This document shows, in pieces, positions 1 through 53,333 of a stretch of 53,333 nt of DNA (the first letter of the stretch is position 1; every line of letters starts with the position of its first letter). The stretch is from NCBI GenBank assembly GCA_903881565.1, contig CAIRTR010000115.1, forward strand, positions 1 through 53,333, given 5' to 3'. The DNA comes from Oligoflexia bacterium (GTDB lineage: Bacteria; Bdellovibrionota; UBA1018). Position numbers and translations under genes: made by a program. The notes under the pieces were generated by a model, which was not told the DNA's origin, made no database searches, and was given only the letters and a program-made list of their open reading frames with translations.

Positions 1-82
1 CATGGAAATCGGAGCCGGTACGAACGAGATTCTTCGCCTGATCATTGCACGCCAGATGCTCGGCGAAGCAGCCGACGCTTGA
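1..82 (+). CDS. Acyl-CoA dehydrogenase, C-terminal end (partial)
   Basis: The frame is open from the window edge to the TGA at 80-82. The visible tail reads EIGAGTNEILRLIIARQML, which matches the conserved C-terminal signature of acyl-CoA dehydrogenases (a Glu-Gly/Ala-x-Asn-Glu-Ile-x-Arg segment near the catalytic Glu). Only about 26 residues are in the window, so substrate class cannot be judged. The next gene, 20 nt downstream on the same strand, is a full-length member of the same family, so the two probably belong to one fatty-acid or branched-chain acyl-CoA catabolic operon. Confidence 0.75.
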   Translation, partial: MEIGAGTNEILRLIIARQMLGEAADA

Positions 83-102
83 GCCATCCAAAGGAACCCT
101 GA

Positions 103-1242
103 ATGCACTTCGAAGAAACCGCGATTCAAACAGAACTCAGAGAGCTCACCCGCAAATTTGCGCAAAAAGAGCTGGCTCCCCTGATCGAAGAAGACGAAAG
201 AAATGAAACCTTTCGCCCGGAGATCATCCGGAAATTGGGAGAACTCGGGCTCACCGGTATCCCAACTCCTGAAGAATTCGGGGGCGCGGGCCTAGGCTAT
301 CAAGAGTATATTTGCGTCATCGAGGAAATCGCGGCCGTCAATTTAGGTTATGCCATCAGCGTTGCGGTAACAGGACTTCCGCAGCTGATCCTTTCAAAAT
401 TTGGAACCGCTGAGCAGAAGGCGAAATATATTCCCGGACTCGCCAGTGGCACAGCCATCGGAGGCTTTGCACTCTCAGAAGCTTCTTCGGGCTCCGACGC
501 TGGCAGCCTTCGAACCACTGCCAAACGTGAGGGCGATCATTATCTCGTCAATGGAACAAAATTGTGGATCACCCAAGGAGGCTTCTCCGAAACCCTGATC
601 CTCATGGCTCGCACGGGCGGCCCAGGGCCTAAGGGCGTTTCGGCTTTCATTCTTGAAAAAGGGATGGAAGGCTTCACGACTGGCAAGCGCGAAAAAAAAA
701 TGGGAATTCACACCTCGCACACCATGGAACTTGTTTTGAATAACGTCAAGATCCCCGTCAAAAACCGCATTGGCGAAGAAGGCGAAGGATTTAAAGTTGC
801 CATGAGTGCGCTAGACGGAGGCCGGATCACGATTGGCGCCTCCGCCTTGGGAATTTCCAGGTCGGCTTTGGCGGTCGCAAAAAATCATGCCCTTGAACGG
901 CAACAATTTGGAAAGCCGCTGATGGAATTTCAGGGAATTTCCTTTATGCTGGCCGACATGGCGACGGCGCTCGAAGCCTCCCGCTTGCTGGTGTGGCAAG
1001 CCGCCTGGCTGCGCGATGAGGGCAAGCCGTTTTCGAAGCAAGCCTCCATGGCAAAACTCTTCGCTTCTGACTCCGCGATGAAAATCACAACTGATGCCGT
1101 CCAGGTTCTAGGCGGCTCCGGATATACGCAGGATTTTCCAGCAGAGCGCTACATGCGTGAAGCCAAGGTTCTCCAGATCGTGGAAGGCGCCAATCAAGTC
1201 CAGCGAACCGTGATCGCGCGTGCACTGTCCAAAGAGAACTAG
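103..1242 (+). CDS. Acyl-CoA dehydrogenase (short/medium-chain type)
   Basis: The 379-residue length is normal for the FAD-dependent acyl-CoA dehydrogenases that introduce the alpha-beta double bond in acyl-CoA thioesters and pass electrons to ETF. The order is an N-terminal helical domain, a middle beta domain with the FAD/substrate segment GGFALSEASSGSDAGSL (about 118-134) followed by KLWITQGG, and a C-terminal helical domain with QVLGGSGYTQDFPAERYMREAK and IVEGANQVQR (about 339-370), where the Glu of VEGAN is the expected catalytic base. It starts 20 nt after the previous dehydrogenase. Chain-length preference cannot be read from sequence alone. Confidence 0.93.
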   Translation: MHFEETAIQTELRELTRKFAQKELAPLIEEDERNETFRPEIIRKLGELGLTGIPTPEEFGGAGLGYQEYICVIEEIAAVNLGYAISVAVTGLPQLILSKFGTAEQKAKYIPGLASGTAIGGFALSEASSGSDAGSLRTTAKREGDHYLVNGTKLWITQGGFSETLILMARTGGPGPKGVSAFILEKGMEGFTTGKREKKMGIHTSHTMELVLNNVKIPVKNRIGEEGEGFKVAMSALDGGRITIGASALGISRSALAVAKNHALERQQFGKPLMEFQGISFMLADMATALEASRLLVWQAAWLRDEGKPFSKQASMAKLFASDSAMKITTDAVQVLGGSGYTQDFPAERYMREAKVLQIVEGANQVQRTVIARALSKEN

Positions 1243-1263
1243 ATTCTAACGAAAGGGTAAACC

Positions 1264-2226
1264 ATGGTCTGTCCTCCAGATTCACCAAATTCTCCAAACT
1301 CTAAAGACGGCAAAAGCGACGGCGGAGACAAAACTACCGTCCTGCAAAGCGAAGGAACAACTCTCAATCGCGACCTGCAAAAGGCAAAAGAACAAGATGC
1401 CTGCCTCATCATTATTCGCGGCACTCCGCAAGGACATCGCTTCTTTCTGACCCAAGACGAAATGTTTGTCGGCCGCGATCCGGCCGTCGACGTCAGTTTG
1501 TCCGATCAGAGTATTTCTCGAAAACATGCCCGCATTGAAAAGAAGGCCGGAAAAGTGATCCTCACTGATTTAGGCTCCTCCAACGGAACGTTCATTAACG
1601 ACAAAAAAGTCACGGCAAACACACCGATGACGCTTGCGAAAGAGGACATGGTGAAACTGGGGAATTTCATTTTGAAATTCCTCCCGGCCGGAGAGTTTGA
1701 AACTCTCGCCTGGGGCGAGATGGATCTTGGGAAGAATACGGATCCCATGCTGCGGATTTTCAATAAGGGATACCTCCTTGAGGCCTTGGATTCTGAATTT
1801 AAACGGGCCAAAGCACTTCATACCGATTTTTCGATGATCTTTTTTGACCTCGATCACTTCAAAAAAGTAAACGATACTCATGGTCACGATGCGGGCGACT
1901 ACGTCCTCAAAGAGTTTACCCAACTCGTGCGCTCATCTTATTTAAGACCCAAAGACGTCTTTGCCCGCTACGGCGGCGAAGAGTTTGTGATTCTCCTTGC
2001 AAAGACCAACGCGCAACAGGCCTCGGATATTGCCGAACGAATTCGCGCAGCCGTCGAAGCCCACGCTTTTGTTTATGAAGGCAAACGTCTTTCGGTGACC
2101 ACCAGTCTGGGCGTTGCGGAACTCACGGCAGCCATCGACTCTCCTCAGACGCTTCTCAAAACGACGGACAAAGCACTTTATGCAGCAAAAACAGGCGGCA
2201 GGAACCGTGTCGTTGTCGCAACTTAA
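1264..2226 (+). CDS. FHA-GGDEF diguanylate cyclase
   Basis: A 320-residue soluble protein predicted to make cyclic di-GMP from two GTP. Residues 1-45 are a polar Ser/Asp/Lys-rich leader. A forkhead-associated phosphothreonine-binding domain follows (about 50-135) with VGRDP, SISRKHARI and GSSNGTFIN. The GGDEF domain (about 160-318) carries FDLDHFKKVNDTHGHDAGD and the active-site RYGGEEF, a functional variant of GGDEF. FHA input suggests control by a Ser/Thr kinase or a phosphorylated partner, known for FHA-GGDEF proteins in predatory deltaproteobacteria; no such kinase is in this window. The end overlaps the probable start of mutL. Confidence 0.9.
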   Translation: MVCPPDSPNSPNSKDGKSDGGDKTTVLQSEGTTLNRDLQKAKEQDACLIIIRGTPQGHRFFLTQDEMFVGRDPAVDVSLSDQSISRKHARIEKKAGKVILTDLGSSNGTFINDKKVTANTPMTLAKEDMVKLGNFILKFLPAGEFETLAWGEMDLGKNTDPMLRIFNKGYLLEALDSEFKRAKALHTDFSMIFFDLDHFKKVNDTHGHDAGDYVLKEFTQLVRSSYLRPKDVFARYGGEEFVILLAKTNAQQASDIAERIRAAVEAHAFVYEGKRLSVTTSLGVAELTAAIDSPQTLLKTTDKALYAAKTGGRNRVVVAT

Positions 2227-4075
2227 GACGCAACCTAAAGGGCACCCTAAACGCATTAAGCTTCTTGATCCTTCGGTGGCGGAAAAAATCGCAGCCGGCG
2301 AAGTCATCGAGCGGCCCGCAAGCGTTGTCAAAGAACTCGTCGAAAACAGTCTCGATGCCGGCGCCACTGAAGTACGCGTCCTGCTTGAAGATGGCGGAAA
2401 ATCGTTGATCGAAGTGCTTGATAACGGCTTCGGAATGAGTGCAGAGGACCTGGCGCTCAGTATTCAACGGCACGCCACGAGCAAACTCAGCACCTTGCAG
2501 GAACTTGAAACCCTTCAAAGCCTTGGGTTTCGGGGCGAAGCCTTGGCCAGTATCGCAGCGGTAACAGACATTTCACTGCTTTCGACTCCCGTGACTCCCC
2601 CTCAAGGCAATGCAGGCGCTCACGAGATTCGGGGCACTTCGCGCAACTGGACGGGACCCGAGGCTGCGACTTTTGGGGATTATCTGGGAAGCGAGCATGG
2701 AACACGCATTCAAGCTCGTGGATTATTTTCTCAAGTGCCGGCGCGGCTCAAATTTTTAAAATCTCAAGGTGCCGAAGTTTCTCAAGTGCGGGATTGGATG
2801 GAGCGATTGGCGGCTTCTCACCCGGGGACGGGCTTCAGGCTTTTAAGCGAAACCAAAACGGTTTTTTCGGTTCGTCCCAGTGATGAGGCGACACGAATAC
2901 GCGCGGTTTTAACCGACAATTCTGACTCTCCGATGGTGTCTGCTCAAGAAGGTCCCATCCGAATTCATTGGCTTCAGGGCGTGAGCCTGCCGCAGGCCCG
3001 AAAAATCGTTCAAGTGGTTAATGGGCGGGCAACCCGGGATCGCATGATTCAACAAGCGGTCTTAGGCGCGTTTAGACAACTTCTTTTGCCCGGGCAGTTT
3101 CCAGCGCTTGGTGTCTTTATCGAAGTTGACCCCTCTGAGGTTGACGTCAACGTCCACCCGACAAAATCCGAAGTGCGTTTCTTGAATTCGGGCCGGATTT
3201 TTTCAGCAATACATTCACTTGTGGGCTCGCTGGTCAACCGTCATGGCGCGCCGGTACACGTGCTGAGCTCGGGCGCCTCAGCCTCGCATTCCCACTTCAT
3301 GTTTCAGGCTCGAGACAGCGGGGCGCAAGCAGAACCTTTTTCTTGGCTGAGTCCCACTCTCCCCGACACGCCAAGTTCGCCTCCGCCACACACTGATTTT
3401 TCATTGCCCGCCACAGAATTCCCCGCACTCCCTGCGATCGCTCCAGAAACAAACAGCCTGGGATTTTTTCCTGGAAACTATGTCGGCTCGTTGTTTAACA
3501 CCTATCTGCTTTTTGATCTTGGGCAGGAGTTAGGACTTCTGGATCAACACGCGGCCCATGAACGCATTCGCTATGAAGAGCTCCATACTCGTTTTATGAC
3601 GGGCGAAATTCACTCACAGGCACTCCTCATTCCGGAAACGGTGCCCCTGCCCCCGGCGTTCCACGAAAATTCAAAAGAACTTGAAAAAACGATCGTCCTT
3701 TTGAACACCACCGGTTTTGAAGTCGAAGTCTTTGGTGATCAGTCGCTGCTTTTCCGCGGCGTTCCTGCTGGCTGGGGAGACCGCGAATTAAGAGTGAGAT
3801 TGCGAAACCTCGTGGGGCGCGTGACGGAGCCTGAGCTTCTTAAAACGCTGGATGCCCAGAGCGTATTACAAGACGAACGGATGTTCGAAGCGCTGGCAAG
3901 CCAGGCGTGCCACTCCTCGGTGCGCGGGGGCGACAAACTTGAACCCCTTGAAGCGCAAACTTTGCTCAAAAGGCTTTTTCAATGCAAGCACCCTTGGAAC
4001 TGCCCGCACGGCAGACCCACGTTAGCTAAGGTTCCCAGAAGCCGTTTAGAAGAATGGTTTTTGCGAAGAGTATGA
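2180..4075 (+). CDS. mutL: DNA mismatch repair protein MutL
   Basis: MutL couples MutS mismatch recognition to strand removal. The N-terminal GHKL ATPase shows IAAGEVIERPASVVKELVENS, DNGFGM and GFRGEALASI, then LFSQVPARLKFLK and the transducer motif NVHPTKSEVRF. After a Pro/Ser-rich linker (about residues 385-430) the C-terminal domain carries DQHAAHERIRYE, which fits the DQHA(X)2E(X)4E metal-binding motif of endonuclease-active MutL, and CPHGRPT. It is therefore probably a nicking MutL, as in bacteria without MutH. The start is uncertain: ATG 2180 overlaps the cyclase gene by 47 nt; GTG 2207 and TTG 2213 lie just behind an AGGA and would give shorter overlaps. Confidence 0.95.
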   Translation: MQQKQAAGTVSLSQLKTQPKGHPKRIKLLDPSVAEKIAAGEVIERPASVVKELVENSLDAGATEVRVLLEDGGKSLIEVLDNGFGMSAEDLALSIQRHATSKLSTLQELETLQSLGFRGEALASIAAVTDISLLSTPVTPPQGNAGAHEIRGTSRNWTGPEAATFGDYLGSEHGTRIQARGLFSQVPARLKFLKSQGAEVSQVRDWMERLAASHPGTGFRLLSETKTVFSVRPSDEATRIRAVLTDNSDSPMVSAQEGPIRIHWLQGVSLPQARKIVQVVNGRATRDRMIQQAVLGAFRQLLLPGQFPALGVFIEVDPSEVDVNVHPTKSEVRFLNSGRIFSAIHSLVGSLVNRHGAPVHVLSSGASASHSHFMFQARDSGAQAEPFSWLSPTLPDTPSSPPPHTDFSLPATEFPALPAIAPETNSLGFFPGNYVGSLFNTYLLFDLGQELGLLDQHAAHERIRYEELHTRFMTGEIHSQALLIPETVPLPPAFHENSKELEKTIVLLNTTGFEVEVFGDQSLLFRGVPAGWGDRELRVRLRNLVGRVTEPELLKTLDAQSVLQDERMFEALASQACHSSVRGGDKLEPLEAQTLLKRLFQCKHPWNCPHGRPTLAKVPRSRLEEWFLRRV

Positions 4076-5052
4076 CAGCTGCAGAATCTGGCGCCCAACG
4101 ACTTGCCTTTCCCGTCGCGATTCTCACCGGCCCGACAGCAACAGGCAAGAGTGGCTTAGCCATCGAATTTGCGCGCGCCCACGGTGGGATCGAGATCATC
4201 AACGCTGATAGCCTTCTCGTTTACCGGGAGATGAATATCGGCACCGCAAAGCCCTCAAAAGAGGAGCAAGCAGGGATTCCTCATCATCTCATTGATCTTA
4301 TCTCCCCCGATGCCGTCTTTACTGCAGCGGATTTTGTGAAGCATGCATTTGATGCCATTCACGACATTCACGCCCGCAGAAAACGCGCGCTTATTGTCGG
4401 CGGAACCGGGTTTTATCTCAAAGCCCTTTTGTTTGGACTTTGGGACGCGCCGGCGTCTGACCCGAAGCTTCGAGCGGAGTTGGAGCAAAGCGGAACTCTG
4501 CAACTTTATGAAGAGCTCCACGCAAAAGACCCTGAATCGGCGATTAAAATAACGGCGCACGACCGGTATCGCTTGATCAGAGCCCTTGAGATTATTCATG
4601 CAACGGGAAAACCCGTTTCTGAAATAAGTGCGTCACAGAACACAACGCCTCACCCTGATCTCAGGCTTTGGGTCATTGATCGCTCCAAAGAGGAGACGGA
4701 TCAGAGAATCGCAATGCGCACGCAGATGATGCTGCAAGCGGGACTAGTAAAAGAAGCGCAAGACCTCTTTGAACGCTACCCGGGCGCACGCGCGCTGCAG
4801 TCGGTGGGCTACAAGCAAGTGAGTGAGTTTCTCAAAGGCACCCATCCCGAGGGGCGTAAATTCACGCCAGGACTCGAAGGGCTTCGCCAGGAGATTGAAC
4901 TGGCCACTCGCCAACTCTCCAAGAAACAGCGGACCTGGTTTCGAGGAATGAAACAGGCGCAGACTTTTATAATGGAAGTGGATCGGTCGACGTTAAAAAT
5001 GGAATTTGAGGAGCTTTATTCGGCGTCAAATTCTGATATCCTCACCTCATGA
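4072..5052 (+). CDS. miaA: tRNA dimethylallyltransferase MiaA
   Basis: MiaA transfers a dimethylallyl group to the N6 of A37 in tRNAs reading UNN codons. The P-loop GPTATGKSGLA, the DSLLVYREMNIGTAKP segment and the VGGTGFYLKALLFG motif are diagnostic, and about 326 residues is normal. I chose ATG 4072 because it gives an ATGA overlap with the mutL stop; an in-frame ATG at 4054 would add six residues, and neither start has a strong Shine-Dalgarno sequence. The mutL-miaA order is common in bacteria, and the two are surely translationally linked here. The gene in turn overlaps the next ORF by ATGA at 5049. Confidence 0.95.
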   Translation: MTAAESGAQRLAFPVAILTGPTATGKSGLAIEFARAHGGIEIINADSLLVYREMNIGTAKPSKEEQAGIPHHLIDLISPDAVFTAADFVKHAFDAIHDIHARRKRALIVGGTGFYLKALLFGLWDAPASDPKLRAELEQSGTLQLYEELHAKDPESAIKITAHDRYRLIRALEIIHATGKPVSEISASQNTTPHPDLRLWVIDRSKEETDQRIAMRTQMMLQAGLVKEAQDLFERYPGARALQSVGYKQVSEFLKGTHPEGRKFTPGLEGLRQEIELATRQLSKKQRTWFRGMKQAQTFIMEVDRSTLKMEFEELYSASNSDILTS

Positions 5053-5969
5053 ACCACTCAATCCTTCGCTTTGTCTCTGCTGAAGACGGGACACGACTCG
5101 CTTGGTACACGCACGTTGGCCAATCGAGCGAAGCAGCATTGCGGGCGAAGCGCTCGATCGTTCTGACGAACGGACTCAGTACAACGGACAACTTCTGGGG
5201 CCCCATCGTCGCTGGGCTTGCCGGGGATTATCGCCTGCATCACTGGAACTACCGAGCCCATGGCAAAAGTGAGCGTGCGCGATCGAGGGATTATGCGATC
5301 AGGACGCACGTGGCGGATCTCGTGCGTGTGACCGAAACAGTGCGAGACCATGGTACAAGCGAAAACCCGCCGGTGCACATCGCATTTTCAATGGGAGTCC
5401 ACGTGTTGCTCGAGTTGTACCGCGCGCGGCCGGACCTGGTGGGAGCCATGGTGCTCGTTGCGGGAGGGCCGGACCATCCCCACTCGTCAAACCCACTCTT
5501 CGACATTCCGGGGGTGAGACGTGCACTACGAGGCGCGCTGCGGATCGCGTCGCCCATTGTTCCGCATGTGTCACCAATTGTGCGTCGGCTGGGATCGGCT
5601 CGGGCTCTTTATCCACTGGCGCGCACTTTGGGTGCGATCGGGGAAAATGCCCCGCGAGAAGAGCTTGAGCATTTTTTCCGTTCGGTGGGAGCGATGGATC
5701 TCGAAGGATTCTGGGGATCGATGAGTTCCCTGCTGGACGCGCACGCCTCGGACGTCCTCGCGCAAGTTAAAGTCCCGGTTCTGATCATCGCGCCGGAGCG
5801 CGATGTCTTGGCAGCGCAAAAGGATTTGTGGGCACTCAAAAAAGGGATTGCGACTGCGGAGTGGATGAGTGTTCCGAAAACCACGCACGCAATAATGCTC
5901 GAAGCTGGAGACATTGTCGCCTTGAGAATAGGAGAATTCCTAGTGACAAACCCCAGCCCCGCGCAGTAG
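5049..5969 (+). CDS. Alpha/beta-fold hydrolase
   Basis: A 306-residue protein of the alpha/beta hydrolase superfamily without a signal peptide. It has the oxyanion-side motif LTNGLSTTDNFW, the HWNYRAHGKS segment, a nucleophile elbow in IAFSMGVHVLLEL (Ser of FSMG), a late acid in IIAPERDVL, and the catalytic His in TTHAIMLEAGD. The lid region (about 150-210) is long and basic. It overlaps the miaA stop as ATGA, so it is cotranslated with the DNA/tRNA maintenance genes, but that does not identify its substrate. Esterase, haloperoxidase-like or lipid hydrolase activity are all possible. Confidence 0.85.
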   Translation: MNHSILRFVSAEDGTRLAWYTHVGQSSEAALRAKRSIVLTNGLSTTDNFWGPIVAGLAGDYRLHHWNYRAHGKSERARSRDYAIRTHVADLVRVTETVRDHGTSENPPVHIAFSMGVHVLLELYRARPDLVGAMVLVAGGPDHPHSSNPLFDIPGVRRALRGALRIASPIVPHVSPIVRRLGSARALYPLARTLGAIGENAPREELEHFFRSVGAMDLEGFWGSMSSLLDAHASDVLAQVKVPVLIIAPERDVLAAQKDLWALKKGIATAEWMSVPKTTHAIMLEAGDIVALRIGEFLVTNPSPAQ

Positions 5970-5983
5970 AGTTTCCCAAAGAT

Positions 5984-6910
5984 ATGGCCGCAAAAACAAC
6001 CGAGAAACCGACTGAAAAAACGCCCCAAAAGAAGGCAAAAGAGCCTGCTCCTTCTAGCAGACGCATTATTCTAGTTTCCGATGGAACCGGTGAAACAGCC
6101 GCCCAGATGACCAAAGCCGCGATGGTCCAGTTCAGCGGCCAGAATGTTTATTTCACTCGCTACAAAAACGTGCGTAACGAAGTCCAGATCGAAGCCATTT
6201 GTGAGGACGCGGCCGTCAACAAGGACCTTCTGATCTACACGATCGTGCTTCCGAGCCTTAGAGCATTTTTGGCGAACAAGGCGCGCGAGCGCTCGATTCC
6301 AACTCTCGACCTTTTGGGCCCACTGCTGGTGGGATTGGCCGGATATTTCGGTTATCCCCCCAAAGCCATCGCCGGATTGCTGCATGACGTTAACGAAGAG
6401 TACTTCAAACGAATTGAAGCGATGGAATACACCATTGCTCACGATGACGGGCGCGACCTCACGGGTCTTGAGAAGGCAGACATCGTGATTTTAGGAATTT
6501 CGCGCACCTCCAAGACGCCACTTTCGATGTACCTCTCACACCAAGGATGGAAGGTTGCGAATATTCCGCTCATTCAAGGGTTTGAAATTCCAAAAGAAGT
6601 CTTCACCGTCGACCAGCGACGTGTGGTGGGACTCACGATCAACCCCGAGAATCTCGCGACAATCAGGCGCGCCAGGCTTGAGCGCTTGGGCCATGCTCAC
6701 GGGGGCGAATACGCTGACCCCGAGAAGGTCAACTCCGAGATCGAGTTCGCAAACGAGCTTTATCGCAAGAACCGGCGCTGGCCTATTTTCAATGTCACCG
6801 GAAAAGCCTTGGAAGAAACAGCATCAGAGATTATTAAGCTTATGGCGGCCCGAAGGCTATCTCCTTTGGCTGCAATGGAAAACGTTCCCCCGGAACCCGA
6901 GAAAACCTAA
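5984..6910 (+). CDS. ppsR: PEP synthase regulatory protein (bifunctional kinase/pyrophosphorylase)
   Basis: This belongs to the DUF299 family, which inactivates phosphoenolpyruvate synthase (or PPDK) by ADP-dependent phosphorylation of a Thr and reactivates it by phosphorolysis. It shows the N-terminal VSDGTGETAAQMTKA motif and the P-loop-like GISRTSKTPLSMYLSHQG, followed by GLTINPENL. Length is 308 residues from ATG 5984, with a Lys/Thr-rich tail of about 25 residues before the fold. I rejected a longer open frame running back into the hydrolase gene because the family homology begins after 5984. It indicates that the organism switches between gluconeogenic and glycolytic use of pyruvate/PEP. 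Confidence 0.9.
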   Translation: MAAKTTEKPTEKTPQKKAKEPAPSSRRIILVSDGTGETAAQMTKAAMVQFSGQNVYFTRYKNVRNEVQIEAICEDAAVNKDLLIYTIVLPSLRAFLANKARERSIPTLDLLGPLLVGLAGYFGYPPKAIAGLLHDVNEEYFKRIEAMEYTIAHDDGRDLTGLEKADIVILGISRTSKTPLSMYLSHQGWKVANIPLIQGFEIPKEVFTVDQRRVVGLTINPENLATIRRARLERLGHAHGGEYADPEKVNSEIEFANELYRKNRRWPIFNVTGKALEETASEIIKLMAARRLSPLAAMENVPPEPEKT

Positions 6911-6926
6911 ACAGAGGGCAGAGACT

Positions 6927-7862
6927 ATGGCACGCGGAAATCAGGTTTGGTATAACGGCAAAATTCTTCCCGTCGAAAACGCAAAGATCAGCCTTTTCAC
7001 ACACGGACTTCATTACGGCCTAGGTGCCTTTGAAGGCATCCGCGCTTATAAACAAAAACGTGGCGGCGGCGCGGTCTTCAGACTTCGCGAACATATGCAG
7101 CGCCTGCTTGAGAGCTGCAAGATCTTGGATCTGAAACTCCCCTACTCTCTTGATGATCTTTGCCGTGCGGCGACCGACACCTGCAAAGCCAACAAATTTG
7201 AAGAGTGCTACATTCGCCCCATTATTTTTTCGGCTGACGGCCCCTTAGGCGTACACCCCGGACCAAATCCCGTATCAGACGTTGCTATCCTCAATTGGGA
7301 GTGGGGCAGCTACCTGGGCGATAAAGGAATCAATGAAGGCGCTCGACTCAAAGTCTCAAGCTTCATCAGACCCCACGTGAACTCTTCGATGACCAAGGGC
7401 AAGATCACCGGCCAATACGTCAACGGCGTCATGGCCAAACGCGAAGCGGTGGCTGCAGGTTACGATGAAGCCTTGCTTCTGGATCCAGAAGGTTTCCTGA
7501 CTGAAGGCAGTGGCGAAAACTTGTTCATGGTGAAGGAAGGAATTGTGAAAACCACTCCCCTTACCTCGATCCTCAACGGGATCACCCGTCAAACGGTGAT
7601 TGAGCATCTCACCCGCCAAAACCACGTGATCAAAGAAGCGCGCTTCACTCGTGATGAGCTGTGGTGCGCAGACGAGATTTTTCTGACCGGAACGGCTGCC
7701 GAGATCACCCCGATTAAAGAGATCGATGGCCGCCCTATCGGCTTTGGTCCGGGCGCTGGAAAACCAGGACCGATCACGGCGAAACTCCAAAAAGAGTATC
7801 AGCAGATCGTGCGCGGGGAGTTCCCGGATTACTCCCTTCGTTGGCTGACTGCGATCGAATAG
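6927..7862 (+). CDS. ilvE: Branched-chain amino acid aminotransferase
   Basis: A PLP class IV aminotransferase of 311 residues that interconverts Leu, Ile and Val with their 2-oxo acids using 2-oxoglutarate/glutamate. It starts MARGNQVWYNGKILP and has the signature HGLHYGLGAFEGIRAY, the PLP-lysine region KGKITGQYVNGVMAKREA, and the phosphate-binding DPEGFLTEGSGENLF. The ATG follows AGAGGGCAGAG, a good Shine-Dalgarno region, 16 nt after ppsR. The open frame continues upstream, but through ppsR. No other branched-chain biosynthesis gene is adjacent, so a catabolic role alongside the acyl-CoA dehydrogenases is equally likely. Confidence 0.95.
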   Translation: MARGNQVWYNGKILPVENAKISLFTHGLHYGLGAFEGIRAYKQKRGGGAVFRLREHMQRLLESCKILDLKLPYSLDDLCRAATDTCKANKFEECYIRPIIFSADGPLGVHPGPNPVSDVAILNWEWGSYLGDKGINEGARLKVSSFIRPHVNSSMTKGKITGQYVNGVMAKREAVAAGYDEALLLDPEGFLTEGSGENLFMVKEGIVKTTPLTSILNGITRQTVIEHLTRQNHVIKEARFTRDELWCADEIFLTGTAAEITPIKEIDGRPIGFGPGAGKPGPITAKLQKEYQQIVRGEFPDYSLRWLTAIE

Positions 7863-7886
7863 TACGAACGCCTGAAAGGCGGTCCC

Positions 7887-8183
7887 ATGCGTATTGCTGC
7901 TGGAAAAGTCATCCTAGATTTTTACAACAACGACAACCTGTCCCTCAAACACCGCAAACTTGAAGAAGTGTGCACGGTCTTGCGCCGGAAATTTAATCTC
8001 TCGGCTCTTGAGATTGCGGACTTGGATGAGCTTGAGCGTTGCGTGATTGGGTTTGCAGCGGTGATTCCGGATACGTGGAAAGATCAAAGCGCACGCAGCT
8101 TCTTGGAAAAGGTCACTAACACGATTGATGAGACGTCGGTGGCGCGCGTGATGAGCGAGGATTGCGAGATTATTGAATTCTGA
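7887..8183 (+). CDS. DUF503 family small protein (YlxP-like)
   Basis: The 98-residue product resembles the DUF503/YlxP family: an N-terminal strand (KVILDFYNNDNLSLKHRKLEEV) matching the family's HSLKEKR region, a helix with LRRKFNLSALEIADLDELERCVIGFAAV, and an acidic C-terminal strand. Family members are often encoded near translation and ribosome-maturation genes; no biochemical role is firmly established. The ATG is preceded by AAAGGCGG. Its 3' end overlaps the convergent ATPase gene by 14 nt. Assignment rests on the pattern of conserved residues and length. Confidence 0.7.
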   Translation: MRIAAGKVILDFYNNDNLSLKHRKLEEVCTVLRRKFNLSALEIADLDELERCVIGFAAVIPDTWKDQSARSFLEKVTNTIDETSVARVMSEDCEIIEF

Positions 8184-9345
8184 GGATCGCGGCTGCCAGT
8201 TTTTCGATCGGGATCATTTTCACTATAACGGCATCTCCATTCGTACTTTTATACTGCGCCTCCTCAACGCGATTCAGCGACAGGCAAACCAGCCAATTTT
8301 CACCGGCTGGGTAAAGCCTGCGAAACTCAAATAGGGCCGTTGGATCAAACTTGCGATGATTGGCTTTACATTCAATCGCAACGGGATCCCGCCCTTGACG
8401 TGGACACAAAACAAAATCTAATTCATGCCCCTGCTTAGTACGCCAATAGTGGACAATATCTTTTCGACCGAGCACCCCATGAACTTCGTTGAGAGTGAGA
8501 TGCTCGAGCAGATCGCCGCGATCGGTGTCTCTAATCTTTTCGATCCCTTTAAAGGCGCAGACAAAGCCAGTATCAGGCCCATAAACCTTAGGTTGAGTCA
8601 AAATCTCTTGCGACTTCTTTTGGGTAAAGGGCCGAATAATGTGCGCAAAATGAACGATTTCAAGGGCAGCCAAATAGTTCATGATGGTTTGGCGGCTCAC
8701 TTCACAAGAGGTGCCAAAAGCAGTGGCTTCAAATAGTGAGCCACTCTGAGCAAGAAGAAGCTGGCAGAACTTAAGAAATGAATGACGTTTTTCAATACGA
8801 AAAAGCTCAGAGACATCCTTGGCCCAAAACTGCTCCAACCAATCAAGTCGATCAGTCTCATCTTGATTCTTTTCAATCAAGAATCGGGGCAATCCCCCAT
8901 AAAGCATGCGATCCTCAATCGATGACGAAAAATCCCCTAGTTCAGAAACAAGCACCGGCGTAAGCCAAAGATCAGTCTTTCGATCGGTAAGGGTATCGGA
9001 AAATTTTGCTTTAGCAGCAAGCGTCGATGATCCCGTAGCGATAACCTTGAGCTTAGGAAAATGATCAGCCGCCACTTTTAGAACTTCGGCGGGATTCTCA
9101 AGCTTATGAATTTCATCCAGCACAATGATTGAATCGCCAGGTCTGCGAGAGAAAAAGAACTCCGGATCCTGAAGCGATTCACGCACCCGCAGAAGTTCGC
9201 AGTCGTGATAATCAACAGGCTCCTTGAGGCCTGCAAGGGACTTAACGAGCGAAGTTTTTCCAACGCGCCGGACTCCGGAGAGCCAAAGCACCGATCTCTT
9301 CTTTAGGGCAAGATGGACACGGTCCATCCAAATGCGTCTAACCAT
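8170..9345 (-). CDS. AAA ATPase with DUF4143 C-terminal domain (copy 1)
   Basis: A 391-residue protein of the widespread AAA_14/DUF4143 accessory ATPases, whose cellular function is unknown. Walker A is GVRRVGKTSLVKS (about 24-36), Walker B is SIIVLDEIHKL (about 71-81), and sensor-1 is VIATGSSTLAAKAK. A winged-helix-like stretch follows (SRQTIMNYLAALE). The C-terminal domain has the PD-(D/E)xK-like pattern ELDFVLCPR...AIECKAN (about 310-335), so nuclease ancestry or DNA binding is possible. The ATG abuts a perfect 18-bp palindrome with no Shine-Dalgarno sequence. It is inserted between two conserved operons and converges on DUF503, which fits an acquired gene. Confidence 0.85.
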   Translation of the reverse strand: MVRRIWMDRVHLALKKRSVLWLSGVRRVGKTSLVKSLAGLKEPVDYHDCELLRVRESLQDPEFFFSRRPGDSIIVLDEIHKLENPAEVLKVAADHFPKLKVIATGSSTLAAKAKFSDTLTDRKTDLWLTPVLVSELGDFSSSIEDRMLYGGLPRFLIEKNQDETDRLDWLEQFWAKDVSELFRIEKRHSFLKFCQLLLAQSGSLFEATAFGTSCEVSRQTIMNYLAALEIVHFAHIIRPFTQKKSQEILTQPKVYGPDTGFVCAFKGIEKIRDTDRGDLLEHLTLNEVHGVLGRKDIVHYWRTKQGHELDFVLCPRQGRDPVAIECKANHRKFDPTALFEFRRLYPAGENWLVCLSLNRVEEAQYKSTNGDAVIVKMIPIEKLAAAILRIQ

Positions 9346-9386
9346 ACGCTATCATGATAGCGTTTAGTTTAACCAAACGCTATCTG
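9346..9386 (-). promoter_or_regulatory. Triple inverted half-site operator in front of ATPase copy 1
   Basis: Positions 9346-9363 form the perfect palindrome ACGCTATCATGATAGCGT, touching the start codon. A third half-site ACGCTATC lies at 9377-9384, so on the minus strand the order is GATAGCGTTT, 9 nt, AAACGCTATC, then the abutting GATAGCGT. Three alternating copies of an 8-bp core are typical of an autoregulator site. There is no Shine-Dalgarno sequence; a -10-like TATCAT sits 8 nt before the ATG, but I see no good -35 at the right distance. Confidence 0.6.
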
Positions 9387-9483
9387 ATAATTATCCTTAG
9401 AACCGCATCACAACTCACGCAGAAAACAATACGATAGATATCATGCGGTTACGGCAATCGCCTGACTCGATACAGGCTCCCCG

Positions 9484-11058
9484 CTACTTCTTCTTCGCTG
9501 ACCCTTCTACCTTCTTCGAAACCGCATAGGTCGCCAAAAGAAGCACAAGCTCCGCCGTGAAGATTGAGATCAAGAAGGCCGCGCCGCCCGAACTAAATCC
9601 ATAGCTGTGAAGTCCAACCGCCAGGATGTAATTCACTCCGAACCACGCCATGAGCACAAACATAAAACCAAACCCACCCATGAGCGTGAAGTTCAGGCCC
9701 TTAAACCAGCCGACATGGCGGCCGTGCAGGATGGCGATGTAAATCACAAGCGCGATCAAAGACCAGGTCTCCTTAGGATCCCAGCCCCAAAAACGGCCCC
9801 ACGAGTAATCCGCCCAGATACCGCCCAAAATGATCCCCGCAGCCAAAAATACCGCGCCGATCTGCATCGAAAGACGAGCCACATAGTTCCAACGATCGAT
9901 CGAGGCCGAGTCGCGGGTCCCAAAGAGATAACGGATCAAAACAAAATTACAGATGAACCAGCTCAACGCCAAGCAGGCATAGGACAAGGTGATCGTCGTC
10001 ACGTGCGTGCTCAACCAAAAATTATCGCGCAAAACGGGAACAAGCGGTTGAATCGTGCTGTCGAGCATCGTCGAAGCAAAACTCATCATGAACAGACAAA
10101 CCGAGTTACCGGCAAAGCCCACGGCCCAGATCCGCTTATCTTTAAGTTTAAGACCTAAGACGATACTGAGCGTGAATATCCCGAAGCCGCTCCACATCAC
10201 GGTCTCGTACATGTTCGTCACAGGTGCGCGACCTGAGACCATCACCCGAAGAGCCATTCCGTAAATTTCGATGCCCATGAGTAGGATGAAACTCAAAGCA
10301 GCCCAAATGCTGAATTTAGGCAGATTCACCGCGAGAATCGAAAACAAGAACCCAGCCAGACAAATCAAAATTGCAAAAGAGAAGGGCTTGGTGCTTTCGT
10401 AAAGAGTCTCAAGCTTTAAAGATTTTGCTTCATCTTCTGTCACATGGGCACGGCTTGCCACCAAGGCCGTCTCAAGATCTGGGAGTCCGGCCAGCTTGCC
10501 CTGCAAGCCTTTGAGTTCGATCCACTGATGACTCTCTGTTAAAATCTTCCAATCCATTCCACTTTCGATGGAGCCTAACTTCTCCATACGGCCCAGGACG
10601 CTTCCGATGTCAGAGCCAAAGCCGGAACTTTCCTGCCCTTTTTGTTGCAAACCTTGAATCGCATTCACGAGCTTCTCGCGCGCGACTTGCGCGGCCTCGA
10701 GTGAAACGCTCTTGTCTTCATGGGTCAAACCTAAAAGCTCTAAGGTCTTCTCGTGATCCACTTTGAGATTGAGCGAGCATTTGTATTTTTGCGTGACTTC
10801 AGCTCGCTGATTGAAACTCAAATAGCAATAGAGCGCGGTGGCAGAAATCTCAGAGCAAGCCTTTGATGGAAAAAGAAACTTCTTGACGCGAGCGGCGTGA
10901 AGCTTAAGCGGGGTGACTCGGCCATCGGCCAATATCGGCTGATCTTCTAGAGCAGGATTCAGGCAAAAATCGGCAGCCCGCGCCGCGGATCCCGCTGAGC
11001 CCAAGACCGATAAGCCCAAGCTCAATGCGACAATAAAACGAAGTGTTGAGTTTCTCAT
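9484..11058 (-). CDS. ccsA: Cytochrome c biogenesis protein CcsA (System II)
   Basis: The membrane heme-handling half of the System II (Ccs) cytochrome c synthetase. A signal-like N-terminus is followed by about 190 residues of periplasmic domain, then about eight membrane segments. The conserved PVTNMYET motif and the tryptophan-rich heme-binding WWD motif WGRFWGWDPKE are present, with flanking conserved His residues in STHVTT, ILHGRH and GLHSYG. At 524 residues it is longer than minimal CcsA because of the N-terminal extension. It overlaps resB by 4 nt, so the two subunits are cotranslated. It would mature the many multiheme cytochromes encoded further along. Confidence 0.93.
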   Translation of the reverse strand: MRNSTLRFIVALSLGLSVLGSAGSAARAADFCLNPALEDQPILADGRVTPLKLHAARVKKFLFPSKACSEISATALYCYLSFNQRAEVTQKYKCSLNLKVDHEKTLELLGLTHEDKSVSLEAAQVAREKLVNAIQGLQQKGQESSGFGSDIGSVLGRMEKLGSIESGMDWKILTESHQWIELKGLQGKLAGLPDLETALVASRAHVTEDEAKSLKLETLYESTKPFSFAILICLAGFLFSILAVNLPKFSIWAALSFILLMGIEIYGMALRVMVSGRAPVTNMYETVMWSGFGIFTLSIVLGLKLKDKRIWAVGFAGNSVCLFMMSFASTMLDSTIQPLVPVLRDNFWLSTHVTTITLSYACLALSWFICNFVLIRYLFGTRDSASIDRWNYVARLSMQIGAVFLAAGIILGGIWADYSWGRFWGWDPKETWSLIALVIYIAILHGRHVGWFKGLNFTLMGGFGFMFVLMAWFGVNYILAVGLHSYGFSSGGAAFLISIFTAELVLLLATYAVSKKVEGSAKKK

Positions 11059-12806
11059 GTTGATACCGTTCCTTTCGTGTTCTTTCCCTGATCAAACTTA
11101 ACGTAGCCATAAATGACCAAGAAATGCAGAATTAAGCCCAAAACCATTACAAGAGAACCGCCGTACTTCACCGCACGCCCTGGATCGCGATTGATCGAGA
11201 GCACTGAAGAATATTGGCCCGAATTCTCGTCTTGAAAATAAGATGACTGATAAAAAGTATATCCCGCAGCTTTGAGCGGATTGTTCATGTAGATGTGAGC
11301 CATGTTGCCATCCGTGAGCGCGCCTTCAAGGCCCGGAACGGAGCCCTTGATTCGCACAAACGATTCGTAACTGGCAGGACGATCCGTTCCCGGCACCTGC
11401 TCCATCTTAAAATGATCCAGCATCATCTCAAACGGCAGCAGGACTTCAGATTGCCCCAATTGGGCGATCACGTGATTGCTCTGGAACTCGCCGCGTTCAC
11501 GATTGGTGACCCAGAGGTCTTCGGTGCGACCGTCTTTTTCAAGACGCGCCAGGACCGCTTTGAAATTCTTGCCTTCTTCTTTACTCGGAGTCCCCTCTTC
11601 ATAGGCCATCACGGGAGCCTGATCAACTTCTTGCCCCAGAAGTTCAACCTTCAACCCCATCCAAGGCAGTTCAATGCTCTTGCCTTCAAATTTCGCGAAG
11701 GTCCATTTCGATCCTTTTCCAAAGCCGATCCGAATCGTGCCTGAAGGATCACGCGCAAGAAACACGGTGTTTTTTCCACGAATAGCCGAAAGATCAACGA
11801 AGCGCCACTCTGAAGCATCATCTGCTTCCATGCTCTTGGTGATAGGGGCGGTAGAGAATTTCGGAAAGAAACTCATCATCTTATTATCGCCGTCTTTCCC
11901 CTGCACCTTGAACTCGAAGCCTTCGATATTGCCGCCACCCTCTTGCACATGAGCAGGCGAGAGCGTCGCCTCAGCGGTGCCGATTGAAAATTTCAGAGGA
12001 GCTTTCACTTCTGAAAAGCCCTTCGAAAAACCATTTGCGGTGTTGACCAAAACAAAATGAGACGAATCCGCACTGCCCGCTAACAGCTTCTCAAGCGTGG
12101 CAAGATAAGCAGGCTGCAAAACTTCCATGCGAAGGGGGCCCAAATCCCCACTCATCGGAACAGGAGTGCCCGGATGGTTTGCCAGCGAAATCTGCTGTTG
12201 AAACTTGTCGTTCTTGATCAGCCAATCCGAAATCCAAAACCCAGGCGCCGGGCGAAAAGTGTGCCCCTCTTTGGCAAAGGGTAAAAACTTGACGAGCTTC
12301 ACTTGGCTCTTATCGGCAAAAAATGCGACCTGATCCAAATCCACTGGATTCACTGAAGACGGCATGCGAAAAGACTGCTCGTCTTTTCCATCCGAGAGAT
12401 AGAATACATCTTCATTAAGCCGCACGTTGGAGCGATATTCGCCGGGCGGCAAAATGATGGAGCCGTCGATACCCAAGTAACGGGTAAGCAAGGCGCCCGT
12501 GAGCAGCAGCACGAAGGAGAGGTGAATAAGATAAAAACCGATCAATCTTTTCTTAAGCGGAATGCGATCCAAGACCGCAAAAATAATGCTCATCGAGAGC
12601 GCGCCTTCAATCGCGTAAAACCACCAGGTATAATAAACGGCTTTGCCGACATACTCCGTGCCGTAAATGCTCTCGGCAAAAGTTCCGTAGACCATCGCAG
12701 CGACGAAGGAAAACAGCGCAATGATCGCGAATTTTACGGACGCGAAAAAACGAAAATACTTGTTTCGAGTAAATGGGAGTCGTTGTTTAAACATAAGTGG
12801 TTTCAC
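11055..12806 (-). CDS. resB: Cytochrome c biogenesis protein ResB (CcsB)
   Basis: The partner of CcsA in System II maturation, which is thought to present the reduced apocytochrome to heme. It is 583 residues with three N-terminal membrane segments (about 22-45, 63-80 and 95-115, the last followed by RYLGIDGSIILPPGEYR), a large periplasmic domain, and a C-terminal membrane segment GGSLVMVLGLILHFLVIYG followed by a short basic tail. NPLKAAGYTFYQSSYFQDE is the typical ResB C-terminal signature. It is the first gene of a two-gene operon; promoter signals must lie in 12807-13000. Confidence 0.92.
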   Translation of the reverse strand: MKPLMFKQRLPFTRNKYFRFFASVKFAIIALFSFVAAMVYGTFAESIYGTEYVGKAVYYTWWFYAIEGALSMSIIFAVLDRIPLKKRLIGFYLIHLSFVLLLTGALLTRYLGIDGSIILPPGEYRSNVRLNEDVFYLSDGKDEQSFRMPSSVNPVDLDQVAFFADKSQVKLVKFLPFAKEGHTFRPAPGFWISDWLIKNDKFQQQISLANHPGTPVPMSGDLGPLRMEVLQPAYLATLEKLLAGSADSSHFVLVNTANGFSKGFSEVKAPLKFSIGTAEATLSPAHVQEGGGNIEGFEFKVQGKDGDNKMMSFFPKFSTAPITKSMEADDASEWRFVDLSAIRGKNTVFLARDPSGTIRIGFGKGSKWTFAKFEGKSIELPWMGLKVELLGQEVDQAPVMAYEEGTPSKEEGKNFKAVLARLEKDGRTEDLWVTNRERGEFQSNHVIAQLGQSEVLLPFEMMLDHFKMEQVPGTDRPASYESFVRIKGSVPGLEGALTDGNMAHIYMNNPLKAAGYTFYQSSYFQDENSGQYSSVLSINRDPGRAVKYGGSLVMVLGLILHFLVIYGYVKFDQGKNTKGTVST

Positions 12807-12936
12807 CTTAGCGCAGCATTCTTCTTTTTAAAAGGTTAAACCCCGAGGGCTGAGTACACAATTATTTTAAAAATCATGAAGATAAACACACTGAGATTAA
12901 AATGAAATTAAAATTATCGCCGGGATCGACATGGTC

Positions 12937-12971
12937 TTGAAGGCGTCTAAAGTGGCCTAATACGCCCTCAA
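12937..12971. repeat. Short imperfect hairpin between resB and hipB
   Basis: TTGAAGGCGT (12937-12946) and ACGCCCTCAA (12962-12971) are inverted copies with one mismatch and a 15-nt spacer. No T-run follows on either strand. It lies in the divergent resB/hipB spacer and could be a regulatory site or a weak structure; nothing more can be supported. Confidence 0.35.
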
Positions 12972-13000
12972 GAGCGCAGCGGTTCTACAGATGGGGATTA

Positions 13001-13051
13001 GTACATTATAATGCACTAAAGTTGACGCAATTGAGCATTATAGTGTACAAT
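13001..13051 (+). promoter_or_regulatory. hipBA promoter and HipB operator
   Basis: Inverted arms GTACATTATAATGC (13001-13014) and GCATTATAGTGTAC (13035-13048) match at 13 of 14 positions with a 20-nt spacer. A sigma70-like promoter overlaps the right arm: TTGACG (13022-13027), 18-nt spacer, TACAAT (13046-13051). A bound HipB dimer of dimers would cover both promoter elements. The gene then has a normal Shine-Dalgarno sequence (GGCGGAG) before ATG 13071. Confidence 0.7.
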
Positions 13052-13070
13052 TGCTACAGGCGGAGCACTC

Positions 13071-13406
13071 ATGCAAACATCAAAACTAATCCTCGAAGCA
13101 AGCTTGGAACTCAAGGAAGTTGGCCGACTCCTTAGTGAAGCTCGAAAACGGCGAACTTTGTCGATTTCAAAATTGGCTGATCGGATCGGGGTTGATCGCC
13201 GCACCTTGAGCCAGCTCGAAAAGGGCAGTCCTACGGTCTCATTAGGAATCTTCTTTCAAGTTCTGAGCGCCCTACAACTTCTCCGTGGGCTGAGTGAAGC
13301 TCTCAAGCCTGAAAATGATATCGAGGCGATTTCTGCGGCAGTTCGCAGAGCTCGCCGACGTCAGCCCCCCTTAAAGAAAATCAGCGACAAGAAGGTGAAC
13401 TTCTAA
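13071..13406 (+). CDS. hipB: HipB-type helix-turn-helix antitoxin
   Basis: An XRE-family DNA-binding protein of 111 residues. The HTH spans about residues 25-75 and contains LSISKLADRIGVDRRTLSQLEKGSPTV, with the recognition helix in DRRTLSQLE. The basic C-terminal tail (RRARRRQPPLKK) extends past the domain. The product should neutralise HipA and repress its own promoter through the inverted repeat at 13001-13048. Its TAA overlaps the hipA ATG by one base. Confidence 0.88.
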   Translation: MQTSKLILEASLELKEVGRLLSEARKRRTLSISKLADRIGVDRRTLSQLEKGSPTVSLGIFFQVLSALQLLRGLSEALKPENDIEAISAAVRRARRRQPPLKKISDKKVNF

Positions 13407-14623
13407 TGATCCAAGAACTCTTCGTTTACGTCTATTTGGATTCTGAGGGCTGGGTGCCTGCAGGCTTACTTCAATATGAGGAAACCGGTCGATTTTCATC
13501 GAGCAGTTTTCGGTACGGGGTCAAGTACCTCGATCGTCCAAACAGGATTGCGATTGACCCAGAACAACTCCCACTCCAAAACCGGACTTTCACCACTCCC
13601 GAGGGATTTAGTCTCTTCAACGGAATTCGTGACGCCGGTCCCGACAAGTGGGGCCGTTACTTACTCGACAAAAGATTCTCCCGTTCTCTTACTGAACTCG
13701 AGTACGTTGCCGCAACTGGGCCAAACCGGGGAGGTGCATTAGCATTCTCTGATGACCCATCAACCGGACCCAAGATATACACACCCACGGGATTCGAAAA
13801 CTTGCTCGAAAAACGCCTTGATCTCGACCTTTGCGCTGGGGCAATCAAAGATCTCGAAGTGACCAACGAAACAATTAGGCTCAAAGAATACCTGCAATAC
13901 GGTCCGTCTCTGGGGGGCGCACGCCCTAAGGCAACCGTCTTTTTAAACGGGAAACCTTATCTCGCCAAATTTTCACTTTCACTCGACAGCAGAAACGAAC
14001 CCCTGGTTGAATTCGCGACCATGACTCTTGCTCAGAAATGTGGATTGCGAGTTCCCGCTTTAAAACTAGTTAAAGCCGCCGGCCGCACGGTCTACTTGAT
14101 TGAGCGCTTTGACCGCAGGCCCGATGAAACGCCGATACCCTTTATTTCAGGTCTGACCTTAACGGGGTCGCACGAAAGCGACTACTCATCCTGGAGCTAT
14201 CACAGCTTAGTCGATGCGATCATGAAGTATTCGAGCCAAGTCGAGCTCGACCTCCGCGAACTCTTTCAACGAATGATTTTTAATATCATAGTTTACAATA
14301 ACGATGATCATTTGCGGAACTTTGGTTTCCTAAACACAGGTCCAGACCATTGGAACCTTTCCCCGCTTTACGATGTTGTTCCTGCTCAAGTGAATTCGCA
14401 AAGTTATTCTTTGGCTATGACCGTAGGAACCGAGGGAAAGAAAGCCTCTATCTCTAACGCGCTTTCGCTTTGCGAGCGTTTTCGACTCACTCCCGATGAA
14501 GCGAATCTGCTGATAAGTCGAATGAAGAAAGTGACAAGTTCCTGGCGGGATTGTTTCAAGAAAGTTGGATTAAAGGATAACGAACTAAAGGCCCTTGAAA
14601 ACAGTTTTGCGGATAAGGAATGA
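13406..14623 (+). CDS. hipA: HipA-type serine/threonine kinase toxin
   Basis: HipA toxins phosphorylate glutamyl-tRNA synthetase or related targets and cause growth arrest. This 405-residue protein has the N-terminal HipA_N fold (VYVYLDSEGWVPAGLLQY), the Gly-rich loop YGPSLGGARPKAT, the ATP-site lysine in GKPYLAKFSL, the catalytic segment NIIVYNNDDHLRNFGFL and the metal-binding LSPLYDVVP. All catalytic motifs look intact, so the module is probably active. It is cotranscribed with hipB by TAATG overlap. It opens an accessory patch between resB and the mtr genes. Confidence 0.92.
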   Translation: MIQELFVYVYLDSEGWVPAGLLQYEETGRFSSSSFRYGVKYLDRPNRIAIDPEQLPLQNRTFTTPEGFSLFNGIRDAGPDKWGRYLLDKRFSRSLTELEYVAATGPNRGGALAFSDDPSTGPKIYTPTGFENLLEKRLDLDLCAGAIKDLEVTNETIRLKEYLQYGPSLGGARPKATVFLNGKPYLAKFSLSLDSRNEPLVEFATMTLAQKCGLRVPALKLVKAAGRTVYLIERFDRRPDETPIPFISGLTLTGSHESDYSSWSYHSLVDAIMKYSSQVELDLRELFQRMIFNIIVYNNDDHLRNFGFLNTGPDHWNLSPLYDVVPAQVNSQSYSLAMTVGTEGKKASISNALSLCERFRLTPDEANLLISRMKKVTSSWRDCFKKVGLKDNELKALENSFADKE

Positions 14624-14692
14624 ATTTTACCGTCACTGTAAAATCAATGATCCAATACGGAATTTGACAGTCACAGCGTTTTTCGTTATCCT
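14624..14692 (+). promoter_or_regulatory. Near-consensus promoter and inverted repeats before ATPase copy 2
   Basis: TTGACA (14664-14669), a 17-nt spacer and TATCCT (14687-14692) form an almost ideal sigma70 promoter. The -10 ends only 6 nt before ATG 14699 and there is no Shine-Dalgarno sequence, so the transcript should be leaderless. Upstream, ATTTTAC (14624-14630) and GTAAAAT (14638-14644) are perfect inverted arms; the GTCACTGTAAAAT block is also roughly inverted in ATTTGACAGTCAC across the -35. Confidence 0.6.
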
Positions 14693-14698
14693 ATCAAC

Positions 14699-15783
14699 AT
14701 GCCCCACTTTCGACACCGGCATGCCTTGCCTCTTTTTGAGAACCACCTCCAATTCAGCCCTTTGGTAGGAGTGTTCGGTCACCGACAGGTCGGCAAGACG
14801 AGTGCCAAATGTGCCCCCCCTTGTTTCCTGCCCTTAAAGAGTGGGTGCGCAAGCATCCCAAACCTGGACAATTTGTATTGACCGGATCCGTGCGCTTCTC
14901 GAGCCGCAAAGCGATTCGTGAGTCCTTGACCGGGCGTCTGGTAGGCTTGGAACTTTATCCACTCGTTCTTACGGAACTACTGGAGCGCAAACTCCCTGGC
15001 ACACTCCCCTCTATAATGAAGGCCGACACGTTTGATCACGCCTTGCTTCAAGCTTTGCCAAAGCCAAGCCGCACAGAACAGGCCACGTGGGAGAAGTACT
15101 TAGAGCAAGGGGGGCTACCACGACTCGCGTTGACCCGTGATCCCCGTCATCGACTTGATCTGCTGGATTCAATCCTCAAGCTCATCTTAGATCGCGACCT
15201 CCGTATGGTGATCGAAACCCACCTCTCTCTTGAGACATTGCTTAAGTTTTTGCGCTACATTGCGACCCAGGCTTGGGAACCTTTCAACTATTCTGAAGCC
15301 AAACGCATTTTAGGACTCAATGAAGTGACCCAGAAGAAGCTGCTCTTTGGACTTGAATCGATTTTTCTCGTGCGAAGAATCTCGATACAGGGGAAAAGGG
15401 CTACAACTTTTTTACTAGAAGACCAACTTGAGGAGTTCACACTCTCTAATCAGACATTATCATTATCGCGCCAAATCTACGGGGCCCTCTATCGCAATCT
15501 GCGCGCACAGCTGGGTTACCGCTCCGGAACCCTATTTGAGTGTTTTTCTTATCGCCTTAGAAGCGGGGCATGGGTCCCCCTCGTTTTTCGAGCAAACGGC
15601 AAAGAGATTGGCTTTGTGGTCATCGAGGAGGAAACCCCCAATATTGGCCAGATGCGCTCCGCCAGTCGGTTCTTAAGGGACTTTCCGAGCGGAAAAGTGG
15701 TTTTTGTACGGCCGCAAGTTTCTGCACCTGAGATTATCGAAGCACGCATTGTGAGCTGCTCAGCGGCGTCGCTAGTGACTTAA
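14699..15783 (+). pseudogene. AAA/DUF4143 ATPase, internally deleted and frameshifted (copy 2)
   Basis: The N-terminus (MPHFRHRHALPLF, Walker A GHRQVGKTS) matches the intact ATPase at 32163, which starts MPHSRKRHVLPLF. Right after Walker A the reading frame changes at a C7 run (14814-14820) and resumes in another frame at PPLFPALKEWVRKHPKPGQFVLTGS. Compared with the family, about 50-60 residues including Walker B are gone. The rest (sensor, winged helix, C-terminal domain) is uninterrupted to the TAA at 15783. ATPase function must be lost. The C-terminal domain lacks the E-x-K pattern of the other copies. The 5' promoter is still intact, so decay looks recent. Confidence 0.82.
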
Positions 15784-15869
15784 GCGCATAGCATTTGTGT
15801 TCTTTGCCCCGCTTTCGTACAATCATTGAGGAAACCGCTACGTTCGGAAAGCTGTCTAGGAGGAACCAC

Positions 15870-16076
15870 ATGAAGAGAACCAAAGACAAAATCGTTAGCG
15901 ATGTACGCCAAGCGCGCGAAGAAGTGTGGAAAGATTATCAACGTGATCCCACTGCTTTCAATCAACAATCAGAGGAGATCCGAAAACGGCTTCACTTGAA
16001 GCGATCAAAGTTAAAACCAGTGGCGACAACTTTACAGGAAATCAGGGAACGTAAACTCCGCAAGAAAATCGCTTGA
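15870..16076 (+). CDS. Small charged protein, orphan antitoxin-like
   Basis: A 68-residue, Lys/Arg/Glu-rich protein that starts MKRTKDKIVSDVRQAREEVW behind a strong AGGAGG Shine-Dalgarno sequence (15857-15862). Short ORFs with a KIVxDVRxxREE start often encode antitoxins next to PIN-like or other toxins, but no toxin gene follows; the next 170 bp hold no convincing ORF. I cannot assign a family with confidence. The strong RBS is the main reason to believe it is translated. The frame is open upstream to 15795, but that part lacks a start signal. Confidence 0.5.
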   Translation: MKRTKDKIVSDVRQAREEVWKDYQRDPTAFNQQSEEIRKRLHLKRSKLKPVATTLQEIRERKLRKKIA

Positions 16077-16252
16077 GGTAGCGCGTGGGGTAGCTTTGGA
16101 ATTTTGTAAATTTTCTGCAGTCTAACCCGTGCGGTCTTCACTGCAACGCCACACAAGGAATGCCATGGTAAGTTTCTTGGCGGCTAACGAACTCCATTTT
16201 GAGTCCCAATTTAGAATATCAATCTCTAAATTGCGACAATAAGCCTCTCAAG

Positions 16253-16510
16253 TCAGCGTTTAAAAAACTGCTCAAGCGACATCGCCTCTGACTTAGGGCG
16301 GACAAGGTTGATATCGGGCGTAATCAACCACCCTTTTCCGAATGCCCTTTCGAGAACTTGAAAATCCCAATCCGAAATCGACCGCTGATCCTTTACCTCC
16401 ACGGGAAACAGCAGTTTTCGGCTCTTATCGACCACAAGGTAGTCCAGCTCGTTTCCCCCAGAACTCTTCCAAGTAAAGACGCTACGAGGAGCGGAGAGCC
16501 CCCCCCCTGT
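16253..16510 (-). pseudogene. C-terminal remnant of an AAA/DUF4143 ATPase (copy 3)
   Basis: On the minus strand the frame reads VFTWKSSGGNELDYLVVDKS, then LLFPVEVKDQRSISDWDFQVL, which is the PD-(D/E)xK-like end of DUF4143 proteins (compare ELDFVL and IECK in copy 1). No ATPase domain lies upstream: homology stops at a run of nine C bases (16499-16507). The 60-residue piece has no start signal and ends with a normal stop. It is read as the stump of a deleted gene rather than a functional small protein. Confidence 0.65.
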
Positions 16511-16600
16511 TCCACCAAGGATTATCGTTAGTTAGGTCCATTTATCAATTATAACTACAGGACTAGTCAAATTGCCGGGCATTTTAACTAGGGCAACGTC

Positions 16601-16631
16601 GCTTGTCACTTCTCAAACTTAAGAACTTGGC
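16601..16631 (+). repeat. 31-bp direct repeat, left copy
   Basis: This 31-nt block (core CTTCTCAAACTTAAGAA, 16609-16625) recurs at 17349-17379 with 27 of 31 identities. The two copies bracket the AbrB-like toxin-antitoxin pair. This left copy ends 5 nt from the stop of the toxin-like gene and has no gene start beside it. Confidence 0.75.
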
Positions 16632-16635
16632 CGAC

Positions 16636-17013
16636 TCAAATGTCCTCATCGCCCGATTCTTTATATGCGCTGTCGTGATCCGGGTGGAGCGAAATAAACC
16701 GCATATACACCCCATCGCGAGTCACCCGCGCTCGAAACTTATCGGTCACACGAATGGAGGCCACCACACTCCCTGTGGCGGTCCTTTGGTCTAGCACTTC
16801 CCAGTTCAGTCCTCGCTTTTGGCTTTTGGATGAGGTTGCAAGGACCTGCGCCCATGTCATCTTTTGAATCTTTTCAACGCAAGCCCGAACCTCAGTGAGT
16901 TGGACAAGCTCCAGCTCTGCGAAGTCGTCTTGAATACGCGGAAACTCCAGATCAACCTGGACCAGTTCGTGATGGGTCGAACCTCGCTCAGGTTCGTTTT
17001 TTTGCTTTGTCAC
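16636..17013 (-). CDS. Putative toxin partner of an AbrB-type antitoxin
   Basis: A 125-residue protein with no confidently recognised family. The C-terminal part (ASIRVTDKFRARVTRDGVYMRFISLHPDHDSAY) looks like a compact beta-sheet domain similar to those found next to AbrB/MazE-like genes. The N-terminus is polar and acidic. It overlaps the upstream antitoxin-like gene by 26 nt, so the two are translationally coupled in the order antitoxin-toxin. The toxin role is inferred from gene pairing and size, not from catalytic residues. Confidence 0.5.
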   Translation of the reverse strand: MTKQKNEPERGSTHHELVQVDLEFPRIQDDFAELELVQLTEVRACVEKIQKMTWAQVLATSSKSQKRGLNWEVLDQRTATGSVVASIRVTDKFRARVTRDGVYMRFISLHPDHDSAYKESGDEDI

Positions 17014-17284
17014 CGGATCGCTTCTCTAGTCGGTTAAACAGAGCATCTGTATCGGTTGATTTGGGTGGACTTTTGGTGCTCCACTTATTGAAATCATGGA
17101 GCGCTTCTTGGGCCGTCGGTGAGAAAAATGTCGCTTGGTGCTCTGGTACAAAAAAACCGGCAACAATTTTGAGTTCAGTATCGCTTACTTCTTCAAGGCG
17201 TATTTCGCGACCGGCCCATTTTTTCCCGATGCTAATTTGCCCATTCGCAGCCACGCGAATCAGTCTTGCAGATGATGGAGGCAT
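16988..17284 (-). CDS. AbrB/MazE-like antitoxin candidate
   Basis: A 98-residue protein whose first half (IRVAANGQISIGKKWAGREIRLEEVSDTELKIVAG) fits a swapped-hairpin AbrB/MazE DNA-binding fold, followed by FVPEHQA and a charged C-terminal tail suited to toxin binding. The ATG has a good Shine-Dalgarno sequence (TTAGGAGAT). The upstream 40 bp are very AT-rich. The pair sits inside a 31-bp direct repeat and directly upstream of, and divergent from, an ATPase gene. Family assignment is by eye. Confidence 0.55.
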   Translation of the reverse strand: MPPSSARLIRVAANGQISIGKKWAGREIRLEEVSDTELKIVAGFFVPEHQATFFSPTAQEALHDFNKWSTKSPPKSTDTDALFNRLEKRSGDKAKKRT

Positions 17285-17348
17285 ATGAGTAATCTCCTAA
17301 ATACATAATATAGGATTTTACATATTTATGCAAATCGCATTTCATGCG

Positions 17349-17379
17349 GCTTGTGCCTTCTCAAACTTAAGAATTTGAC
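17349..17379 (+). repeat. 31-bp direct repeat, right copy
   Basis: Right copy of the repeat at 16601-16631. Here it forms part of the promoter of ATPase copy 4: its last bases overlap the -35 TTGACT (17375-17380) and its CTTCTCAA word is repeated in the adjoining palindrome. This suggests the right copy is the original context and the left copy a displaced duplicate. Confidence 0.75.
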
Positions 17380-17403
17380 TTCTCAAGTTTGAGAAGCTAC
17401 CAT
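17375..17403 (+). promoter_or_regulatory. Leaderless promoter with embedded palindrome before ATPase copy 4
   Basis: TTGACT (17375-17380), a 17-nt spacer and TACCAT (17398-17403) are followed by only 5 nt before ATG 17409, with no Shine-Dalgarno sequence. The palindrome CTTCTCAAGTTTGAGAAG (17379-17396; 8-bp perfect arms around GT) fills the spacer between -35 and -10. Any protein binding it would block RNA polymerase. Confidence 0.65.
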
Positions 17404-17408
17404 AAGTT

Positions 17409-18611
17409 ATGGATACCTTTTGGGAAATTAATGGATGGGAAGCTGAAGATAAGCATCTTGGCGCCCTAGATCGCGCCGCTTTTCGCCGCACCTTTCCCGT
17501 CATCAAACCTAGCCCAGGATTGCAAAGTATTCGTGGTCCACGCCAAATCGGAAAAAGCTCATGGCTCAAAACCGTCCTGAGCCAGCAAGTTAAAGCCGGA
17601 AAAAAATGCTTCTTCTACAGCTGCAAAGAGCTTCGCGACTTCAAGGAGCTTTCGGAACTCCTCGCCCCCCTTCGCAGCCATGATGTCATCTTGCTAGACG
17701 AGATCAGTTTCGTCTCAGAGTGGGATCGGGCCATCAAACACATGATCGATTCGGGCTTCAAGGGGAGTTTAATAGTGACAGGCTCGAATGCCTTTGATTT
17801 GAGACAGGGTCTCGATCGCATGCCGGGACGCTGGGCGCAAGAAGGTGGCGTTGGCGGGGGCACTGGAGAGCATCTTCTTTTACCCATGGAGTTTGATGAA
17901 TGGATGTCCATGCGACAGCAAGCGGGCTGGAAGACTTCCGACAGTCTGGTAGAGAATCTTACGGCCTTCTTCAAAATCGGGGGATTTCCCACATGCCTCG
18001 CCGAAGCCGGACCCCAGCTGAAAAATCCTGTGGAATCTAAAACGACCTATCACCGCTGGCTAGTCGGCGACGTGCGCCGCAAGAATCGGCAGGAGATTTT
18101 TCTTCGCGAACTTCTAGGTCAGCTTGCACTCACATCAGGCAGTACGATCAGCTTGCAAACACTCGCTCAGAAGACTCAAATGATGTCTTATCATACCGCC
18201 CAGGAGTACATCACCATTCTCGAGGATTGTTTTGCGCTGCGAACGCTCTACTGCATGGATCCCGAAACAGGTACGATTCGATTCAAAAAAGAAAAGAAGT
18301 TCTACTTCACCGATCCGATCCTCTATTGGATTGCGCTAGATTGGGCCGGGCATCCCACCCCCGAAACATGGCCCGAAAAGATGGCTGAGCAAGTTGCTCA
18401 TGAGTTTCTCGCCAGACGGGCCAAGCGCTTAGGCTACTACTCTTCACCCAAGGGCGAGGTCGATTTTTTTGACCCGAAACGCTGGGCCATCGAAGTGAAG
18501 TGGGCCCCTGTTCCTCGCAATATCTCGCGCGCCTATTTTGACCTTCTCATCCCACGCAAGGTGGTGTGGTCTCAGTCAAACTTTTTGAGTGAGCTACCTG
18601 ATACGCTGTAG
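17409..18611 (+). CDS. AAA ATPase with DUF4143 domain (copy 4)
   Basis: A 400-residue intact member of the AAA_14/DUF4143 group, function unknown. Walker A is GPRQIGKSSWLK (about 43-54), Walker B is DVILLDEISFV (about 91-101), and sensor-1 is LIVTGSNAFDLRQG. A winged-helix region follows (SYHTAQEYITILEDCFALR). The C-terminal nuclease-like motif is EVDFFDPKRWAIEVKW, so D and E-x-K are retained. It belongs to a different subfamily from copies 2 and 5, as it lacks their N-terminal RxRHxLPLF motif. It is followed by a bidirectional terminator at 18646. Confidence 0.85.
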   Translation: MDTFWEINGWEAEDKHLGALDRAAFRRTFPVIKPSPGLQSIRGPRQIGKSSWLKTVLSQQVKAGKKCFFYSCKELRDFKELSELLAPLRSHDVILLDEISFVSEWDRAIKHMIDSGFKGSLIVTGSNAFDLRQGLDRMPGRWAQEGGVGGGTGEHLLLPMEFDEWMSMRQQAGWKTSDSLVENLTAFFKIGGFPTCLAEAGPQLKNPVESKTTYHRWLVGDVRRKNRQEIFLRELLGQLALTSGSTISLQTLAQKTQMMSYHTAQEYITILEDCFALRTLYCMDPETGTIRFKKEKKFYFTDPILYWIALDWAGHPTPETWPEKMAEQVAHEFLARRAKRLGYYSSPKGEVDFFDPKRWAIEVKWAPVPRNISRAYFDLLIPRKVVWSQSNFLSELPDTL

Positions 18612-18645
18612 GAACGCAACAAACCCGCCCCCCCAGAAGCACAAA

Positions 18646-18671
18646 GGGCCCCTTGGTTTCCCAAGGAGCCC
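18646..18671. terminator. Bidirectional terminator between ATPase copy 4 and the mtr operon
   Basis: On the minus strand GGGCTCCTTGG, loop GAAA, CCAAGGGGCCC forms an 11-bp stem with one G-T wobble, followed by TTTGTGCTT. On the plus strand the same stem is followed by CTCGCGTTT. It sits between two convergent genes and probably ends both, more clearly the mtrAB transcript. Confidence 0.7.
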
Positions 18672-18701
18672 CTCGCGTTTACTTATTTTTGGAATAAAAT
18701 T

Positions 18702-20960
18702 TTAGAAGCTATACGAAGCTGTGATCACAGCCGTATGTGCTTTAAAATTATTGTCGTTGCCAACACCGGTCACTAACAAATCCGGAATCGACGCGCTACT
18801 TGCAGCCGGTACCGTCTTTGCTTGAGATTGGTTCACGTTATAATAGCCATCAAAGAACGTATCGTTATACGTTCTCCACTGGTACGTGTACCCAAGCGAT
18901 GCACTCAGATTCGACGTGATTTCATACTTGGTCGAAATCCGAAATGCTGTCTCAAGATAATTATCCCAGTTTTCGATGTTTTCGCGAGGCACATACACCA
19001 CTGCACCTGTAGAAGTGGTATACGAAACACCCTGAGTACTCGCGGTGTTTAGAGCGATATTACCCTTGTTCTTAGCCTGCTGCCAACCAAAGCCCACAGA
19101 CAGTTTCTTCTCAATGACTGGAACCTCAAAACCAACGCCGTAATCATAAGTCAGAGCCGTTTCATCATAAGTGATCAAATGGCCGTTGACTTGATCATCA
19201 GCGGCATCTGCCGGAGCATTCATCCCCGTAAGAACTGCAGAACCGGCCTGTTTCGAAAGTCTGCGCAGGACGCTATTGGTAGCCCGAGTCCGACCCAAGA
19301 ACGTGTTGACCTTGAACCACCGAGGTAGATCATAAGTGACGTCTGCGAAGTAGCCGATCGTACGATCCTTCTGGCGTCCATACATGATGCCATCTGGATT
19401 GTAGATGCTGCTCTGATAGGTCGTTTCAAAGCCGACTTCCAAATGCTCAATCGGAGTTAAATCAAACCCAGCAGATGCCCGCTCCTGCTTCTTTGCCGTA
19501 ACATCTGTGGCACGATAATAATTTGTGCCAACAGTTTTAGCTTCCCACTCCGCTGAACGTCCCAACTTCTGGTAACGCACATTGAAGTCGATAAAGTCAA
19601 AATAACTGTTTCGAGCCTGAACAAACCAGGTATTATCAATGTTTCTCACACCGTCATCGCGCTCGCGGTGAATGCGAAGAAACTCATAACCAGCTCCGAC
19701 TCTCGTCGCAAACGACAACCGATATCCAGCCTCAGCACCTGCAATGCTCTTATTGTAGGTATAAAGCTCGTTTAGGTAACCCGTGTAGGTACCCGCAGTA
19801 GGCTTTGTTCGGGTTCCTGAGGGATAAGTCACTTCAGTCGACTTATTATACTTCCTCAGGTAGTTTGCATAAAGCTTCGTATCCAGATCAGCAACCGGAT
19901 TCGAAGTCAACGCCAACCCCGCCGCAGCATACGACACATCTCCGACAAAAGTATCCGCACTTGCATTGAGAGTATCCGTCACAGATGCTCCACCGTACCG
20001 AGAATCGCCGTATGGCGTCGCGGTACCAGCGGTCGTTGCCTTCGTATGAGTCCATGTCGCTGGAAGCGCACATGAATTTGTGAGTTTCGAGTAATTCACT
20101 TTCCCAACCAACATCGACTCCAAAGGCAAGTTCTTGTAATTCGCCTGTAGACCGATCTTCTTATACGCGTTATTTGGCGCATTCGAAATCGTTTCAGGAC
20201 TGTCTACTGCAGTGGCGTATGGATTCCTAAAAGTCATCCATTGATTGGCGTTTGAGAAGTTGCTCATAGAGCCGTCCACATTCACTGCCCAATCATTGCC
20301 ACGATAACCCACACCTGCATTAAAGTTATTGGTCGTATAATCTACAGGCTCAGGAATTTCTACACCCTGAGTCGAAGCAATACCACCATTCACACCGATG
20401 ACCTTGATGCCGCTGTCTTTGACCTGATTGAAACCAAGATCAAGTGAATACGGCGCATCGGAAAAGTATGAAGCTTCAACTCCATACTTTTTCTTGGTCG
20501 TCGTGTAATCAAACTTCGTCGTCCAAGAATCCGCATTGGTGGTATCTACAACTGCCGCATCATAAGTCAAAACCCCTGTGCCCACACCCGAAAACAGCGT
20601 CGTGTTGTTTACAGAAGACTTGTGATAGATGCTATCGAAAAACACGTTGTACTTAAACATCCCGTATTTTCCACCACTTAAGCTATAAGACTGATCCTTG
20701 AGCGCAATCCGGCTTGCATCGAAATCAAGATGATAACCATCTTTTTCGGTGCCGACCGATGCCCCTGCCAAGACGCTCTTGCGAACATCCTCGTAAGGTC
20801 TAAACTTTGAACTCTTGGTTTCCGCCCCATTTGAGAGTTGAACCCCCAAATCAGCGTTTCCCGAAAGATCAAAATCACCTAATTTAAGTGCTGCCATCCC
20901 AAGCGTCGTTTGTAAAAACAACGGCGCCGCAATCATTACGTGTCGTATTTTTATGTTCAT
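18702..20960 (-). CDS. mtrB: MtrB/PioB-family outer-membrane porin of a decaheme conduit
   Basis: The family forms a 26-28-strand barrel that holds a decaheme cytochrome across the outer membrane. The product is 752 residues with a signal peptide (MNIKIRHVMIAAPLFLQTTLGMAA), then FDLSGNADLGVQ and many alternating aromatic/polar strands such as YEITSNLSASLGYTYQWRTYN, ending in an outer-membrane C-terminal strand with terminal Phe (HTAVITASYSF). The start has a GAGGAG Shine-Dalgarno sequence. It follows mtrA by 13 nt. It lacks the N-terminal CXXC found in Shewanella MtrB. It would let electrons cross to or from the cell surface. Confidence 0.88.
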   Translation of the reverse strand: MNIKIRHVMIAAPLFLQTTLGMAALKLGDFDLSGNADLGVQLSNGAETKSSKFRPYEDVRKSVLAGASVGTEKDGYHLDFDASRIALKDQSYSLSGGKYGMFKYNVFFDSIYHKSSVNNTTLFSGVGTGVLTYDAAVVDTTNADSWTTKFDYTTTKKKYGVEASYFSDAPYSLDLGFNQVKDSGIKVIGVNGGIASTQGVEIPEPVDYTTNNFNAGVGYRGNDWAVNVDGSMSNFSNANQWMTFRNPYATAVDSPETISNAPNNAYKKIGLQANYKNLPLESMLVGKVNYSKLTNSCALPATWTHTKATTAGTATPYGDSRYGGASVTDTLNASADTFVGDVSYAAAGLALTSNPVADLDTKLYANYLRKYNKSTEVTYPSGTRTKPTAGTYTGYLNELYTYNKSIAGAEAGYRLSFATRVGAGYEFLRIHRERDDGVRNIDNTWFVQARNSYFDFIDFNVRYQKLGRSAEWEAKTVGTNYYRATDVTAKKQERASAGFDLTPIEHLEVGFETTYQSSIYNPDGIMYGRQKDRTIGYFADVTYDLPRWFKVNTFLGRTRATNSVLRRLSKQAGSAVLTGMNAPADAADDQVNGHLITYDETALTYDYGVGFEVPVIEKKLSVGFGWQQAKNKGNIALNTASTQGVSYTTSTGAVVYVPRENIENWDNYLETAFRISTKYEITSNLSASLGYTYQWRTYNDTFFDGYYNVNQSQAKTVPAASSASIPDLLVTGVGNDNNFKAHTAVITASYSF

Positions 20961-20973
20961 TTTATCGCTCCTC

Positions 20974-21876
20974 TTATCGAACAAGATATTTACCGGAGGT
21001 GTACTCTCCGTTGTTTTGAGCGTCATGCGGAGCCATACTGCCATGAATATGATTATGGCAGTTCAAGCAAGCGCGACCAAAAACCTGTTTAAACCGTGTC
21101 GGCTTACCAAATGCTTGGTTACCGTCAGGGTTTGCTCCAGCGCCATGTGCTCCGCTGTGACAATTCTCACAAAGCTGCGGTGCACGTGCGGTCAACAACT
21201 TAGCGTGCTGACTGCCGTGAGGCGTGTGACAAGCGAGACAATTCTCCTCAACCGGAGAATGTTCCCATAAGAATGGACCGCGCTTATCAGCGTGGCACTT
21301 GTAGCAAAGCTGATTGACGTTATCGGCTTTGAGCATACCGTGAGTAGGTGATCCGTGCGGATTGTGACAATCAGCGCAGGAGACCTTACCTTCGATCACA
21401 GGGTGATGCGAACTCTTGTTCAACTGTGACTTGATGTCTTTGTGACAAGCAAGGCAAGTTTCAGCTTTAGGCTTTTCAGCCATTTTGCCACCATGCGTTT
21501 GGTGACAAGAAGCGCAGGAAACGCCGTTTTGCTTATGTTTACCCATCGTCCAGAATTGCAGAGCCTTCATCGTTGCGTGACAGGTCAAGCATTGCTTGGA
21601 TTGAGCTTCAGCACTTTGAGCGGATTTTTTAGCGAAGCTAATAATCGTTTCTTTGCCGCCGCCTGCTTTAATATGAGCATCGGTTGCGCCGTGACATGCT
21701 TCACAGCTGTGGCTATCGCCCCAACTCTTTGCATGATGGCTGCCTTGAAAGGACGTAACTTGTCCTTCATGACATTCTTTACACTTCATTTCTGCGGCCA
21801 CTGCCGATTGTCCGAGGAGTAAAAACCCCACAGCCAATACGGGCAGAAGACCTTTTCTCACGATACTGTTGATCAT
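20974..21876 (-). CDS. mtrA: Decaheme c-type cytochrome, MtrA/DmsE/PioA family
   Basis: Ten CXXCH motifs are present, from CKECH (first) to CLNCH (tenth), in a 300-residue secreted protein with signal peptide MINSIVRKGLLPVLAVGFLL ending near AVAA. The conserved spacing and phrases CADCHNPHG, CYKCHADKRGPFLWEHSPVEENCLACHTPHGS are typical of the MtrA/DmsE group. It would sit inside the MtrB barrel as a heme wire. It is first in the operon with mtrB. I use ATG 21876; a frame extension to 21912 would put charged residues before the signal peptide. No MtrC/OmcA-like surface lipoprotein is adjacent. Confidence 0.93.
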   Translation of the reverse strand: MINSIVRKGLLPVLAVGFLLLGQSAVAAEMKCKECHEGQVTSFQGSHHAKSWGDSHSCEACHGATDAHIKAGGGKETIISFAKKSAQSAEAQSKQCLTCHATMKALQFWTMGKHKQNGVSCASCHQTHGGKMAEKPKAETCLACHKDIKSQLNKSSHHPVIEGKVSCADCHNPHGSPTHGMLKADNVNQLCYKCHADKRGPFLWEHSPVEENCLACHTPHGSQHAKLLTARAPQLCENCHSGAHGAGANPDGNQAFGKPTRFKQVFGRACLNCHNHIHGSMAPHDAQNNGEYTSGKYLVR

Positions 21877-22275
21877 GTTTGGTATCCCCCTACCTACGTT
21901 AAGAAATTTCACTCACCCTTTTATACTGAGTCTCACTCTTTCCTGAGTTCCATGAAAACACACACATCTGCGCAAAACCCTATAAAACAAGGGCAATACG
22001 CAACATAAAAGTGGTAATTATGGGAAACAAGAAAGAGTAAGACGCAGGTCAAAGAGCGAATGCTTAAAATAAAACCTTGTACTAATGTAAAGAAGTCTAC
22101 TTGAGCTGTTTGGCATGCGCAAACGAATTATGACATTACCGTGACAATTGGGGATGCGGCGCACCAAGGGCGTATGCTTTATGGCGTGAACAGTGGGCCT
22201 GGCGCCATTTTTTTGATGGAACAATAACCCCTATATCTATGATAAAGTAACCGAAGATGTAAGTGGAGGCCGATA
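21877..22275. other. 399-bp intergenic spacer, mtrA upstream region
   Basis: No ORF with coding character is visible. It must contain the mtrAB promoter (minus strand), for which a -10-like TATAAA lies about 55 nt before the mtrA ATG without an obvious -35, and the promoter of the decayed toxin gene (plus strand, a -10-like TATGAT near 22237). A terminator-like hairpin at 22181-22214 is listed separately. The rest is AT-rich and featureless to me. Confidence 0.6.
22181..22214 (+). terminator. Terminator-like hairpin with T7 run, orphan
   Basis: ATGGCG (22181-22186) pairs with CGCCAT (22203-22208), followed at once by a run of seven T (22208-22214). It resembles a rho-independent terminator on the plus strand, but no plus-strand gene precedes it, so it could end an unannotated small RNA or be a chance structure. 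Confidence 0.3.
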
Positions 22276-22608
22276 ATGAAACGAAAAATTGCAGCGGTGA
22301 TCACGGACATTTTAGGTGATCGAGTTATCATCGGTGAGGACGAACTCCAAATTCACCTGAAAAAACACTTTATCGGAATTCCAAGAGACATGATTTTGGA
22401 ACTCATTGAGCGCATCTTGTAGGATCCTTCAATTGTATACGAGGAAGTCAAGACTCACACCTATCACTTGTTTTATCGCCTTGAAACCGGGCGTTTCGTC
22501 GTAGTGATTATAAAAAAACAAGTTGAAGGAACTTTCTTTTCGGCTATTTACTCCACGGGAGAAGCCATTCGAAATAAACACAGAAAACTAAGACGGGTGA
22601 AGATATGA
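22276..22608 (+). pseudogene. RelE/barnase-like toxin gene broken by an in-frame TAG
   Basis: The frame starts with ATG 22276 behind GTGGAGG, reads 48 codons to ...LIERIL, meets TAG at 22420-22422, then continues in the same frame as DPSIVYEEVKTHTYHLFYRL for 61 codons to a TGA at 22606. The whole 109-residue product resembles small toxins of the DUF4258/PBECR type (HFIGIPRDMILELIERIL, dP, then FVVVIIKKQ and SAIYSTGEAI strands). The stop coincides with an ATGA overlap to the next gene, as in an intact TA operon. I read it as an inactivated toxin; suppression cannot be excluded. Confidence 0.68.
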
Positions 22609-22904
22609 AAAAAGCGAGCTCCACATTTTTTAAGCCCATAGGCGGATCTGCACCTTTATCCATTTACTTCTATGAATCGGGCAGTCTGGGTGATGCTGTA
22701 GAAGCTAATAACGAGATTGGAGTGGGCTGGTTTTCACCTAACGGTGAGATCCTTGCCGTTCAATTTGATGACGTTGAAGAAGCAAAAGACCATCAAATAC
22801 TCCAGTTTGATCGCTACCGAGTTGAAGTTTCAGTAAACAAAGGGCGAATTTCCCATAAACTCGAAGGAATAAGGGGACGGACTCGGAAAAAGAAAGCAGC
22901 TTGA
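22605..22904 (+). CDS. Possible DUF2283-like antitoxin
   Basis: A 99-residue protein overlapping the broken toxin frame by ATGA. The stretch LSIYFYESGSLGDAVEANNEIGVGWFSPNGEILAVQFDD resembles the DUF2283 pattern of a strand pair, a Val/Gly turn and a G-x-I-x-x-x-x-F-D-D strand. DUF2283 proteins are frequent antitoxins of DUF4258-type toxins, which agrees with the neighbour. The C-terminus is basic (GRTRKKKAA). Family membership is weakly supported. Confidence 0.5.
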   Translation: MKKASSTFFKPIGGSAPLSIYFYESGSLGDAVEANNEIGVGWFSPNGEILAVQFDDVEEAKDHQILQFDRYRVEVSVNKGRISHKLEGIRGRTRKKKAA

Positions 22905-22934
22905 CCCGATGCCAGATGAGCCGCACAGCAAGGC

Positions 22935-22967
22935 AACGTTAAATTGCAGACCTCCTAATTTAACGTT
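22935..22967 (+). promoter_or_regulatory. Palindromic operator before the Fic remnant
   Basis: AACGTTAAATT (22935-22945) and AATTTAACGTT (22957-22967) are perfect 11-bp inverted arms with an 11-nt spacer. A further AAAGTTAAAT lies at 22976-22985. The position just upstream of the Fic fragment suggests an operator for the original intact gene. Confidence 0.6.
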
Positions 22968-22983
22968 ATACTCATAAAGTTAA

Positions 22984-23513
22984 ATGACTCGCGATCTCAC
23001 CAGGGAGCGTCGTTTGGATTGGTCCTTTGGGGAGACCTGGAAACAATTGAACTCGGGGACGCAGGCATGGGATTGCCCCTTGCCGTACGAATGGCGCTAG
23101 GACATTCTCATTTTGAAGCCATTCACCCATTTTCAGACGGTAATGGCCGCGTAGGAAGAATGCTTTTGGCGCTGCAAATGTCTTGCTCAGGAAAACTCCC
23201 GGGCCTCTGGCTCAAAAGAGGAACGTTCCGAGAGAATTCAGCTTCGGCACGAGCCCTCACCTGGTTATTGTCAAACCCCATCTTTACCGCCAAACAATTG
23301 AGCCAAGAACTTGCCGTCAGCCCTCCCGCTGCAAATCGCGCAATCGAACAACTTCGATCAAGAAAAATTGTGCGTGAGCGAACGGGAAGACAATCCAGCC
23401 GAGTCTTTGCTGCAGAAGAAGTCATCGAGCTTCTATCTCGGCGATTCGGTGACGACCCGGAACTGGCGCTTCAACGGGCGCAGGATCTGCTCTCGGACAC
23501 GAGAGACACTTAA
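22984..23513 (+). pseudogene. Fic-domain protein, truncated remnant
   Basis: The reading frame (open from about 23019) contains the Fic catalytic motif HPFSDGNGRVGR, with FEAI before it, so the active-site His is preserved. The N-terminal half and the flap/inhibitory region typical of Fic proteins (usually more than 300 residues) are absent, and the segment between GKLP and SARALTWLLSNP also looks shortened. The C-terminus is an intact winged helix (FTAKQLSQELAVSPPAANRAIEQLRSRKIV). The first 35 nt are in another frame (MTRDLTRERRLDWS). I read it as a deletion derivative of a Fic-wHTH protein that once AMPylated targets. Confidence 0.7.
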
Positions 23514-23525
23514 AGCATCACCATA

Positions 23526-23596
23526 ACTTCTCAGGGTGCGAAGTTACACCCCCACCCTAGCCTAGGGTAGCCACTTAACTTCGCCCTTTGAGAAGT
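23526..23596. repeat. 71-bp nested cruciform between convergent genes
   Basis: Outer arms 23526-23546 (begins ACTTCTCA, ends GAAGTTA) and 23576-23596 (begins TAACTTC, ends TGAGAAGT) are inverted with 4 mismatches in 21. Inside lies the perfect palindrome ACCCTAGCCTAGGGT (23554-23568). The outer CTTCTCA/TGAGAAG words recur in the promoter of ATPase copy 4. It could be a bidirectional terminator, although no T-run is present. Confidence 0.6.
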
Positions 23597-23682
23597 CCAG
23601 TAGATAGGGCTTATCAATCTTCCGACCTCACCCCGGATTATGCGGTAAAATTCGGGGCACACTCAACCAACCCCTAAAAACA

Positions 23683-24081
23683 CTAAGCCGCTTTCGCCAA
23701 ACTCCCCAAGCCTGCGACTTTATCCCGCAGCACATCCGCTGAGAATGGTTTCGAGAGATACTCCGTCGCACCTGCGGCCAGCGCCTCAACCTTTCGGTCA
23801 TCGTCCGTTTCAGCCGTCAGCATGAAAAAGGGCAAGTCTTTATACTTCGTATCCGCACGAACCTTTTTCAAGAACTCCAGCCCCGTACAAACCGGCATCA
23901 TCCAATCACACACAATCAGTCCCACAGGCCTGTCCGATTGCGTGAGCACTTCCCACGCTTTTTCGCCGTTCGCGGCTTCAATCACGTCTTGATAGCCCGC
24001 TCCCCGAATCATGACAGACATGATTTTCCGGAGAGACAAAGAATCATCAACTACTAATATACGAGTTGTCGTTTCAAGCAT
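23683..24081 (-). CDS. CheY-like single-domain response regulator (A)
   Basis: A 132-residue receiver domain without an output domain. The acidic pocket (VVDDSLSLRK), phospho-acceptor Asp in VCDWMMP, the switch Thr/Ser in MLTAETDDD and the Lys in LSKPF are all in place. It lies 3 nt downstream of the STAS-CheX gene and is the last gene of the phosphorelay cluster. Its output partner is not evident; lack of an output domain points to protein-protein signalling or a phosphate sink. Confidence 0.92.
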   Translation of the reverse strand: MLETTTRILVVDDSLSLRKIMSVMIRGAGYQDVIEAANGEKAWEVLTQSDRPVGLIVCDWMMPVCTGLEFLKKVRADTKYKDLPFFMLTAETDDDRKVEALAAGATEYLSKPFSADVLRDKVAGLGSLAKAA

Positions 24082-24084
24082 AAA

Positions 24085-24972
24085 TCAAGCCGCCTTTCCG
24101 GGGACCACTGGAGCAGCTGGAGCCGCCAAAGGTTTCTTTTCTTGCACACCTGAATTGCTAATGACTTCGACATGGAAAATCCCAGCCTTCGTTTCAAACG
24201 GGAGCACGACGCACGCCCCTCCGCCAAAGTGTTTAATCTTATGATCCTTCCCCCACACGCAGGATGGGATCGCTTGCTGAATCTGATAACCCAAGGGATT
24301 GAGCACCATCTTCGCTTGTCCAAGAATCATGTTTGAAAGCTCACCGGCCAAATCGACGATCTCGGACGTGATCTCCGTATAAGGTTGACCGAACATATTC
24401 GTGGCTAGAACCAAAAAAAGTGACGAAGGAAAACTAATCGCAAGCGTGCCATTGAACGTCTCGGCGGTCAGTCCGATAATACCACTGATATCCCCTAAAA
24501 GTGGTGGATCGGTAGGCTTCTTAATAAAGGGTTTTTGAGCCGTCGCCTCCAAAAAACACTGCACTTTAAGCACCTTTTGGGTGGCTGCCAAAAACGGGTT
24601 GATAAAATTAACATCAAACTCCTTGGACTTCACCAGGCCAAACTCCACCAAAGCGCCTCGCAAACTCATCTTCCAAGGTAAGATCCTGTCCAAACCGTTG
24701 CGCTTGATCGCCTCTTGAATCTTATCGTTCGCATGCACGAGACACAACTTACCATTGAGATCCTTCACTCGCTTGTAAAGCTGTGCAAGGGTCCGCAAGA
24801 AAACCGTATCAATGTCGCCACATTCACTACACTGAACGACGACAAATTTGAGATTGCCTGCCGCCAAGTGTTTTTCGGCACCGGGCATGACCTTATCGGC
24901 TCCATCTCCATTGCACTCCCCTTTAAGGGTCAACACCAAGTACTCAGTCTGCGGGGTAAATTCAAACGGCAT
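24085..24972 (-). CDS. STAS-CheX fusion protein
   Basis: A 295-residue protein with two domains. Residues 1-105 look like a STAS domain (LVLTLKGECNG..., KFVVVQCSECGDIDTVFLRTLAQLYK, KLCLVHANDKIQEAIK). Residues about 115-275 match the CheX-like chemotaxis phosphatase fold, with the conserved E-x-x-N in EIVDLAGELSNMILGQAK. The tail is Pro/Ala-rich. CheX dephosphorylates CheY-P. Fusion to STAS, which in stressosomes or anti-sigma systems senses or binds partners, is unusual. It overlaps response regulator B by 11 nt, so a regulator-specific phosphatase role is likely. Confidence 0.8.
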   Translation of the reverse strand: MPFEFTPQTEYLVLTLKGECNGDGADKVMPGAEKHLAAGNLKFVVVQCSECGDIDTVFLRTLAQLYKRVKDLNGKLCLVHANDKIQEAIKRNGLDRILPWKMSLRGALVEFGLVKSKEFDVNFINPFLAATQKVLKVQCFLEATAQKPFIKKPTDPPLLGDISGIIGLTAETFNGTLAISFPSSLFLVLATNMFGQPYTEITSEIVDLAGELSNMILGQAKMVLNPLGYQIQQAIPSCVWGKDHKIKHFGGGACVVLPFETKAGIFHVEVISNSGVQEKKPLAAPAAPVVPGKAA

Positions 24973-25378
24973 TTTTTAACTCCTCCATCGATAGGACGGA
25001 CTTTACGGCGTCCGTGATCTGCTGCTGCGAAAAGGGTTTCGTAAGATAGGCTTCGACATGATATTTCAAGCACGCTTCGACCTGCGCGGGATCTGTTTCA
25101 GCGGTCAACATGATCACTTTGGGAAGCTTCGAAAAGGCGGCGACGCTTCGAATCCGCTTCAGAAGCTCGTAGCCTGAAACTTCGGGCATCATCCAGTCCA
25201 GAATAATCACGTCAATGGGCTCCCCAAAAACCGCTTGCTCTTGAACCATCCGTTCGGCGAGATCCCCATTTTCCGCCGAATAAAAAACCGCGTCCGGAAA
25301 ACCTTGCACGAGATAATTCTTGATGATCGTTCTGAGACTGCCCGAATCGTCTACAATCATTATACGTTTTTGCGTCAT
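24962..25378 (-). CDS. CheY-like single-domain response regulator (B)
   Basis: A 138-residue receiver-only protein: MIVDDSGSLRTI, phospho-acceptor Asp in ILDWMMPEVSGYEL, MLTAETDP and LTKPFSQQQ. It overlaps the hybrid kinase gene by 4 nt (ATGA) and the STAS-CheX gene by 11 nt, so all three are translationally coupled. It is the best candidate for the direct target of the adjacent kinase, with the CheX domain removing the phosphate. Confidence 0.92.
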   Translation of the reverse strand: MTQKRIMIVDDSGSLRTIIKNYLVQGFPDAVFYSAENGDLAERMVQEQAVFGEPIDVIILDWMMPEVSGYELLKRIRSVAAFSKLPKVIMLTAETDPAQVEACLKYHVEAYLTKPFSQQQITDAVKSVLSMEELKNAV

Positions 25379-27054
25379 AATCTAAATATCCTCGGCAATG
25401 TGATTTTGAACAGTGTTCCCTTACCCGGCTCAGAGTCCACTTCGACTTTTCCACCCATATCCACAATCTTCTGCTTCACCGCTCCCAGGCCCACGCCCCG
25501 CCCCGAAACATCTGAGACTTCTTCACGCGTGGAGAGCCCATCAATGAATACCAATTCATAGACTTCTTTGACTTTGAGTTTTTCGAGTACTTCGCTTGCA
25601 ATGAGACTCTTTTTGGCAACCGCGGCACGAAGGCCTTCCGCATTGATTCCGCCGCCATCGTCGGCGATTGTGGCCAATACATTTTCGTCACCGCTTCGCT
25701 CAATACTCAGTTTAATTAATCCCGCAGGATCTTTTCCGGCAGCCGTTCTCTTTTCGACGGTCTCAAGCCCATGGTCTACAGAGTTACGCAGGAGATGCAA
25801 AAGCCCAGCCTCCATACACTCCACCACTGCCTGGTCGATCTCAAGTCCCTCGTCACTCCGAAACTCAAGTCGCGCGGGTTTTCCCAACTGGTCACTGGTT
25901 TGACTTACCACGCGCTCTGAAAAGATCTTAAGACGAGAGGCGGGGACCACGCGCAAAGAGATGAAAAAATCCATGACCTCCATGGCGTCGTTATTCAAGC
26001 CCTCAACGATTTTCAAAAGATCATTAGGGAACGCTTCATCAAAAAACTCGCCCTTAAGCTGATTTGCAAAAGCGCTCAGCTTCACTTTGTGCATCATTAT
26101 TTTTTTGAACTTCGCCTGCATTTCATTAAGTTTTTCATTCGACAATCGCGTACTGCTGGTAGACCGACTCACGACTCCCGAGGGCAAACCGCCGCCTTCA
26201 GAATGCTTTGCTTCACCTTTTGCGGTCTCCGCGGCAGGCGTAGGACCTGAACTCACCACCGGAGCAGGGGCGGCCCCAGCCATATTCCAACCCGCTGCCA
26301 CGTTGGCCTTCACAAGCGCGATATCATCAAATAGTTTCTGAGGCGGAAGCTCTAAGAGCACCTTGGCTTTGATCTTTTCGCACTGCTCTTCGACGTAGGA
26401 AAATATGGCAAACAAAAGCTCTTTGGTTTGTGGGAGCGAAAATAAATTTCCGTTTCGAATGGCTGTCAACAATCCCTCAGCATGATGCATGAAGGCGCCG
26501 AGCGCCGGAAACTGAAGAGAATTCGCGCCCCCCTTCACGGTATGAAACGCGCGATAAATCTCCTTAACTCCCGATTCATCGAGTTGATCCACAAACCGAT
26601 GGCACTCGGCAATCAAATCCAAGCCCTCTTCAGCATAGTCCTGATCAATTGGAAAAAGTGCCGAATATTCAAGTCCAAGCTCTTCTCGTTTTTTTAGTGC
26701 GGCCTGCAAAAGCTCAGCGGTCGCAGGTTTTCCGAGATATTCAAAGGCGCCCGCTTTTAACCCATTGGCTTTGTCTTCATCACTCGTTTCTGCGGTCAAC
26801 ATCACAACGGGGATGACATGAAACTTAGGATGCCTCTTGATCCAAGACAAAACATCCCACCCGTTCATCCCTGGCATATTCACGTCCGAAAAAATGATCC
26901 AAGGCAACTCTGAACAAGCCTCAAGCGCAGCAGTGATCTCAGCCCCTGACGTGAACCCCTTAAACTCGCAATCGGGGATGAGCTGTTTAAACACGCTCCC
27001 TGCCATTCGCGTGGCCGTAGAAGAATCGTCGACGTGAAAAATGAGCTTTCCCAT
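25375..27054 (-). CDS. Receiver-Hpt-CheA-like hybrid histidine kinase
   Basis: A 559-residue cytoplasmic protein. An N-terminal receiver domain (about 1-120; FHVDDSST, FSDVNMPGMNG, MLTAETSDED, LGKPA) is followed by an Hpt domain (about 125-235) with the phospho-His in FHTVKGGANSL. After a Pro/Ala linker comes a helical dimer-like region and a CheA-type ATPase (LRVVP, LLHLLRNSVDHGLE, IADDGGG, GRGVGLGAVK, GKGTLFKITLP). It stops right after the ATPase, so there is no CheW-like P5 domain and no transmembrane sensor. The signal must come from a soluble partner. It is cotranslated with regulator B. Confidence 0.88.
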   Translation of the reverse strand: MGKLIFHVDDSSTATRMAGSVFKQLIPDCEFKGFTSGAEITAALEACSELPWIIFSDVNMPGMNGWDVLSWIKRHPKFHVIPVVMLTAETSDEDKANGLKAGAFEYLGKPATAELLQAALKKREELGLEYSALFPIDQDYAEEGLDLIAECHRFVDQLDESGVKEIYRAFHTVKGGANSLQFPALGAFMHHAEGLLTAIRNGNLFSLPQTKELLFAIFSYVEEQCEKIKAKVLLELPPQKLFDDIALVKANVAAGWNMAGAAPAPVVSSGPTPAAETAKGEAKHSEGGGLPSGVVSRSTSSTRLSNEKLNEMQAKFKKIMMHKVKLSAFANQLKGEFFDEAFPNDLLKIVEGLNNDAMEVMDFFISLRVVPASRLKIFSERVVSQTSDQLGKPARLEFRSDEGLEIDQAVVECMEAGLLHLLRNSVDHGLETVEKRTAAGKDPAGLIKLSIERSGDENVLATIADDGGGINAEGLRAAVAKKSLIASEVLEKLKVKEVYELVFIDGLSTREEVSDVSGRGVGLGAVKQKIVDMGGKVEVDSEPGKGTLFKITLPRIFRL

Positions 27055-27165
27055 ACCAAGGATTTATCGGCAAACGGAGAACCAGACTTTATCGAATTAA
27101 CTATTTATTTAAGCCACTGATTTTGATGATGAAAATAGCTCAATTATCCCCAAATCGGTACCGCG

Positions 27166-28704
27166 TCAGGCGGCCAGCGGGATTCGAACCAACTCCCCCT
27201 GCTTAACCCATTGAGCGATGTAGCTCCTCGAGGTCCGGGTGCCCAGATTCAGCCAAGCCATCACTTGGCCTGAAGTAAACTCCCGATCTCCCGCTCGGGT
27301 GGCAAGCGTCTTCAAAAGAGCCTGAAACCTCAACACAGAAGGAGGAGATCCCTTGGGCGTCGCAAAGCGCGAGGGGTTTGGAATTCGAATTCGAAGAGGC
27401 CCCGTGGCACGAAGGGCGACGAGTCGTCCCTTGACCTGAATTTTCAGCGGTAATTTTCTCGCCGCAATCCATTTGCGAAGACGAAAAAGGGCCTGCTTGA
27501 TCTTCGTTTCCGACGAAGCGGATTCGAAGTAACCTCCCTGAAAGACATCTTCAAAAATCTCGACATAAGTAAGGCGCTGATAAAAATCCGAAGTCAGCGA
27601 CAGCAAAACGCGATGAAAAAGGGTGCCGGGCTCTTCAAAATTAACAAGATCAAGGACGGCGACTTTACTCTTTTTCCGGCTGGCCATACCCCGAAAATCG
27701 CTATGCGGATTCTCCCAAAAAATCTCGGTGGATTTAACAGTAATCCGATCTTCGATCACCCGCCTCAGTCCCGGGATCGGACTCCCGTACCAGAGCCTCT
27801 CAAACGTGGCACTATCTCGGGCAAAATGCGCCCACAAATATTCGCAAAGCCTTGGCCGTTCCGTGAGTTCGCCATCGGCATAATATTGATCGCGAAGGGT
27901 TTCGAATTGTTTACGAACTCGCTCGCGCTCTTTTTTTTGAGAACTCTTAAGCTCCTTCAAATTCACCAGCAAATTGCAGAGTCGAAAATCTTTTTCAAAG
28001 ATCGAGAAAGAGGCACTCTTCTGCCAAACCCTCATCTGCTCAAGCGAGGCTCTCGCCTCCCCCAGATTGTCTTCATAAATAAAACTCAAAATCCTCCAAA
28101 AAAGTGCATTCAATCCGCGCGCCGATTCATGCGAAGGAGAAGTGCGCTCCAATACATAATCAAAATCAGCTCGCGCCTTTCGCGGTGAATGTCCTTGAAG
28201 AAGGGTATTGGCTCCACCGATAATCCGCGCCATAGACTCCTGAGTCGGACTCAGCGGGTGAGCGGATCGCTCAAGAGCTCGGTGGACAGCTAATTGGGCT
28301 CGCTCCAACTCCCAGCGATTGCCATAGAGCGCCCCTAAAAATAATGAAGCCTCGGCTCCCAAACGAGGATCCGTAATCCCCTGGAGATACTGAAGCGCGA
28401 CCTTCGTCGCCTTAAAACCAAAAAGACTCAGCGCAAACAGCAGCTGACTTTGTTGAGTGCGCGGCACAAAGGGTTCAACTTCTGCGCCTCGCTGAAAAGT
28501 GGGCGCCAGTATCGCAATCACCTCTCGATAATGCGTGAGCGACCAGGCTTGATATAAAAATCGCACCCGCAACTCCACGGGCACCCGAGTGGGCCGAGCC
28601 AAAAAAGGTTGAAGCAAATCCCGCGCGGCATTCAATTCGCCGCCAGATATTCTCAAATTGATTTCGTGGATAACAGCCCCAGAAAAGGGCTCAAGCTTCT
28701 TCAC
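27166..28704 (-). CDS. TPR-like protein with C-terminal winged-helix domain, putative regulator
   Basis: A 512-residue protein I do not recognise as a named family. The first roughly 300 residues are helical repeats of TPR character (for example LLFALSLFGFKATKVALQYL and EASLFLGALYGNRWELERAQ). Residues around 370-460 (LFHRVLLSLTSDFYQRLTYVE and KIKQALFRLRKWI, then VKGRLVALRA) look like an OmpR/SARP-type winged helix, and the end (FTSGQVMAWLNLGTRTSRSY) like another HTH. I use GTG 28704, which has AGAGGA 10 nt upstream; an ATG at 28749 would overlap regulator C by 38 nt. Transcriptional control is an inference. Confidence 0.6.
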   Translation of the reverse strand: MKKLEPFSGAVIHEINLRISGGELNAARDLLQPFLARPTRVPVELRVRFLYQAWSLTHYREVIAILAPTFQRGAEVEPFVPRTQQSQLLFALSLFGFKATKVALQYLQGITDPRLGAEASLFLGALYGNRWELERAQLAVHRALERSAHPLSPTQESMARIIGGANTLLQGHSPRKARADFDYVLERTSPSHESARGLNALFWRILSFIYEDNLGEARASLEQMRVWQKSASFSIFEKDFRLCNLLVNLKELKSSQKKERERVRKQFETLRDQYYADGELTERPRLCEYLWAHFARDSATFERLWYGSPIPGLRRVIEDRITVKSTEIFWENPHSDFRGMASRKKSKVAVLDLVNFEEPGTLFHRVLLSLTSDFYQRLTYVEIFEDVFQGGYFESASSETKIKQALFRLRKWIAARKLPLKIQVKGRLVALRATGPLRIRIPNPSRFATPKGSPPSVLRFQALLKTLATRAGDREFTSGQVMAWLNLGTRTSRSYIAQWVKQGELVRIPLAA

Positions 28705-28711
28705 CGAAGCC

Positions 28712-29128
28712 TTATCCTCTTGCCTGATTGTGCTTATTCCAGACCGCAATAAGCTTTTCCTTGATTGTCGCAGGAGTAAAAGGCTTCAAAATATACTGAC
28801 TCACTCCAGCCTGCGCCGCTTCGAGAATTTGATTCGGAAGCGCTTCAGCCGTGATCATCAAGAACGGGAGATTCATGAATTCCGGCACCGCTCTCACCAT
28901 TCTCAAGAATTCGATTCCCGGCGTGTCTGGCATATTCCAATCAGAAATCACCAAATCCACGGGCAACAAACTATCGAACTGTTCGCGTAGGTTTCGAAAT
29001 CCTTCTTTTCCATTTACCGCTTCAATAATGGGACCCCGATACCCCATCGAGCGCAGATGGGTCTTGATCAAGCTTCTCATGCTCTTTTGGTCATCGACGA
29101 TGAGAATGCGAATCTGAGGATTAAACAT
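28712..29128 (-). CDS. CheY-like single-domain response regulator (C)
   Basis: A 138-residue receiver-only protein with ILIVDDQKSMRS, phospho-acceptor Asp in VISDWNMPDTPG, MITAEALP and LKPFTPA. It is the first gene of the minus-strand phosphorelay run and lies 7 nt before the probable GTG start of the TPR-winged-helix protein. That coupling suggests it modulates the regulator. It is the third such receiver in 5.5 kb. Confidence 0.92.
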   Translation of the reverse strand: MFNPQIRILIVDDQKSMRSLIKTHLRSMGYRGPIIEAVNGKEGFRNLREQFDSLLPVDLVISDWNMPDTPGIEFLRMVRAVPEFMNLPFLMITAEALPNQILEAAQAGVSQYILKPFTPATIKEKLIAVWNKHNQARG

Positions 29129-29189
29129 ACTCCAATAACTATAGACCTAAAACACGGTTGCGGAAATGAAGTTTTCGCCAAAAAGCGCT

Positions 29190-30131
29190 CTAGCGGCCCT
29201 TTTTGTTTTCCACCGGCTTCAAGCGGTCGTATTTTTTGAGCGTGTGGCACGCGGCAGTACAACCTCCGCCATTGGTATTTGGCTCATATTTCATCGGAAT
29301 CTCGAATTCACGGTATACCGTCTTTGTCCGAATCAGTTTTGGCCCCTTGCTTGCGTGAAGCTCATGACAAACGCGACAACTGCGGCCGCCCCACTTCTTG
29401 GCTTGCCTGATATGAAAAAAATGCATATTCCGTTTCCCATTTCGAAACCCCGTCTCTTCGCTGACCGTCTCCTTTGTAATCAGAGCGGCATCATGACAGC
29501 TAAAACAAAGCGCGAACTCTTTTTCATCAAAGGGGAGATAATTCTTATCAGTGAACTTCTCTTTCAAAAGCGTTCGATTAGCGCCTCCGTGCGGCTGATG
29601 ACAGCCAAGACAATCCGTTACAGGAGGATGTTGATTTTCATTCTCTTTTAACAAGGTCTCCATGGCATCATGGCAGCCAAAACAAAGCTTCGGAACTTCG
29701 ACTTTAAGCAGTTTTCCTTGGGCAGAGTGATGGGGATCGTGACAAGCCGTACACCCCGAATCCACCACAGCAGAATGGGGACTGACTGCCTTCTTGATTG
29801 TCTCGGCAATTCCGTCATGACACATCAAGCAGGTTTCATTTGCCTGAGGGAAACTCAGGGGCTTGAATACAGCGTGCCCGGTTGGCAACTTACTTTTCTT
29901 GGACTTTTCTGGGGACTTATCTGCGGATTTTTCGGGCTTTGCACCCTCATCCGCCACATGGCAGGTTTCGCATTCCCCCCCTTTTACGGGAGGATGCACG
30001 ACCTTACCCACGGCAATGGAGCCGTGACACTTTGAAGTGGTACACGAGGGCTTCTCGCCTGCAGCAAAGGCCAACGAAGACGCCCCCACACCCAGCCCCA
30101 TACTCAGAATGACGCTAATGACTTTAAGCAT
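29190..30131 (-). CDS. Nonaheme periplasmic cytochrome c with atypical heme motifs
   Basis: A 313-residue exported cytochrome (signal peptide MLKVISVILSMGLGVGAS...AFA). It has seven CXXCH motifs (CETCH, CLMCH, CTACH, CFGCH, CLGCH, CFSCH, CRVCH), plus CTTSKCH (CX4CH) near residue 30 and CTAACH (CX3CH) near residue 297. Doubled-CXXCH repeats with HPP/HxPH spacings place it with cytochrome c3-like/doubled-CXXCH proteins. A Lys/Ser/Glu-rich linker (PEKSADKSPEKSKKSK) separates two heme groups. It is divergent from the 17-heme cytochrome and shares its 162-bp spacer. Longer N-terminal extensions are open but lack a signal sequence. Confidence 0.85.
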   Translation of the reverse strand: MLKVISVILSMGLGVGASSLAFAAGEKPSCTTSKCHGSIAVGKVVHPPVKGGECETCHVADEGAKPEKSADKSPEKSKKSKLPTGHAVFKPLSFPQANETCLMCHDGIAETIKKAVSPHSAVVDSGCTACHDPHHSAQGKLLKVEVPKLCFGCHDAMETLLKENENQHPPVTDCLGCHQPHGGANRTLLKEKFTDKNYLPFDEKEFALCFSCHDAALITKETVSEETGFRNGKRNMHFFHIRQAKKWGGRSCRVCHELHASKGPKLIRTKTVYREFEIPMKYEPNTNGGGCTAACHTLKKYDRLKPVENKKGR

Positions 30132-30239
30132 GACGCCAGAACTACGCCAGCCCAAGGATAGGGTAAAGAAAATAAATTGCAATTTACTGACACTCGGTGG
30201 ATAAGAATTCCCAAAACTCAATTCGTTTTGTTTATCACC

Positions 30240-30271
30240 CATTGCTTGTGTACTCATTGCTTGTGTATACG
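30240..30271 (+). promoter_or_regulatory. Tandem 15-bp direct repeat and promoter before the 17-heme cytochrome
   Basis: CATTGCTTGTGTACT (30240-30254) and CATTGCTTGTGTATA (30255-30269) are head-to-tail copies differing at two positions. TTGCTT (30242-30247), an 18-nt spacer and TATACG (30266-30271) could be the promoter. Repeats in phase within a promoter suggest an activator or repressor binding site for the divergent cytochrome pair. Confidence 0.5.
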
Positions 30272-30293
30272 ACTCGCTTTTTTGGAGGCGCCA

Positions 30294-32051
30294 ATGCATT
30301 TTCTCAAAATTTCTCTCCTCGTTATCACCACCCTTTCATTTTCGCTTTTTTCCCCTTCAGGCTTCGCATCTGAATCCAAAGGAGCACCTCACGCGGTAAG
30401 CGATGCGGTCAAAAATGAAAACTGCTTCAAATGCCACTTCGAATCCGAGAATGAAAAAGTCCACAATCCAGCGGCAATGACCAGTGAGGATGTTCACTCA
30501 GAAGCCGGGATCACCTGTTCCAACTGCCACGGTGGCAATCCTGCCGCGACTCAAGGCAGAGACGCTCACAAAGATACCTTTATCGCAAAACCAACCCCCG
30601 ATTCCGTTTCAAAGCTCTGCGGAAAATGCCATGAAAAACCACTGGCGAGCTGGCTGACCGGTCCCCATGGTCGAGTCTCCAAGCAACCCCGACAACCCAA
30701 TTGCGTGACCTGCCATGGAGCCCACGGAGTGGCCCGTGCCTCCGTTGAACTCATTGGAGATCCCCTTTGCTCAAGCTGCCATCCGATTGCGCAAGCACGC
30801 CGAATTTATAAAGCACTTTACGATGCTGAAATTTCGCTCAACGAGACTCACTCGCTCCTCTCTACCGCCAGCGACGCCACCAAAGAAAAACTCGGAAATT
30901 TTGATTCACTGATCAAGAGCACTCGGTCCAACCTTCGTGGACTTGCCCACGGCCTGGATCTTTTCGCCATCACAAGGCAGGCCTCAGAAGCCATCAAAGT
31001 TTCCGAAGAAACCAAAGCAAAGGCGCTCCCGAGATTAGGGGGCCTTAAGTGGGGAACATTCTTTCGCTGGGCGGGCATCATCGTCGGTGCTCTCTTCGCG
31101 CTTCTCGGAGTCATGTGGTCCGTGCGCTTTTTATGGCATAGACGCCATCACGTCCCGATGCCTAAGGGGCGGGATCTTAAAATCCTTCTCATCGCTGGCA
31201 GCATTCTCGGTTTGACGGGGATCGTGATCGCCTGGCGCGGCTTTCATTATATTGAGCATGATCCGAAATTCTGCACGTCCTGCCACACCATGGGTGCCGC
31301 TTTCGCATTGTGGGAAAAAAGTGCACACAAAAACGTAGAATGCCATGCCTGCCACAAAGCTGACATTGCCTCCAACCTTCATCAACTCTGGTTTTATACC
31401 ACTCGCAGACCCGATGAAGTTTCCAAGCACGCGTTTGTCGACAAGGGCACTTGCTTAAGTTGCCACACCAAAGAAGGCAACAAATCCAAATGGAATCAAA
31501 TCATGGAGACGGCAGGACACAAGTTCCATGTGAGCCAACGAAACATTGAGTGCATTCAATGCCACGCCGTGAGCGTCCACAAATTCCTCCCCCAAAAGGA
31601 TCTCTGCGTGGGATGCCACAAAAAGACCACTCTATCGGCCGCAGGGAAAATGGCTGAAATGCACTGCCTGCAGTGCCACAATTTTACAGTGGCTGATGCG
31701 AAAAAGACACTGCGACCTGACCGCTCCGCTTGCCTCGAATGTCATGAGAGCATGCAGATTAAAAAAGAAGTCTTCCCGAAAAACGCTCCGATGCAATGGG
31801 CTTGCGGAGAATGTCACAAACCTCACAAGAAGCTCATCATTGGCAAGAGCGACTGTAAAGGATGCCACACAGACATCAAGAAAGGCATTCACAGCATCAG
31901 CTCGCATACCGAGTGCCTCGATTGCCACAAGCCGCATGGCTGGAAAGTCACAGATCGCAAAACGTGCGAAGCCTGCCACAGCGATCGCGAAAAACACAAC
32001 CCCGGAATCGTCTGCGCCGAGTGCCACAACGCGAAGACGAAAGGGTTTTAG
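30294..32051 (+). CDS. 17-heme membrane cytochrome with NapC/NirT-like core (ImcH-like)
   Basis: The 585-residue product has a signal peptide (MHFLKISLLVITTLSFSLFS), five N-terminal CXXCH hemes (CFKCH to CSSCH), a helical spacer, two membrane segments (about 250-280 and 292-312), then YIEHDPKFCTSCHTMG...WEKSAHKNVECHACHKAD, which is the NapC/NirT quinol-dehydrogenase signature, followed by ten more CXXCH motifs to CAECH near the end. I count 17 in total. NapC-family proteins move electrons between the quinone pool and periplasmic cytochromes; ImcH of Geobacter is a member. The extra heme domains make this one unusually large. ATG 30294 follows GGAGG. Confidence 0.85.
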   Translation: MHFLKISLLVITTLSFSLFSPSGFASESKGAPHAVSDAVKNENCFKCHFESENEKVHNPAAMTSEDVHSEAGITCSNCHGGNPAATQGRDAHKDTFIAKPTPDSVSKLCGKCHEKPLASWLTGPHGRVSKQPRQPNCVTCHGAHGVARASVELIGDPLCSSCHPIAQARRIYKALYDAEISLNETHSLLSTASDATKEKLGNFDSLIKSTRSNLRGLAHGLDLFAITRQASEAIKVSEETKAKALPRLGGLKWGTFFRWAGIIVGALFALLGVMWSVRFLWHRRHHVPMPKGRDLKILLIAGSILGLTGIVIAWRGFHYIEHDPKFCTSCHTMGAAFALWEKSAHKNVECHACHKADIASNLHQLWFYTTRRPDEVSKHAFVDKGTCLSCHTKEGNKSKWNQIMETAGHKFHVSQRNIECIQCHAVSVHKFLPQKDLCVGCHKKTTLSAAGKMAEMHCLQCHNFTVADAKKTLRPDRSACLECHESMQIKKEVFPKNAPMQWACGECHKPHKKLIIGKSDCKGCHTDIKKGIHSISSHTECLDCHKPHGWKVTDRKTCEACHSDREKHNPGIVCAECHNAKTKGF

Positions 32052-32100
32052 CCAAGTCTTTTAGAAATTTGGGATTCTAAAATAAGAAGGTTTGAAGATA

Positions 32101-32151
32101 TTAAACCATTCCAATTATTGCCTTGCAAAGCAATAATCGGAATGGTTTAAT
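32101..32151 (+). promoter_or_regulatory. Long inverted repeat and leaderless promoter before ATPase copy 5
   Basis: Arms 32101-32121 and 32130-32150 match at 20 of 21 positions (outer word TTAAACCATTCC) around an 8-nt loop. A promoter fits inside: TTGCAA (32123-32128), 17-nt spacer, TTTAAT (32146-32151), then only 11 nt to ATG 32163, with no Shine-Dalgarno sequence. The whole right arm is therefore the spacer and -10 region. Confidence 0.65.
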
Positions 32152-32162
32152 TCTAAGTAACC

Positions 32163-33356
32163 ATGCCCCATTCTCGTAAACGCCACGTTTTGCCGCTGTT
32201 TCTGAGCCGTCTAAAACTGTCTCGTGTTATAGCCGTCCAAGGGTGTCGGCAGTCCGGGAAGAGTTATTTTTCAAAAAAGATCCTAACTCAAGAGTTACCG
32301 GGGGCATTATACCGCACTTTTGACAATGCGGATGAATATCACCTCGCCCAAGACGCTCCGGATTCGTATTTAGCCCAATATACTCAATCGAAACCTCTCA
32401 TTATTGATGAGGCCCAAAAATCAGCCTCAATATTTGATGCGGTAAAGTTTCGAGTCGATGAGAATCCAAGACCAGGTCAGTATGTCCTCCTAGGATCAAC
32501 AGAGTTCAGTAAATTATTAAGAATCCGCGAAACCCTCACGGGAAGAATGAGCCGCATTCGGCTTTTTTCTATGAATTTGGCGGAAGCAAATGAAAAGCCA
32601 CTCCTCCATACTCCGAAGGATGACCTCATTCACCTCTTCAAAGAAAAACCCAGATTTTCGAGAGAGATCCTCATACGGCATCTCGAACGTGGCGGTTTCC
32701 CCGGAATCTTTCACATTCGCGAGAAAGGCGCTTTTGAAGATCTGCTAAGAGATTGGATTGACCTAACTGTTTTTCGCGATCTGCACCAGTTCCCAAACAT
32801 CAAAATTGATTCTTCTTTGGCGTTTGAGGTCCTTCAGCGCCTTGCCACACTTGAGGAACCCACTGCCGCCGAAGTTGCTAAGGCAACAAGACGAGACACC
32901 CGGGTCATTCAAAGAATCCTCAACCTCCTAGAAGTCCTCTTCGTGGTACATAAAATAGCACCGCTATCTTTAGGGACAGGAAAACCCCGCTATTTTCTCT
33001 GCGATGTTTCGCTCGTTTCGTATTTTCATGGAACTTTTGAGAGAAAATTGACTACCTGGTTAATTCACGAACAACTCTCTCAACGATCCTATTTAGATGA
33101 TCGAGACCACCAGCTTTTTTATTACCGAACGACAAAAGGGAGCATCATTGATCTTGTCATTGTGAATGCGCGAACACAGAAGATCAAAACCGCCATAAAG
33201 ACTCTCGGCAAAGAGCGCTTGGATCGAAGAGAGCTCGAAGTCTTAAAGGCCTTTAGCAAAAAGCTGAAGGGTGAAAATCCTAAGCTTATCCTTTTCGGCT
33301 CCACCCGATATCGCGAAAAAGAGTTTGAAATTTTTCCTTGGGAGTCGTTGGGATAG
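32163..33356 (+). CDS. AAA ATPase with DUF4143-type domain (copy 5)
   Basis: A 397-residue intact ATPase of the same subfamily as pseudogene copy 2 (shared RxRHxLPLF start). Walker A is GCRQSGKSYFSK, Walker B is KPLIIDEAQKS, and sensor-1 is VLLGSTEFSK, followed by LRIRETLTGR. The winged-helix segment is ATRRDTRVIQRILNLLEVL. The C-terminal nuclease-like motif is degenerate: SIIDLVIVN...AIKTL has no E-x-K, unlike copies 1 and 4. It sits between cytochrome genes with no functional link to them, consistent with a recent insertion. Function unknown. Confidence 0.85.
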   Translation: MPHSRKRHVLPLFLSRLKLSRVIAVQGCRQSGKSYFSKKILTQELPGALYRTFDNADEYHLAQDAPDSYLAQYTQSKPLIIDEAQKSASIFDAVKFRVDENPRPGQYVLLGSTEFSKLLRIRETLTGRMSRIRLFSMNLAEANEKPLLHTPKDDLIHLFKEKPRFSREILIRHLERGGFPGIFHIREKGAFEDLLRDWIDLTVFRDLHQFPNIKIDSSLAFEVLQRLATLEEPTAAEVAKATRRDTRVIQRILNLLEVLFVVHKIAPLSLGTGKPRYFLCDVSLVSYFHGTFERKLTTWLIHEQLSQRSYLDDRDHQLFYYRTTKGSIIDLVIVNARTQKIKTAIKTLGKERLDRRELEVLKAFSKKLKGENPKLILFGSTRYREKEFEIFPWESLG

Positions 33357-33361
33357 AAAAA

Positions 33362-33388
33362 AGCCCCGGATGAAAAACATCCGGGGCT
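33362..33388. terminator. Bidirectional terminator between ATPase copy 5 and the diheme cytochrome
   Basis: AGCCCCGGATG, loop AAAAA, CATCCGGGGCT is a perfect 11-bp stem. On the plus strand it is followed by CTTAAATTTT; on the minus strand by TTTTTTC. It lies between convergent genes and fits a rho-independent terminator for both. Confidence 0.85.
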
Positions 33389-33418
33389 CTTAAATTTTCG
33401 ACTAGCGAAAGAAGCTAA

Positions 33419-33703
33419 TTACTTAGCTTCGTGTTTCGCGTGGCAATCTACGCAAGCTTTTTTGCCTTTGAATTCTTTATCGCCAATCTTGCCTTCTTGT
33501 TTTGCCATACCATCAACCATGGCTTGAACCTTATCGCTGAATTTTTTGTCCTTTGGCGCGCCAACGTGGCAGGTTTTGCAATTCACTTTGCCAGCAGCAT
33601 CTTTATCAAGACTTTCTTTGTACACTTTCATGATCGGCATATTTGCAAAAGCAAGACCGGAAACCAGCATCGACACAGCAGCGAGCAACATTATTTTTTT
33701 CAT
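33419..33703 (-). CDS. Small diheme periplasmic cytochrome c
   Basis: A 94-residue protein with a signal peptide (MKKIMLLAAVSMLVSGLAFA) and two CXXCH motifs (CKTCH and CVDCH near the end), giving a mature protein of about 75 residues. It has the lysine-rich character of small c7/c3-like electron shuttles, but with two hemes rather than three. It could carry electrons between inner-membrane complexes and the MtrA conduit. A good AAAGGG Shine-Dalgarno sequence precedes ATG 33703. Its spacer with the divergent tetraheme gene is 242 bp. Confidence 0.85.
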   Translation of the reverse strand: MKKIMLLAAVSMLVSGLAFANMPIMKVYKESLDKDAAGKVNCKTCHVGAPKDKKFSDKVQAMVDGMAKQEGKIGDKEFKGKKACVDCHAKHEAK

Positions 33704-33945
33704 GGAGTAAACCCTTTCGTTAGTTATCAATTAATAGTTCAACACATGGAACTCGCGCGCGCTCTAGAACAACAAGTTCGAGCAAGGTCCGCTTACAACT
33801 CAAATTTTAAAGCTGAGTTCTTGTCGGTATCTTAATACTAAAGTTTAGGAAAATGTGAGACAAAATTTCACTTTCTCTTGTATTTTTCCCAAAGTTCTAT
33901 AAAAGTTTTCCCTTCAACAACAAAAGAAGCTGGGAAACTCGGATA

Positions 33946-34479
33946 ATGCTAATAAATCCATTGGTTTTTGTATTCATAGCCTTACTATCTTGCAATGCGC
34001 AGCAAGCGACAGCGGCAGATGACGCTGGGTTTTCCCCGGACGACGTTCAAACCCCGCTAGCGCCTCTTTCGGCGGGAATTTTCCCCTGCTCGAATTGCCA
34101 TAGTGGGATGCCCGTCAACATGAAGCGACGTCAATTAAAAGACGAACATACCGGGATTGTTTTTGAGCACGACCCTGCCCATCGCTGGTGCATGGATTGC
34201 CACAATCCTTCAAACCGCGACAAGTTACGTCTAGCGAGTGGCGCGCTTGTGGATTTCTCAAAGTCTTATCTACTTTGTGGCCAATGCCACGGCCCTACTT
34301 TCCGTGATTGGAAATCGGGGATCCACGGGAAACGCACCGGAATGTGGAACGGCAAGAAACGCTATTATCTTTGCGTTCATTGCCACAACCCCCACTCACC
34401 TAAAGTTAAACAGCTCGTGCCGTTTCCGGCACCCCAGCCCCCTAAGGGCGAACCTTCTTTTCTCGGAGGAACTAAATAA
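33946..34479 (+). CDS. Tetraheme cytochrome c subunit of module 1
   Basis: A 177-residue exported protein with a signal peptide (MLINPLVFVFIALLSCNAQQ, possibly a lipobox-like LLSC) and four CXXCH motifs: CSNCH, CMDCH, CGQCH and CVHCH. The phrase LCGQCHGPTFRDWKSGIHGK is typical of cytochromes that partner NrfD/HmcB-type complexes. It overlaps the next gene by TAATG, so it is a subunit of the same complex. The upstream region has a -10-like TATAAA near 33900 but no clear -35. Confidence 0.85.
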   Translation: MLINPLVFVFIALLSCNAQQATAADDAGFSPDDVQTPLAPLSAGIFPCSNCHSGMPVNMKRRQLKDEHTGIVFEHDPAHRWCMDCHNPSNRDKLRLASGALVDFSKSYLLCGQCHGPTFRDWKSGIHGKRTGMWNGKKRYYLCVHCHNPHSPKVKQLVPFPAPQPPKGEPSFLGGTK

Positions 34480-35606
34480 TGGATACGAAAATTCCTCCAA
34501 AGCCAGTCAGTCGGCGTAAGTTTCTGGAGTCAGCCGCAACTTTGACAGCGGCGATGGTACTTCCGGGCGTGATGGGCTGCACGACCGAGAATATTGACGA
34601 GTTCCTGCAAAAACACTTTGTAGAACTTTCTCCTGCGGAACTTGAAAAAGTCGTCAAGAGAATGCAAAAGCAAAATGAGAAAAAATACGGAAAAGCGGGC
34701 AGCATTGACGCCACCCCCGCGATACCCGGTGTTTTATTTGGCTATGGACTGGACATTTCTCGCTGCATCGGCTGCCGTCGCTGCGTTCATGCCTGCGTAA
34801 AGGAAAACAACCAAAGCCGCGATCCTGACATCCAGTGGATTCGCGTGCTCGAATTCAACAAGGAGAGTGGTATTGATTTCGCCGAAGCCGATCCTTACTA
34901 CTGCACGACGGCAAGCCTGCATGACAAAGAGGCAAGCCACCATCTAGGAGAGAAAAAAGAAGGCGAAGCACATGGCAAGGCTGCGCCTGTTGCTGTTCCT
35001 TCTGCAGATGCTCCCATGAAACTTTCTCCGGTTCAAAAATCCATTCTTGAAAATCCGGATTCGCAGTATCCTTTATATCAAGTCGATGCGAACAAAGTGC
35101 CCGCGAGTGATCCGGCCTGCAAAGTTCCCAGACCCGGACACTTCTATGTGCCTGTCGCCTGTCAGCAATGTGAAAACCCTCCCTGCGTTAAGGTTTGCCC
35201 GGTTAAAGCAACATGGAAAGATCCCGATGGAATCGTGGTCATTGATTACAACTGGTGCATCGGCTGCCGCTACTGCATGGCCGCATGCCCCTACGGTGCA
35301 CGTCATTTTAATTGGACCGAGCCGAAGCTTCCGGCTGAAGACTTCAATCCAGACACCCATTACCTAGGCAACCGTCCTCGCCCACGCGGCGTGGTCGAAA
35401 AATGCACGTTCTGCATTCAACGCACACGCAAGGGTCAGTATCCGGCTTGCGTCGAGATTTGTCCGGTCGGAGCCCGAAAATTTGGGAACCTTCTGGATCC
35501 GGCCAGCGAAATTCGCCAGATCATGGAGCGCAAGCGCGTTTTGATTCTAAAAAATGAATTAAATACAAAGCCGAAATTCTTCTACTTCTACGGGACCGCC
35601 ACATGA
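34479..35606 (+). CDS. 4Fe-4S ferredoxin-type subunit with Tat signal, module 1
   Basis: A 375-residue HmcB/NrfC/DmsB-like protein that is exported folded: the twin-arginine motif is SRRKFLESA. Four Fe-S cluster sets are visible: CIGCRRCVHAC, CQQCENPPCVKVCP, CIGCRYCMAACP, and CTFC with CVEICP. A long insert of about 100 residues, rich in Ala, His and Lys, lies between the first and second sets. It passes electrons between NrfD and the tetraheme cytochrome. It overlaps its upstream neighbour by one base and the NrfD gene by ATGA. No molybdopterin subunit is associated. Confidence 0.9.
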   Translation: MDTKIPPKPVSRRKFLESAATLTAAMVLPGVMGCTTENIDEFLQKHFVELSPAELEKVVKRMQKQNEKKYGKAGSIDATPAIPGVLFGYGLDISRCIGCRRCVHACVKENNQSRDPDIQWIRVLEFNKESGIDFAEADPYYCTTASLHDKEASHHLGEKKEGEAHGKAAPVAVPSADAPMKLSPVQKSILENPDSQYPLYQVDANKVPASDPACKVPRPGHFYVPVACQQCENPPCVKVCPVKATWKDPDGIVVIDYNWCIGCRYCMAACPYGARHFNWTEPKLPAEDFNPDTHYLGNRPRPRGVVEKCTFCIQRTRKGQYPACVEICPVGARKFGNLLDPASEIRQIMERKRVLILKNELNTKPKFFYFYGTAT

Positions 35607-36811
35607 CAAATATCTTTGGTTTTATCAAATTCTGTTTGGGTTTATGGACTCGCGGTGGGCGTTATTATTGGGCCTGGGTTTCATTCTTGTGCCTCCTCAT
35701 TATTTCGGGGGTATTGGCCTATTCAAACCAACTTGAATACGGCCTAGGTCTCACGAATATGCGGGATTCCATTTCCTGGGGATTCTATATCGGAAACTTC
35801 ACGTTCCTGGTCGGCGTGGCTGCGGCTGCCGTCATGCTCGTCATCCCCGCTTACGTTTATCACTGGGAACCCATCAAAGAAGTGGCCCTGCTCGGTGAAA
35901 TGCTTGCTGTCAGTGCGCTCGTCATGTGCATGCTCTTTGTAACCGTGGATATTGGCCGCCCTGATCGCATCACCCATTTGATGCCCTTCTTAGGGAGCCC
36001 GAATTTTCCTCGCTCCCTTCTCGCCTGGGACGTTTTGGTGCTAAACGTCTACTTCATTCTCAATCTTACGATTGTTGCTTACATATTATTCACCGGCTAC
36101 ACGGGACGACCTTACAAAAAGGCGATTCTCATTCCGTTGGTCCTTTTTTCGATCCCGGCCGCGATCTCAATTCACACGGTTACCGCGTTTTTATATAATG
36201 GTATTGCCGCCCGTCCTTATTGGAACGCCTCAATTTTGGCCCCTCGGTTTTTGGCCTCTGCCTTTTGCTCAGGGCCTGCCATTCTTTTGATGTTATTTCA
36301 AATCTTGCGCAAAGTTGCCGGTCTTCGGATTAAGGATACTGCCCTTGCGAAAATCGCCGAGTTAATGTCTTATGCGATGTTCATCAATCTCTTCCTGCTC
36401 GGCGCGGAAGTATTTAAAGAATACTATTCAAATACTGAACACCTGATCTACACCCAAGTTCTCTTCTTTGGCGTGGGCGATACTAAAGTCCACTACTTCA
36501 TGTGGCCCGCTTTGATCGCAAGCATCGTCGCGTTTCTTCTTTTTCTTATTCCCAAAACCCGAAACAATCCGTTGACGATGAATATCGGCTGCGTCTTGAT
36601 TTTCATTGGGGTTTACACCGAAAAAGGAATGGGACTCGTCATTCCAGGACTCACACCAGATACGCTCGGTGAAATCTATGTATACTCCCCTAGCCTTCTC
36701 GAATATCGCGTGGCCGCGGGGGTCTTTTCGGTGGGATTTCTGGTTTTCACTCTGCTCGTGAAACTCGCTATCCCTTACATGGAAAAAAGCCACGCTCATC
36801 ACGCTGCCTAA
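35603..36811 (+). CDS. NrfD-family quinone-interacting membrane subunit, module 1
   Basis: A 402-residue integral membrane protein with about ten segments. NrfD/DsrP/ActC-type motifs are present: VTVDIGRPDRITHLMP and IHTVTAFLYNGIAARPYWN. Family members bind menaquinone at the periplasmic side and exchange electrons with the Fe-S partner. ATGA overlap with the Fe-S gene fixes the partner. The C-terminus is His-rich (MEKSHAHHAA). Confidence 0.9.
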   Translation: MTNIFGFIKFCLGLWTRGGRYYWAWVSFLCLLIISGVLAYSNQLEYGLGLTNMRDSISWGFYIGNFTFLVGVAAAAVMLVIPAYVYHWEPIKEVALLGEMLAVSALVMCMLFVTVDIGRPDRITHLMPFLGSPNFPRSLLAWDVLVLNVYFILNLTIVAYILFTGYTGRPYKKAILIPLVLFSIPAAISIHTVTAFLYNGIAARPYWNASILAPRFLASAFCSGPAILLMLFQILRKVAGLRIKDTALAKIAELMSYAMFINLFLLGAEVFKEYYSNTEHLIYTQVLFFGVGDTKVHYFMWPALIASIVAFLLFLIPKTRNNPLTMNIGCVLIFIGVYTEKGMGLVIPGLTPDTLGEIYVYSPSLLEYRVAAGVFSVGFLVFTLLVKLAIPYMEKSHAHHAA

Positions 36812-36868
36812 ATAAAAAAGCCGAGCCCGCGTTAGATTCAACAAAATTCGTTTCGTCCACGCAGATCT

Positions 36869-36888
36869 TTGTGTTAACAATAACACAA
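36869..36888. promoter_or_regulatory. Perfect inverted repeat between the two modules
   Basis: TTGTGTTA, loop ACAA, TAACACAA (36869-36888) has perfect 8-bp arms and lies 34 nt before the TTG start of module 2. It may be an operator or a short processing hairpin separating expression of the modules. No T-run follows, so a terminator is unlikely. Confidence 0.5.
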
Positions 36889-36922
36889 TTCATTTTGAGT
36901 ATCGGACAGGTGGAGGCCTTCA

Positions 36923-37675
36923 TTGAAAACAGGTAAAATCCCGCAACAAGTAGTGGTTTTGAGTTTAATTTCCCTTGTCGTCATCGTCAGTTTTTTTACG
37001 ATGCGATTTATTTTAACACCTAAATCGTTCGGCAAATATGGCCATTATCGCGCCGATGCCATCGATGACGTTAAAAATTTGCCCATCAGCTATGCAGGGG
37101 CAAAGGCTTGTGGCGATTGTCATGATGAGATCGTCAAACTAAAATCCAAAGGTTTTCACCGCGGAGTCTCCTGTGAAGTCTGTCACGGCCCCTCTGCTGG
37201 CCACACTGAAGATCCTACCTCCATCAAACCCGAGGCCCCAAGGCAACGTGAAGGCTGTCCTTTGTGCCATAACTACAGTCCTTCGAGGCCAACAGGGTTC
37301 CCACAGATTATTACTGCACAACACAATCCTGGAAAACCTTGCATGACCTGTCACAGGCCACATAATCCAGTGCCACCCGTGACCCCCAAAGACTGCAGCG
37401 CATGCCATCGAAGCATTTCGGCTCAAAAAATGGTTTCGAGACATGCCCCATTGGAATGCACGACGTGCCATAGCGTTCCTAAAGAGCACTTCAAGAATCC
37501 CCGTTTTGTCAGAGTCGAAAAACCAACGACTAACGAATTCTGCGGCAAATGCCATTCGAGCGATGCTAAAGCTCAAGCTAACCTTCCCCCCATTCCTCGA
37601 ATTGACGTCGAGAAGCATGCGGGAAGATATTTATGCTGGGATTGCCACTACCCCCATTCTCCGGAGGCAAAATGA
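36923..37675 (+). CDS. Octaheme cytochrome c with N-terminal membrane anchor, module 2
   Basis: A 250-residue protein with one N-terminal membrane segment (VVVLSLISLVVIVSFFTMRF), without a clear cleavage site, then eight CXXCH motifs: CGDCH, CEVCH, CPLCH, CMTCH, CSACH, CTTCH, CGKCH and CWDCH. The start is TTG 36923, supported by GTGGAGG 6 nt before it; an ATG inside the membrane segment is unlikely. It overlaps the next gene by ATGA. It is the electron-accepting or donating partner of the second Fe-S/NrfD pair. Confidence 0.85.
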   Translation: MKTGKIPQQVVVLSLISLVVIVSFFTMRFILTPKSFGKYGHYRADAIDDVKNLPISYAGAKACGDCHDEIVKLKSKGFHRGVSCEVCHGPSAGHTEDPTSIKPEAPRQREGCPLCHNYSPSRPTGFPQIITAQHNPGKPCMTCHRPHNPVPPVTPKDCSACHRSISAQKMVSRHAPLECTTCHSVPKEHFKNPRFVRVEKPTTNEFCGKCHSSDAKAQANLPPIPRIDVEKHAGRYLCWDCHYPHSPEAK

Positions 37676-38487
37676 GTAACGACATCAAGAACAACGAAGA
37701 GACTAAAACCAACAAAGTCCTGGATCGCCGAGAATTCTTGGACTGGTGCCTCAAGGCCGTTCCCGCGGGACTAACCATGACTGCCTGTGGTTTTTCAGCA
37801 GGCGAGCTCAATGCGGATGAAGGGAAGAAACATCCTGCCGTTAACGAAAGCCAGGCAGAAGCCAACTACGCCATGGCGATTGACATAGCCAAGTGCATCG
37901 GATGCGGTCGCTGCGCCAACGCCTGCAAAAAAGAAAATAAAGTTCCTGACGGACCTCATACGGTTCGTACTTGGGTGGAGCGCTATGTGATCCCTCGCGA
38001 GGGTGAGACAATGGTGGATAGCCCAAATGCTGGGATTAATGGTTTCCCCGAACTTCCAGAAAACACCGATATCCTCAAGAGTTTCTTCGTTCCGAAGCTT
38101 TGCAACCATTGCTCGAACCCTCCTTGTGTTCAGGTTTGTCCGGTCGGCGCGACTTTTCAGACCAAGGATGGCGTAATTCTGGTTGACGAAAAATACTGTG
38201 TGGGTTGTCGCTACTGCGTGCAAGCCTGCCCCTATGGCGCGCGCTACATCCACCCTACTAAGAATGTCGCTGATAAGTGCACCTTTTGTTATCACCGCAT
38301 TACCAAAGGACTCCTTCCTGCTTGCGTAGAAGTATGCCCCACCCAAGCCCGAATCTTTGGTGATCTGAAGAAGATCAGCAGTCCGATTCATCGATTCTTA
38401 CGATTCCATCCCATTAAAGCACTCAAGCCCGAGCTCAACACTCGGCCTAAGGTATTTTATGCAAACGCCGACCAAGAGGTGAGATAA
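37672..38487 (+). CDS. 4Fe-4S ferredoxin-type subunit, module 2
   Basis: A 271-residue paralogue of the module 1 Fe-S subunit. The N-terminus has a Tat-like DRREFLDWCL followed by TMTACG, which could be a lipobox. Cluster sets are CIGCGRCANAC, CNHCSNPPCVQVCP, CVGCRYCVQACP, and CTFC with CVEVCP, again four sets. The C-terminal tail ELNTRPKVFY matches the module 1 tail ELNTKPKFFY, so the two modules are related by duplication or shared origin. CGGAGG precedes the ATG, which overlaps the octaheme stop. Confidence 0.9.
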   Translation: MSNDIKNNEETKTNKVLDRREFLDWCLKAVPAGLTMTACGFSAGELNADEGKKHPAVNESQAEANYAMAIDIAKCIGCGRCANACKKENKVPDGPHTVRTWVERYVIPREGETMVDSPNAGINGFPELPENTDILKSFFVPKLCNHCSNPPCVQVCPVGATFQTKDGVILVDEKYCVGCRYCVQACPYGARYIHPTKNVADKCTFCYHRITKGLLPACVEVCPTQARIFGDLKKISSPIHRFLRFHPIKALKPELNTRPKVFYANADQEVR

Positions 38488-38490
38488 CTC

Positions 38491-39696
38491 ATGGAACCCG
38501 CCATTCAACAAGTTGTAGCTGCACTCGAACCCTTCACCGGATACATTTATCCCAATGAGTATTACCTGCAGTGGGAACTGCTCATTGTCCTCTATCCGTA
38601 TCTCACGGGACTCGTAGCCGGAGCCTTTATCTTGGCCTCTCTCGAACGGGTTTTCCACGTGAAGGCCCTTCTTCCTGTTTACCGACTTGCACTGCTGAGC
38701 GCGCTTGCGTTTCTCATCGCAGCGCCGCTTCCGCTGATGTCGCACTTGGGACATCCAGAACGAGCCTGGGAGATGTTGGTGACCCCTCATACAACCTCAG
38801 CAATGGCAATGTTCGGTTTTGTCTATGCCTGGTACCTACTCGTGGTCCTGCTGCTTGAGATCTGGTTTGATTATCGCGTCGATATTATCAAGCTCTCCAA
38901 TGAAAAAACGGGCTTCATGAAACTCGTTTATAAAGTCTTGACCTTGGGAACGACTGACGTTTCGCCAGAAGCGGTCAAATTTGATGACAAAGTCGGCAAA
39001 TTCATCACCGTCGTCGGGATTCCTTCGGCTTTTATGCTCCACGGCTACGTGGGTTTCATCTTTGGATCTATTAAGGCCAACCCTTGGTGGAGTTCCGTTT
39101 TGATGCCGGTGGTGTTCCTTTTTTCAGCCATCGTTTCGGGCATGGCCATGGTGATGTTGATCTATATGGTTACTTCCTGGGTTCGCTGGAAAACCATCGA
39201 CATGGCTTGCGTAAACAAGCTGGCTGAGTTTCTCATTTATGTGATGCTCGTGGACTTCACCCTTGAGTTCCTGGATTTTATTCATCGTCTCTATGAGTCT
39301 GAAGAATCCATTCAAATCCTCTCGCAACTGATCACGGATCGATTGTTTATCAGTTTGATCCTGCTGCAGGTATTGATGGGCGGCCTGGTTCCGCTGGTGG
39401 GATTGCTTGTAGCTCGCTTTGGAAAGTTTCCAGATGAGATGCGCAAAATGTTTTATTTCGTCTGCGGCGTCCTCATTCAAGTGGGAATCTTCAGTATGCG
39501 TTGGAACGTGGTAATCGGCGGCCAGATGTTCTCCAAGAGTCTCCGCGGTCTAACCGTCTACAAAGTTCATTTGTTAGGCTTAGAGGGATTGCTCATGGCA
39601 ATCGTCCTGCTTGTCCTACCCTTGGTAGTTCTTGCAGTTCTATTGAAACTACTCCCTCCATGGCTCGCAGAAAAACAAGAGCAGAAGACTGCCTAG
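38491..39696 (+). CDS. NrfD-family quinone-interacting membrane subunit, module 2
   Basis: A 401-residue multi-spanning protein. It keeps the NrfD features (LMSHLGHPERAWEML, and FMLHGYVGFIFGSIKANPWW) but differs strongly from module 1. It starts 3 nt after the Fe-S gene stop. The stop overlaps the stop of the convergent rfaE1 gene by 4 nt (39693-39696), leaving no space for a terminator. It ends the plus-strand electron-transfer run. Confidence 0.9.
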   Translation: MEPAIQQVVAALEPFTGYIYPNEYYLQWELLIVLYPYLTGLVAGAFILASLERVFHVKALLPVYRLALLSALAFLIAAPLPLMSHLGHPERAWEMLVTPHTTSAMAMFGFVYAWYLLVVLLLEIWFDYRVDIIKLSNEKTGFMKLVYKVLTLGTTDVSPEAVKFDDKVGKFITVVGIPSAFMLHGYVGFIFGSIKANPWWSSVLMPVVFLFSAIVSGMAMVMLIYMVTSWVRWKTIDMACVNKLAEFLIYVMLVDFTLEFLDFIHRLYESEESIQILSQLITDRLFISLILLQVLMGGLVPLVGLLVARFGKFPDEMRKMFYFVCGVLIQVGIFSMRWNVVIGGQMFSKSLRGLTVYKVHLLGLEGLLMAIVLLVLPLVVLAVLLKLLPPWLAEKQEQKTA

Positions 39697-40739
39697 ATTT
39701 TAGGCGCGAAATACTCAAGCACCTCTAAAATCTCACCTATTGAGACTGTGGCGGTGCCCCGTTTTCCGACTTCCACGGCGGCAGCAAGATTAGCCAAAAT
39801 ACAGGCTTCGTGGATCTGCGCCCCCGAGGCAAGGGCCAAAGATAGCACCGAAATCACGGTATCTCCCGCGCCGGAGACATCGTAAACTTCTTGCGCGAAG
39901 GTCGGGATGATTTGGCAGACTTTTGAGCCTGCCGTAAATATCGCCATTCCATCTTTTCCGCGCGTGATCACGACATGATGAGCCCCCGTCTGCTTCAAGA
40001 TCCGCCCCCCCGCCGCACAAAGAGTTTGCTCGTCACTGATTTTTACGCCGCTGATCTGCTCGGCTTCTTTAGCATTGGGCGTGAGAACAGAGGCCCCCCC
40101 GTACATCGCGATCGGGGTCTTGGAGTTTGGATCCACCGCCACGATTTTTCCATGACGTTTAGCGAGAGCAAAAACTTCTTGAGCCAAGGACTTTTGAATC
40201 ATGCCTTTCGCATAATCCTGGAGAATGACAACATCCGACACGCGAACGCGGTTGATAATCTGTTTACGGAGGGCTCGCTCAACACTCGGAGAAACCTGAT
40301 GGGAGTTTTCGTAGTCGATTCTCAAAAGTTGCTGGCGATCACTCACCACACGCTCTTTCAAAACCGTACGACGGGTGGGATCGGAGACGAGATAGGACGA
40401 TGAAATATGGCTTTTTCGAAGCAGATTCTTCAAATCCTGAGCGTTACGATCACGCCCCACCACACCCACCATCCATGCAGTTCCCTCTAGGGCTTGCACG
40501 TTGTCCGCGACGTTAGCCGCAAGCCCCAGTTTTAATTTTTCTTCTTGGACTAAGACAATGGGGATAGGCGCCTCGGGAGAAATTCGCTCCACCGTCCCCA
40601 ACGTATAGCGATCCACCCCGACATCACCAATAACGAGCACGCGCTTTCCCGAAAAATCAGCCAGAATCGATTCAAGCTGAGCCCGATTCCACTGCGCAAA
40701 ATCTAGGTTTTGAATTTTCCAATTCGACTTTTTTTTCAT
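39693..40739 (-). CDS. rfaE1: D-glycero-beta-D-manno-heptose 7-phosphate kinase
   Basis: A PfkB-family sugar kinase of 348 residues corresponding to the N-terminal half of HldE/RfaE. VLVIGDVGVDRYTLG, PEAPIPIV, LAANVADNVQALEG and the phosphate-anion motif DVSGAGDTVISVLSLALA are present. The adenylyltransferase half is missing, so it must be encoded elsewhere. It makes ADP-heptose precursors for the LPS inner core, fitting the adjacent heptosyltransferase with which it overlaps by ATGA. Confidence 0.92.
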   Translation of the reverse strand: MKKKSNWKIQNLDFAQWNRAQLESILADFSGKRVLVIGDVGVDRYTLGTVERISPEAPIPIVLVQEEKLKLGLAANVADNVQALEGTAWMVGVVGRDRNAQDLKNLLRKSHISSSYLVSDPTRRTVLKERVVSDRQQLLRIDYENSHQVSPSVERALRKQIINRVRVSDVVILQDYAKGMIQKSLAQEVFALAKRHGKIVAVDPNSKTPIAMYGGASVLTPNAKEAEQISGVKISDEQTLCAAGGRILKQTGAHHVVITRGKDGMAIFTAGSKVCQIIPTFAQEVYDVSGAGDTVISVLSLALASGAQIHEACILANLAAAVEVGKRGTATVSIGEILEVLEYFAPKI

Positions 40740-41821
40740 AAGTGATCCCGAACCTTCTTCACTACATCTTGAACTTTAATTAGATCCATACAAGGATAAT
40801 GAGGGCACGCCCCGCCTAAACACTTCAACTCCTGCCCGCAGTCAACCTGGGGACTCAAAGCCACACCGGCTAAAGGCCCCCATCTTTTGACACTTTGTAC
40901 CCGAATCGGAGGATAAAAACTCACGACAAACTTCCCCAGGGCGACTGCCAGATGCAGGGGCCCGGTACTGGGGGCAACCACTACCTTCATCGCGCTCAAT
41001 AATCCTGCCAGAAAATCGAGTCCCTGAGAATCCGCCCCCCCATAAAAGACGACCCCGGTTACTCCAACAAGCGCTTGCTGATAGCGCCTTAGCAAATCGT
41101 CCTCCGCCGGACCAAAAGTCATGAGCACTCGCAACGCTGGATCACAAGCGAGTTCCCGAACTAATTCAACATAATGGGATTCGGGCCAATTCAACGCCGA
41201 GCCGCCCATTCCGGGGTGGACAGCAATCCAAGCCGGCGCGCCTTGAGCGCCCGTCTGCTCTTGCAACCAACTCTTCGCCCTTTGCACAACCTCGGATGAA
41301 ACCGTAACGCTGGTTTTGAACTGCCCAGGCTTTGCACTGATCCCCAAACCCCGCAACAGCTCAAGATTGTAATCCGACTCATGCATCTTCACTTGAGATC
41401 GCCGCTGCCGGACCCCCCGATTAAAAAACAAATAGGAATGAAGTTTACTCAGCGGCCCCAAGCGAAGAGGCACTCGAGCGAAAAAAACAGCTGCCGCGAT
41501 CGTGAGCGTCGTTTGCAAAACGACCGCAGTATCGAACCGGTGAGAGCGAAAATCTCGAATCAGATTAAAAAATCCAGACAATCCCTTGTGCCGACTATTC
41601 GGATCAAAAACGATAACTTCATCGACACGAGGCGACCCCTTAAGGAGTACCGCAATCTCGGCTCGCACAAAGATACTGAGATAGGCTTTAGGATAATGAT
41701 GCCTAATTGCCTCAAAAACCGGGGTGGAAAGAAGAACATCGCCGAGACGATCAGGACGAATGACGAGGATTCGCTGAATGCCACCCAAATGTTCACCTAA
41801 TTTTTCAGGAGACTCGCTCAC
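40736..41821 (-). CDS. LPS heptosyltransferase-like glycosyltransferase (GT9)
   Basis: A 361-residue protein of the GT9 heptosyltransferase family that adds ADP-heptose units to lipid A-core. It shows IQRILVIRPDRLGDVLLSTP at the start, VAVHPGMGGSALNWPESHY in the second Rossmann domain, and VAPSTGPLHLAVALGKFVVSFYP as the nucleotide-sugar loop. WaaC- and WaaF-type cannot be distinguished by eye. It overlaps cmk by 17 nt and rfaE1 by 4. Confidence 0.88.
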   Translation of the reverse strand: MSESPEKLGEHLGGIQRILVIRPDRLGDVLLSTPVFEAIRHHYPKAYLSIFVRAEIAVLLKGSPRVDEVIVFDPNSRHKGLSGFFNLIRDFRSHRFDTAVVLQTTLTIAAAVFFARVPLRLGPLSKLHSYLFFNRGVRQRRSQVKMHESDYNLELLRGLGISAKPGQFKTSVTVSSEVVQRAKSWLQEQTGAQGAPAWIAVHPGMGGSALNWPESHYVELVRELACDPALRVLMTFGPAEDDLLRRYQQALVGVTGVVFYGGADSQGLDFLAGLLSAMKVVVAPSTGPLHLAVALGKFVVSFYPPIRVQSVKRWGPLAGVALSPQVDCGQELKCLGGACPHYPCMDLIKVQDVVKKVRDHL

Positions 41822-42518
41822 GAACGAGCCCTTCCATTCGGCTCACAACCTCATCAAGTGTCAAGGTCGTTGTATCAATATCGATGGCATCCGGCGCACG
41901 CTTCAGAGGCGCAATGCTACGGGTGGTATCGCCATGATCACGCAGTTCGATCTGGCGCTTGACCTCTTCAAAAGAAGGCGCGTCTTTGCCACTGATCTCC
42001 AGCTCATAAAGCCTGCGCTTGGCGCGCTCTTCAACACTGGCCGTGAGAAAAAACTTCAGGTCTGCATCTGGGAAAACCACAGTGCCAATGTCACGGCCCT
42101 CTAATATGGTCCGGCCCACACAGCCCAGACGACGCTGTAAATCGAGCAATGCCGCTCGCACTTCAGGAATCGCGGAAATCCGCGACGACGCCATACTCAC
42201 TTCAGGCGTCCGGATGAGAAGACTGACATCTCGCCCGTCGGCCAAAATCCGATTCTCGGGATCCGCGCCCACGATTCGGCGAAACTCAAATCGAGCCGAG
42301 CGTGCAATCTCAATCGCCGCAGCCGTCTCGAGGGCGGGAGTTTCCAGTTTCTTTTCCAAGGTCAATAAAGCCAAGGCGCGGTAGATAGCTCCGGTATCAA
42401 CGTGGACGTATCCTAGGGCCTGAGCCAAACGCCTTGTGGCTGAGCTCTTGCCTGTACCCGCCGGGCCATCAATTGCGATCACAGGACCCTGTTTTGGAGC
42501 AAGATTTGACAATGACAT
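41805..42518 (-). CDS. cmk: Cytidylate kinase
   Basis: A 237-residue P-loop kinase that phosphorylates CMP/dCMP. Walker A is IAIDGPAGTGKSSATRRLA, followed by YVHVDTGAIYRALALL, ILADGRDVSLLIRTPEVS and EGRDIGTVVFPDADLKFFL, the classic Cmk motifs. It sits 9 nt downstream of the DUF366 gene and overlaps the heptosyltransferase gene, so it belongs to the same transcription unit. Confidence 0.95.
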   Translation of the reverse strand: MSLSNLAPKQGPVIAIDGPAGTGKSSATRRLAQALGYVHVDTGAIYRALALLTLEKKLETPALETAAAIEIARSARFEFRRIVGADPENRILADGRDVSLLIRTPEVSMASSRISAIPEVRAALLDLQRRLGCVGRTILEGRDIGTVVFPDADLKFFLTASVEERAKRRLYELEISGKDAPSFEEVKRQIELRDHGDTTRSIAPLKRAPDAIDIDTTTLTLDEVVSRMEGLVRERVS

Positions 42519-42527
42519 GCCCCCTGA

Positions 42528-43121
42528 CTACACCACGGCTCGCACCTTGGTGCAAGCCCACTGAATGCTCTCCCACTCTTGCTGAAACCGGCTCAAAACC
42601 TCGGGAACCCATTGTTCTGGCGCAACCCCGAGCTCCGACAAACCAATGGCCGGGACAGGAGCACCTTCAGGATCGATATTAATTCCTGAGTGCATGAGCA
42701 CCGACACGGGAGAAGCAGTCACGATTGAAACTGAGAGTTTACGTGCATGATCGCCCTCACCCACAAAAAGGTCATCTCCAGAGCGGCGCACGCGCGGGCC
42801 GCCAGCCTGGATCAGGCTTTCGTTCAAGGATTCGGCCAAAGTGGCCATAAACAGGCGCTGAATCCAAACCCCTTCGCGCAAGGTCGCGCCAAAAAACTCA
42901 CCGATAAAATGCACCATCCACTTGGCTTTGATGTGATCCGAAACCAGGCGATCTTCCCAATCCACGAGGTGCTCCGTTTTGACATCGCACCCTCCGATAA
43001 AGGCTCCCAGGGACTGGCCCTTCAGACCAAGACGCGAGAGCAAAAAATGAGGGGAAAGTTCCACGCCGGTATAGGCGAGTTCCTGCTTTAAAAAATGAGT
43101 CGAGAGTTGTGAGAGTGACAT
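42528..43121 (-). CDS. DUF366 family protein
   Basis: A 197-residue protein matching the DUF366 pattern: GAFIGGCDVKTEHLVDWED, KAKWMVHFIGEFFG, GDDLFVGEGDHARKLSVSIV and SVLMHSGINIDPEGAPV. The family is conserved in several deep-branching and deltaproteobacterial lineages, without a known reaction; aspartate/glutamate clusters suggest a metal-dependent enzyme. I place the start at ATG 43121, just after the queC stop; an upstream ATG at 43160 would overlap queC by 34 nt. Its position after queDC hints at, but does not prove, a link to queuosine or deazapurine metabolism. Confidence 0.75.
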   Translation of the reverse strand: MSLSQLSTHFLKQELAYTGVELSPHFLLSRLGLKGQSLGAFIGGCDVKTEHLVDWEDRLVSDHIKAKWMVHFIGEFFGATLREGVWIQRLFMATLAESLNESLIQAGGPRVRRSGDDLFVGEGDHARKLSVSIVTASPVSVLMHSGINIDPEGAPVPAIGLSELGVAPEQWVPEVLSRFQQEWESIQWACTKVRAVV

Positions 43122-43126
43122 AAGTG

Positions 43127-43774
43127 CTAGGACACTAGTGCGCGAGCGAGTCTTTGGCAAGACTCACATTGACCACAAGCGGTCTCTCCCCCCAAATAAC
43201 AGCTCCAAAGAAGCTCAAAAGGAAACGAAGGGACTTCTCGCCTAAGTTTAGCGACAATCTCGCGCTTATCGAGCTCCACCGTGTGGCAACTCACCCTGAC
43301 TTTTCCGCGAGTGGAATATTCGAAGCCCTGATTGAGCTGCTCCATGAAGGCGGCTGAGTTATCGGGGAAGGTTTGAGCCTCTTCTCGATTGAATCCGACC
43401 AGGACTTCAGAGGCGCCCAAACTTTCAGCATAAGCCGCCGCCACGTTGATCAAAACCCCGTTACGGTTAGGGACCCAGACCCGATCTGCAGACTTTTCCG
43501 TTACAGACTTATTATCCAGATCGGCCTTTGCAACTTGCGGAACTGCGGCTCCCGCTTGTGTAAGCGAACTCCCGCCTAGGGCACCAAGCCAGCGAAGGTC
43601 CAAAACCAGATTTTTCACACCGAAGTGCTTACTAAGCGCTTGAGCGGCACGGATTTCACTGTGAGCTGCTTTTTGCCCATAATCAGCCGTCAGAGCCAAG
43701 ACGCAAGTGGAGGCCGAGAACGCAAGGTTTGCGGCTGAGTCCAAGCCCCCGGATAACAAAACAACACAGCTCAT
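43127..43774 (-). CDS. queC: 7-cyano-7-deazaguanine synthase QueC
   Basis: A 215-residue ATP-dependent ligase that converts 7-carboxy-7-deazaguanine to preQ0, for queuosine tRNA modification. The PP-loop is LLSGGLDSAANLA and the C-terminal zinc site is CGQCESCQ with the upstream Cys of WSCYLGG. ATG 43774 follows queD by 2 nt. A longer frame (to 43816) would overlap queD. QueE and the first enzyme QueF/FolE are not in the window. Confidence 0.93.
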   Translation of the reverse strand: MSCVVLLSGGLDSAANLAFSASTCVLALTADYGQKAAHSEIRAAQALSKHFGVKNLVLDLRWLGALGGSSLTQAGAAVPQVAKADLDNKSVTEKSADRVWVPNRNGVLINVAAAYAESLGASEVLVGFNREEAQTFPDNSAAFMEQLNQGFEYSTRGKVRVSCHTVELDKREIVAKLRREVPSFPFELLWSCYLGGETACGQCESCQRLARALVS

Positions 43775-43776
43775 AT

Positions 43777-44175
43777 TCAAGTTCTCGGGGACTCGCCCAG
43801 ATAGGTGGCAGAACAACGATCGTTTTCAAGGACCGCAACCCGATCAATCCAGACCTTGTGATCACCTTTGTTTAGAACCGCAATCTCACGGGTCAGATGA
43901 TTGTAAGCGAGACGCGCGATTTGCTCCGCACTGGGGTTGATGTCTTTGAAGTCTTCGAGGAGGTTTAGATCTTGGTGGTCCCAACGGGCGACTAATTCCT
44001 TCACCGATTTTTTCAGGATTCTAAAATCAACAGACATCCCAATGGAATCCAAACCGTGGGAGCGCGCGAAAACGTGCATCTTCCAATTGTGGCCATGGGG
44101 TCTTGCGCAATCGCCTTGGTATCCGATTAAATGATGCGCAGCAGGAAACTCGACTTCAACACGAACTTCAAACAC
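43777..44175 (-). CDS. queD: 6-carboxy-5,6,7,8-tetrahydropterin synthase QueD
   Basis: A 132-residue pterin-type enzyme that converts dihydroneopterin triphosphate to carboxy-tetrahydropterin in preQ0 synthesis. The zinc His residues are in FPAAHHLIGY and RPHGHNWKM, and the nucleophile Cys lies in GDCARPHGH. NPSAEQIARLAY is also typical. Its start overlaps the upstream transglycosylase by 8 nt. Confidence 0.93.
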   Translation of the reverse strand: MFEVRVEVEFPAAHHLIGYQGDCARPHGHNWKMHVFARSHGLDSIGMSVDFRILKKSVKELVARWDHQDLNLLEDFKDINPSAEQIARLAYNHLTREIAVLNKGDHKVWIDRVAVLENDRCSATYLGESPRT

Positions 44176-44890
44176 GCGGCCTCCGAGGAACTTTGACGAC
44201 AGACACTTTGCGATAGGCGCGCATTTCTGGAACCCCTCTTTTTATAGCTTCATAGTAACGTTTCGTCTGAGTGGGCTTGAAACTCGGCCGCGCGCGCAAC
44301 TCATTGAGTTTCGCCGGACCCACATTATAAGCCGCTAGCAGGAAGTAACTTGAAAGCCCCTCGTACTGCTCACGAAGGTGCGACAAATAAGCGATCCCTA
44401 GGGTAAGATTCACAAACGGATCGGTCAGGATCCTTTCCATTGCCTTGAGGACTTCGGGACCTTCTTGAGGCAATCCCAAAATTCCGGGCAGCGCAACCTC
44501 ACCAGAGCGAGCAACCATCAATGCCGTCGCAGGCATCAACTGCATCAAACCCACGGCGCCGGCAGGTGATACGATCTTCACTCGAAAGTCGCTCTCAACT
44601 TGAATCAAAGACAATATAAACGCTGGGTCAAAACGATGCTTATGACAAAGCCTTAGTAAATGTCTTGCAAGTTTAGTGGTTTGGGACTGCGGGAATAAAT
44701 CCAAGTTATCAGAAAAAACATCTGAAACGCGCTGAGTCGAAATTAAATGATAGGCATCAACGCGAGGTGCGTGAGCCAGGCTGAAAGAAAAGTCATCTGT
44801 TGGATCAGCTTGAAGCAAGCTTATCGTGGCCACTGCGACCACAACTCCCACAAACGAAGACCAATTAATAAGACGTCCAAAAAACTTCAT
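44168..44890 (-). CDS. Lytic murein transglycosylase (SLT domain)
   Basis: A 240-residue protein with an N-terminal membrane anchor or uncleaved signal (WSSFVGVVVAVATISLLQ) and a lysozyme-like transglycosylase domain. The catalytic Glu is in LSLIQVESDFRVKIVSPAGAVGLMQLMP, and the C-terminal motifs are AYNVGPAKLNE and TKRYYEAI. It cleaves peptidoglycan glycan strands. I use ATG 44890; the frame is open to 45076, but that extension is polar, lies before the membrane anchor and looks non-coding. It heads the minus-strand run down to rfaE1. Confidence 0.85.
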   Translation of the reverse strand: MKFFGRLINWSSFVGVVVAVATISLLQADPTDDFSFSLAHAPRVDAYHLISTQRVSDVFSDNLDLFPQSQTTKLARHLLRLCHKHRFDPAFILSLIQVESDFRVKIVSPAGAVGLMQLMPATALMVARSGEVALPGILGLPQEGPEVLKAMERILTDPFVNLTLGIAYLSHLREQYEGLSSYFLLAAYNVGPAKLNELRARPSFKPTQTKRYYEAIKRGVPEMRAYRKVSVVKVPRRPRV

Positions 44891-45126
44891 AATACTTTTT
44901 AAAGCAAAATCTGGGCTCAACGAGCGTGTCACCGAATTCGCATCGGAGCCGAGTCCTAGAGCCCTTCTTAAGCTTTCGGGGACCTTACTCAGAGGGGGCG
45001 AGTGTGTAAAGTAATATGTTGAAAATGGTGACGCGGCGCAATTAACGCACACCTCAGTGATGATGCTATGCGTCATTACTCAATCTTCTCCCTTTATTTC
45101 CGATAAGACTCAGAGGTGGTCTGACC

Positions 45127-46482
45127 ATGAACATTACAACTCCAAGTTTAAAATCGGGTTTTATTCTCCTGGCTGCAATCGCGCTGACACATACGGGATG
45201 CAACTCCGAAGATTCGCCAAGCACATCCGTAACCTCAAACAATGTGAGCGCAGCCCCGGCCAGCACTTTAGGCGATAATGCAAGTGGAGGCGACAGCGGC
45301 GACACCTCAGCTGGAGCTCCCGGCGGATCGTCCGGGGGAGATTCAGGCAGTTATAGTGGTGGCGGAAAAGGAGGCAATTCGACAGGCCCGCAACTGCCCC
45401 CAGGGCTAGTGGCCTGCTCCGGAAATGTCATTTTTGATTCACTCCCGATTTCACTCACTGACCTGGGAGGATCCGGAATCATCCCCCTAGGAAACCTCAA
45501 TCCCCCTGCACACACTTTTCCCACCTTTCACACCTACTATCAGATCAAGGACTCTAATGGAGGGGGCGCACCCGTCGACAAAATTACCGTCTATGCTCCG
45601 GGGGACATGATTATCGGCAGCATTTCATCCGTTCGAACCGTCGCCTCAGGAAAGACCGATTACAAAGCAGTCTTCTACCCTTGCGCAGATTTTGAAGGAT
45701 ATTTTGATCACCTCTCCGAACTATCCGCAGATCTTAAATCTGCCTTTGATGCCGCTAGCGGAAACTGCCAGACCTACGACCCAGGAACCGGAAACGTTGA
45801 ACTGTGCTCAAAACCGCTGAGTTTCGCTATCAAATCAGGCGCAGTACTCGGATCCGCCGGCGGTCCCACAACGGATTCCGCAGCGCTGGATTTTGGCGGT
45901 CGCGACAAACGGGTGTCGAGCCTCAGCTTCGTTACACCCGCCCGTCTTCAGCAGGGAGCAAACGGTTTTGATTTGGCTCATGTCGTTTGCCCGAGCGATT
46001 ATTTCAGATCCGACCTCAAGGCTCAGCTCGAGGCAAAATATGCAGGAAAAAGCGGGGCAAACCCCGCTTGCGGTGTTTTTGCGCAAGACCTCAAGAATAC
46101 AGCGCAAGGTTTATGGTATTTGGCCGGCACAACCAACCCTGTGACCAGCGAAGCCTCACACTTTGCCTTTGCTCATAGCAACACTGATCCGTCGAAGCCT
46201 GTTTTGTCAGTCGGCAATTCAACTGTTGGGTCAGGCGCTTTTTCGTATACAGCCTCTAACTCGGGGCTCAAGAATCGCGATCCGGCAGAAATCTCCGCCG
46301 ATGGAAACGTTTACTGCTTCGAATCACTTACAAAGTCTCTATCCGGGGGAAGTGCTGCAGGAATCATTTTCATTTTGCAGATCCCCACTGCAGCAACACT
46401 TAAGCTTGAGAAGAAATCAGCGAACGCCTGCGGCGACGGCCCATGGACATTCTCTCAAGCTGCCGTGGCATTTGAAAGATAA
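45127..46482 (+). CDS. Secreted lipoprotein of unknown function
   Basis: A 451-residue protein with a lipoprotein signal (ILLAAIALTHTGC, lipobox THTGC, acylated Cys about residue 25). A low-complexity Gly/Ser/Asp tract (about 50-95) follows, probably a flexible linker from the membrane. The rest contains paired Cys residues (for example CSKPL, NPACG, SANACGDG) suggesting disulfides, and no family I recognise. It is a lone plus-strand gene between two minus-strand genes. The ATG lacks a strong Shine-Dalgarno sequence. Confidence 0.7.
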   Translation: MNITTPSLKSGFILLAAIALTHTGCNSEDSPSTSVTSNNVSAAPASTLGDNASGGDSGDTSAGAPGGSSGGDSGSYSGGGKGGNSTGPQLPPGLVACSGNVIFDSLPISLTDLGGSGIIPLGNLNPPAHTFPTFHTYYQIKDSNGGGAPVDKITVYAPGDMIIGSISSVRTVASGKTDYKAVFYPCADFEGYFDHLSELSADLKSAFDAASGNCQTYDPGTGNVELCSKPLSFAIKSGAVLGSAGGPTTDSAALDFGGRDKRVSSLSFVTPARLQQGANGFDLAHVVCPSDYFRSDLKAQLEAKYAGKSGANPACGVFAQDLKNTAQGLWYLAGTTNPVTSEASHFAFAHSNTDPSKPVLSVGNSTVGSGAFSYTASNSGLKNRDPAEISADGNVYCFESLTKSLSGGSAAGIIFILQIPTAATLKLEKKSANACGDGPWTFSQAAVAFER

Positions 46483-46492
46483 GAGCCACTCC

Positions 46493-46999
46493 CTAGAACT
46501 CCTCCCGCTCACCCTTCAAAGGCAGCGTCATCTGATAGCCGTCCTCTTTCGTAGAGGGCCCCTTCGTATACGCGTCTTTCAAAACGCGCGTAATCGTAAA
46601 GCCCAAACTGTCATAGAGCGCAACCGCCGAGGCATTAGACTTCCTCACATCGAGCAACATCTGCGTGCAGCTACGACGCAATGCCTCATTTAGCGCTGCC
46701 CTCATCATCAACCTTGCAAAGCCCTTACGTCTGCAACCAGGCGCGACAACCACAGAGAGAATCTGCGCGTCTTCCAAAAGCGTCCAAAACACGATGTAAC
46801 CGCCCACTCGCTCATCCGTTTCATCATCCGTCAAAACCAGAAAATGCCCGTGAGGCTTCGCAAGTTCAGCCTGAAAATGCGCAAGGTTCCAGGGCGCCAC
46901 TTGACACGCATTTTCAATTTCCAAGATTTGTGGAAAATCCTCGGGCACCACCGGACGAAGACTCCACCCCTCAATTTGATATTGCTTAAGTTCAGGCAT
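46493..46999 (-). CDS. rimI: Ribosomal protein S18 N-acetyltransferase RimI-like
   Basis: A 168-residue GNAT protein. It has the RimI features: LRPVVPEDFPQILEIENAC, the acetyl-CoA loop VVVAPGCRRKGFARLMM, and LLDVRKSNASAVALYDSLGF. RimI acetylates the N-terminal Ala of S18. I start at ATG 46999; the frame is open to 47041 and would overlap the thrS upstream region. It is convergent with the lipoprotein and divergent from thrS. Confidence 0.82.
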   Translation of the reverse strand: MPELKQYQIEGWSLRPVVPEDFPQILEIENACQVAPWNLAHFQAELAKPHGHFLVLTDDETDERVGGYIVFWTLLEDAQILSVVVAPGCRRKGFARLMMRAALNEALRRSCTQMLLDVRKSNASAVALYDSLGFTITRVLKDAYTKGPSTKEDGYQMTLPLKGEREEF

Positions 47000-47058
47000 A
47001 AAATCGTCTTCGCATAAATTTGCGCCATGAGCAAACTTCATGCTAGATTTCTTTGCTT

Positions 47059-48834
47059 ATGGACGCACTTAACGAGATTCAAGAACCCGAGATTCATTCC
47101 GAAATTGAAACCCTTCGCCACTCCTGCGCGCACGTCATGGCCCACGCCATCCAGCGGCTTTGGCCTCAGGCAAAATTCGGGATTGGTCCCACCATTGAAA
47201 ACGGTTTTTACTACGACGTCGATCTGGATGTGAAGCTTGTCCCTGAGGATCTCCCAAAGATCGCTAAAATGATGACCACGCTGATCGTTGACAATCAGGC
47301 CTTTGAGCGCACCGAGCACTCCATCGAAGAAGCGATTGAGATCTTTAGAAATCTCAATCAACCCTTTAAAATTGAAATCATCGAAACCCTGCGTGACACC
47401 CTAAAAGCCACCACGGTCAGCACTTATAAAGAGGGCGACTTCTTGGATCTGTGCCGGGGCCCGCATATTCCGAAAACCGGTCAGATCAAAGCGTTCAAGC
47501 TTTTGTCGCTTGCCGGTGCCTACTGGCGTGGCGATGAGAAAAACAAGCAGCTTCAACGAATTTACGGAACCGCTTTTCTCAACAAGGCTGAACTTGAAGA
47601 GCATTTAAACCTGATCGAAGAAGCCAAGAAGCGCGATCATCGTAAATTGGGCAAGGAACTTGATTTGTTCAGCTTCCATCCCGAAGCCCCTGCCAGCCCA
47701 TTTTTTCATCCCAAAGGCACTGTCATTTATAATCGCCTCGTCGAATACGTTCGAAAACTCTACGGTCCTTTTGAATATGACGAAATCATCACGCCCCAAG
47801 TTTTGGACGTGGCGCTTTGGCATAAGAGCGGGCACTACGACAACTATAAAGAGAGCATGTATTTTACCGAAGTCGACGAAAGACAGTTCGCGCTTAAGCC
47901 GATGAACTGTCCGGCGGCGACGTTTGTGTATGCTTCGCAAAAACGCTCGTATCGCGACTTGCCTCTGCGCCTGGCCGATTTTGGCCGACTTCACCGCTAT
48001 GAAAAATCTGGCGTAACTGCCGGACTCACTCGCGTTCGTTCATTTTGCCAAGATGACGCTCATATTTTTTGCTCCTCCGATCAGATCGCCAATGAGATTA
48101 AGCGCGTTGTGGAGATGATTCTAAAAACCTACGACCTGTTTGGCTTTAGCGACATCAAGATTTTCCTATCGACGCGACCTGAAAAACGCGTGGGTTCGGA
48201 TGCCCTTTGGGATCAAGCCGAAGGCGCCTTAAAAGAAGTCTTGGACGCATTAGGACGCCCTTATCAGATCAATCCTGGCGATGGCGCTTTTTACGGCCCC
48301 AAGATTGACTTCAACGTGCGAGACGCCTTGAAACGGTTCCATCAATTGGGAACAATACAACTCGATTTCAACATGCCGGATCGCTTTGATCTGAACTATA
48401 CGACCTCCGAAAACACGGCGCAAAGACCCGTCATGGTTCATCGAGCTGTTTTAGGGTCTATTGAACGCTTCATGGGAATCCTGATTGAGCACGTCGCCGG
48501 TGCGTTCCCCTTCTGGCTTGCGCCAGTGCAGGCACGCCTGGTTTCTATCAAAGATCCTCATATCGAATACTGCAAAGCATTTGCAAACCAGCTTAAAAGC
48601 CTCGGAATTCGTGTGGATGTCGATAGCCGTAACGAATCCATGGGGCTTAAGACGCGTGAGGCGCAGACGGCGAAAATTCCGTTCGCGCTTGTGGCCGGCG
48701 ATCGCGAGATGGAAGCCTCCCAATTTGCGGTTCGCAAATATGGTGAGCGCGAATCCAAAGTCATGACTCAAGATGAGATCTTGGCCTTGTTCAAAGAACT
48801 CAATTCAGTTCCAGAAAAAGTAACGAGAGACTGA
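47059..48834 (+). CDS. thrS: Threonyl-tRNA synthetase, TGS-less
   Basis: A 591-residue class II synthetase. The editing domain starts at once (ETLRHSCAHVMAHAI). The catalytic core has MNCPAATFVYASQKRSYRDLPLRLADFGRLHRYEKSG, SFCQDDAHIFC, and the zinc ligands in MNCP and DAH; the anticodon domain follows FPFWLAPVQARLVS. The usual N-terminal TGS domain of about 60 residues is absent; a TTG six bases upstream would add only two residues. There is no clear Shine-Dalgarno sequence. TGS-less forms are known and are active. Confidence 0.92.
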   Translation: MDALNEIQEPEIHSEIETLRHSCAHVMAHAIQRLWPQAKFGIGPTIENGFYYDVDLDVKLVPEDLPKIAKMMTTLIVDNQAFERTEHSIEEAIEIFRNLNQPFKIEIIETLRDTLKATTVSTYKEGDFLDLCRGPHIPKTGQIKAFKLLSLAGAYWRGDEKNKQLQRIYGTAFLNKAELEEHLNLIEEAKKRDHRKLGKELDLFSFHPEAPASPFFHPKGTVIYNRLVEYVRKLYGPFEYDEIITPQVLDVALWHKSGHYDNYKESMYFTEVDERQFALKPMNCPAATFVYASQKRSYRDLPLRLADFGRLHRYEKSGVTAGLTRVRSFCQDDAHIFCSSDQIANEIKRVVEMILKTYDLFGFSDIKIFLSTRPEKRVGSDALWDQAEGALKEVLDALGRPYQINPGDGAFYGPKIDFNVRDALKRFHQLGTIQLDFNMPDRFDLNYTTSENTAQRPVMVHRAVLGSIERFMGILIEHVAGAFPFWLAPVQARLVSIKDPHIEYCKAFANQLKSLGIRVDVDSRNESMGLKTREAQTAKIPFALVAGDREMEASQFAVRKYGERESKVMTQDEILALFKELNSVPEKVTRD

Positions 48835-48836
48835 TT

Positions 48837-50267
48837 TTGAAGCCCACCCATCAAGCCTTGAGAAACGCACGCACGATTTATGATGCCCTCTATGGGTTTA
48901 TCCCCATTACGGAGTGGGAAGAAAAAATCATCAATTCTCCGCTTTTTCAGCGCCTGCGTTGGGTAAAACAACTGAGTTTCGCCAACTACATTTTCCCGGG
49001 CGCGGAACACAATCGTTTTGCCCACTCCATTGGCGTGATGCACTCAATGGAAGCCATGCTTCAATCCACAGGCCTTTCGGTTGCGGATCATGAACTTTTT
49101 AATCCTCGCGCTAAAAGTGCCCCGGTCATGCTCCACAAAAGCATGCGCATCGCAGCTCTTCTGCATGACATCGGTACTTTTCCGTTTAGTCACGCCGTGG
49201 AAAAAGCCTACTTGCGCCGGGGCGCTCAAAAAGGCGAAGTTCGTCACACCAAGGATGGCAAAGACAAGCCGCTGAAGGATCTGCCCAACTCTCATGAACA
49301 CCTTGGATCGTTCATTATTAAAAACACGCGCTACGAAGGCGGACTCACACGGATTCTTGAAGATTACGGCTTTGATATTCAATTGATTTCAAGAATCATC
49401 AAAGGCGATTGCCCGCATCTCTTTGCCAATCAAATGGTGCACTCGGATCTGGATGCCGATCGCATGGATTATCTGATGCGCGATGCGCACTATACCGGCC
49501 TCAAATATGGGCAATTTGACCGCGACTATATTTTAGCCAATTTAGTCACGTTTGAGACGAAGAATGGCCAAACCGGATTTGGGGTGCGCGAAAATGCAGC
49601 CTTGGCAGTTGAGGATTTTTTAATCGCTCGCTTTAGCTGGTACAGCCAAGTCGTGCGCAATCCAGCGTCCGCCAAGTTTGACGTGATTTCGACTCATCTT
49701 ACCGATGCTTTTTTGGATGCAAAGCTCATGTATACGTTTAATGACCTGCTTGAGTTTGTTGAGCGAGGCGATGAGCGTTTCTTTTGGTGGAGCGATTTAT
49801 CGTTCATCACGCGATGCCAGGAGATCCGGTTAAAGACCTTGATCAAGGACCCCCGCATTCAACAACTCAACGAAATGCTGCTTTATCGCAAGCCGCCTAA
49901 AACCTTGCATCTTCCGCTGCTGGATCATCGCCTCTTGAAAACCACTCGCAATGGGCGCAAAGAGCGCGACGAGCTGCAAACGAAGATCCAACGCAAACTA
50001 GCCGAGTTTGAAACAGCGCTTAAGAAGTCGCGCAAGCCCAATGCATGGCTGCTGGTGGACATCCCCGAACATGGAGTTTCCTTCACACGCGGCAAAGGAT
50101 TGGATGCGGTACAAGTGGTTTCCAAGTCTGGTGAAGTGAGAGCGCTTGTGGATCGACCCAATGCTATCTTACATAATCTTGCAGACATAGAGCACTTTGC
50201 GCCCAACGTGTACGCCAATGACGTGGCCCATGGCGTGCTCTTGGAAAAGGGATTAGTGCGGAGCTAG
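48837..50267 (+). CDS. HD-domain phosphohydrolase (SAMHD1/dNTPase-like)
   Basis: A 476-residue protein of the COG1078 HD superfamily. The metal-binding HD motif is in RIAALLHDIGTFPFSHAVEK, with an upstream H in FAHSIGVMH, a later His in SHEHLGSFII and the second Asp in HSDLDADRMDYLMRDAHY. Substrate is probably dNTP or another phosphate ester, but cannot be fixed. The likely start is TTG 48837, 2 nt after the thrS stop, preceded by a weak GAGAG; the two genes are probably cotranscribed. Confidence 0.85.
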   Translation: MKPTHQALRNARTIYDALYGFIPITEWEEKIINSPLFQRLRWVKQLSFANYIFPGAEHNRFAHSIGVMHSMEAMLQSTGLSVADHELFNPRAKSAPVMLHKSMRIAALLHDIGTFPFSHAVEKAYLRRGAQKGEVRHTKDGKDKPLKDLPNSHEHLGSFIIKNTRYEGGLTRILEDYGFDIQLISRIIKGDCPHLFANQMVHSDLDADRMDYLMRDAHYTGLKYGQFDRDYILANLVTFETKNGQTGFGVRENAALAVEDFLIARFSWYSQVVRNPASAKFDVISTHLTDAFLDAKLMYTFNDLLEFVERGDERFFWWSDLSFITRCQEIRLKTLIKDPRIQQLNEMLLYRKPPKTLHLPLLDHRLLKTTRNGRKERDELQTKIQRKLAEFETALKKSRKPNAWLLVDIPEHGVSFTRGKGLDAVQVVSKSGEVRALVDRPNAILHNLADIEHFAPNVYANDVAHGVLLEKGLVRS

Positions 50268-50358
50268 CGACAGTTTTTTGACACCTCTGGGTTATGGCCA
50301 CCCTCGCAAGTCAAACGACCCCCTTCCCATCTCCAAGAAAACAGCGTACGCTTTTAGG

Positions 50359-50799
50359 ATGTTGACTGAAAACGAATTAGAAATGATCCGAAAAGAATTC
50401 TCCCCCGAAGACATCGCGAAACTCATCGCAGAAGTCGAGCGACTTCGTGGGCAAGTGCAAAACTACAATGTCTCGATCACCCAAAAGATCGACACCATTG
50501 AAACGGATATGGAGCTGCTTCTCGAAGAGAACTCCAGACTCGTCGGTGTAAAAGAAGGCCTAGGCGTCGAGCGCGATGCCTGCATCGGACTTTTAGCGCG
50601 TTTCGCGCGCACGAATGGGATCAATACCGGCGTGACGTCAAACAACACGGTGGTGATCGATTTACCAGGCGGCCAAGTGAACTGGCAGTTTAACGCGGAT
50701 GAAACTCATCTCTTTGAAACGCTCCCCCCTTATGAGGGAACTGTTGAAAATGTCAGCATTGAAGAGAAGTACAATCGCGTGATGAACCCAGGGATTTGA
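50359..50799 (+). CDS. Coiled-coil hypothetical protein
   Basis: A 146-residue cytosolic protein of unknown family. The first two thirds are coiled-coil-prone (EDIAKLIAEVERLRGQVQNY and MELLLEENSRLVGVKEGLG); the end is an acidic globular piece (VIDLPGGQVNWQFNADETHL). The ATG at 50359 is the first plausible start; the frame is open to a TTG at 50278, but that N-terminus is Pro/Lys-rich with no support. It follows the HD gene after 91 bp. Confidence 0.6.
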   Translation: MLTENELEMIRKEFSPEDIAKLIAEVERLRGQVQNYNVSITQKIDTIETDMELLLEENSRLVGVKEGLGVERDACIGLLARFARTNGINTGVTSNNTVVIDLPGGQVNWQFNADETHLFETLPPYEGTVENVSIEEKYNRVMNPGI

Positions 50800-50960
50800 T
50801 TTCTCGGGATCGCCCGCCTGCTCTAAACCGACAACATTTTGACGCATAACTATTCGCCACTCTCAACGACGCAGCGCTTGTTTGCCTTTCGCTTTTTTTA
50901 GTTCATACTAAGGGGAAGCGTGTGGTTCCAGAATGGAACCACATTTGAGAAAGGCCATGG

Positions 50961-51860
50961 ATGGGCAAAACAACGGGCAATTCAAAAAGAAGTCTGCGAT
51001 TTTTTTTAACATTGTTAGCCGGGCTTGCCTGCTTACCGTTTGCGAGTAATGCGGCCAACGCTTCGAGCGCCTTTCGCGCTGTCACTTACAACATCTGGGG
51101 ATTGACGGTACCGTTTCTCACTCAGCCCTCACGCATCACTGACATCGCGCGCCTCCTCCCATCACTCAACGCAGACGTCGTGGCGCTCGAAGAGACATTT
51201 ACAAAGAAGGCTAAAATCCTGACGCAAATTCACGAATATCCTTACCAGGCCTGGGGCCCCTCAAAGTCAGGTCTTATCCAAAACTCCGGCTTACTTCTTT
51301 TGTCAAAATGGCCCATCGTCGAAACCGCCACGCGCCGCTACAGCCGCTGCGCGGGAAACGATTGTCTTTCCCACAAGGGAATTCTTTATGCACGAATTCG
51401 CGTGGACGGAATTGGGGACATCAACATTTTTTCGACCCATCAAAACTCAGCGGGATGCGATACACTTCGCGAACTTCAAGTAGCCGAATTAGCGCAGTTT
51501 GTGCGCGAGCATCAAGGATCTTTTCCCTCTCTCATCTTAGGGGACTTTAATGTCGCGCCAACATCCAGGCCCTATGAAGACATGAAGACTCTGCTTCAAG
51601 TTCGTGACACCCACGAAGAATTTGTGGGGGCCAATCCCGGGCTCTCTGAAACGGCGAGAAACGGTTTTAGTTTTGATCGGCTTCGAAACACGCACGTTTC
51701 CAAAAAAGAACCTCCAAGACGCATCGATTATATTTGGGCAGCCGACTCATCAACTCAACACATCGATGTAACCAAATCGGAGCTCGTTTTTGATGCCCCC
51801 GTTTATGGGAGATTCTTGTCGGATCATTTTGGCGTTCAAGCGGATTTAGAATTCGAATAG
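50961..51860 (+). CDS. Secreted endonuclease/exonuclease/phosphatase-family hydrolase
   Basis: A 299-residue EEP-fold enzyme with a signal peptide (FFLTLLAGLACLPFASNAANA). It has FRAVTYNIWGL, ALEETF (metal Glu), INIFSTHQNSAGCD, LILGDFNVAPTSRPY and the C-terminal RIDYIWAAD and LSDHFGVQAD catalytic motifs. The mix of YNIWGL with THQNS and GDFNV fits sphingomyelinase-like members or extracellular nucleases; these cannot be separated by eye. The ATG is preceded by a GAGAAAGG Shine-Dalgarno region. Confidence 0.82.
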   Translation: MGKTTGNSKRSLRFFLTLLAGLACLPFASNAANASSAFRAVTYNIWGLTVPFLTQPSRITDIARLLPSLNADVVALEETFTKKAKILTQIHEYPYQAWGPSKSGLIQNSGLLLLSKWPIVETATRRYSRCAGNDCLSHKGILYARIRVDGIGDINIFSTHQNSAGCDTLRELQVAELAQFVREHQGSFPSLILGDFNVAPTSRPYEDMKTLLQVRDTHEEFVGANPGLSETARNGFSFDRLRNTHVSKKEPPRRIDYIWAADSSTQHIDVTKSELVFDAPVYGRFLSDHFGVQADLEFE

Positions 51861-51971
51861 AGCGTGATCTCCCCGTTATATCGTCACCTGCCGTGAATCA
51901 ATACGCGTTCAGCGGCACCCAAATGTTTGATATTTTGAGGCAATTCGGCATTTTATGAGGAGAAATTTATG

Positions 51972-52002
51972 TGTAGACATTGTGTTTACAGTGTGATATA
52001 CT
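51972..52002 (+). promoter_or_regulatory. Leaderless promoter and operator of tacAT
   Basis: TAGACA (51974-51979), 17-nt spacer and TATACT (51997-52002) are followed by 6 nt before ATG 52009, and no Shine-Dalgarno sequence is present in that interval. TGTAGACA (51972-51979) and TGTTTACA (51983-51990) are inverted arms with one mismatch that overlap the -35, so a ribbon-helix-helix antitoxin could repress here. Confidence 0.6.
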
Positions 52003-52008
52003 TAGCTC

Positions 52009-52299
52009 ATGACCACTGCACGAAAGAAAATAGATATTTTGAATATGAGAGTCGCGCCGACTCAGAAGAAGTTGTTAGAAAAAGCGGCTGAAGTTTCGGG
52101 GCAATCAATTTCTGCCTTTGTATTGGATCATGCCCTTCAAGCGGCTCACAGAGAGTTAGATGAGGTGCGGAACTATTCGTTGAGTGTGAGAGATGCTCAG
52201 GTGTTTATGGCGGCACTTGAGAATCCTCCGAGTGCCCCTGCAGAGCTTAAGACGGCTTTTTTGAATTATGATGAAAAGTACTCTAAGGCAAAACCGTAG
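52009..52299 (+). CDS. tacA: DUF1778 (TacA-type) ribbon-helix-helix antitoxin
   Basis: A 96-residue antitoxin: KKIDILNMRVAPTQKKLLEKAAEVSGQSISAFVLDHALQAA is the RHH DNA-binding domain (about 7-50). The C-terminal half contains DAQVFMAALENPPSAP, the toxin-wrapping segment of the DUF1778 family, and NYDEKYS near the end. It represses its own promoter together with the acetyltransferase toxin. The toxin gene follows after 9 nt. Confidence 0.92.
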   Translation: MTTARKKIDILNMRVAPTQKKLLEKAAEVSGQSISAFVLDHALQAAHRELDEVRNYSLSVRDAQVFMAALENPPSAPAELKTAFLNYDEKYSKAKP

Positions 52300-52308
52300 C
52301 CCAAGAAG

Positions 52309-52815
52309 ATGAACTATTTCGAATTTAAGCTTCTTGATAAGTCTTTTGATCGCTCAAAGTTCGACTGCAGCGTTTCTGCATTGAATGCCTTTCTGGCAAT
52401 CCAAGCCCGGCAAGCTCAAGCAAAGGGATTTAATAAAACATATGTCGCCATTTTGGCAGGCGACCCGCAAAAAATAGTCCAAGGATATTACGCGATCAGC
52501 ATGGGGCAAATTGACTTATCGGTGTTACCCGGAGAGCAAAGAAAGTCGCTGCCGAAACATCCGGTGCCTGTCGGAAGAATTGGCCGTCTTGCTGTAGGCC
52601 GCTCGATGCAGGGACACGGTTTGGGTCGTGAACTTCTGGTAAATGCCCTTAAACGCATCCGTGATGCAAGCCGTGTTATAGGAGCATATGCCGTCGTCGT
52701 TGATGCTAAAAACGCCTCCGCCAAGGCATTCTATGAAAGATACGGTTTTGCCCCTCTTGTTGACGATCCTATGTCTTTGTTTCTCCCTGTTGCGAGTATT
52801 CCGAAGGACTACTGA
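52309..52815 (+). CDS. tacT: GNAT acetyltransferase toxin, TacT/AtaT type
   Basis: A 168-residue GNAT toxin that in characterised relatives acetylates aminoacyl-tRNA and stops translation. Motifs are DCSVSALNAFLAIQARQAQA (N-terminal family signature), VGRIGRLAVGRSMQGHGLGRELLVNAL for the acetyl-CoA loop, VDAKNASAKAFYERYGFAPL, and the catalytic Tyr in FYERYGF. Spacing to tacA is 9 nt. Its stop codon is 7 nt from the presumed 3' end of a group II intron lying in the other orientation. Confidence 0.92.
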   Translation: MNYFEFKLLDKSFDRSKFDCSVSALNAFLAIQARQAQAKGFNKTYVAILAGDPQKIVQGYYAISMGQIDLSVLPGEQRKSLPKHPVPVGRIGRLAVGRSMQGHGLGRELLVNALKRIRDASRVIGAYAVVVDAKNASAKAFYERYGFAPLVDDPMSLFLPVASIPKDY

Positions 52816-52829
52816 TAGACGATCGGGTA

Positions 52830-52855
52830 GGCCGACCCAGTTGCCCAGATCGACC
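52830..52855 (-). ncRNA. Group II intron domain VI hairpin
   Basis: On the minus strand GGTCGATCTGG, loop GCAA, CTGGGTCGGCC pairs over 11 bp with several G-U wobbles. It has the right size and position 8 nt after domain V. The branch-point A is not certain. Confidence 0.65.
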
Positions 52856-52863
52856 CCGCCACG

Positions 52864-52896
52864 GAACCGTACGTGCAGATTTCCCGCATACGGCTC
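52864..52896 (-). ncRNA. Group II intron domain V
   Basis: The minus strand reads GAGCCGTATGCGGG, then AAATCTGCACGTACGGTTC, a 33-nt match to the classic domain V (GAGCCGTATG stem, catalytic AGC-type triad region, bulge, CGTACGGTTC return). It is the catalytic core of the ribozyme and is the most diagnostic piece of the intron in this window. Confidence 0.85.
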
Positions 52897-52913
52897 TTCA
52901 GAATGGAATCCTA

Positions 52914-53333
52914 TTACAGCCTGACGAAGGCATTGAGATGAAGGTAGTCGATGTTGATTTTGGGCATCGCTAGAGGATTCTTTTGCAAGATCTCATCGAG
53001 TTTTTCCCAAGTGACCCGACCCTTCTGACTTCGATGAGAGAGACTGTTCTTCCAATCTCTCTTCACTTGCTGCCAAAAGCTTTGGATCTTCTTCCCATTG
53101 CCCGCAATCCCATAGTAGTTAAAGTGCCCTCGCAGTATCGCGTTGATCACCTTAACTTGATCTTCGATGGGCCGATGTTGTATCAGTCGAATTTTCTGCT
53201 TAATCGAGGCTTTCGCTCGACCATAGCGTTTTGAATCCGTTTGAAACACCGTTTTCCTTGCCGTTCCGCTCCTGTTCTTCGTCCGATAAATCGTGAAGCC
53301 CAGGAATGTCATCCGTCTCCGCTCATGAGTTTC
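52914..53333 (-). CDS. Group II intron reverse transcriptase/maturase, C-terminal part
   Basis: An open frame from the window edge to the stop at 52914, reading ETHERRRMTFLGFTIYR at the edge. MTFLGF is the thumb-region signature; RGHFNYYGIAGN and WKNSLSHRSQKGRVTWEKL are the maturase X-domain motifs of bacterial intron-encoded proteins. The sequence ends NAFVRL without an HNH endonuclease domain, so this is an endonuclease-minus type. The palm domain with the YADD box is outside the window. Confidence 0.87.
   Translation of the reverse strand, partial: ETHERRRMTFLGFTIYRTKNRSGTARKTVFQTDSKRYGRAKASIKQKIRLIQHRPIEDQVKVINAILRGHFNYYGIAGNGKKIQSFWQQVKRDWKNSLSHRSQKGRVTWEKLDEILQKNPLAMPKINIDYLHLNAFVRL

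Follow-up and report, generated by a model that had tools for sequence, protein, structure and literature searches.

The 53,333-nucleotide stretch of Oligoflexia bacterium DNA analysed here (the window) encodes, in one gene, a cytochrome with 17 heme-binding motifs in which an N-terminal pentaheme part, a membrane hairpin, an NrfH-type tetraheme core and an octaheme extension follow one another in a single chain. It is confirmed as a real single gene of a conserved family, and profile matches show its core to be of the NrfH type. The step from the quinone pool to the periplasmic hemes is the bottleneck of extracellular electron transfer as well as its best genomic marker, and to our knowledge the solutions for it are few: CymA, ImcH, CbcL and CbcBA. 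A conserved fusion of an NrfH core with two heme arms, in a set of genomes that encode an MtrAB conduit together with an NrfD module, would be an added candidate for this step. In our preferred reading, in which we place about even confidence, the protein would act as the inner-membrane electron hub of an extracellular-electron-transfer chain, the point at which electrons enter it being left open.

A single open frame of 585 codons plus a stop (30294–32051, forward strand) gives a protein of 585 amino acids (Table 1), and complete homologs begin at about the same position. Its 17 CXXCH motifs start at residues 44, 75, 109, 137, 159, 327, 350, 387, 420, 438, 458, 480, 504, 521, 541, 558 and 574, compared with a mean of 0.14 and a maximum of 3 in 10,000 shuffled versions of the protein. 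All 34 cysteines are inside these motifs, with none to spare, and the protein contains neither CX3CH nor CX4CH motifs. Five CXXCH motifs precede the two hydrophobic segments and twelve follow them. The order proposed by an earlier sequence-only reading (five hemes, two membrane segments, then a NapC-like part with the rest of the hemes) is the one that we see, with 5 + 12 CXXCH motifs around a hairpin; of its ‘eleven or twelve’ later hemes we count twelve, the NapC-like part proper comprising hemes 6–9 and hemes 10–17 forming an extension. The AlphaFold2 model of the full-length protein is poor (mean pLDDT 46.8), helices 253–285 and 293–322 being its best-scored part, and a model of the core (pLDDT 71) gave no match when compared with the PDB. 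The loop between the two membrane helices is basic in all four fused proteins described below. Because of the signal peptide and this basic loop, the hairpin should keep both heme parts in the periplasm, following the positive-inside rule. An arrangement with the two halves on opposite sides of the membrane, raised earlier as an objection, is not supported, as the signal peptide and the hairpin predict both to be outside.

Table 1. Position of the 17-heme gene, its parts and neighbouring electron-transfer genes in the window.
Feature	Position	Strand	Basis or remark
MtrB/PioB outer-membrane porin	18702..21044	-	PF11854, 1e-62
MtrA/DmsE-family decaheme cytochrome	20974..21912	-	TIGR03508, 239.3 bits (cut-off 192.2)
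Divergent periplasmic 7-heme cytochrome	29190..30131	-	Likely start near 30131, inferred from signal peptide
Ribosome-binding site of the 17-heme gene (GGAGG)	30284..30288	+	Sequence; a few bases 5' of the ATG
17-heme cytochrome gene, 585 aa	30294..32051	+	Frame, motif count, segment prediction
Signal peptide, about residues 1–26 (MHFLKISLLVITTLSFSLFSPSGFAS)	30294..30371	+	Sequence, hydrophobic segment; cleavage site inferred
N-terminal pentaheme part, hemes 1–5, residues 44–163	30423..30782	+	CXXCH motifs; resembles first half of DmsE/MtrA-family decaheme
Heme-free helical linker, residues 164–252 (about 90)	30783..31049	+	AlphaFold2 model and sequence; related to linker of 9-heme cytochromes beside Rieske/cytochrome b
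Membrane helix 1, about residues 253–285, predicted periplasm to cytoplasm	31050..31148	+	Hydrophobicity, AlphaFold2; basic residues after helix (RFLWHRRHHVPMPKGRDLK)
Membrane helix 2, about residues 293–322	31170..31259	+	AlphaFold2; aligns with NrfH anchor helix
NrfH-type tetraheme core, hemes 6–9, residues 327–429	31272..31580	+	CTSCHTM at heme 6, His after heme 9 (CHAVSVH)
Octaheme extension, hemes 10–17, residues 438–578	31605..32027	+	Alignment with homologs, CXXCH motifs
Small diheme cytochrome	33419..33730	-	Similar small diheme gene beside NrfD module in G135 and G035
Tetraheme cytochrome, first NrfD module	33946..34479	+	65–68% identical in all three other fusion carriers
Fe–S protein with Tat-type leader, first NrfD module	34479..35606	+	DsrO-like, 191.6 bits (cut-off 200)
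NrfD-type membrane subunit, first NrfD module	35603..36811	+	DsrP, 402.7 (cut-off 350); 73% identical in G133
Second module: multiheme cytochrome c, Fe–S protein, NrfD subunit	36923..39696	+	Family profile matches

We searched 369 genomes of the host phylum and 296 of one other phylum. Within the 369, profile and homolog searches found the same 5-heme/hairpin/12-heme order in three further genomes (G135, G133 and G361, the last at locus L026), with 50–52% identity to the window protein over the full length, as the sequence-only reading had suggested looking for. The G135 and G133 proteins have 582 amino acids and 17 hemes each; the G361 copy has its signal peptide cut off by the contig start, carries 15 hemes and then ends. 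The four carriers belong to three families (f1, f15 and f10). A scan of the genome collection with exact peptide patterns returned only L026 and one weak Bacteroidales match, and plasmid records contained no relatives of the 17-heme protein. The carriers are all fragmented draft genomes, apparently MAGs, and unfused relatives exist for each half, both of which would suit a merge of two adjacent genes during sequencing or assembly, the other objection raised earlier. Such a merge is untenable because four separately assembled genomes of three families carry the fusion, with the junction (linker and both helices) conserved at the protein level; these homologs with the same domain order rule it out, and we give it practically no chance. 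In a tree of the 12-heme unit the four fused proteins group weakly (61/67) and the unfused proteins moderately (91/93). The fusion probably arose once, judging from the shared N-terminal half; the tree itself does not show it.

The pentaheme part (residues 42–168) matches TIGR03508, the DmsE/MtrA decaheme family, at 4e-14, with 52.7 bits against a cut-off of 192.2 and 127 of the 258 positions covered, which leaves the protein outside that family. A profile of the N-terminal half picks up proteins with nine hemes in G133 and G134 (1.2e-14 and 2.2e-13, respectively) and 11-heme proteins in many genomes of a Bacteroidales MAG's phylum (to 5.5e-17); the matched proteins close with a helical linker followed by one membrane helix. 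When the hemes are left out, the linker and helix alone place the proteins of G134 and G133 at the top of 534 ORFs, if weakly (9e-4 and 3e-3). The 9-heme gene of G133 (L119) adjoins Rieske and cytochrome b genes and the anchored cytochrome gene of L115 a cytochrome b gene, as assigned by Pfam, and the L122, L116 and L120 loci are similar by sequence appearance. It should be noted that these anchored cytochromes stand next to cytochrome b apparently in place of cytochrome c1, and that they are common in the Bacteroidales MAG's phylum; in Geobacter, bc-type clusters with multiheme cytochromes are known (PMC2825233). The simplest history of the 17-heme gene would be that a C-anchored multiheme cytochrome (five hemes, a helical linker and one helix) fused to an N-anchored 12-heme NrfH/NapC-like protein, after which the two anchors would have paired as a hairpin. 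The protein would then illustrate how the joining of two anchored cytochromes at their anchors can leave the topology of both parts unaltered.

The NapC/NirT-type core recognized by the sequence-only reading is borne out: residues 300–429 match the NrfH model TIGR03153 at 1.7e-12 (47.6 bits for the window protein, curated cut-off 134.2), a match found in all four fused members, and the helix with the first two hemes of the core matches chain C of the NrfH structure 2j7a at 1.4e-9. With PF03264 the whole protein scores 20.1 bits (cut-off 24.1), and the helix-plus-two-heme part 27.3 in a six-frame search. When 11 tetraheme NrfH-like proteins from the phylum are aligned with the window protein, hemes 6–9 are in register with NrfH hemes 1–4, and helix 2 and hemes 6–9 supply the anchor helix and four in-register CXXCH motifs by which NapC/NirT–NrfH proteins are recognized. 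The Cys and His residues of these hemes, Trp340, Ser343, His345 and the His after heme 9 are invariant in all 19 fused, unfused and tetraheme sequences.

The residues associated with a quinone site are partly preserved. The CXXCHXM motif, which in NrfH binds the menaquinol-side heme (PMC8840924), is present at heme 6 (CTSCHTM) in all four fused proteins and lost in all four unfused paralogs; a histidine near this site (His363) is likewise kept in 4/4 fused proteins and not in the unfused ones. On the other hand, a lysine after the second heme, found in 11/11 tetraheme relatives, is replaced by Asp, Asn, Asn and Tyr in the fused proteins and by Thr in the unfused proteins, and the nine-residue loop before it is missing from all four fused proteins. 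The missing residue probably occupies the position of Lys91 in CymA, and a lysine in this region of CymA is essential for the interaction with quinone, according to a paper title that PMC12285233 cites. With CXXCHXM retained but the lysine lost, direct quinol oxidation by the 17-heme protein is plausible at most: the core is of the NrfH type, and the role of quinol dehydrogenase is a putative one.

In each of the four carriers there is, besides, an unfused 12-heme paralog with a single helix (L002/L077, L029/L076, L073:6034-6969 and L075:3158-4096). It aligns with the C-terminal half over all twelve hemes at about 39% identity, the extension of hemes 10–17 being common to both proteins in all four genomes. 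The heme-1 motif of the paralogs reads CMLCHAS, CSQCHKT or CALCHKT (twice). In all four genomes the paralog adjoins a gene for a protein with seven hemes and a cytochrome b domain, which could oxidise quinol for it, whereas the fused protein, which retains CXXCHXM, is without such a partner domain. In the sequences, the strongest reason to ascribe a separate function to heme 6 is that the motif is kept in the fused proteins and lost in paralogs with a cytochrome b neighbour, and the paralog offers a natural comparison for what a quinone site needs. The L073, L075, L076 and L077 loci share a conserved set consisting of a small two-helix protein, the 7-heme cytochrome b and the 12-heme NrfH-like protein; in L073, L075 and L076 a sensor kinase and a response regulator also belong to it.

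Two cytochrome c/Fe–S/NrfD modules (33946–36811 and 36923–39696) start about 1.9 kb downstream of the 17-heme gene; the first may be a complex of its own. In G133 no more than about 7 kb separates its counterpart (73% identity for NrfD and 64% for the cytochrome c) from the fused gene, and this interval holds the 12-heme paralog, the 7-heme cytochrome b gene and a two-component pair. The tetraheme cytochrome of this module is found at at least 65% identity in five of the 369 phylum genomes, including all four fusion carriers (hypergeometric 7e-9, a figure that overstates the association since the carriers are partly related); the fifth, G035, is without the fusion in this search. The window further contains an MtrB porin and an MtrA-type decaheme side by side (18702–21912, reverse strand), forming a porin–cytochrome conduit. 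MtrB scores above the cut-off in three of the four carriers versus 13 of the 369 phylum genomes, and the same search found none in G361. Co-occurrence with the cytochrome c/Fe–S/NrfD module, together with the MtrA–MtrB conduit in the window, is the best functional lead.

Other genes accompany this region. Cytochrome c maturation genes (ResB-like and a CcsA-type cytochrome c assembly protein) lie at 9484–12806 (reverse strand) and a HipA-like gene at 13406–14623. Four AAA_14 genes are interspersed among the cytochromes, at 8170–9345 (reverse strand) and at 14809–15783, 17409–18611 and 32163–33356 (forward strand); three carry DUF4143 and one directly follows the 17-heme gene. At 52822–52898 (reverse strand) lies a group II intron domain (RF00029, 48.5 bits).

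If the protein is an electron hub, electrons would be drawn from the menaquinol pool, at heme 6 itself or by way of the neighbouring cytochrome c/Fe–S/NrfD complexes, and would travel through the heme arms to periplasmic cytochromes and the MtrA–MtrB conduit. The gene itself, its heme count and domain order, the homologies, the conservation and the co-occurrence are observed here; we infer the periplasmic topology, the heme loading, the direction of flow, the quinone reaction and the partners of the protein. We count for the hub the 17 CXXCH motifs without a spare cysteine, the conserved architecture, the basic loop, the match to NrfH, the retained CXXCHXM, the N-terminal match to cytochromes linked to Rieske/cytochrome b, the co-occurrence with the NrfD module and the presence of MtrA/MtrB in the window. 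Against it we count the absent lysine and loop, the PF03264 score below the cut-off for the protein, the failure to find MtrB in G361 and structure models that are poor or without a PDB match. A bolder form, towards which we are inclined to be sceptical, is that of a single-chain conductor from quinol to the periplasm: electrons from menaquinol would enter at an NrfH-type site without the usual lysine and leave through two separate heme arms (5 + 12), one on each side of the hairpin in the chain. Were it true, one chain would replace several separate carriers of the known extracellular-electron-transfer chains.

The missing lysine and loop would suit a heme wire that is tethered to the membrane but has no quinone site, in which NrfD modules, or a CbcL-like cytochrome b elsewhere in the genome, oxidise quinol and the 17-heme protein only relays electrons. 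The strong NrfD-module co-occurrence, with proximity in both the window and G133, fits such a relay, as does the unfused paralog, which has lost CXXCHXM and in each of the four genomes has a 7-heme cytochrome b gene as its neighbour. Yet CXXCHXM and His363 are kept in every fused protein and not in the unfused ones, which suggests selection on the heme 6 site, and we regard the relay as a real but somewhat doubtful alternative. Since its nearest characterized relative is NrfH, we may wonder whether the protein instead anchors one periplasmic terminal reductase and donates electrons to it in the manner of NrfH, the additional hemes serving as a longer docking arm; however, neither an NrfA-type nor another recognized reductase was seen beside the gene in the window, G133 or G135 loci, where the neighbours are electron-transfer modules, and this is unlikely. 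A flow in the opposite direction, with the protein reducing quinone in a chain that takes up electrons, for example by oxidising Fe(II), is conceivable in that MtrAB/PioAB-type conduits and CymA/CbcL-type proteins work both ways (PMC6295460), but the sequence holds nothing that sets a direction, and we find this slightly less probable still.

Compared with NrfH and NapC/NirT proteins (PF03264, TIGR03153, 2j7a), the fused protein has the same anchor helix followed by a tetraheme core, with CXXCHXM at the first heme and the conserved Trp, Ser and His residues and the His after the fourth heme, but adds eight hemes at the C-terminal end, five at the N-terminal end and another membrane helix, and is without the quinone-site lysine and loop. 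The unfused paralogs align with it over all twelve hemes at the identity given above and differ in having a single helix, no N-terminal pentaheme, no CXXCHXM and a cytochrome b neighbour. The 9- and 11-heme anchored cytochromes (L119, L122, L115, L116 and L120) resemble its N-terminal half in heme part, linker and C-terminal helix, although they carry 9–11 hemes rather than five, their chain ends after the helix and the heme-free similarity is weak.

Many-heme NapC-like proteins are not unique to this fusion. A 361-residue NapC-like protein (L117) has nine CXXCH motifs without the N-terminal fusion. One of 597 residues (L006, G061:C102) has 13 CXXCH and two CX3-4CH motifs, is also without the fusion and adjoins a 5-heme multi-helix protein. 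Another, of 686 residues with 17 CXXCH, one helix and a CPTCHYM motif (L118:2201-4261, G641:C1), is flanked on one side by a cytochrome-b-like membrane protein and on the other by a multiheme cytochrome. This L118 protein, from the Bacteroidales MAG's phylum, shares with the fusion the NapC/NrfH core, a long multiheme tail and the retained CXXCHXM, but all of its 17 hemes follow the single helix, its tail is only about 27% alike and it has no N-terminal fusion. The range of about 4–7 hemes that the sequence-only reading gave for known NapC/NirT and ImcH proteins is too narrow, given NapC-like proteins with 9, 13 and 17 motifs here and ImcH homologs with 6–10.

ImcH of Geobacter is likewise an inner-membrane multiheme protein with a NapC/NirT-like part, but has three N-terminal helices, a CX3CH motif and, among its homologs, 6–10 heme motifs (PMC6295460), with none before the membrane part; the 17-heme protein, with a signal peptide, two internal helices and no CX3CH or CX4CH, is not an ImcH. 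CbcL, MtrH and MtoC also place an N-terminal multiheme part before a membrane part, CbcL homologs carrying 3–23 heme motifs and a cytochrome b domain (PMC6295460), but this membrane part is a six-helix b-type cytochrome and not an NrfH hairpin; the 17-heme protein, with two helices only and no cytochrome b domain according to Pfam, does not belong with them. Geobacter also has a 5-heme/12-heme pair, GSU2937/GSU2935 (ExtKL/ExtM), a selenoprotein-type cytochrome and a predicted extracellular protein (PMC5877670, PMC13194489). We found no prior description of the pentaheme–hairpin–NrfH–octaheme arrangement in the literature (open-licence papers). The building blocks are known, and what is new is their combination: an N-terminal pentaheme arm, a hairpin, an NrfH core and an octaheme extension.
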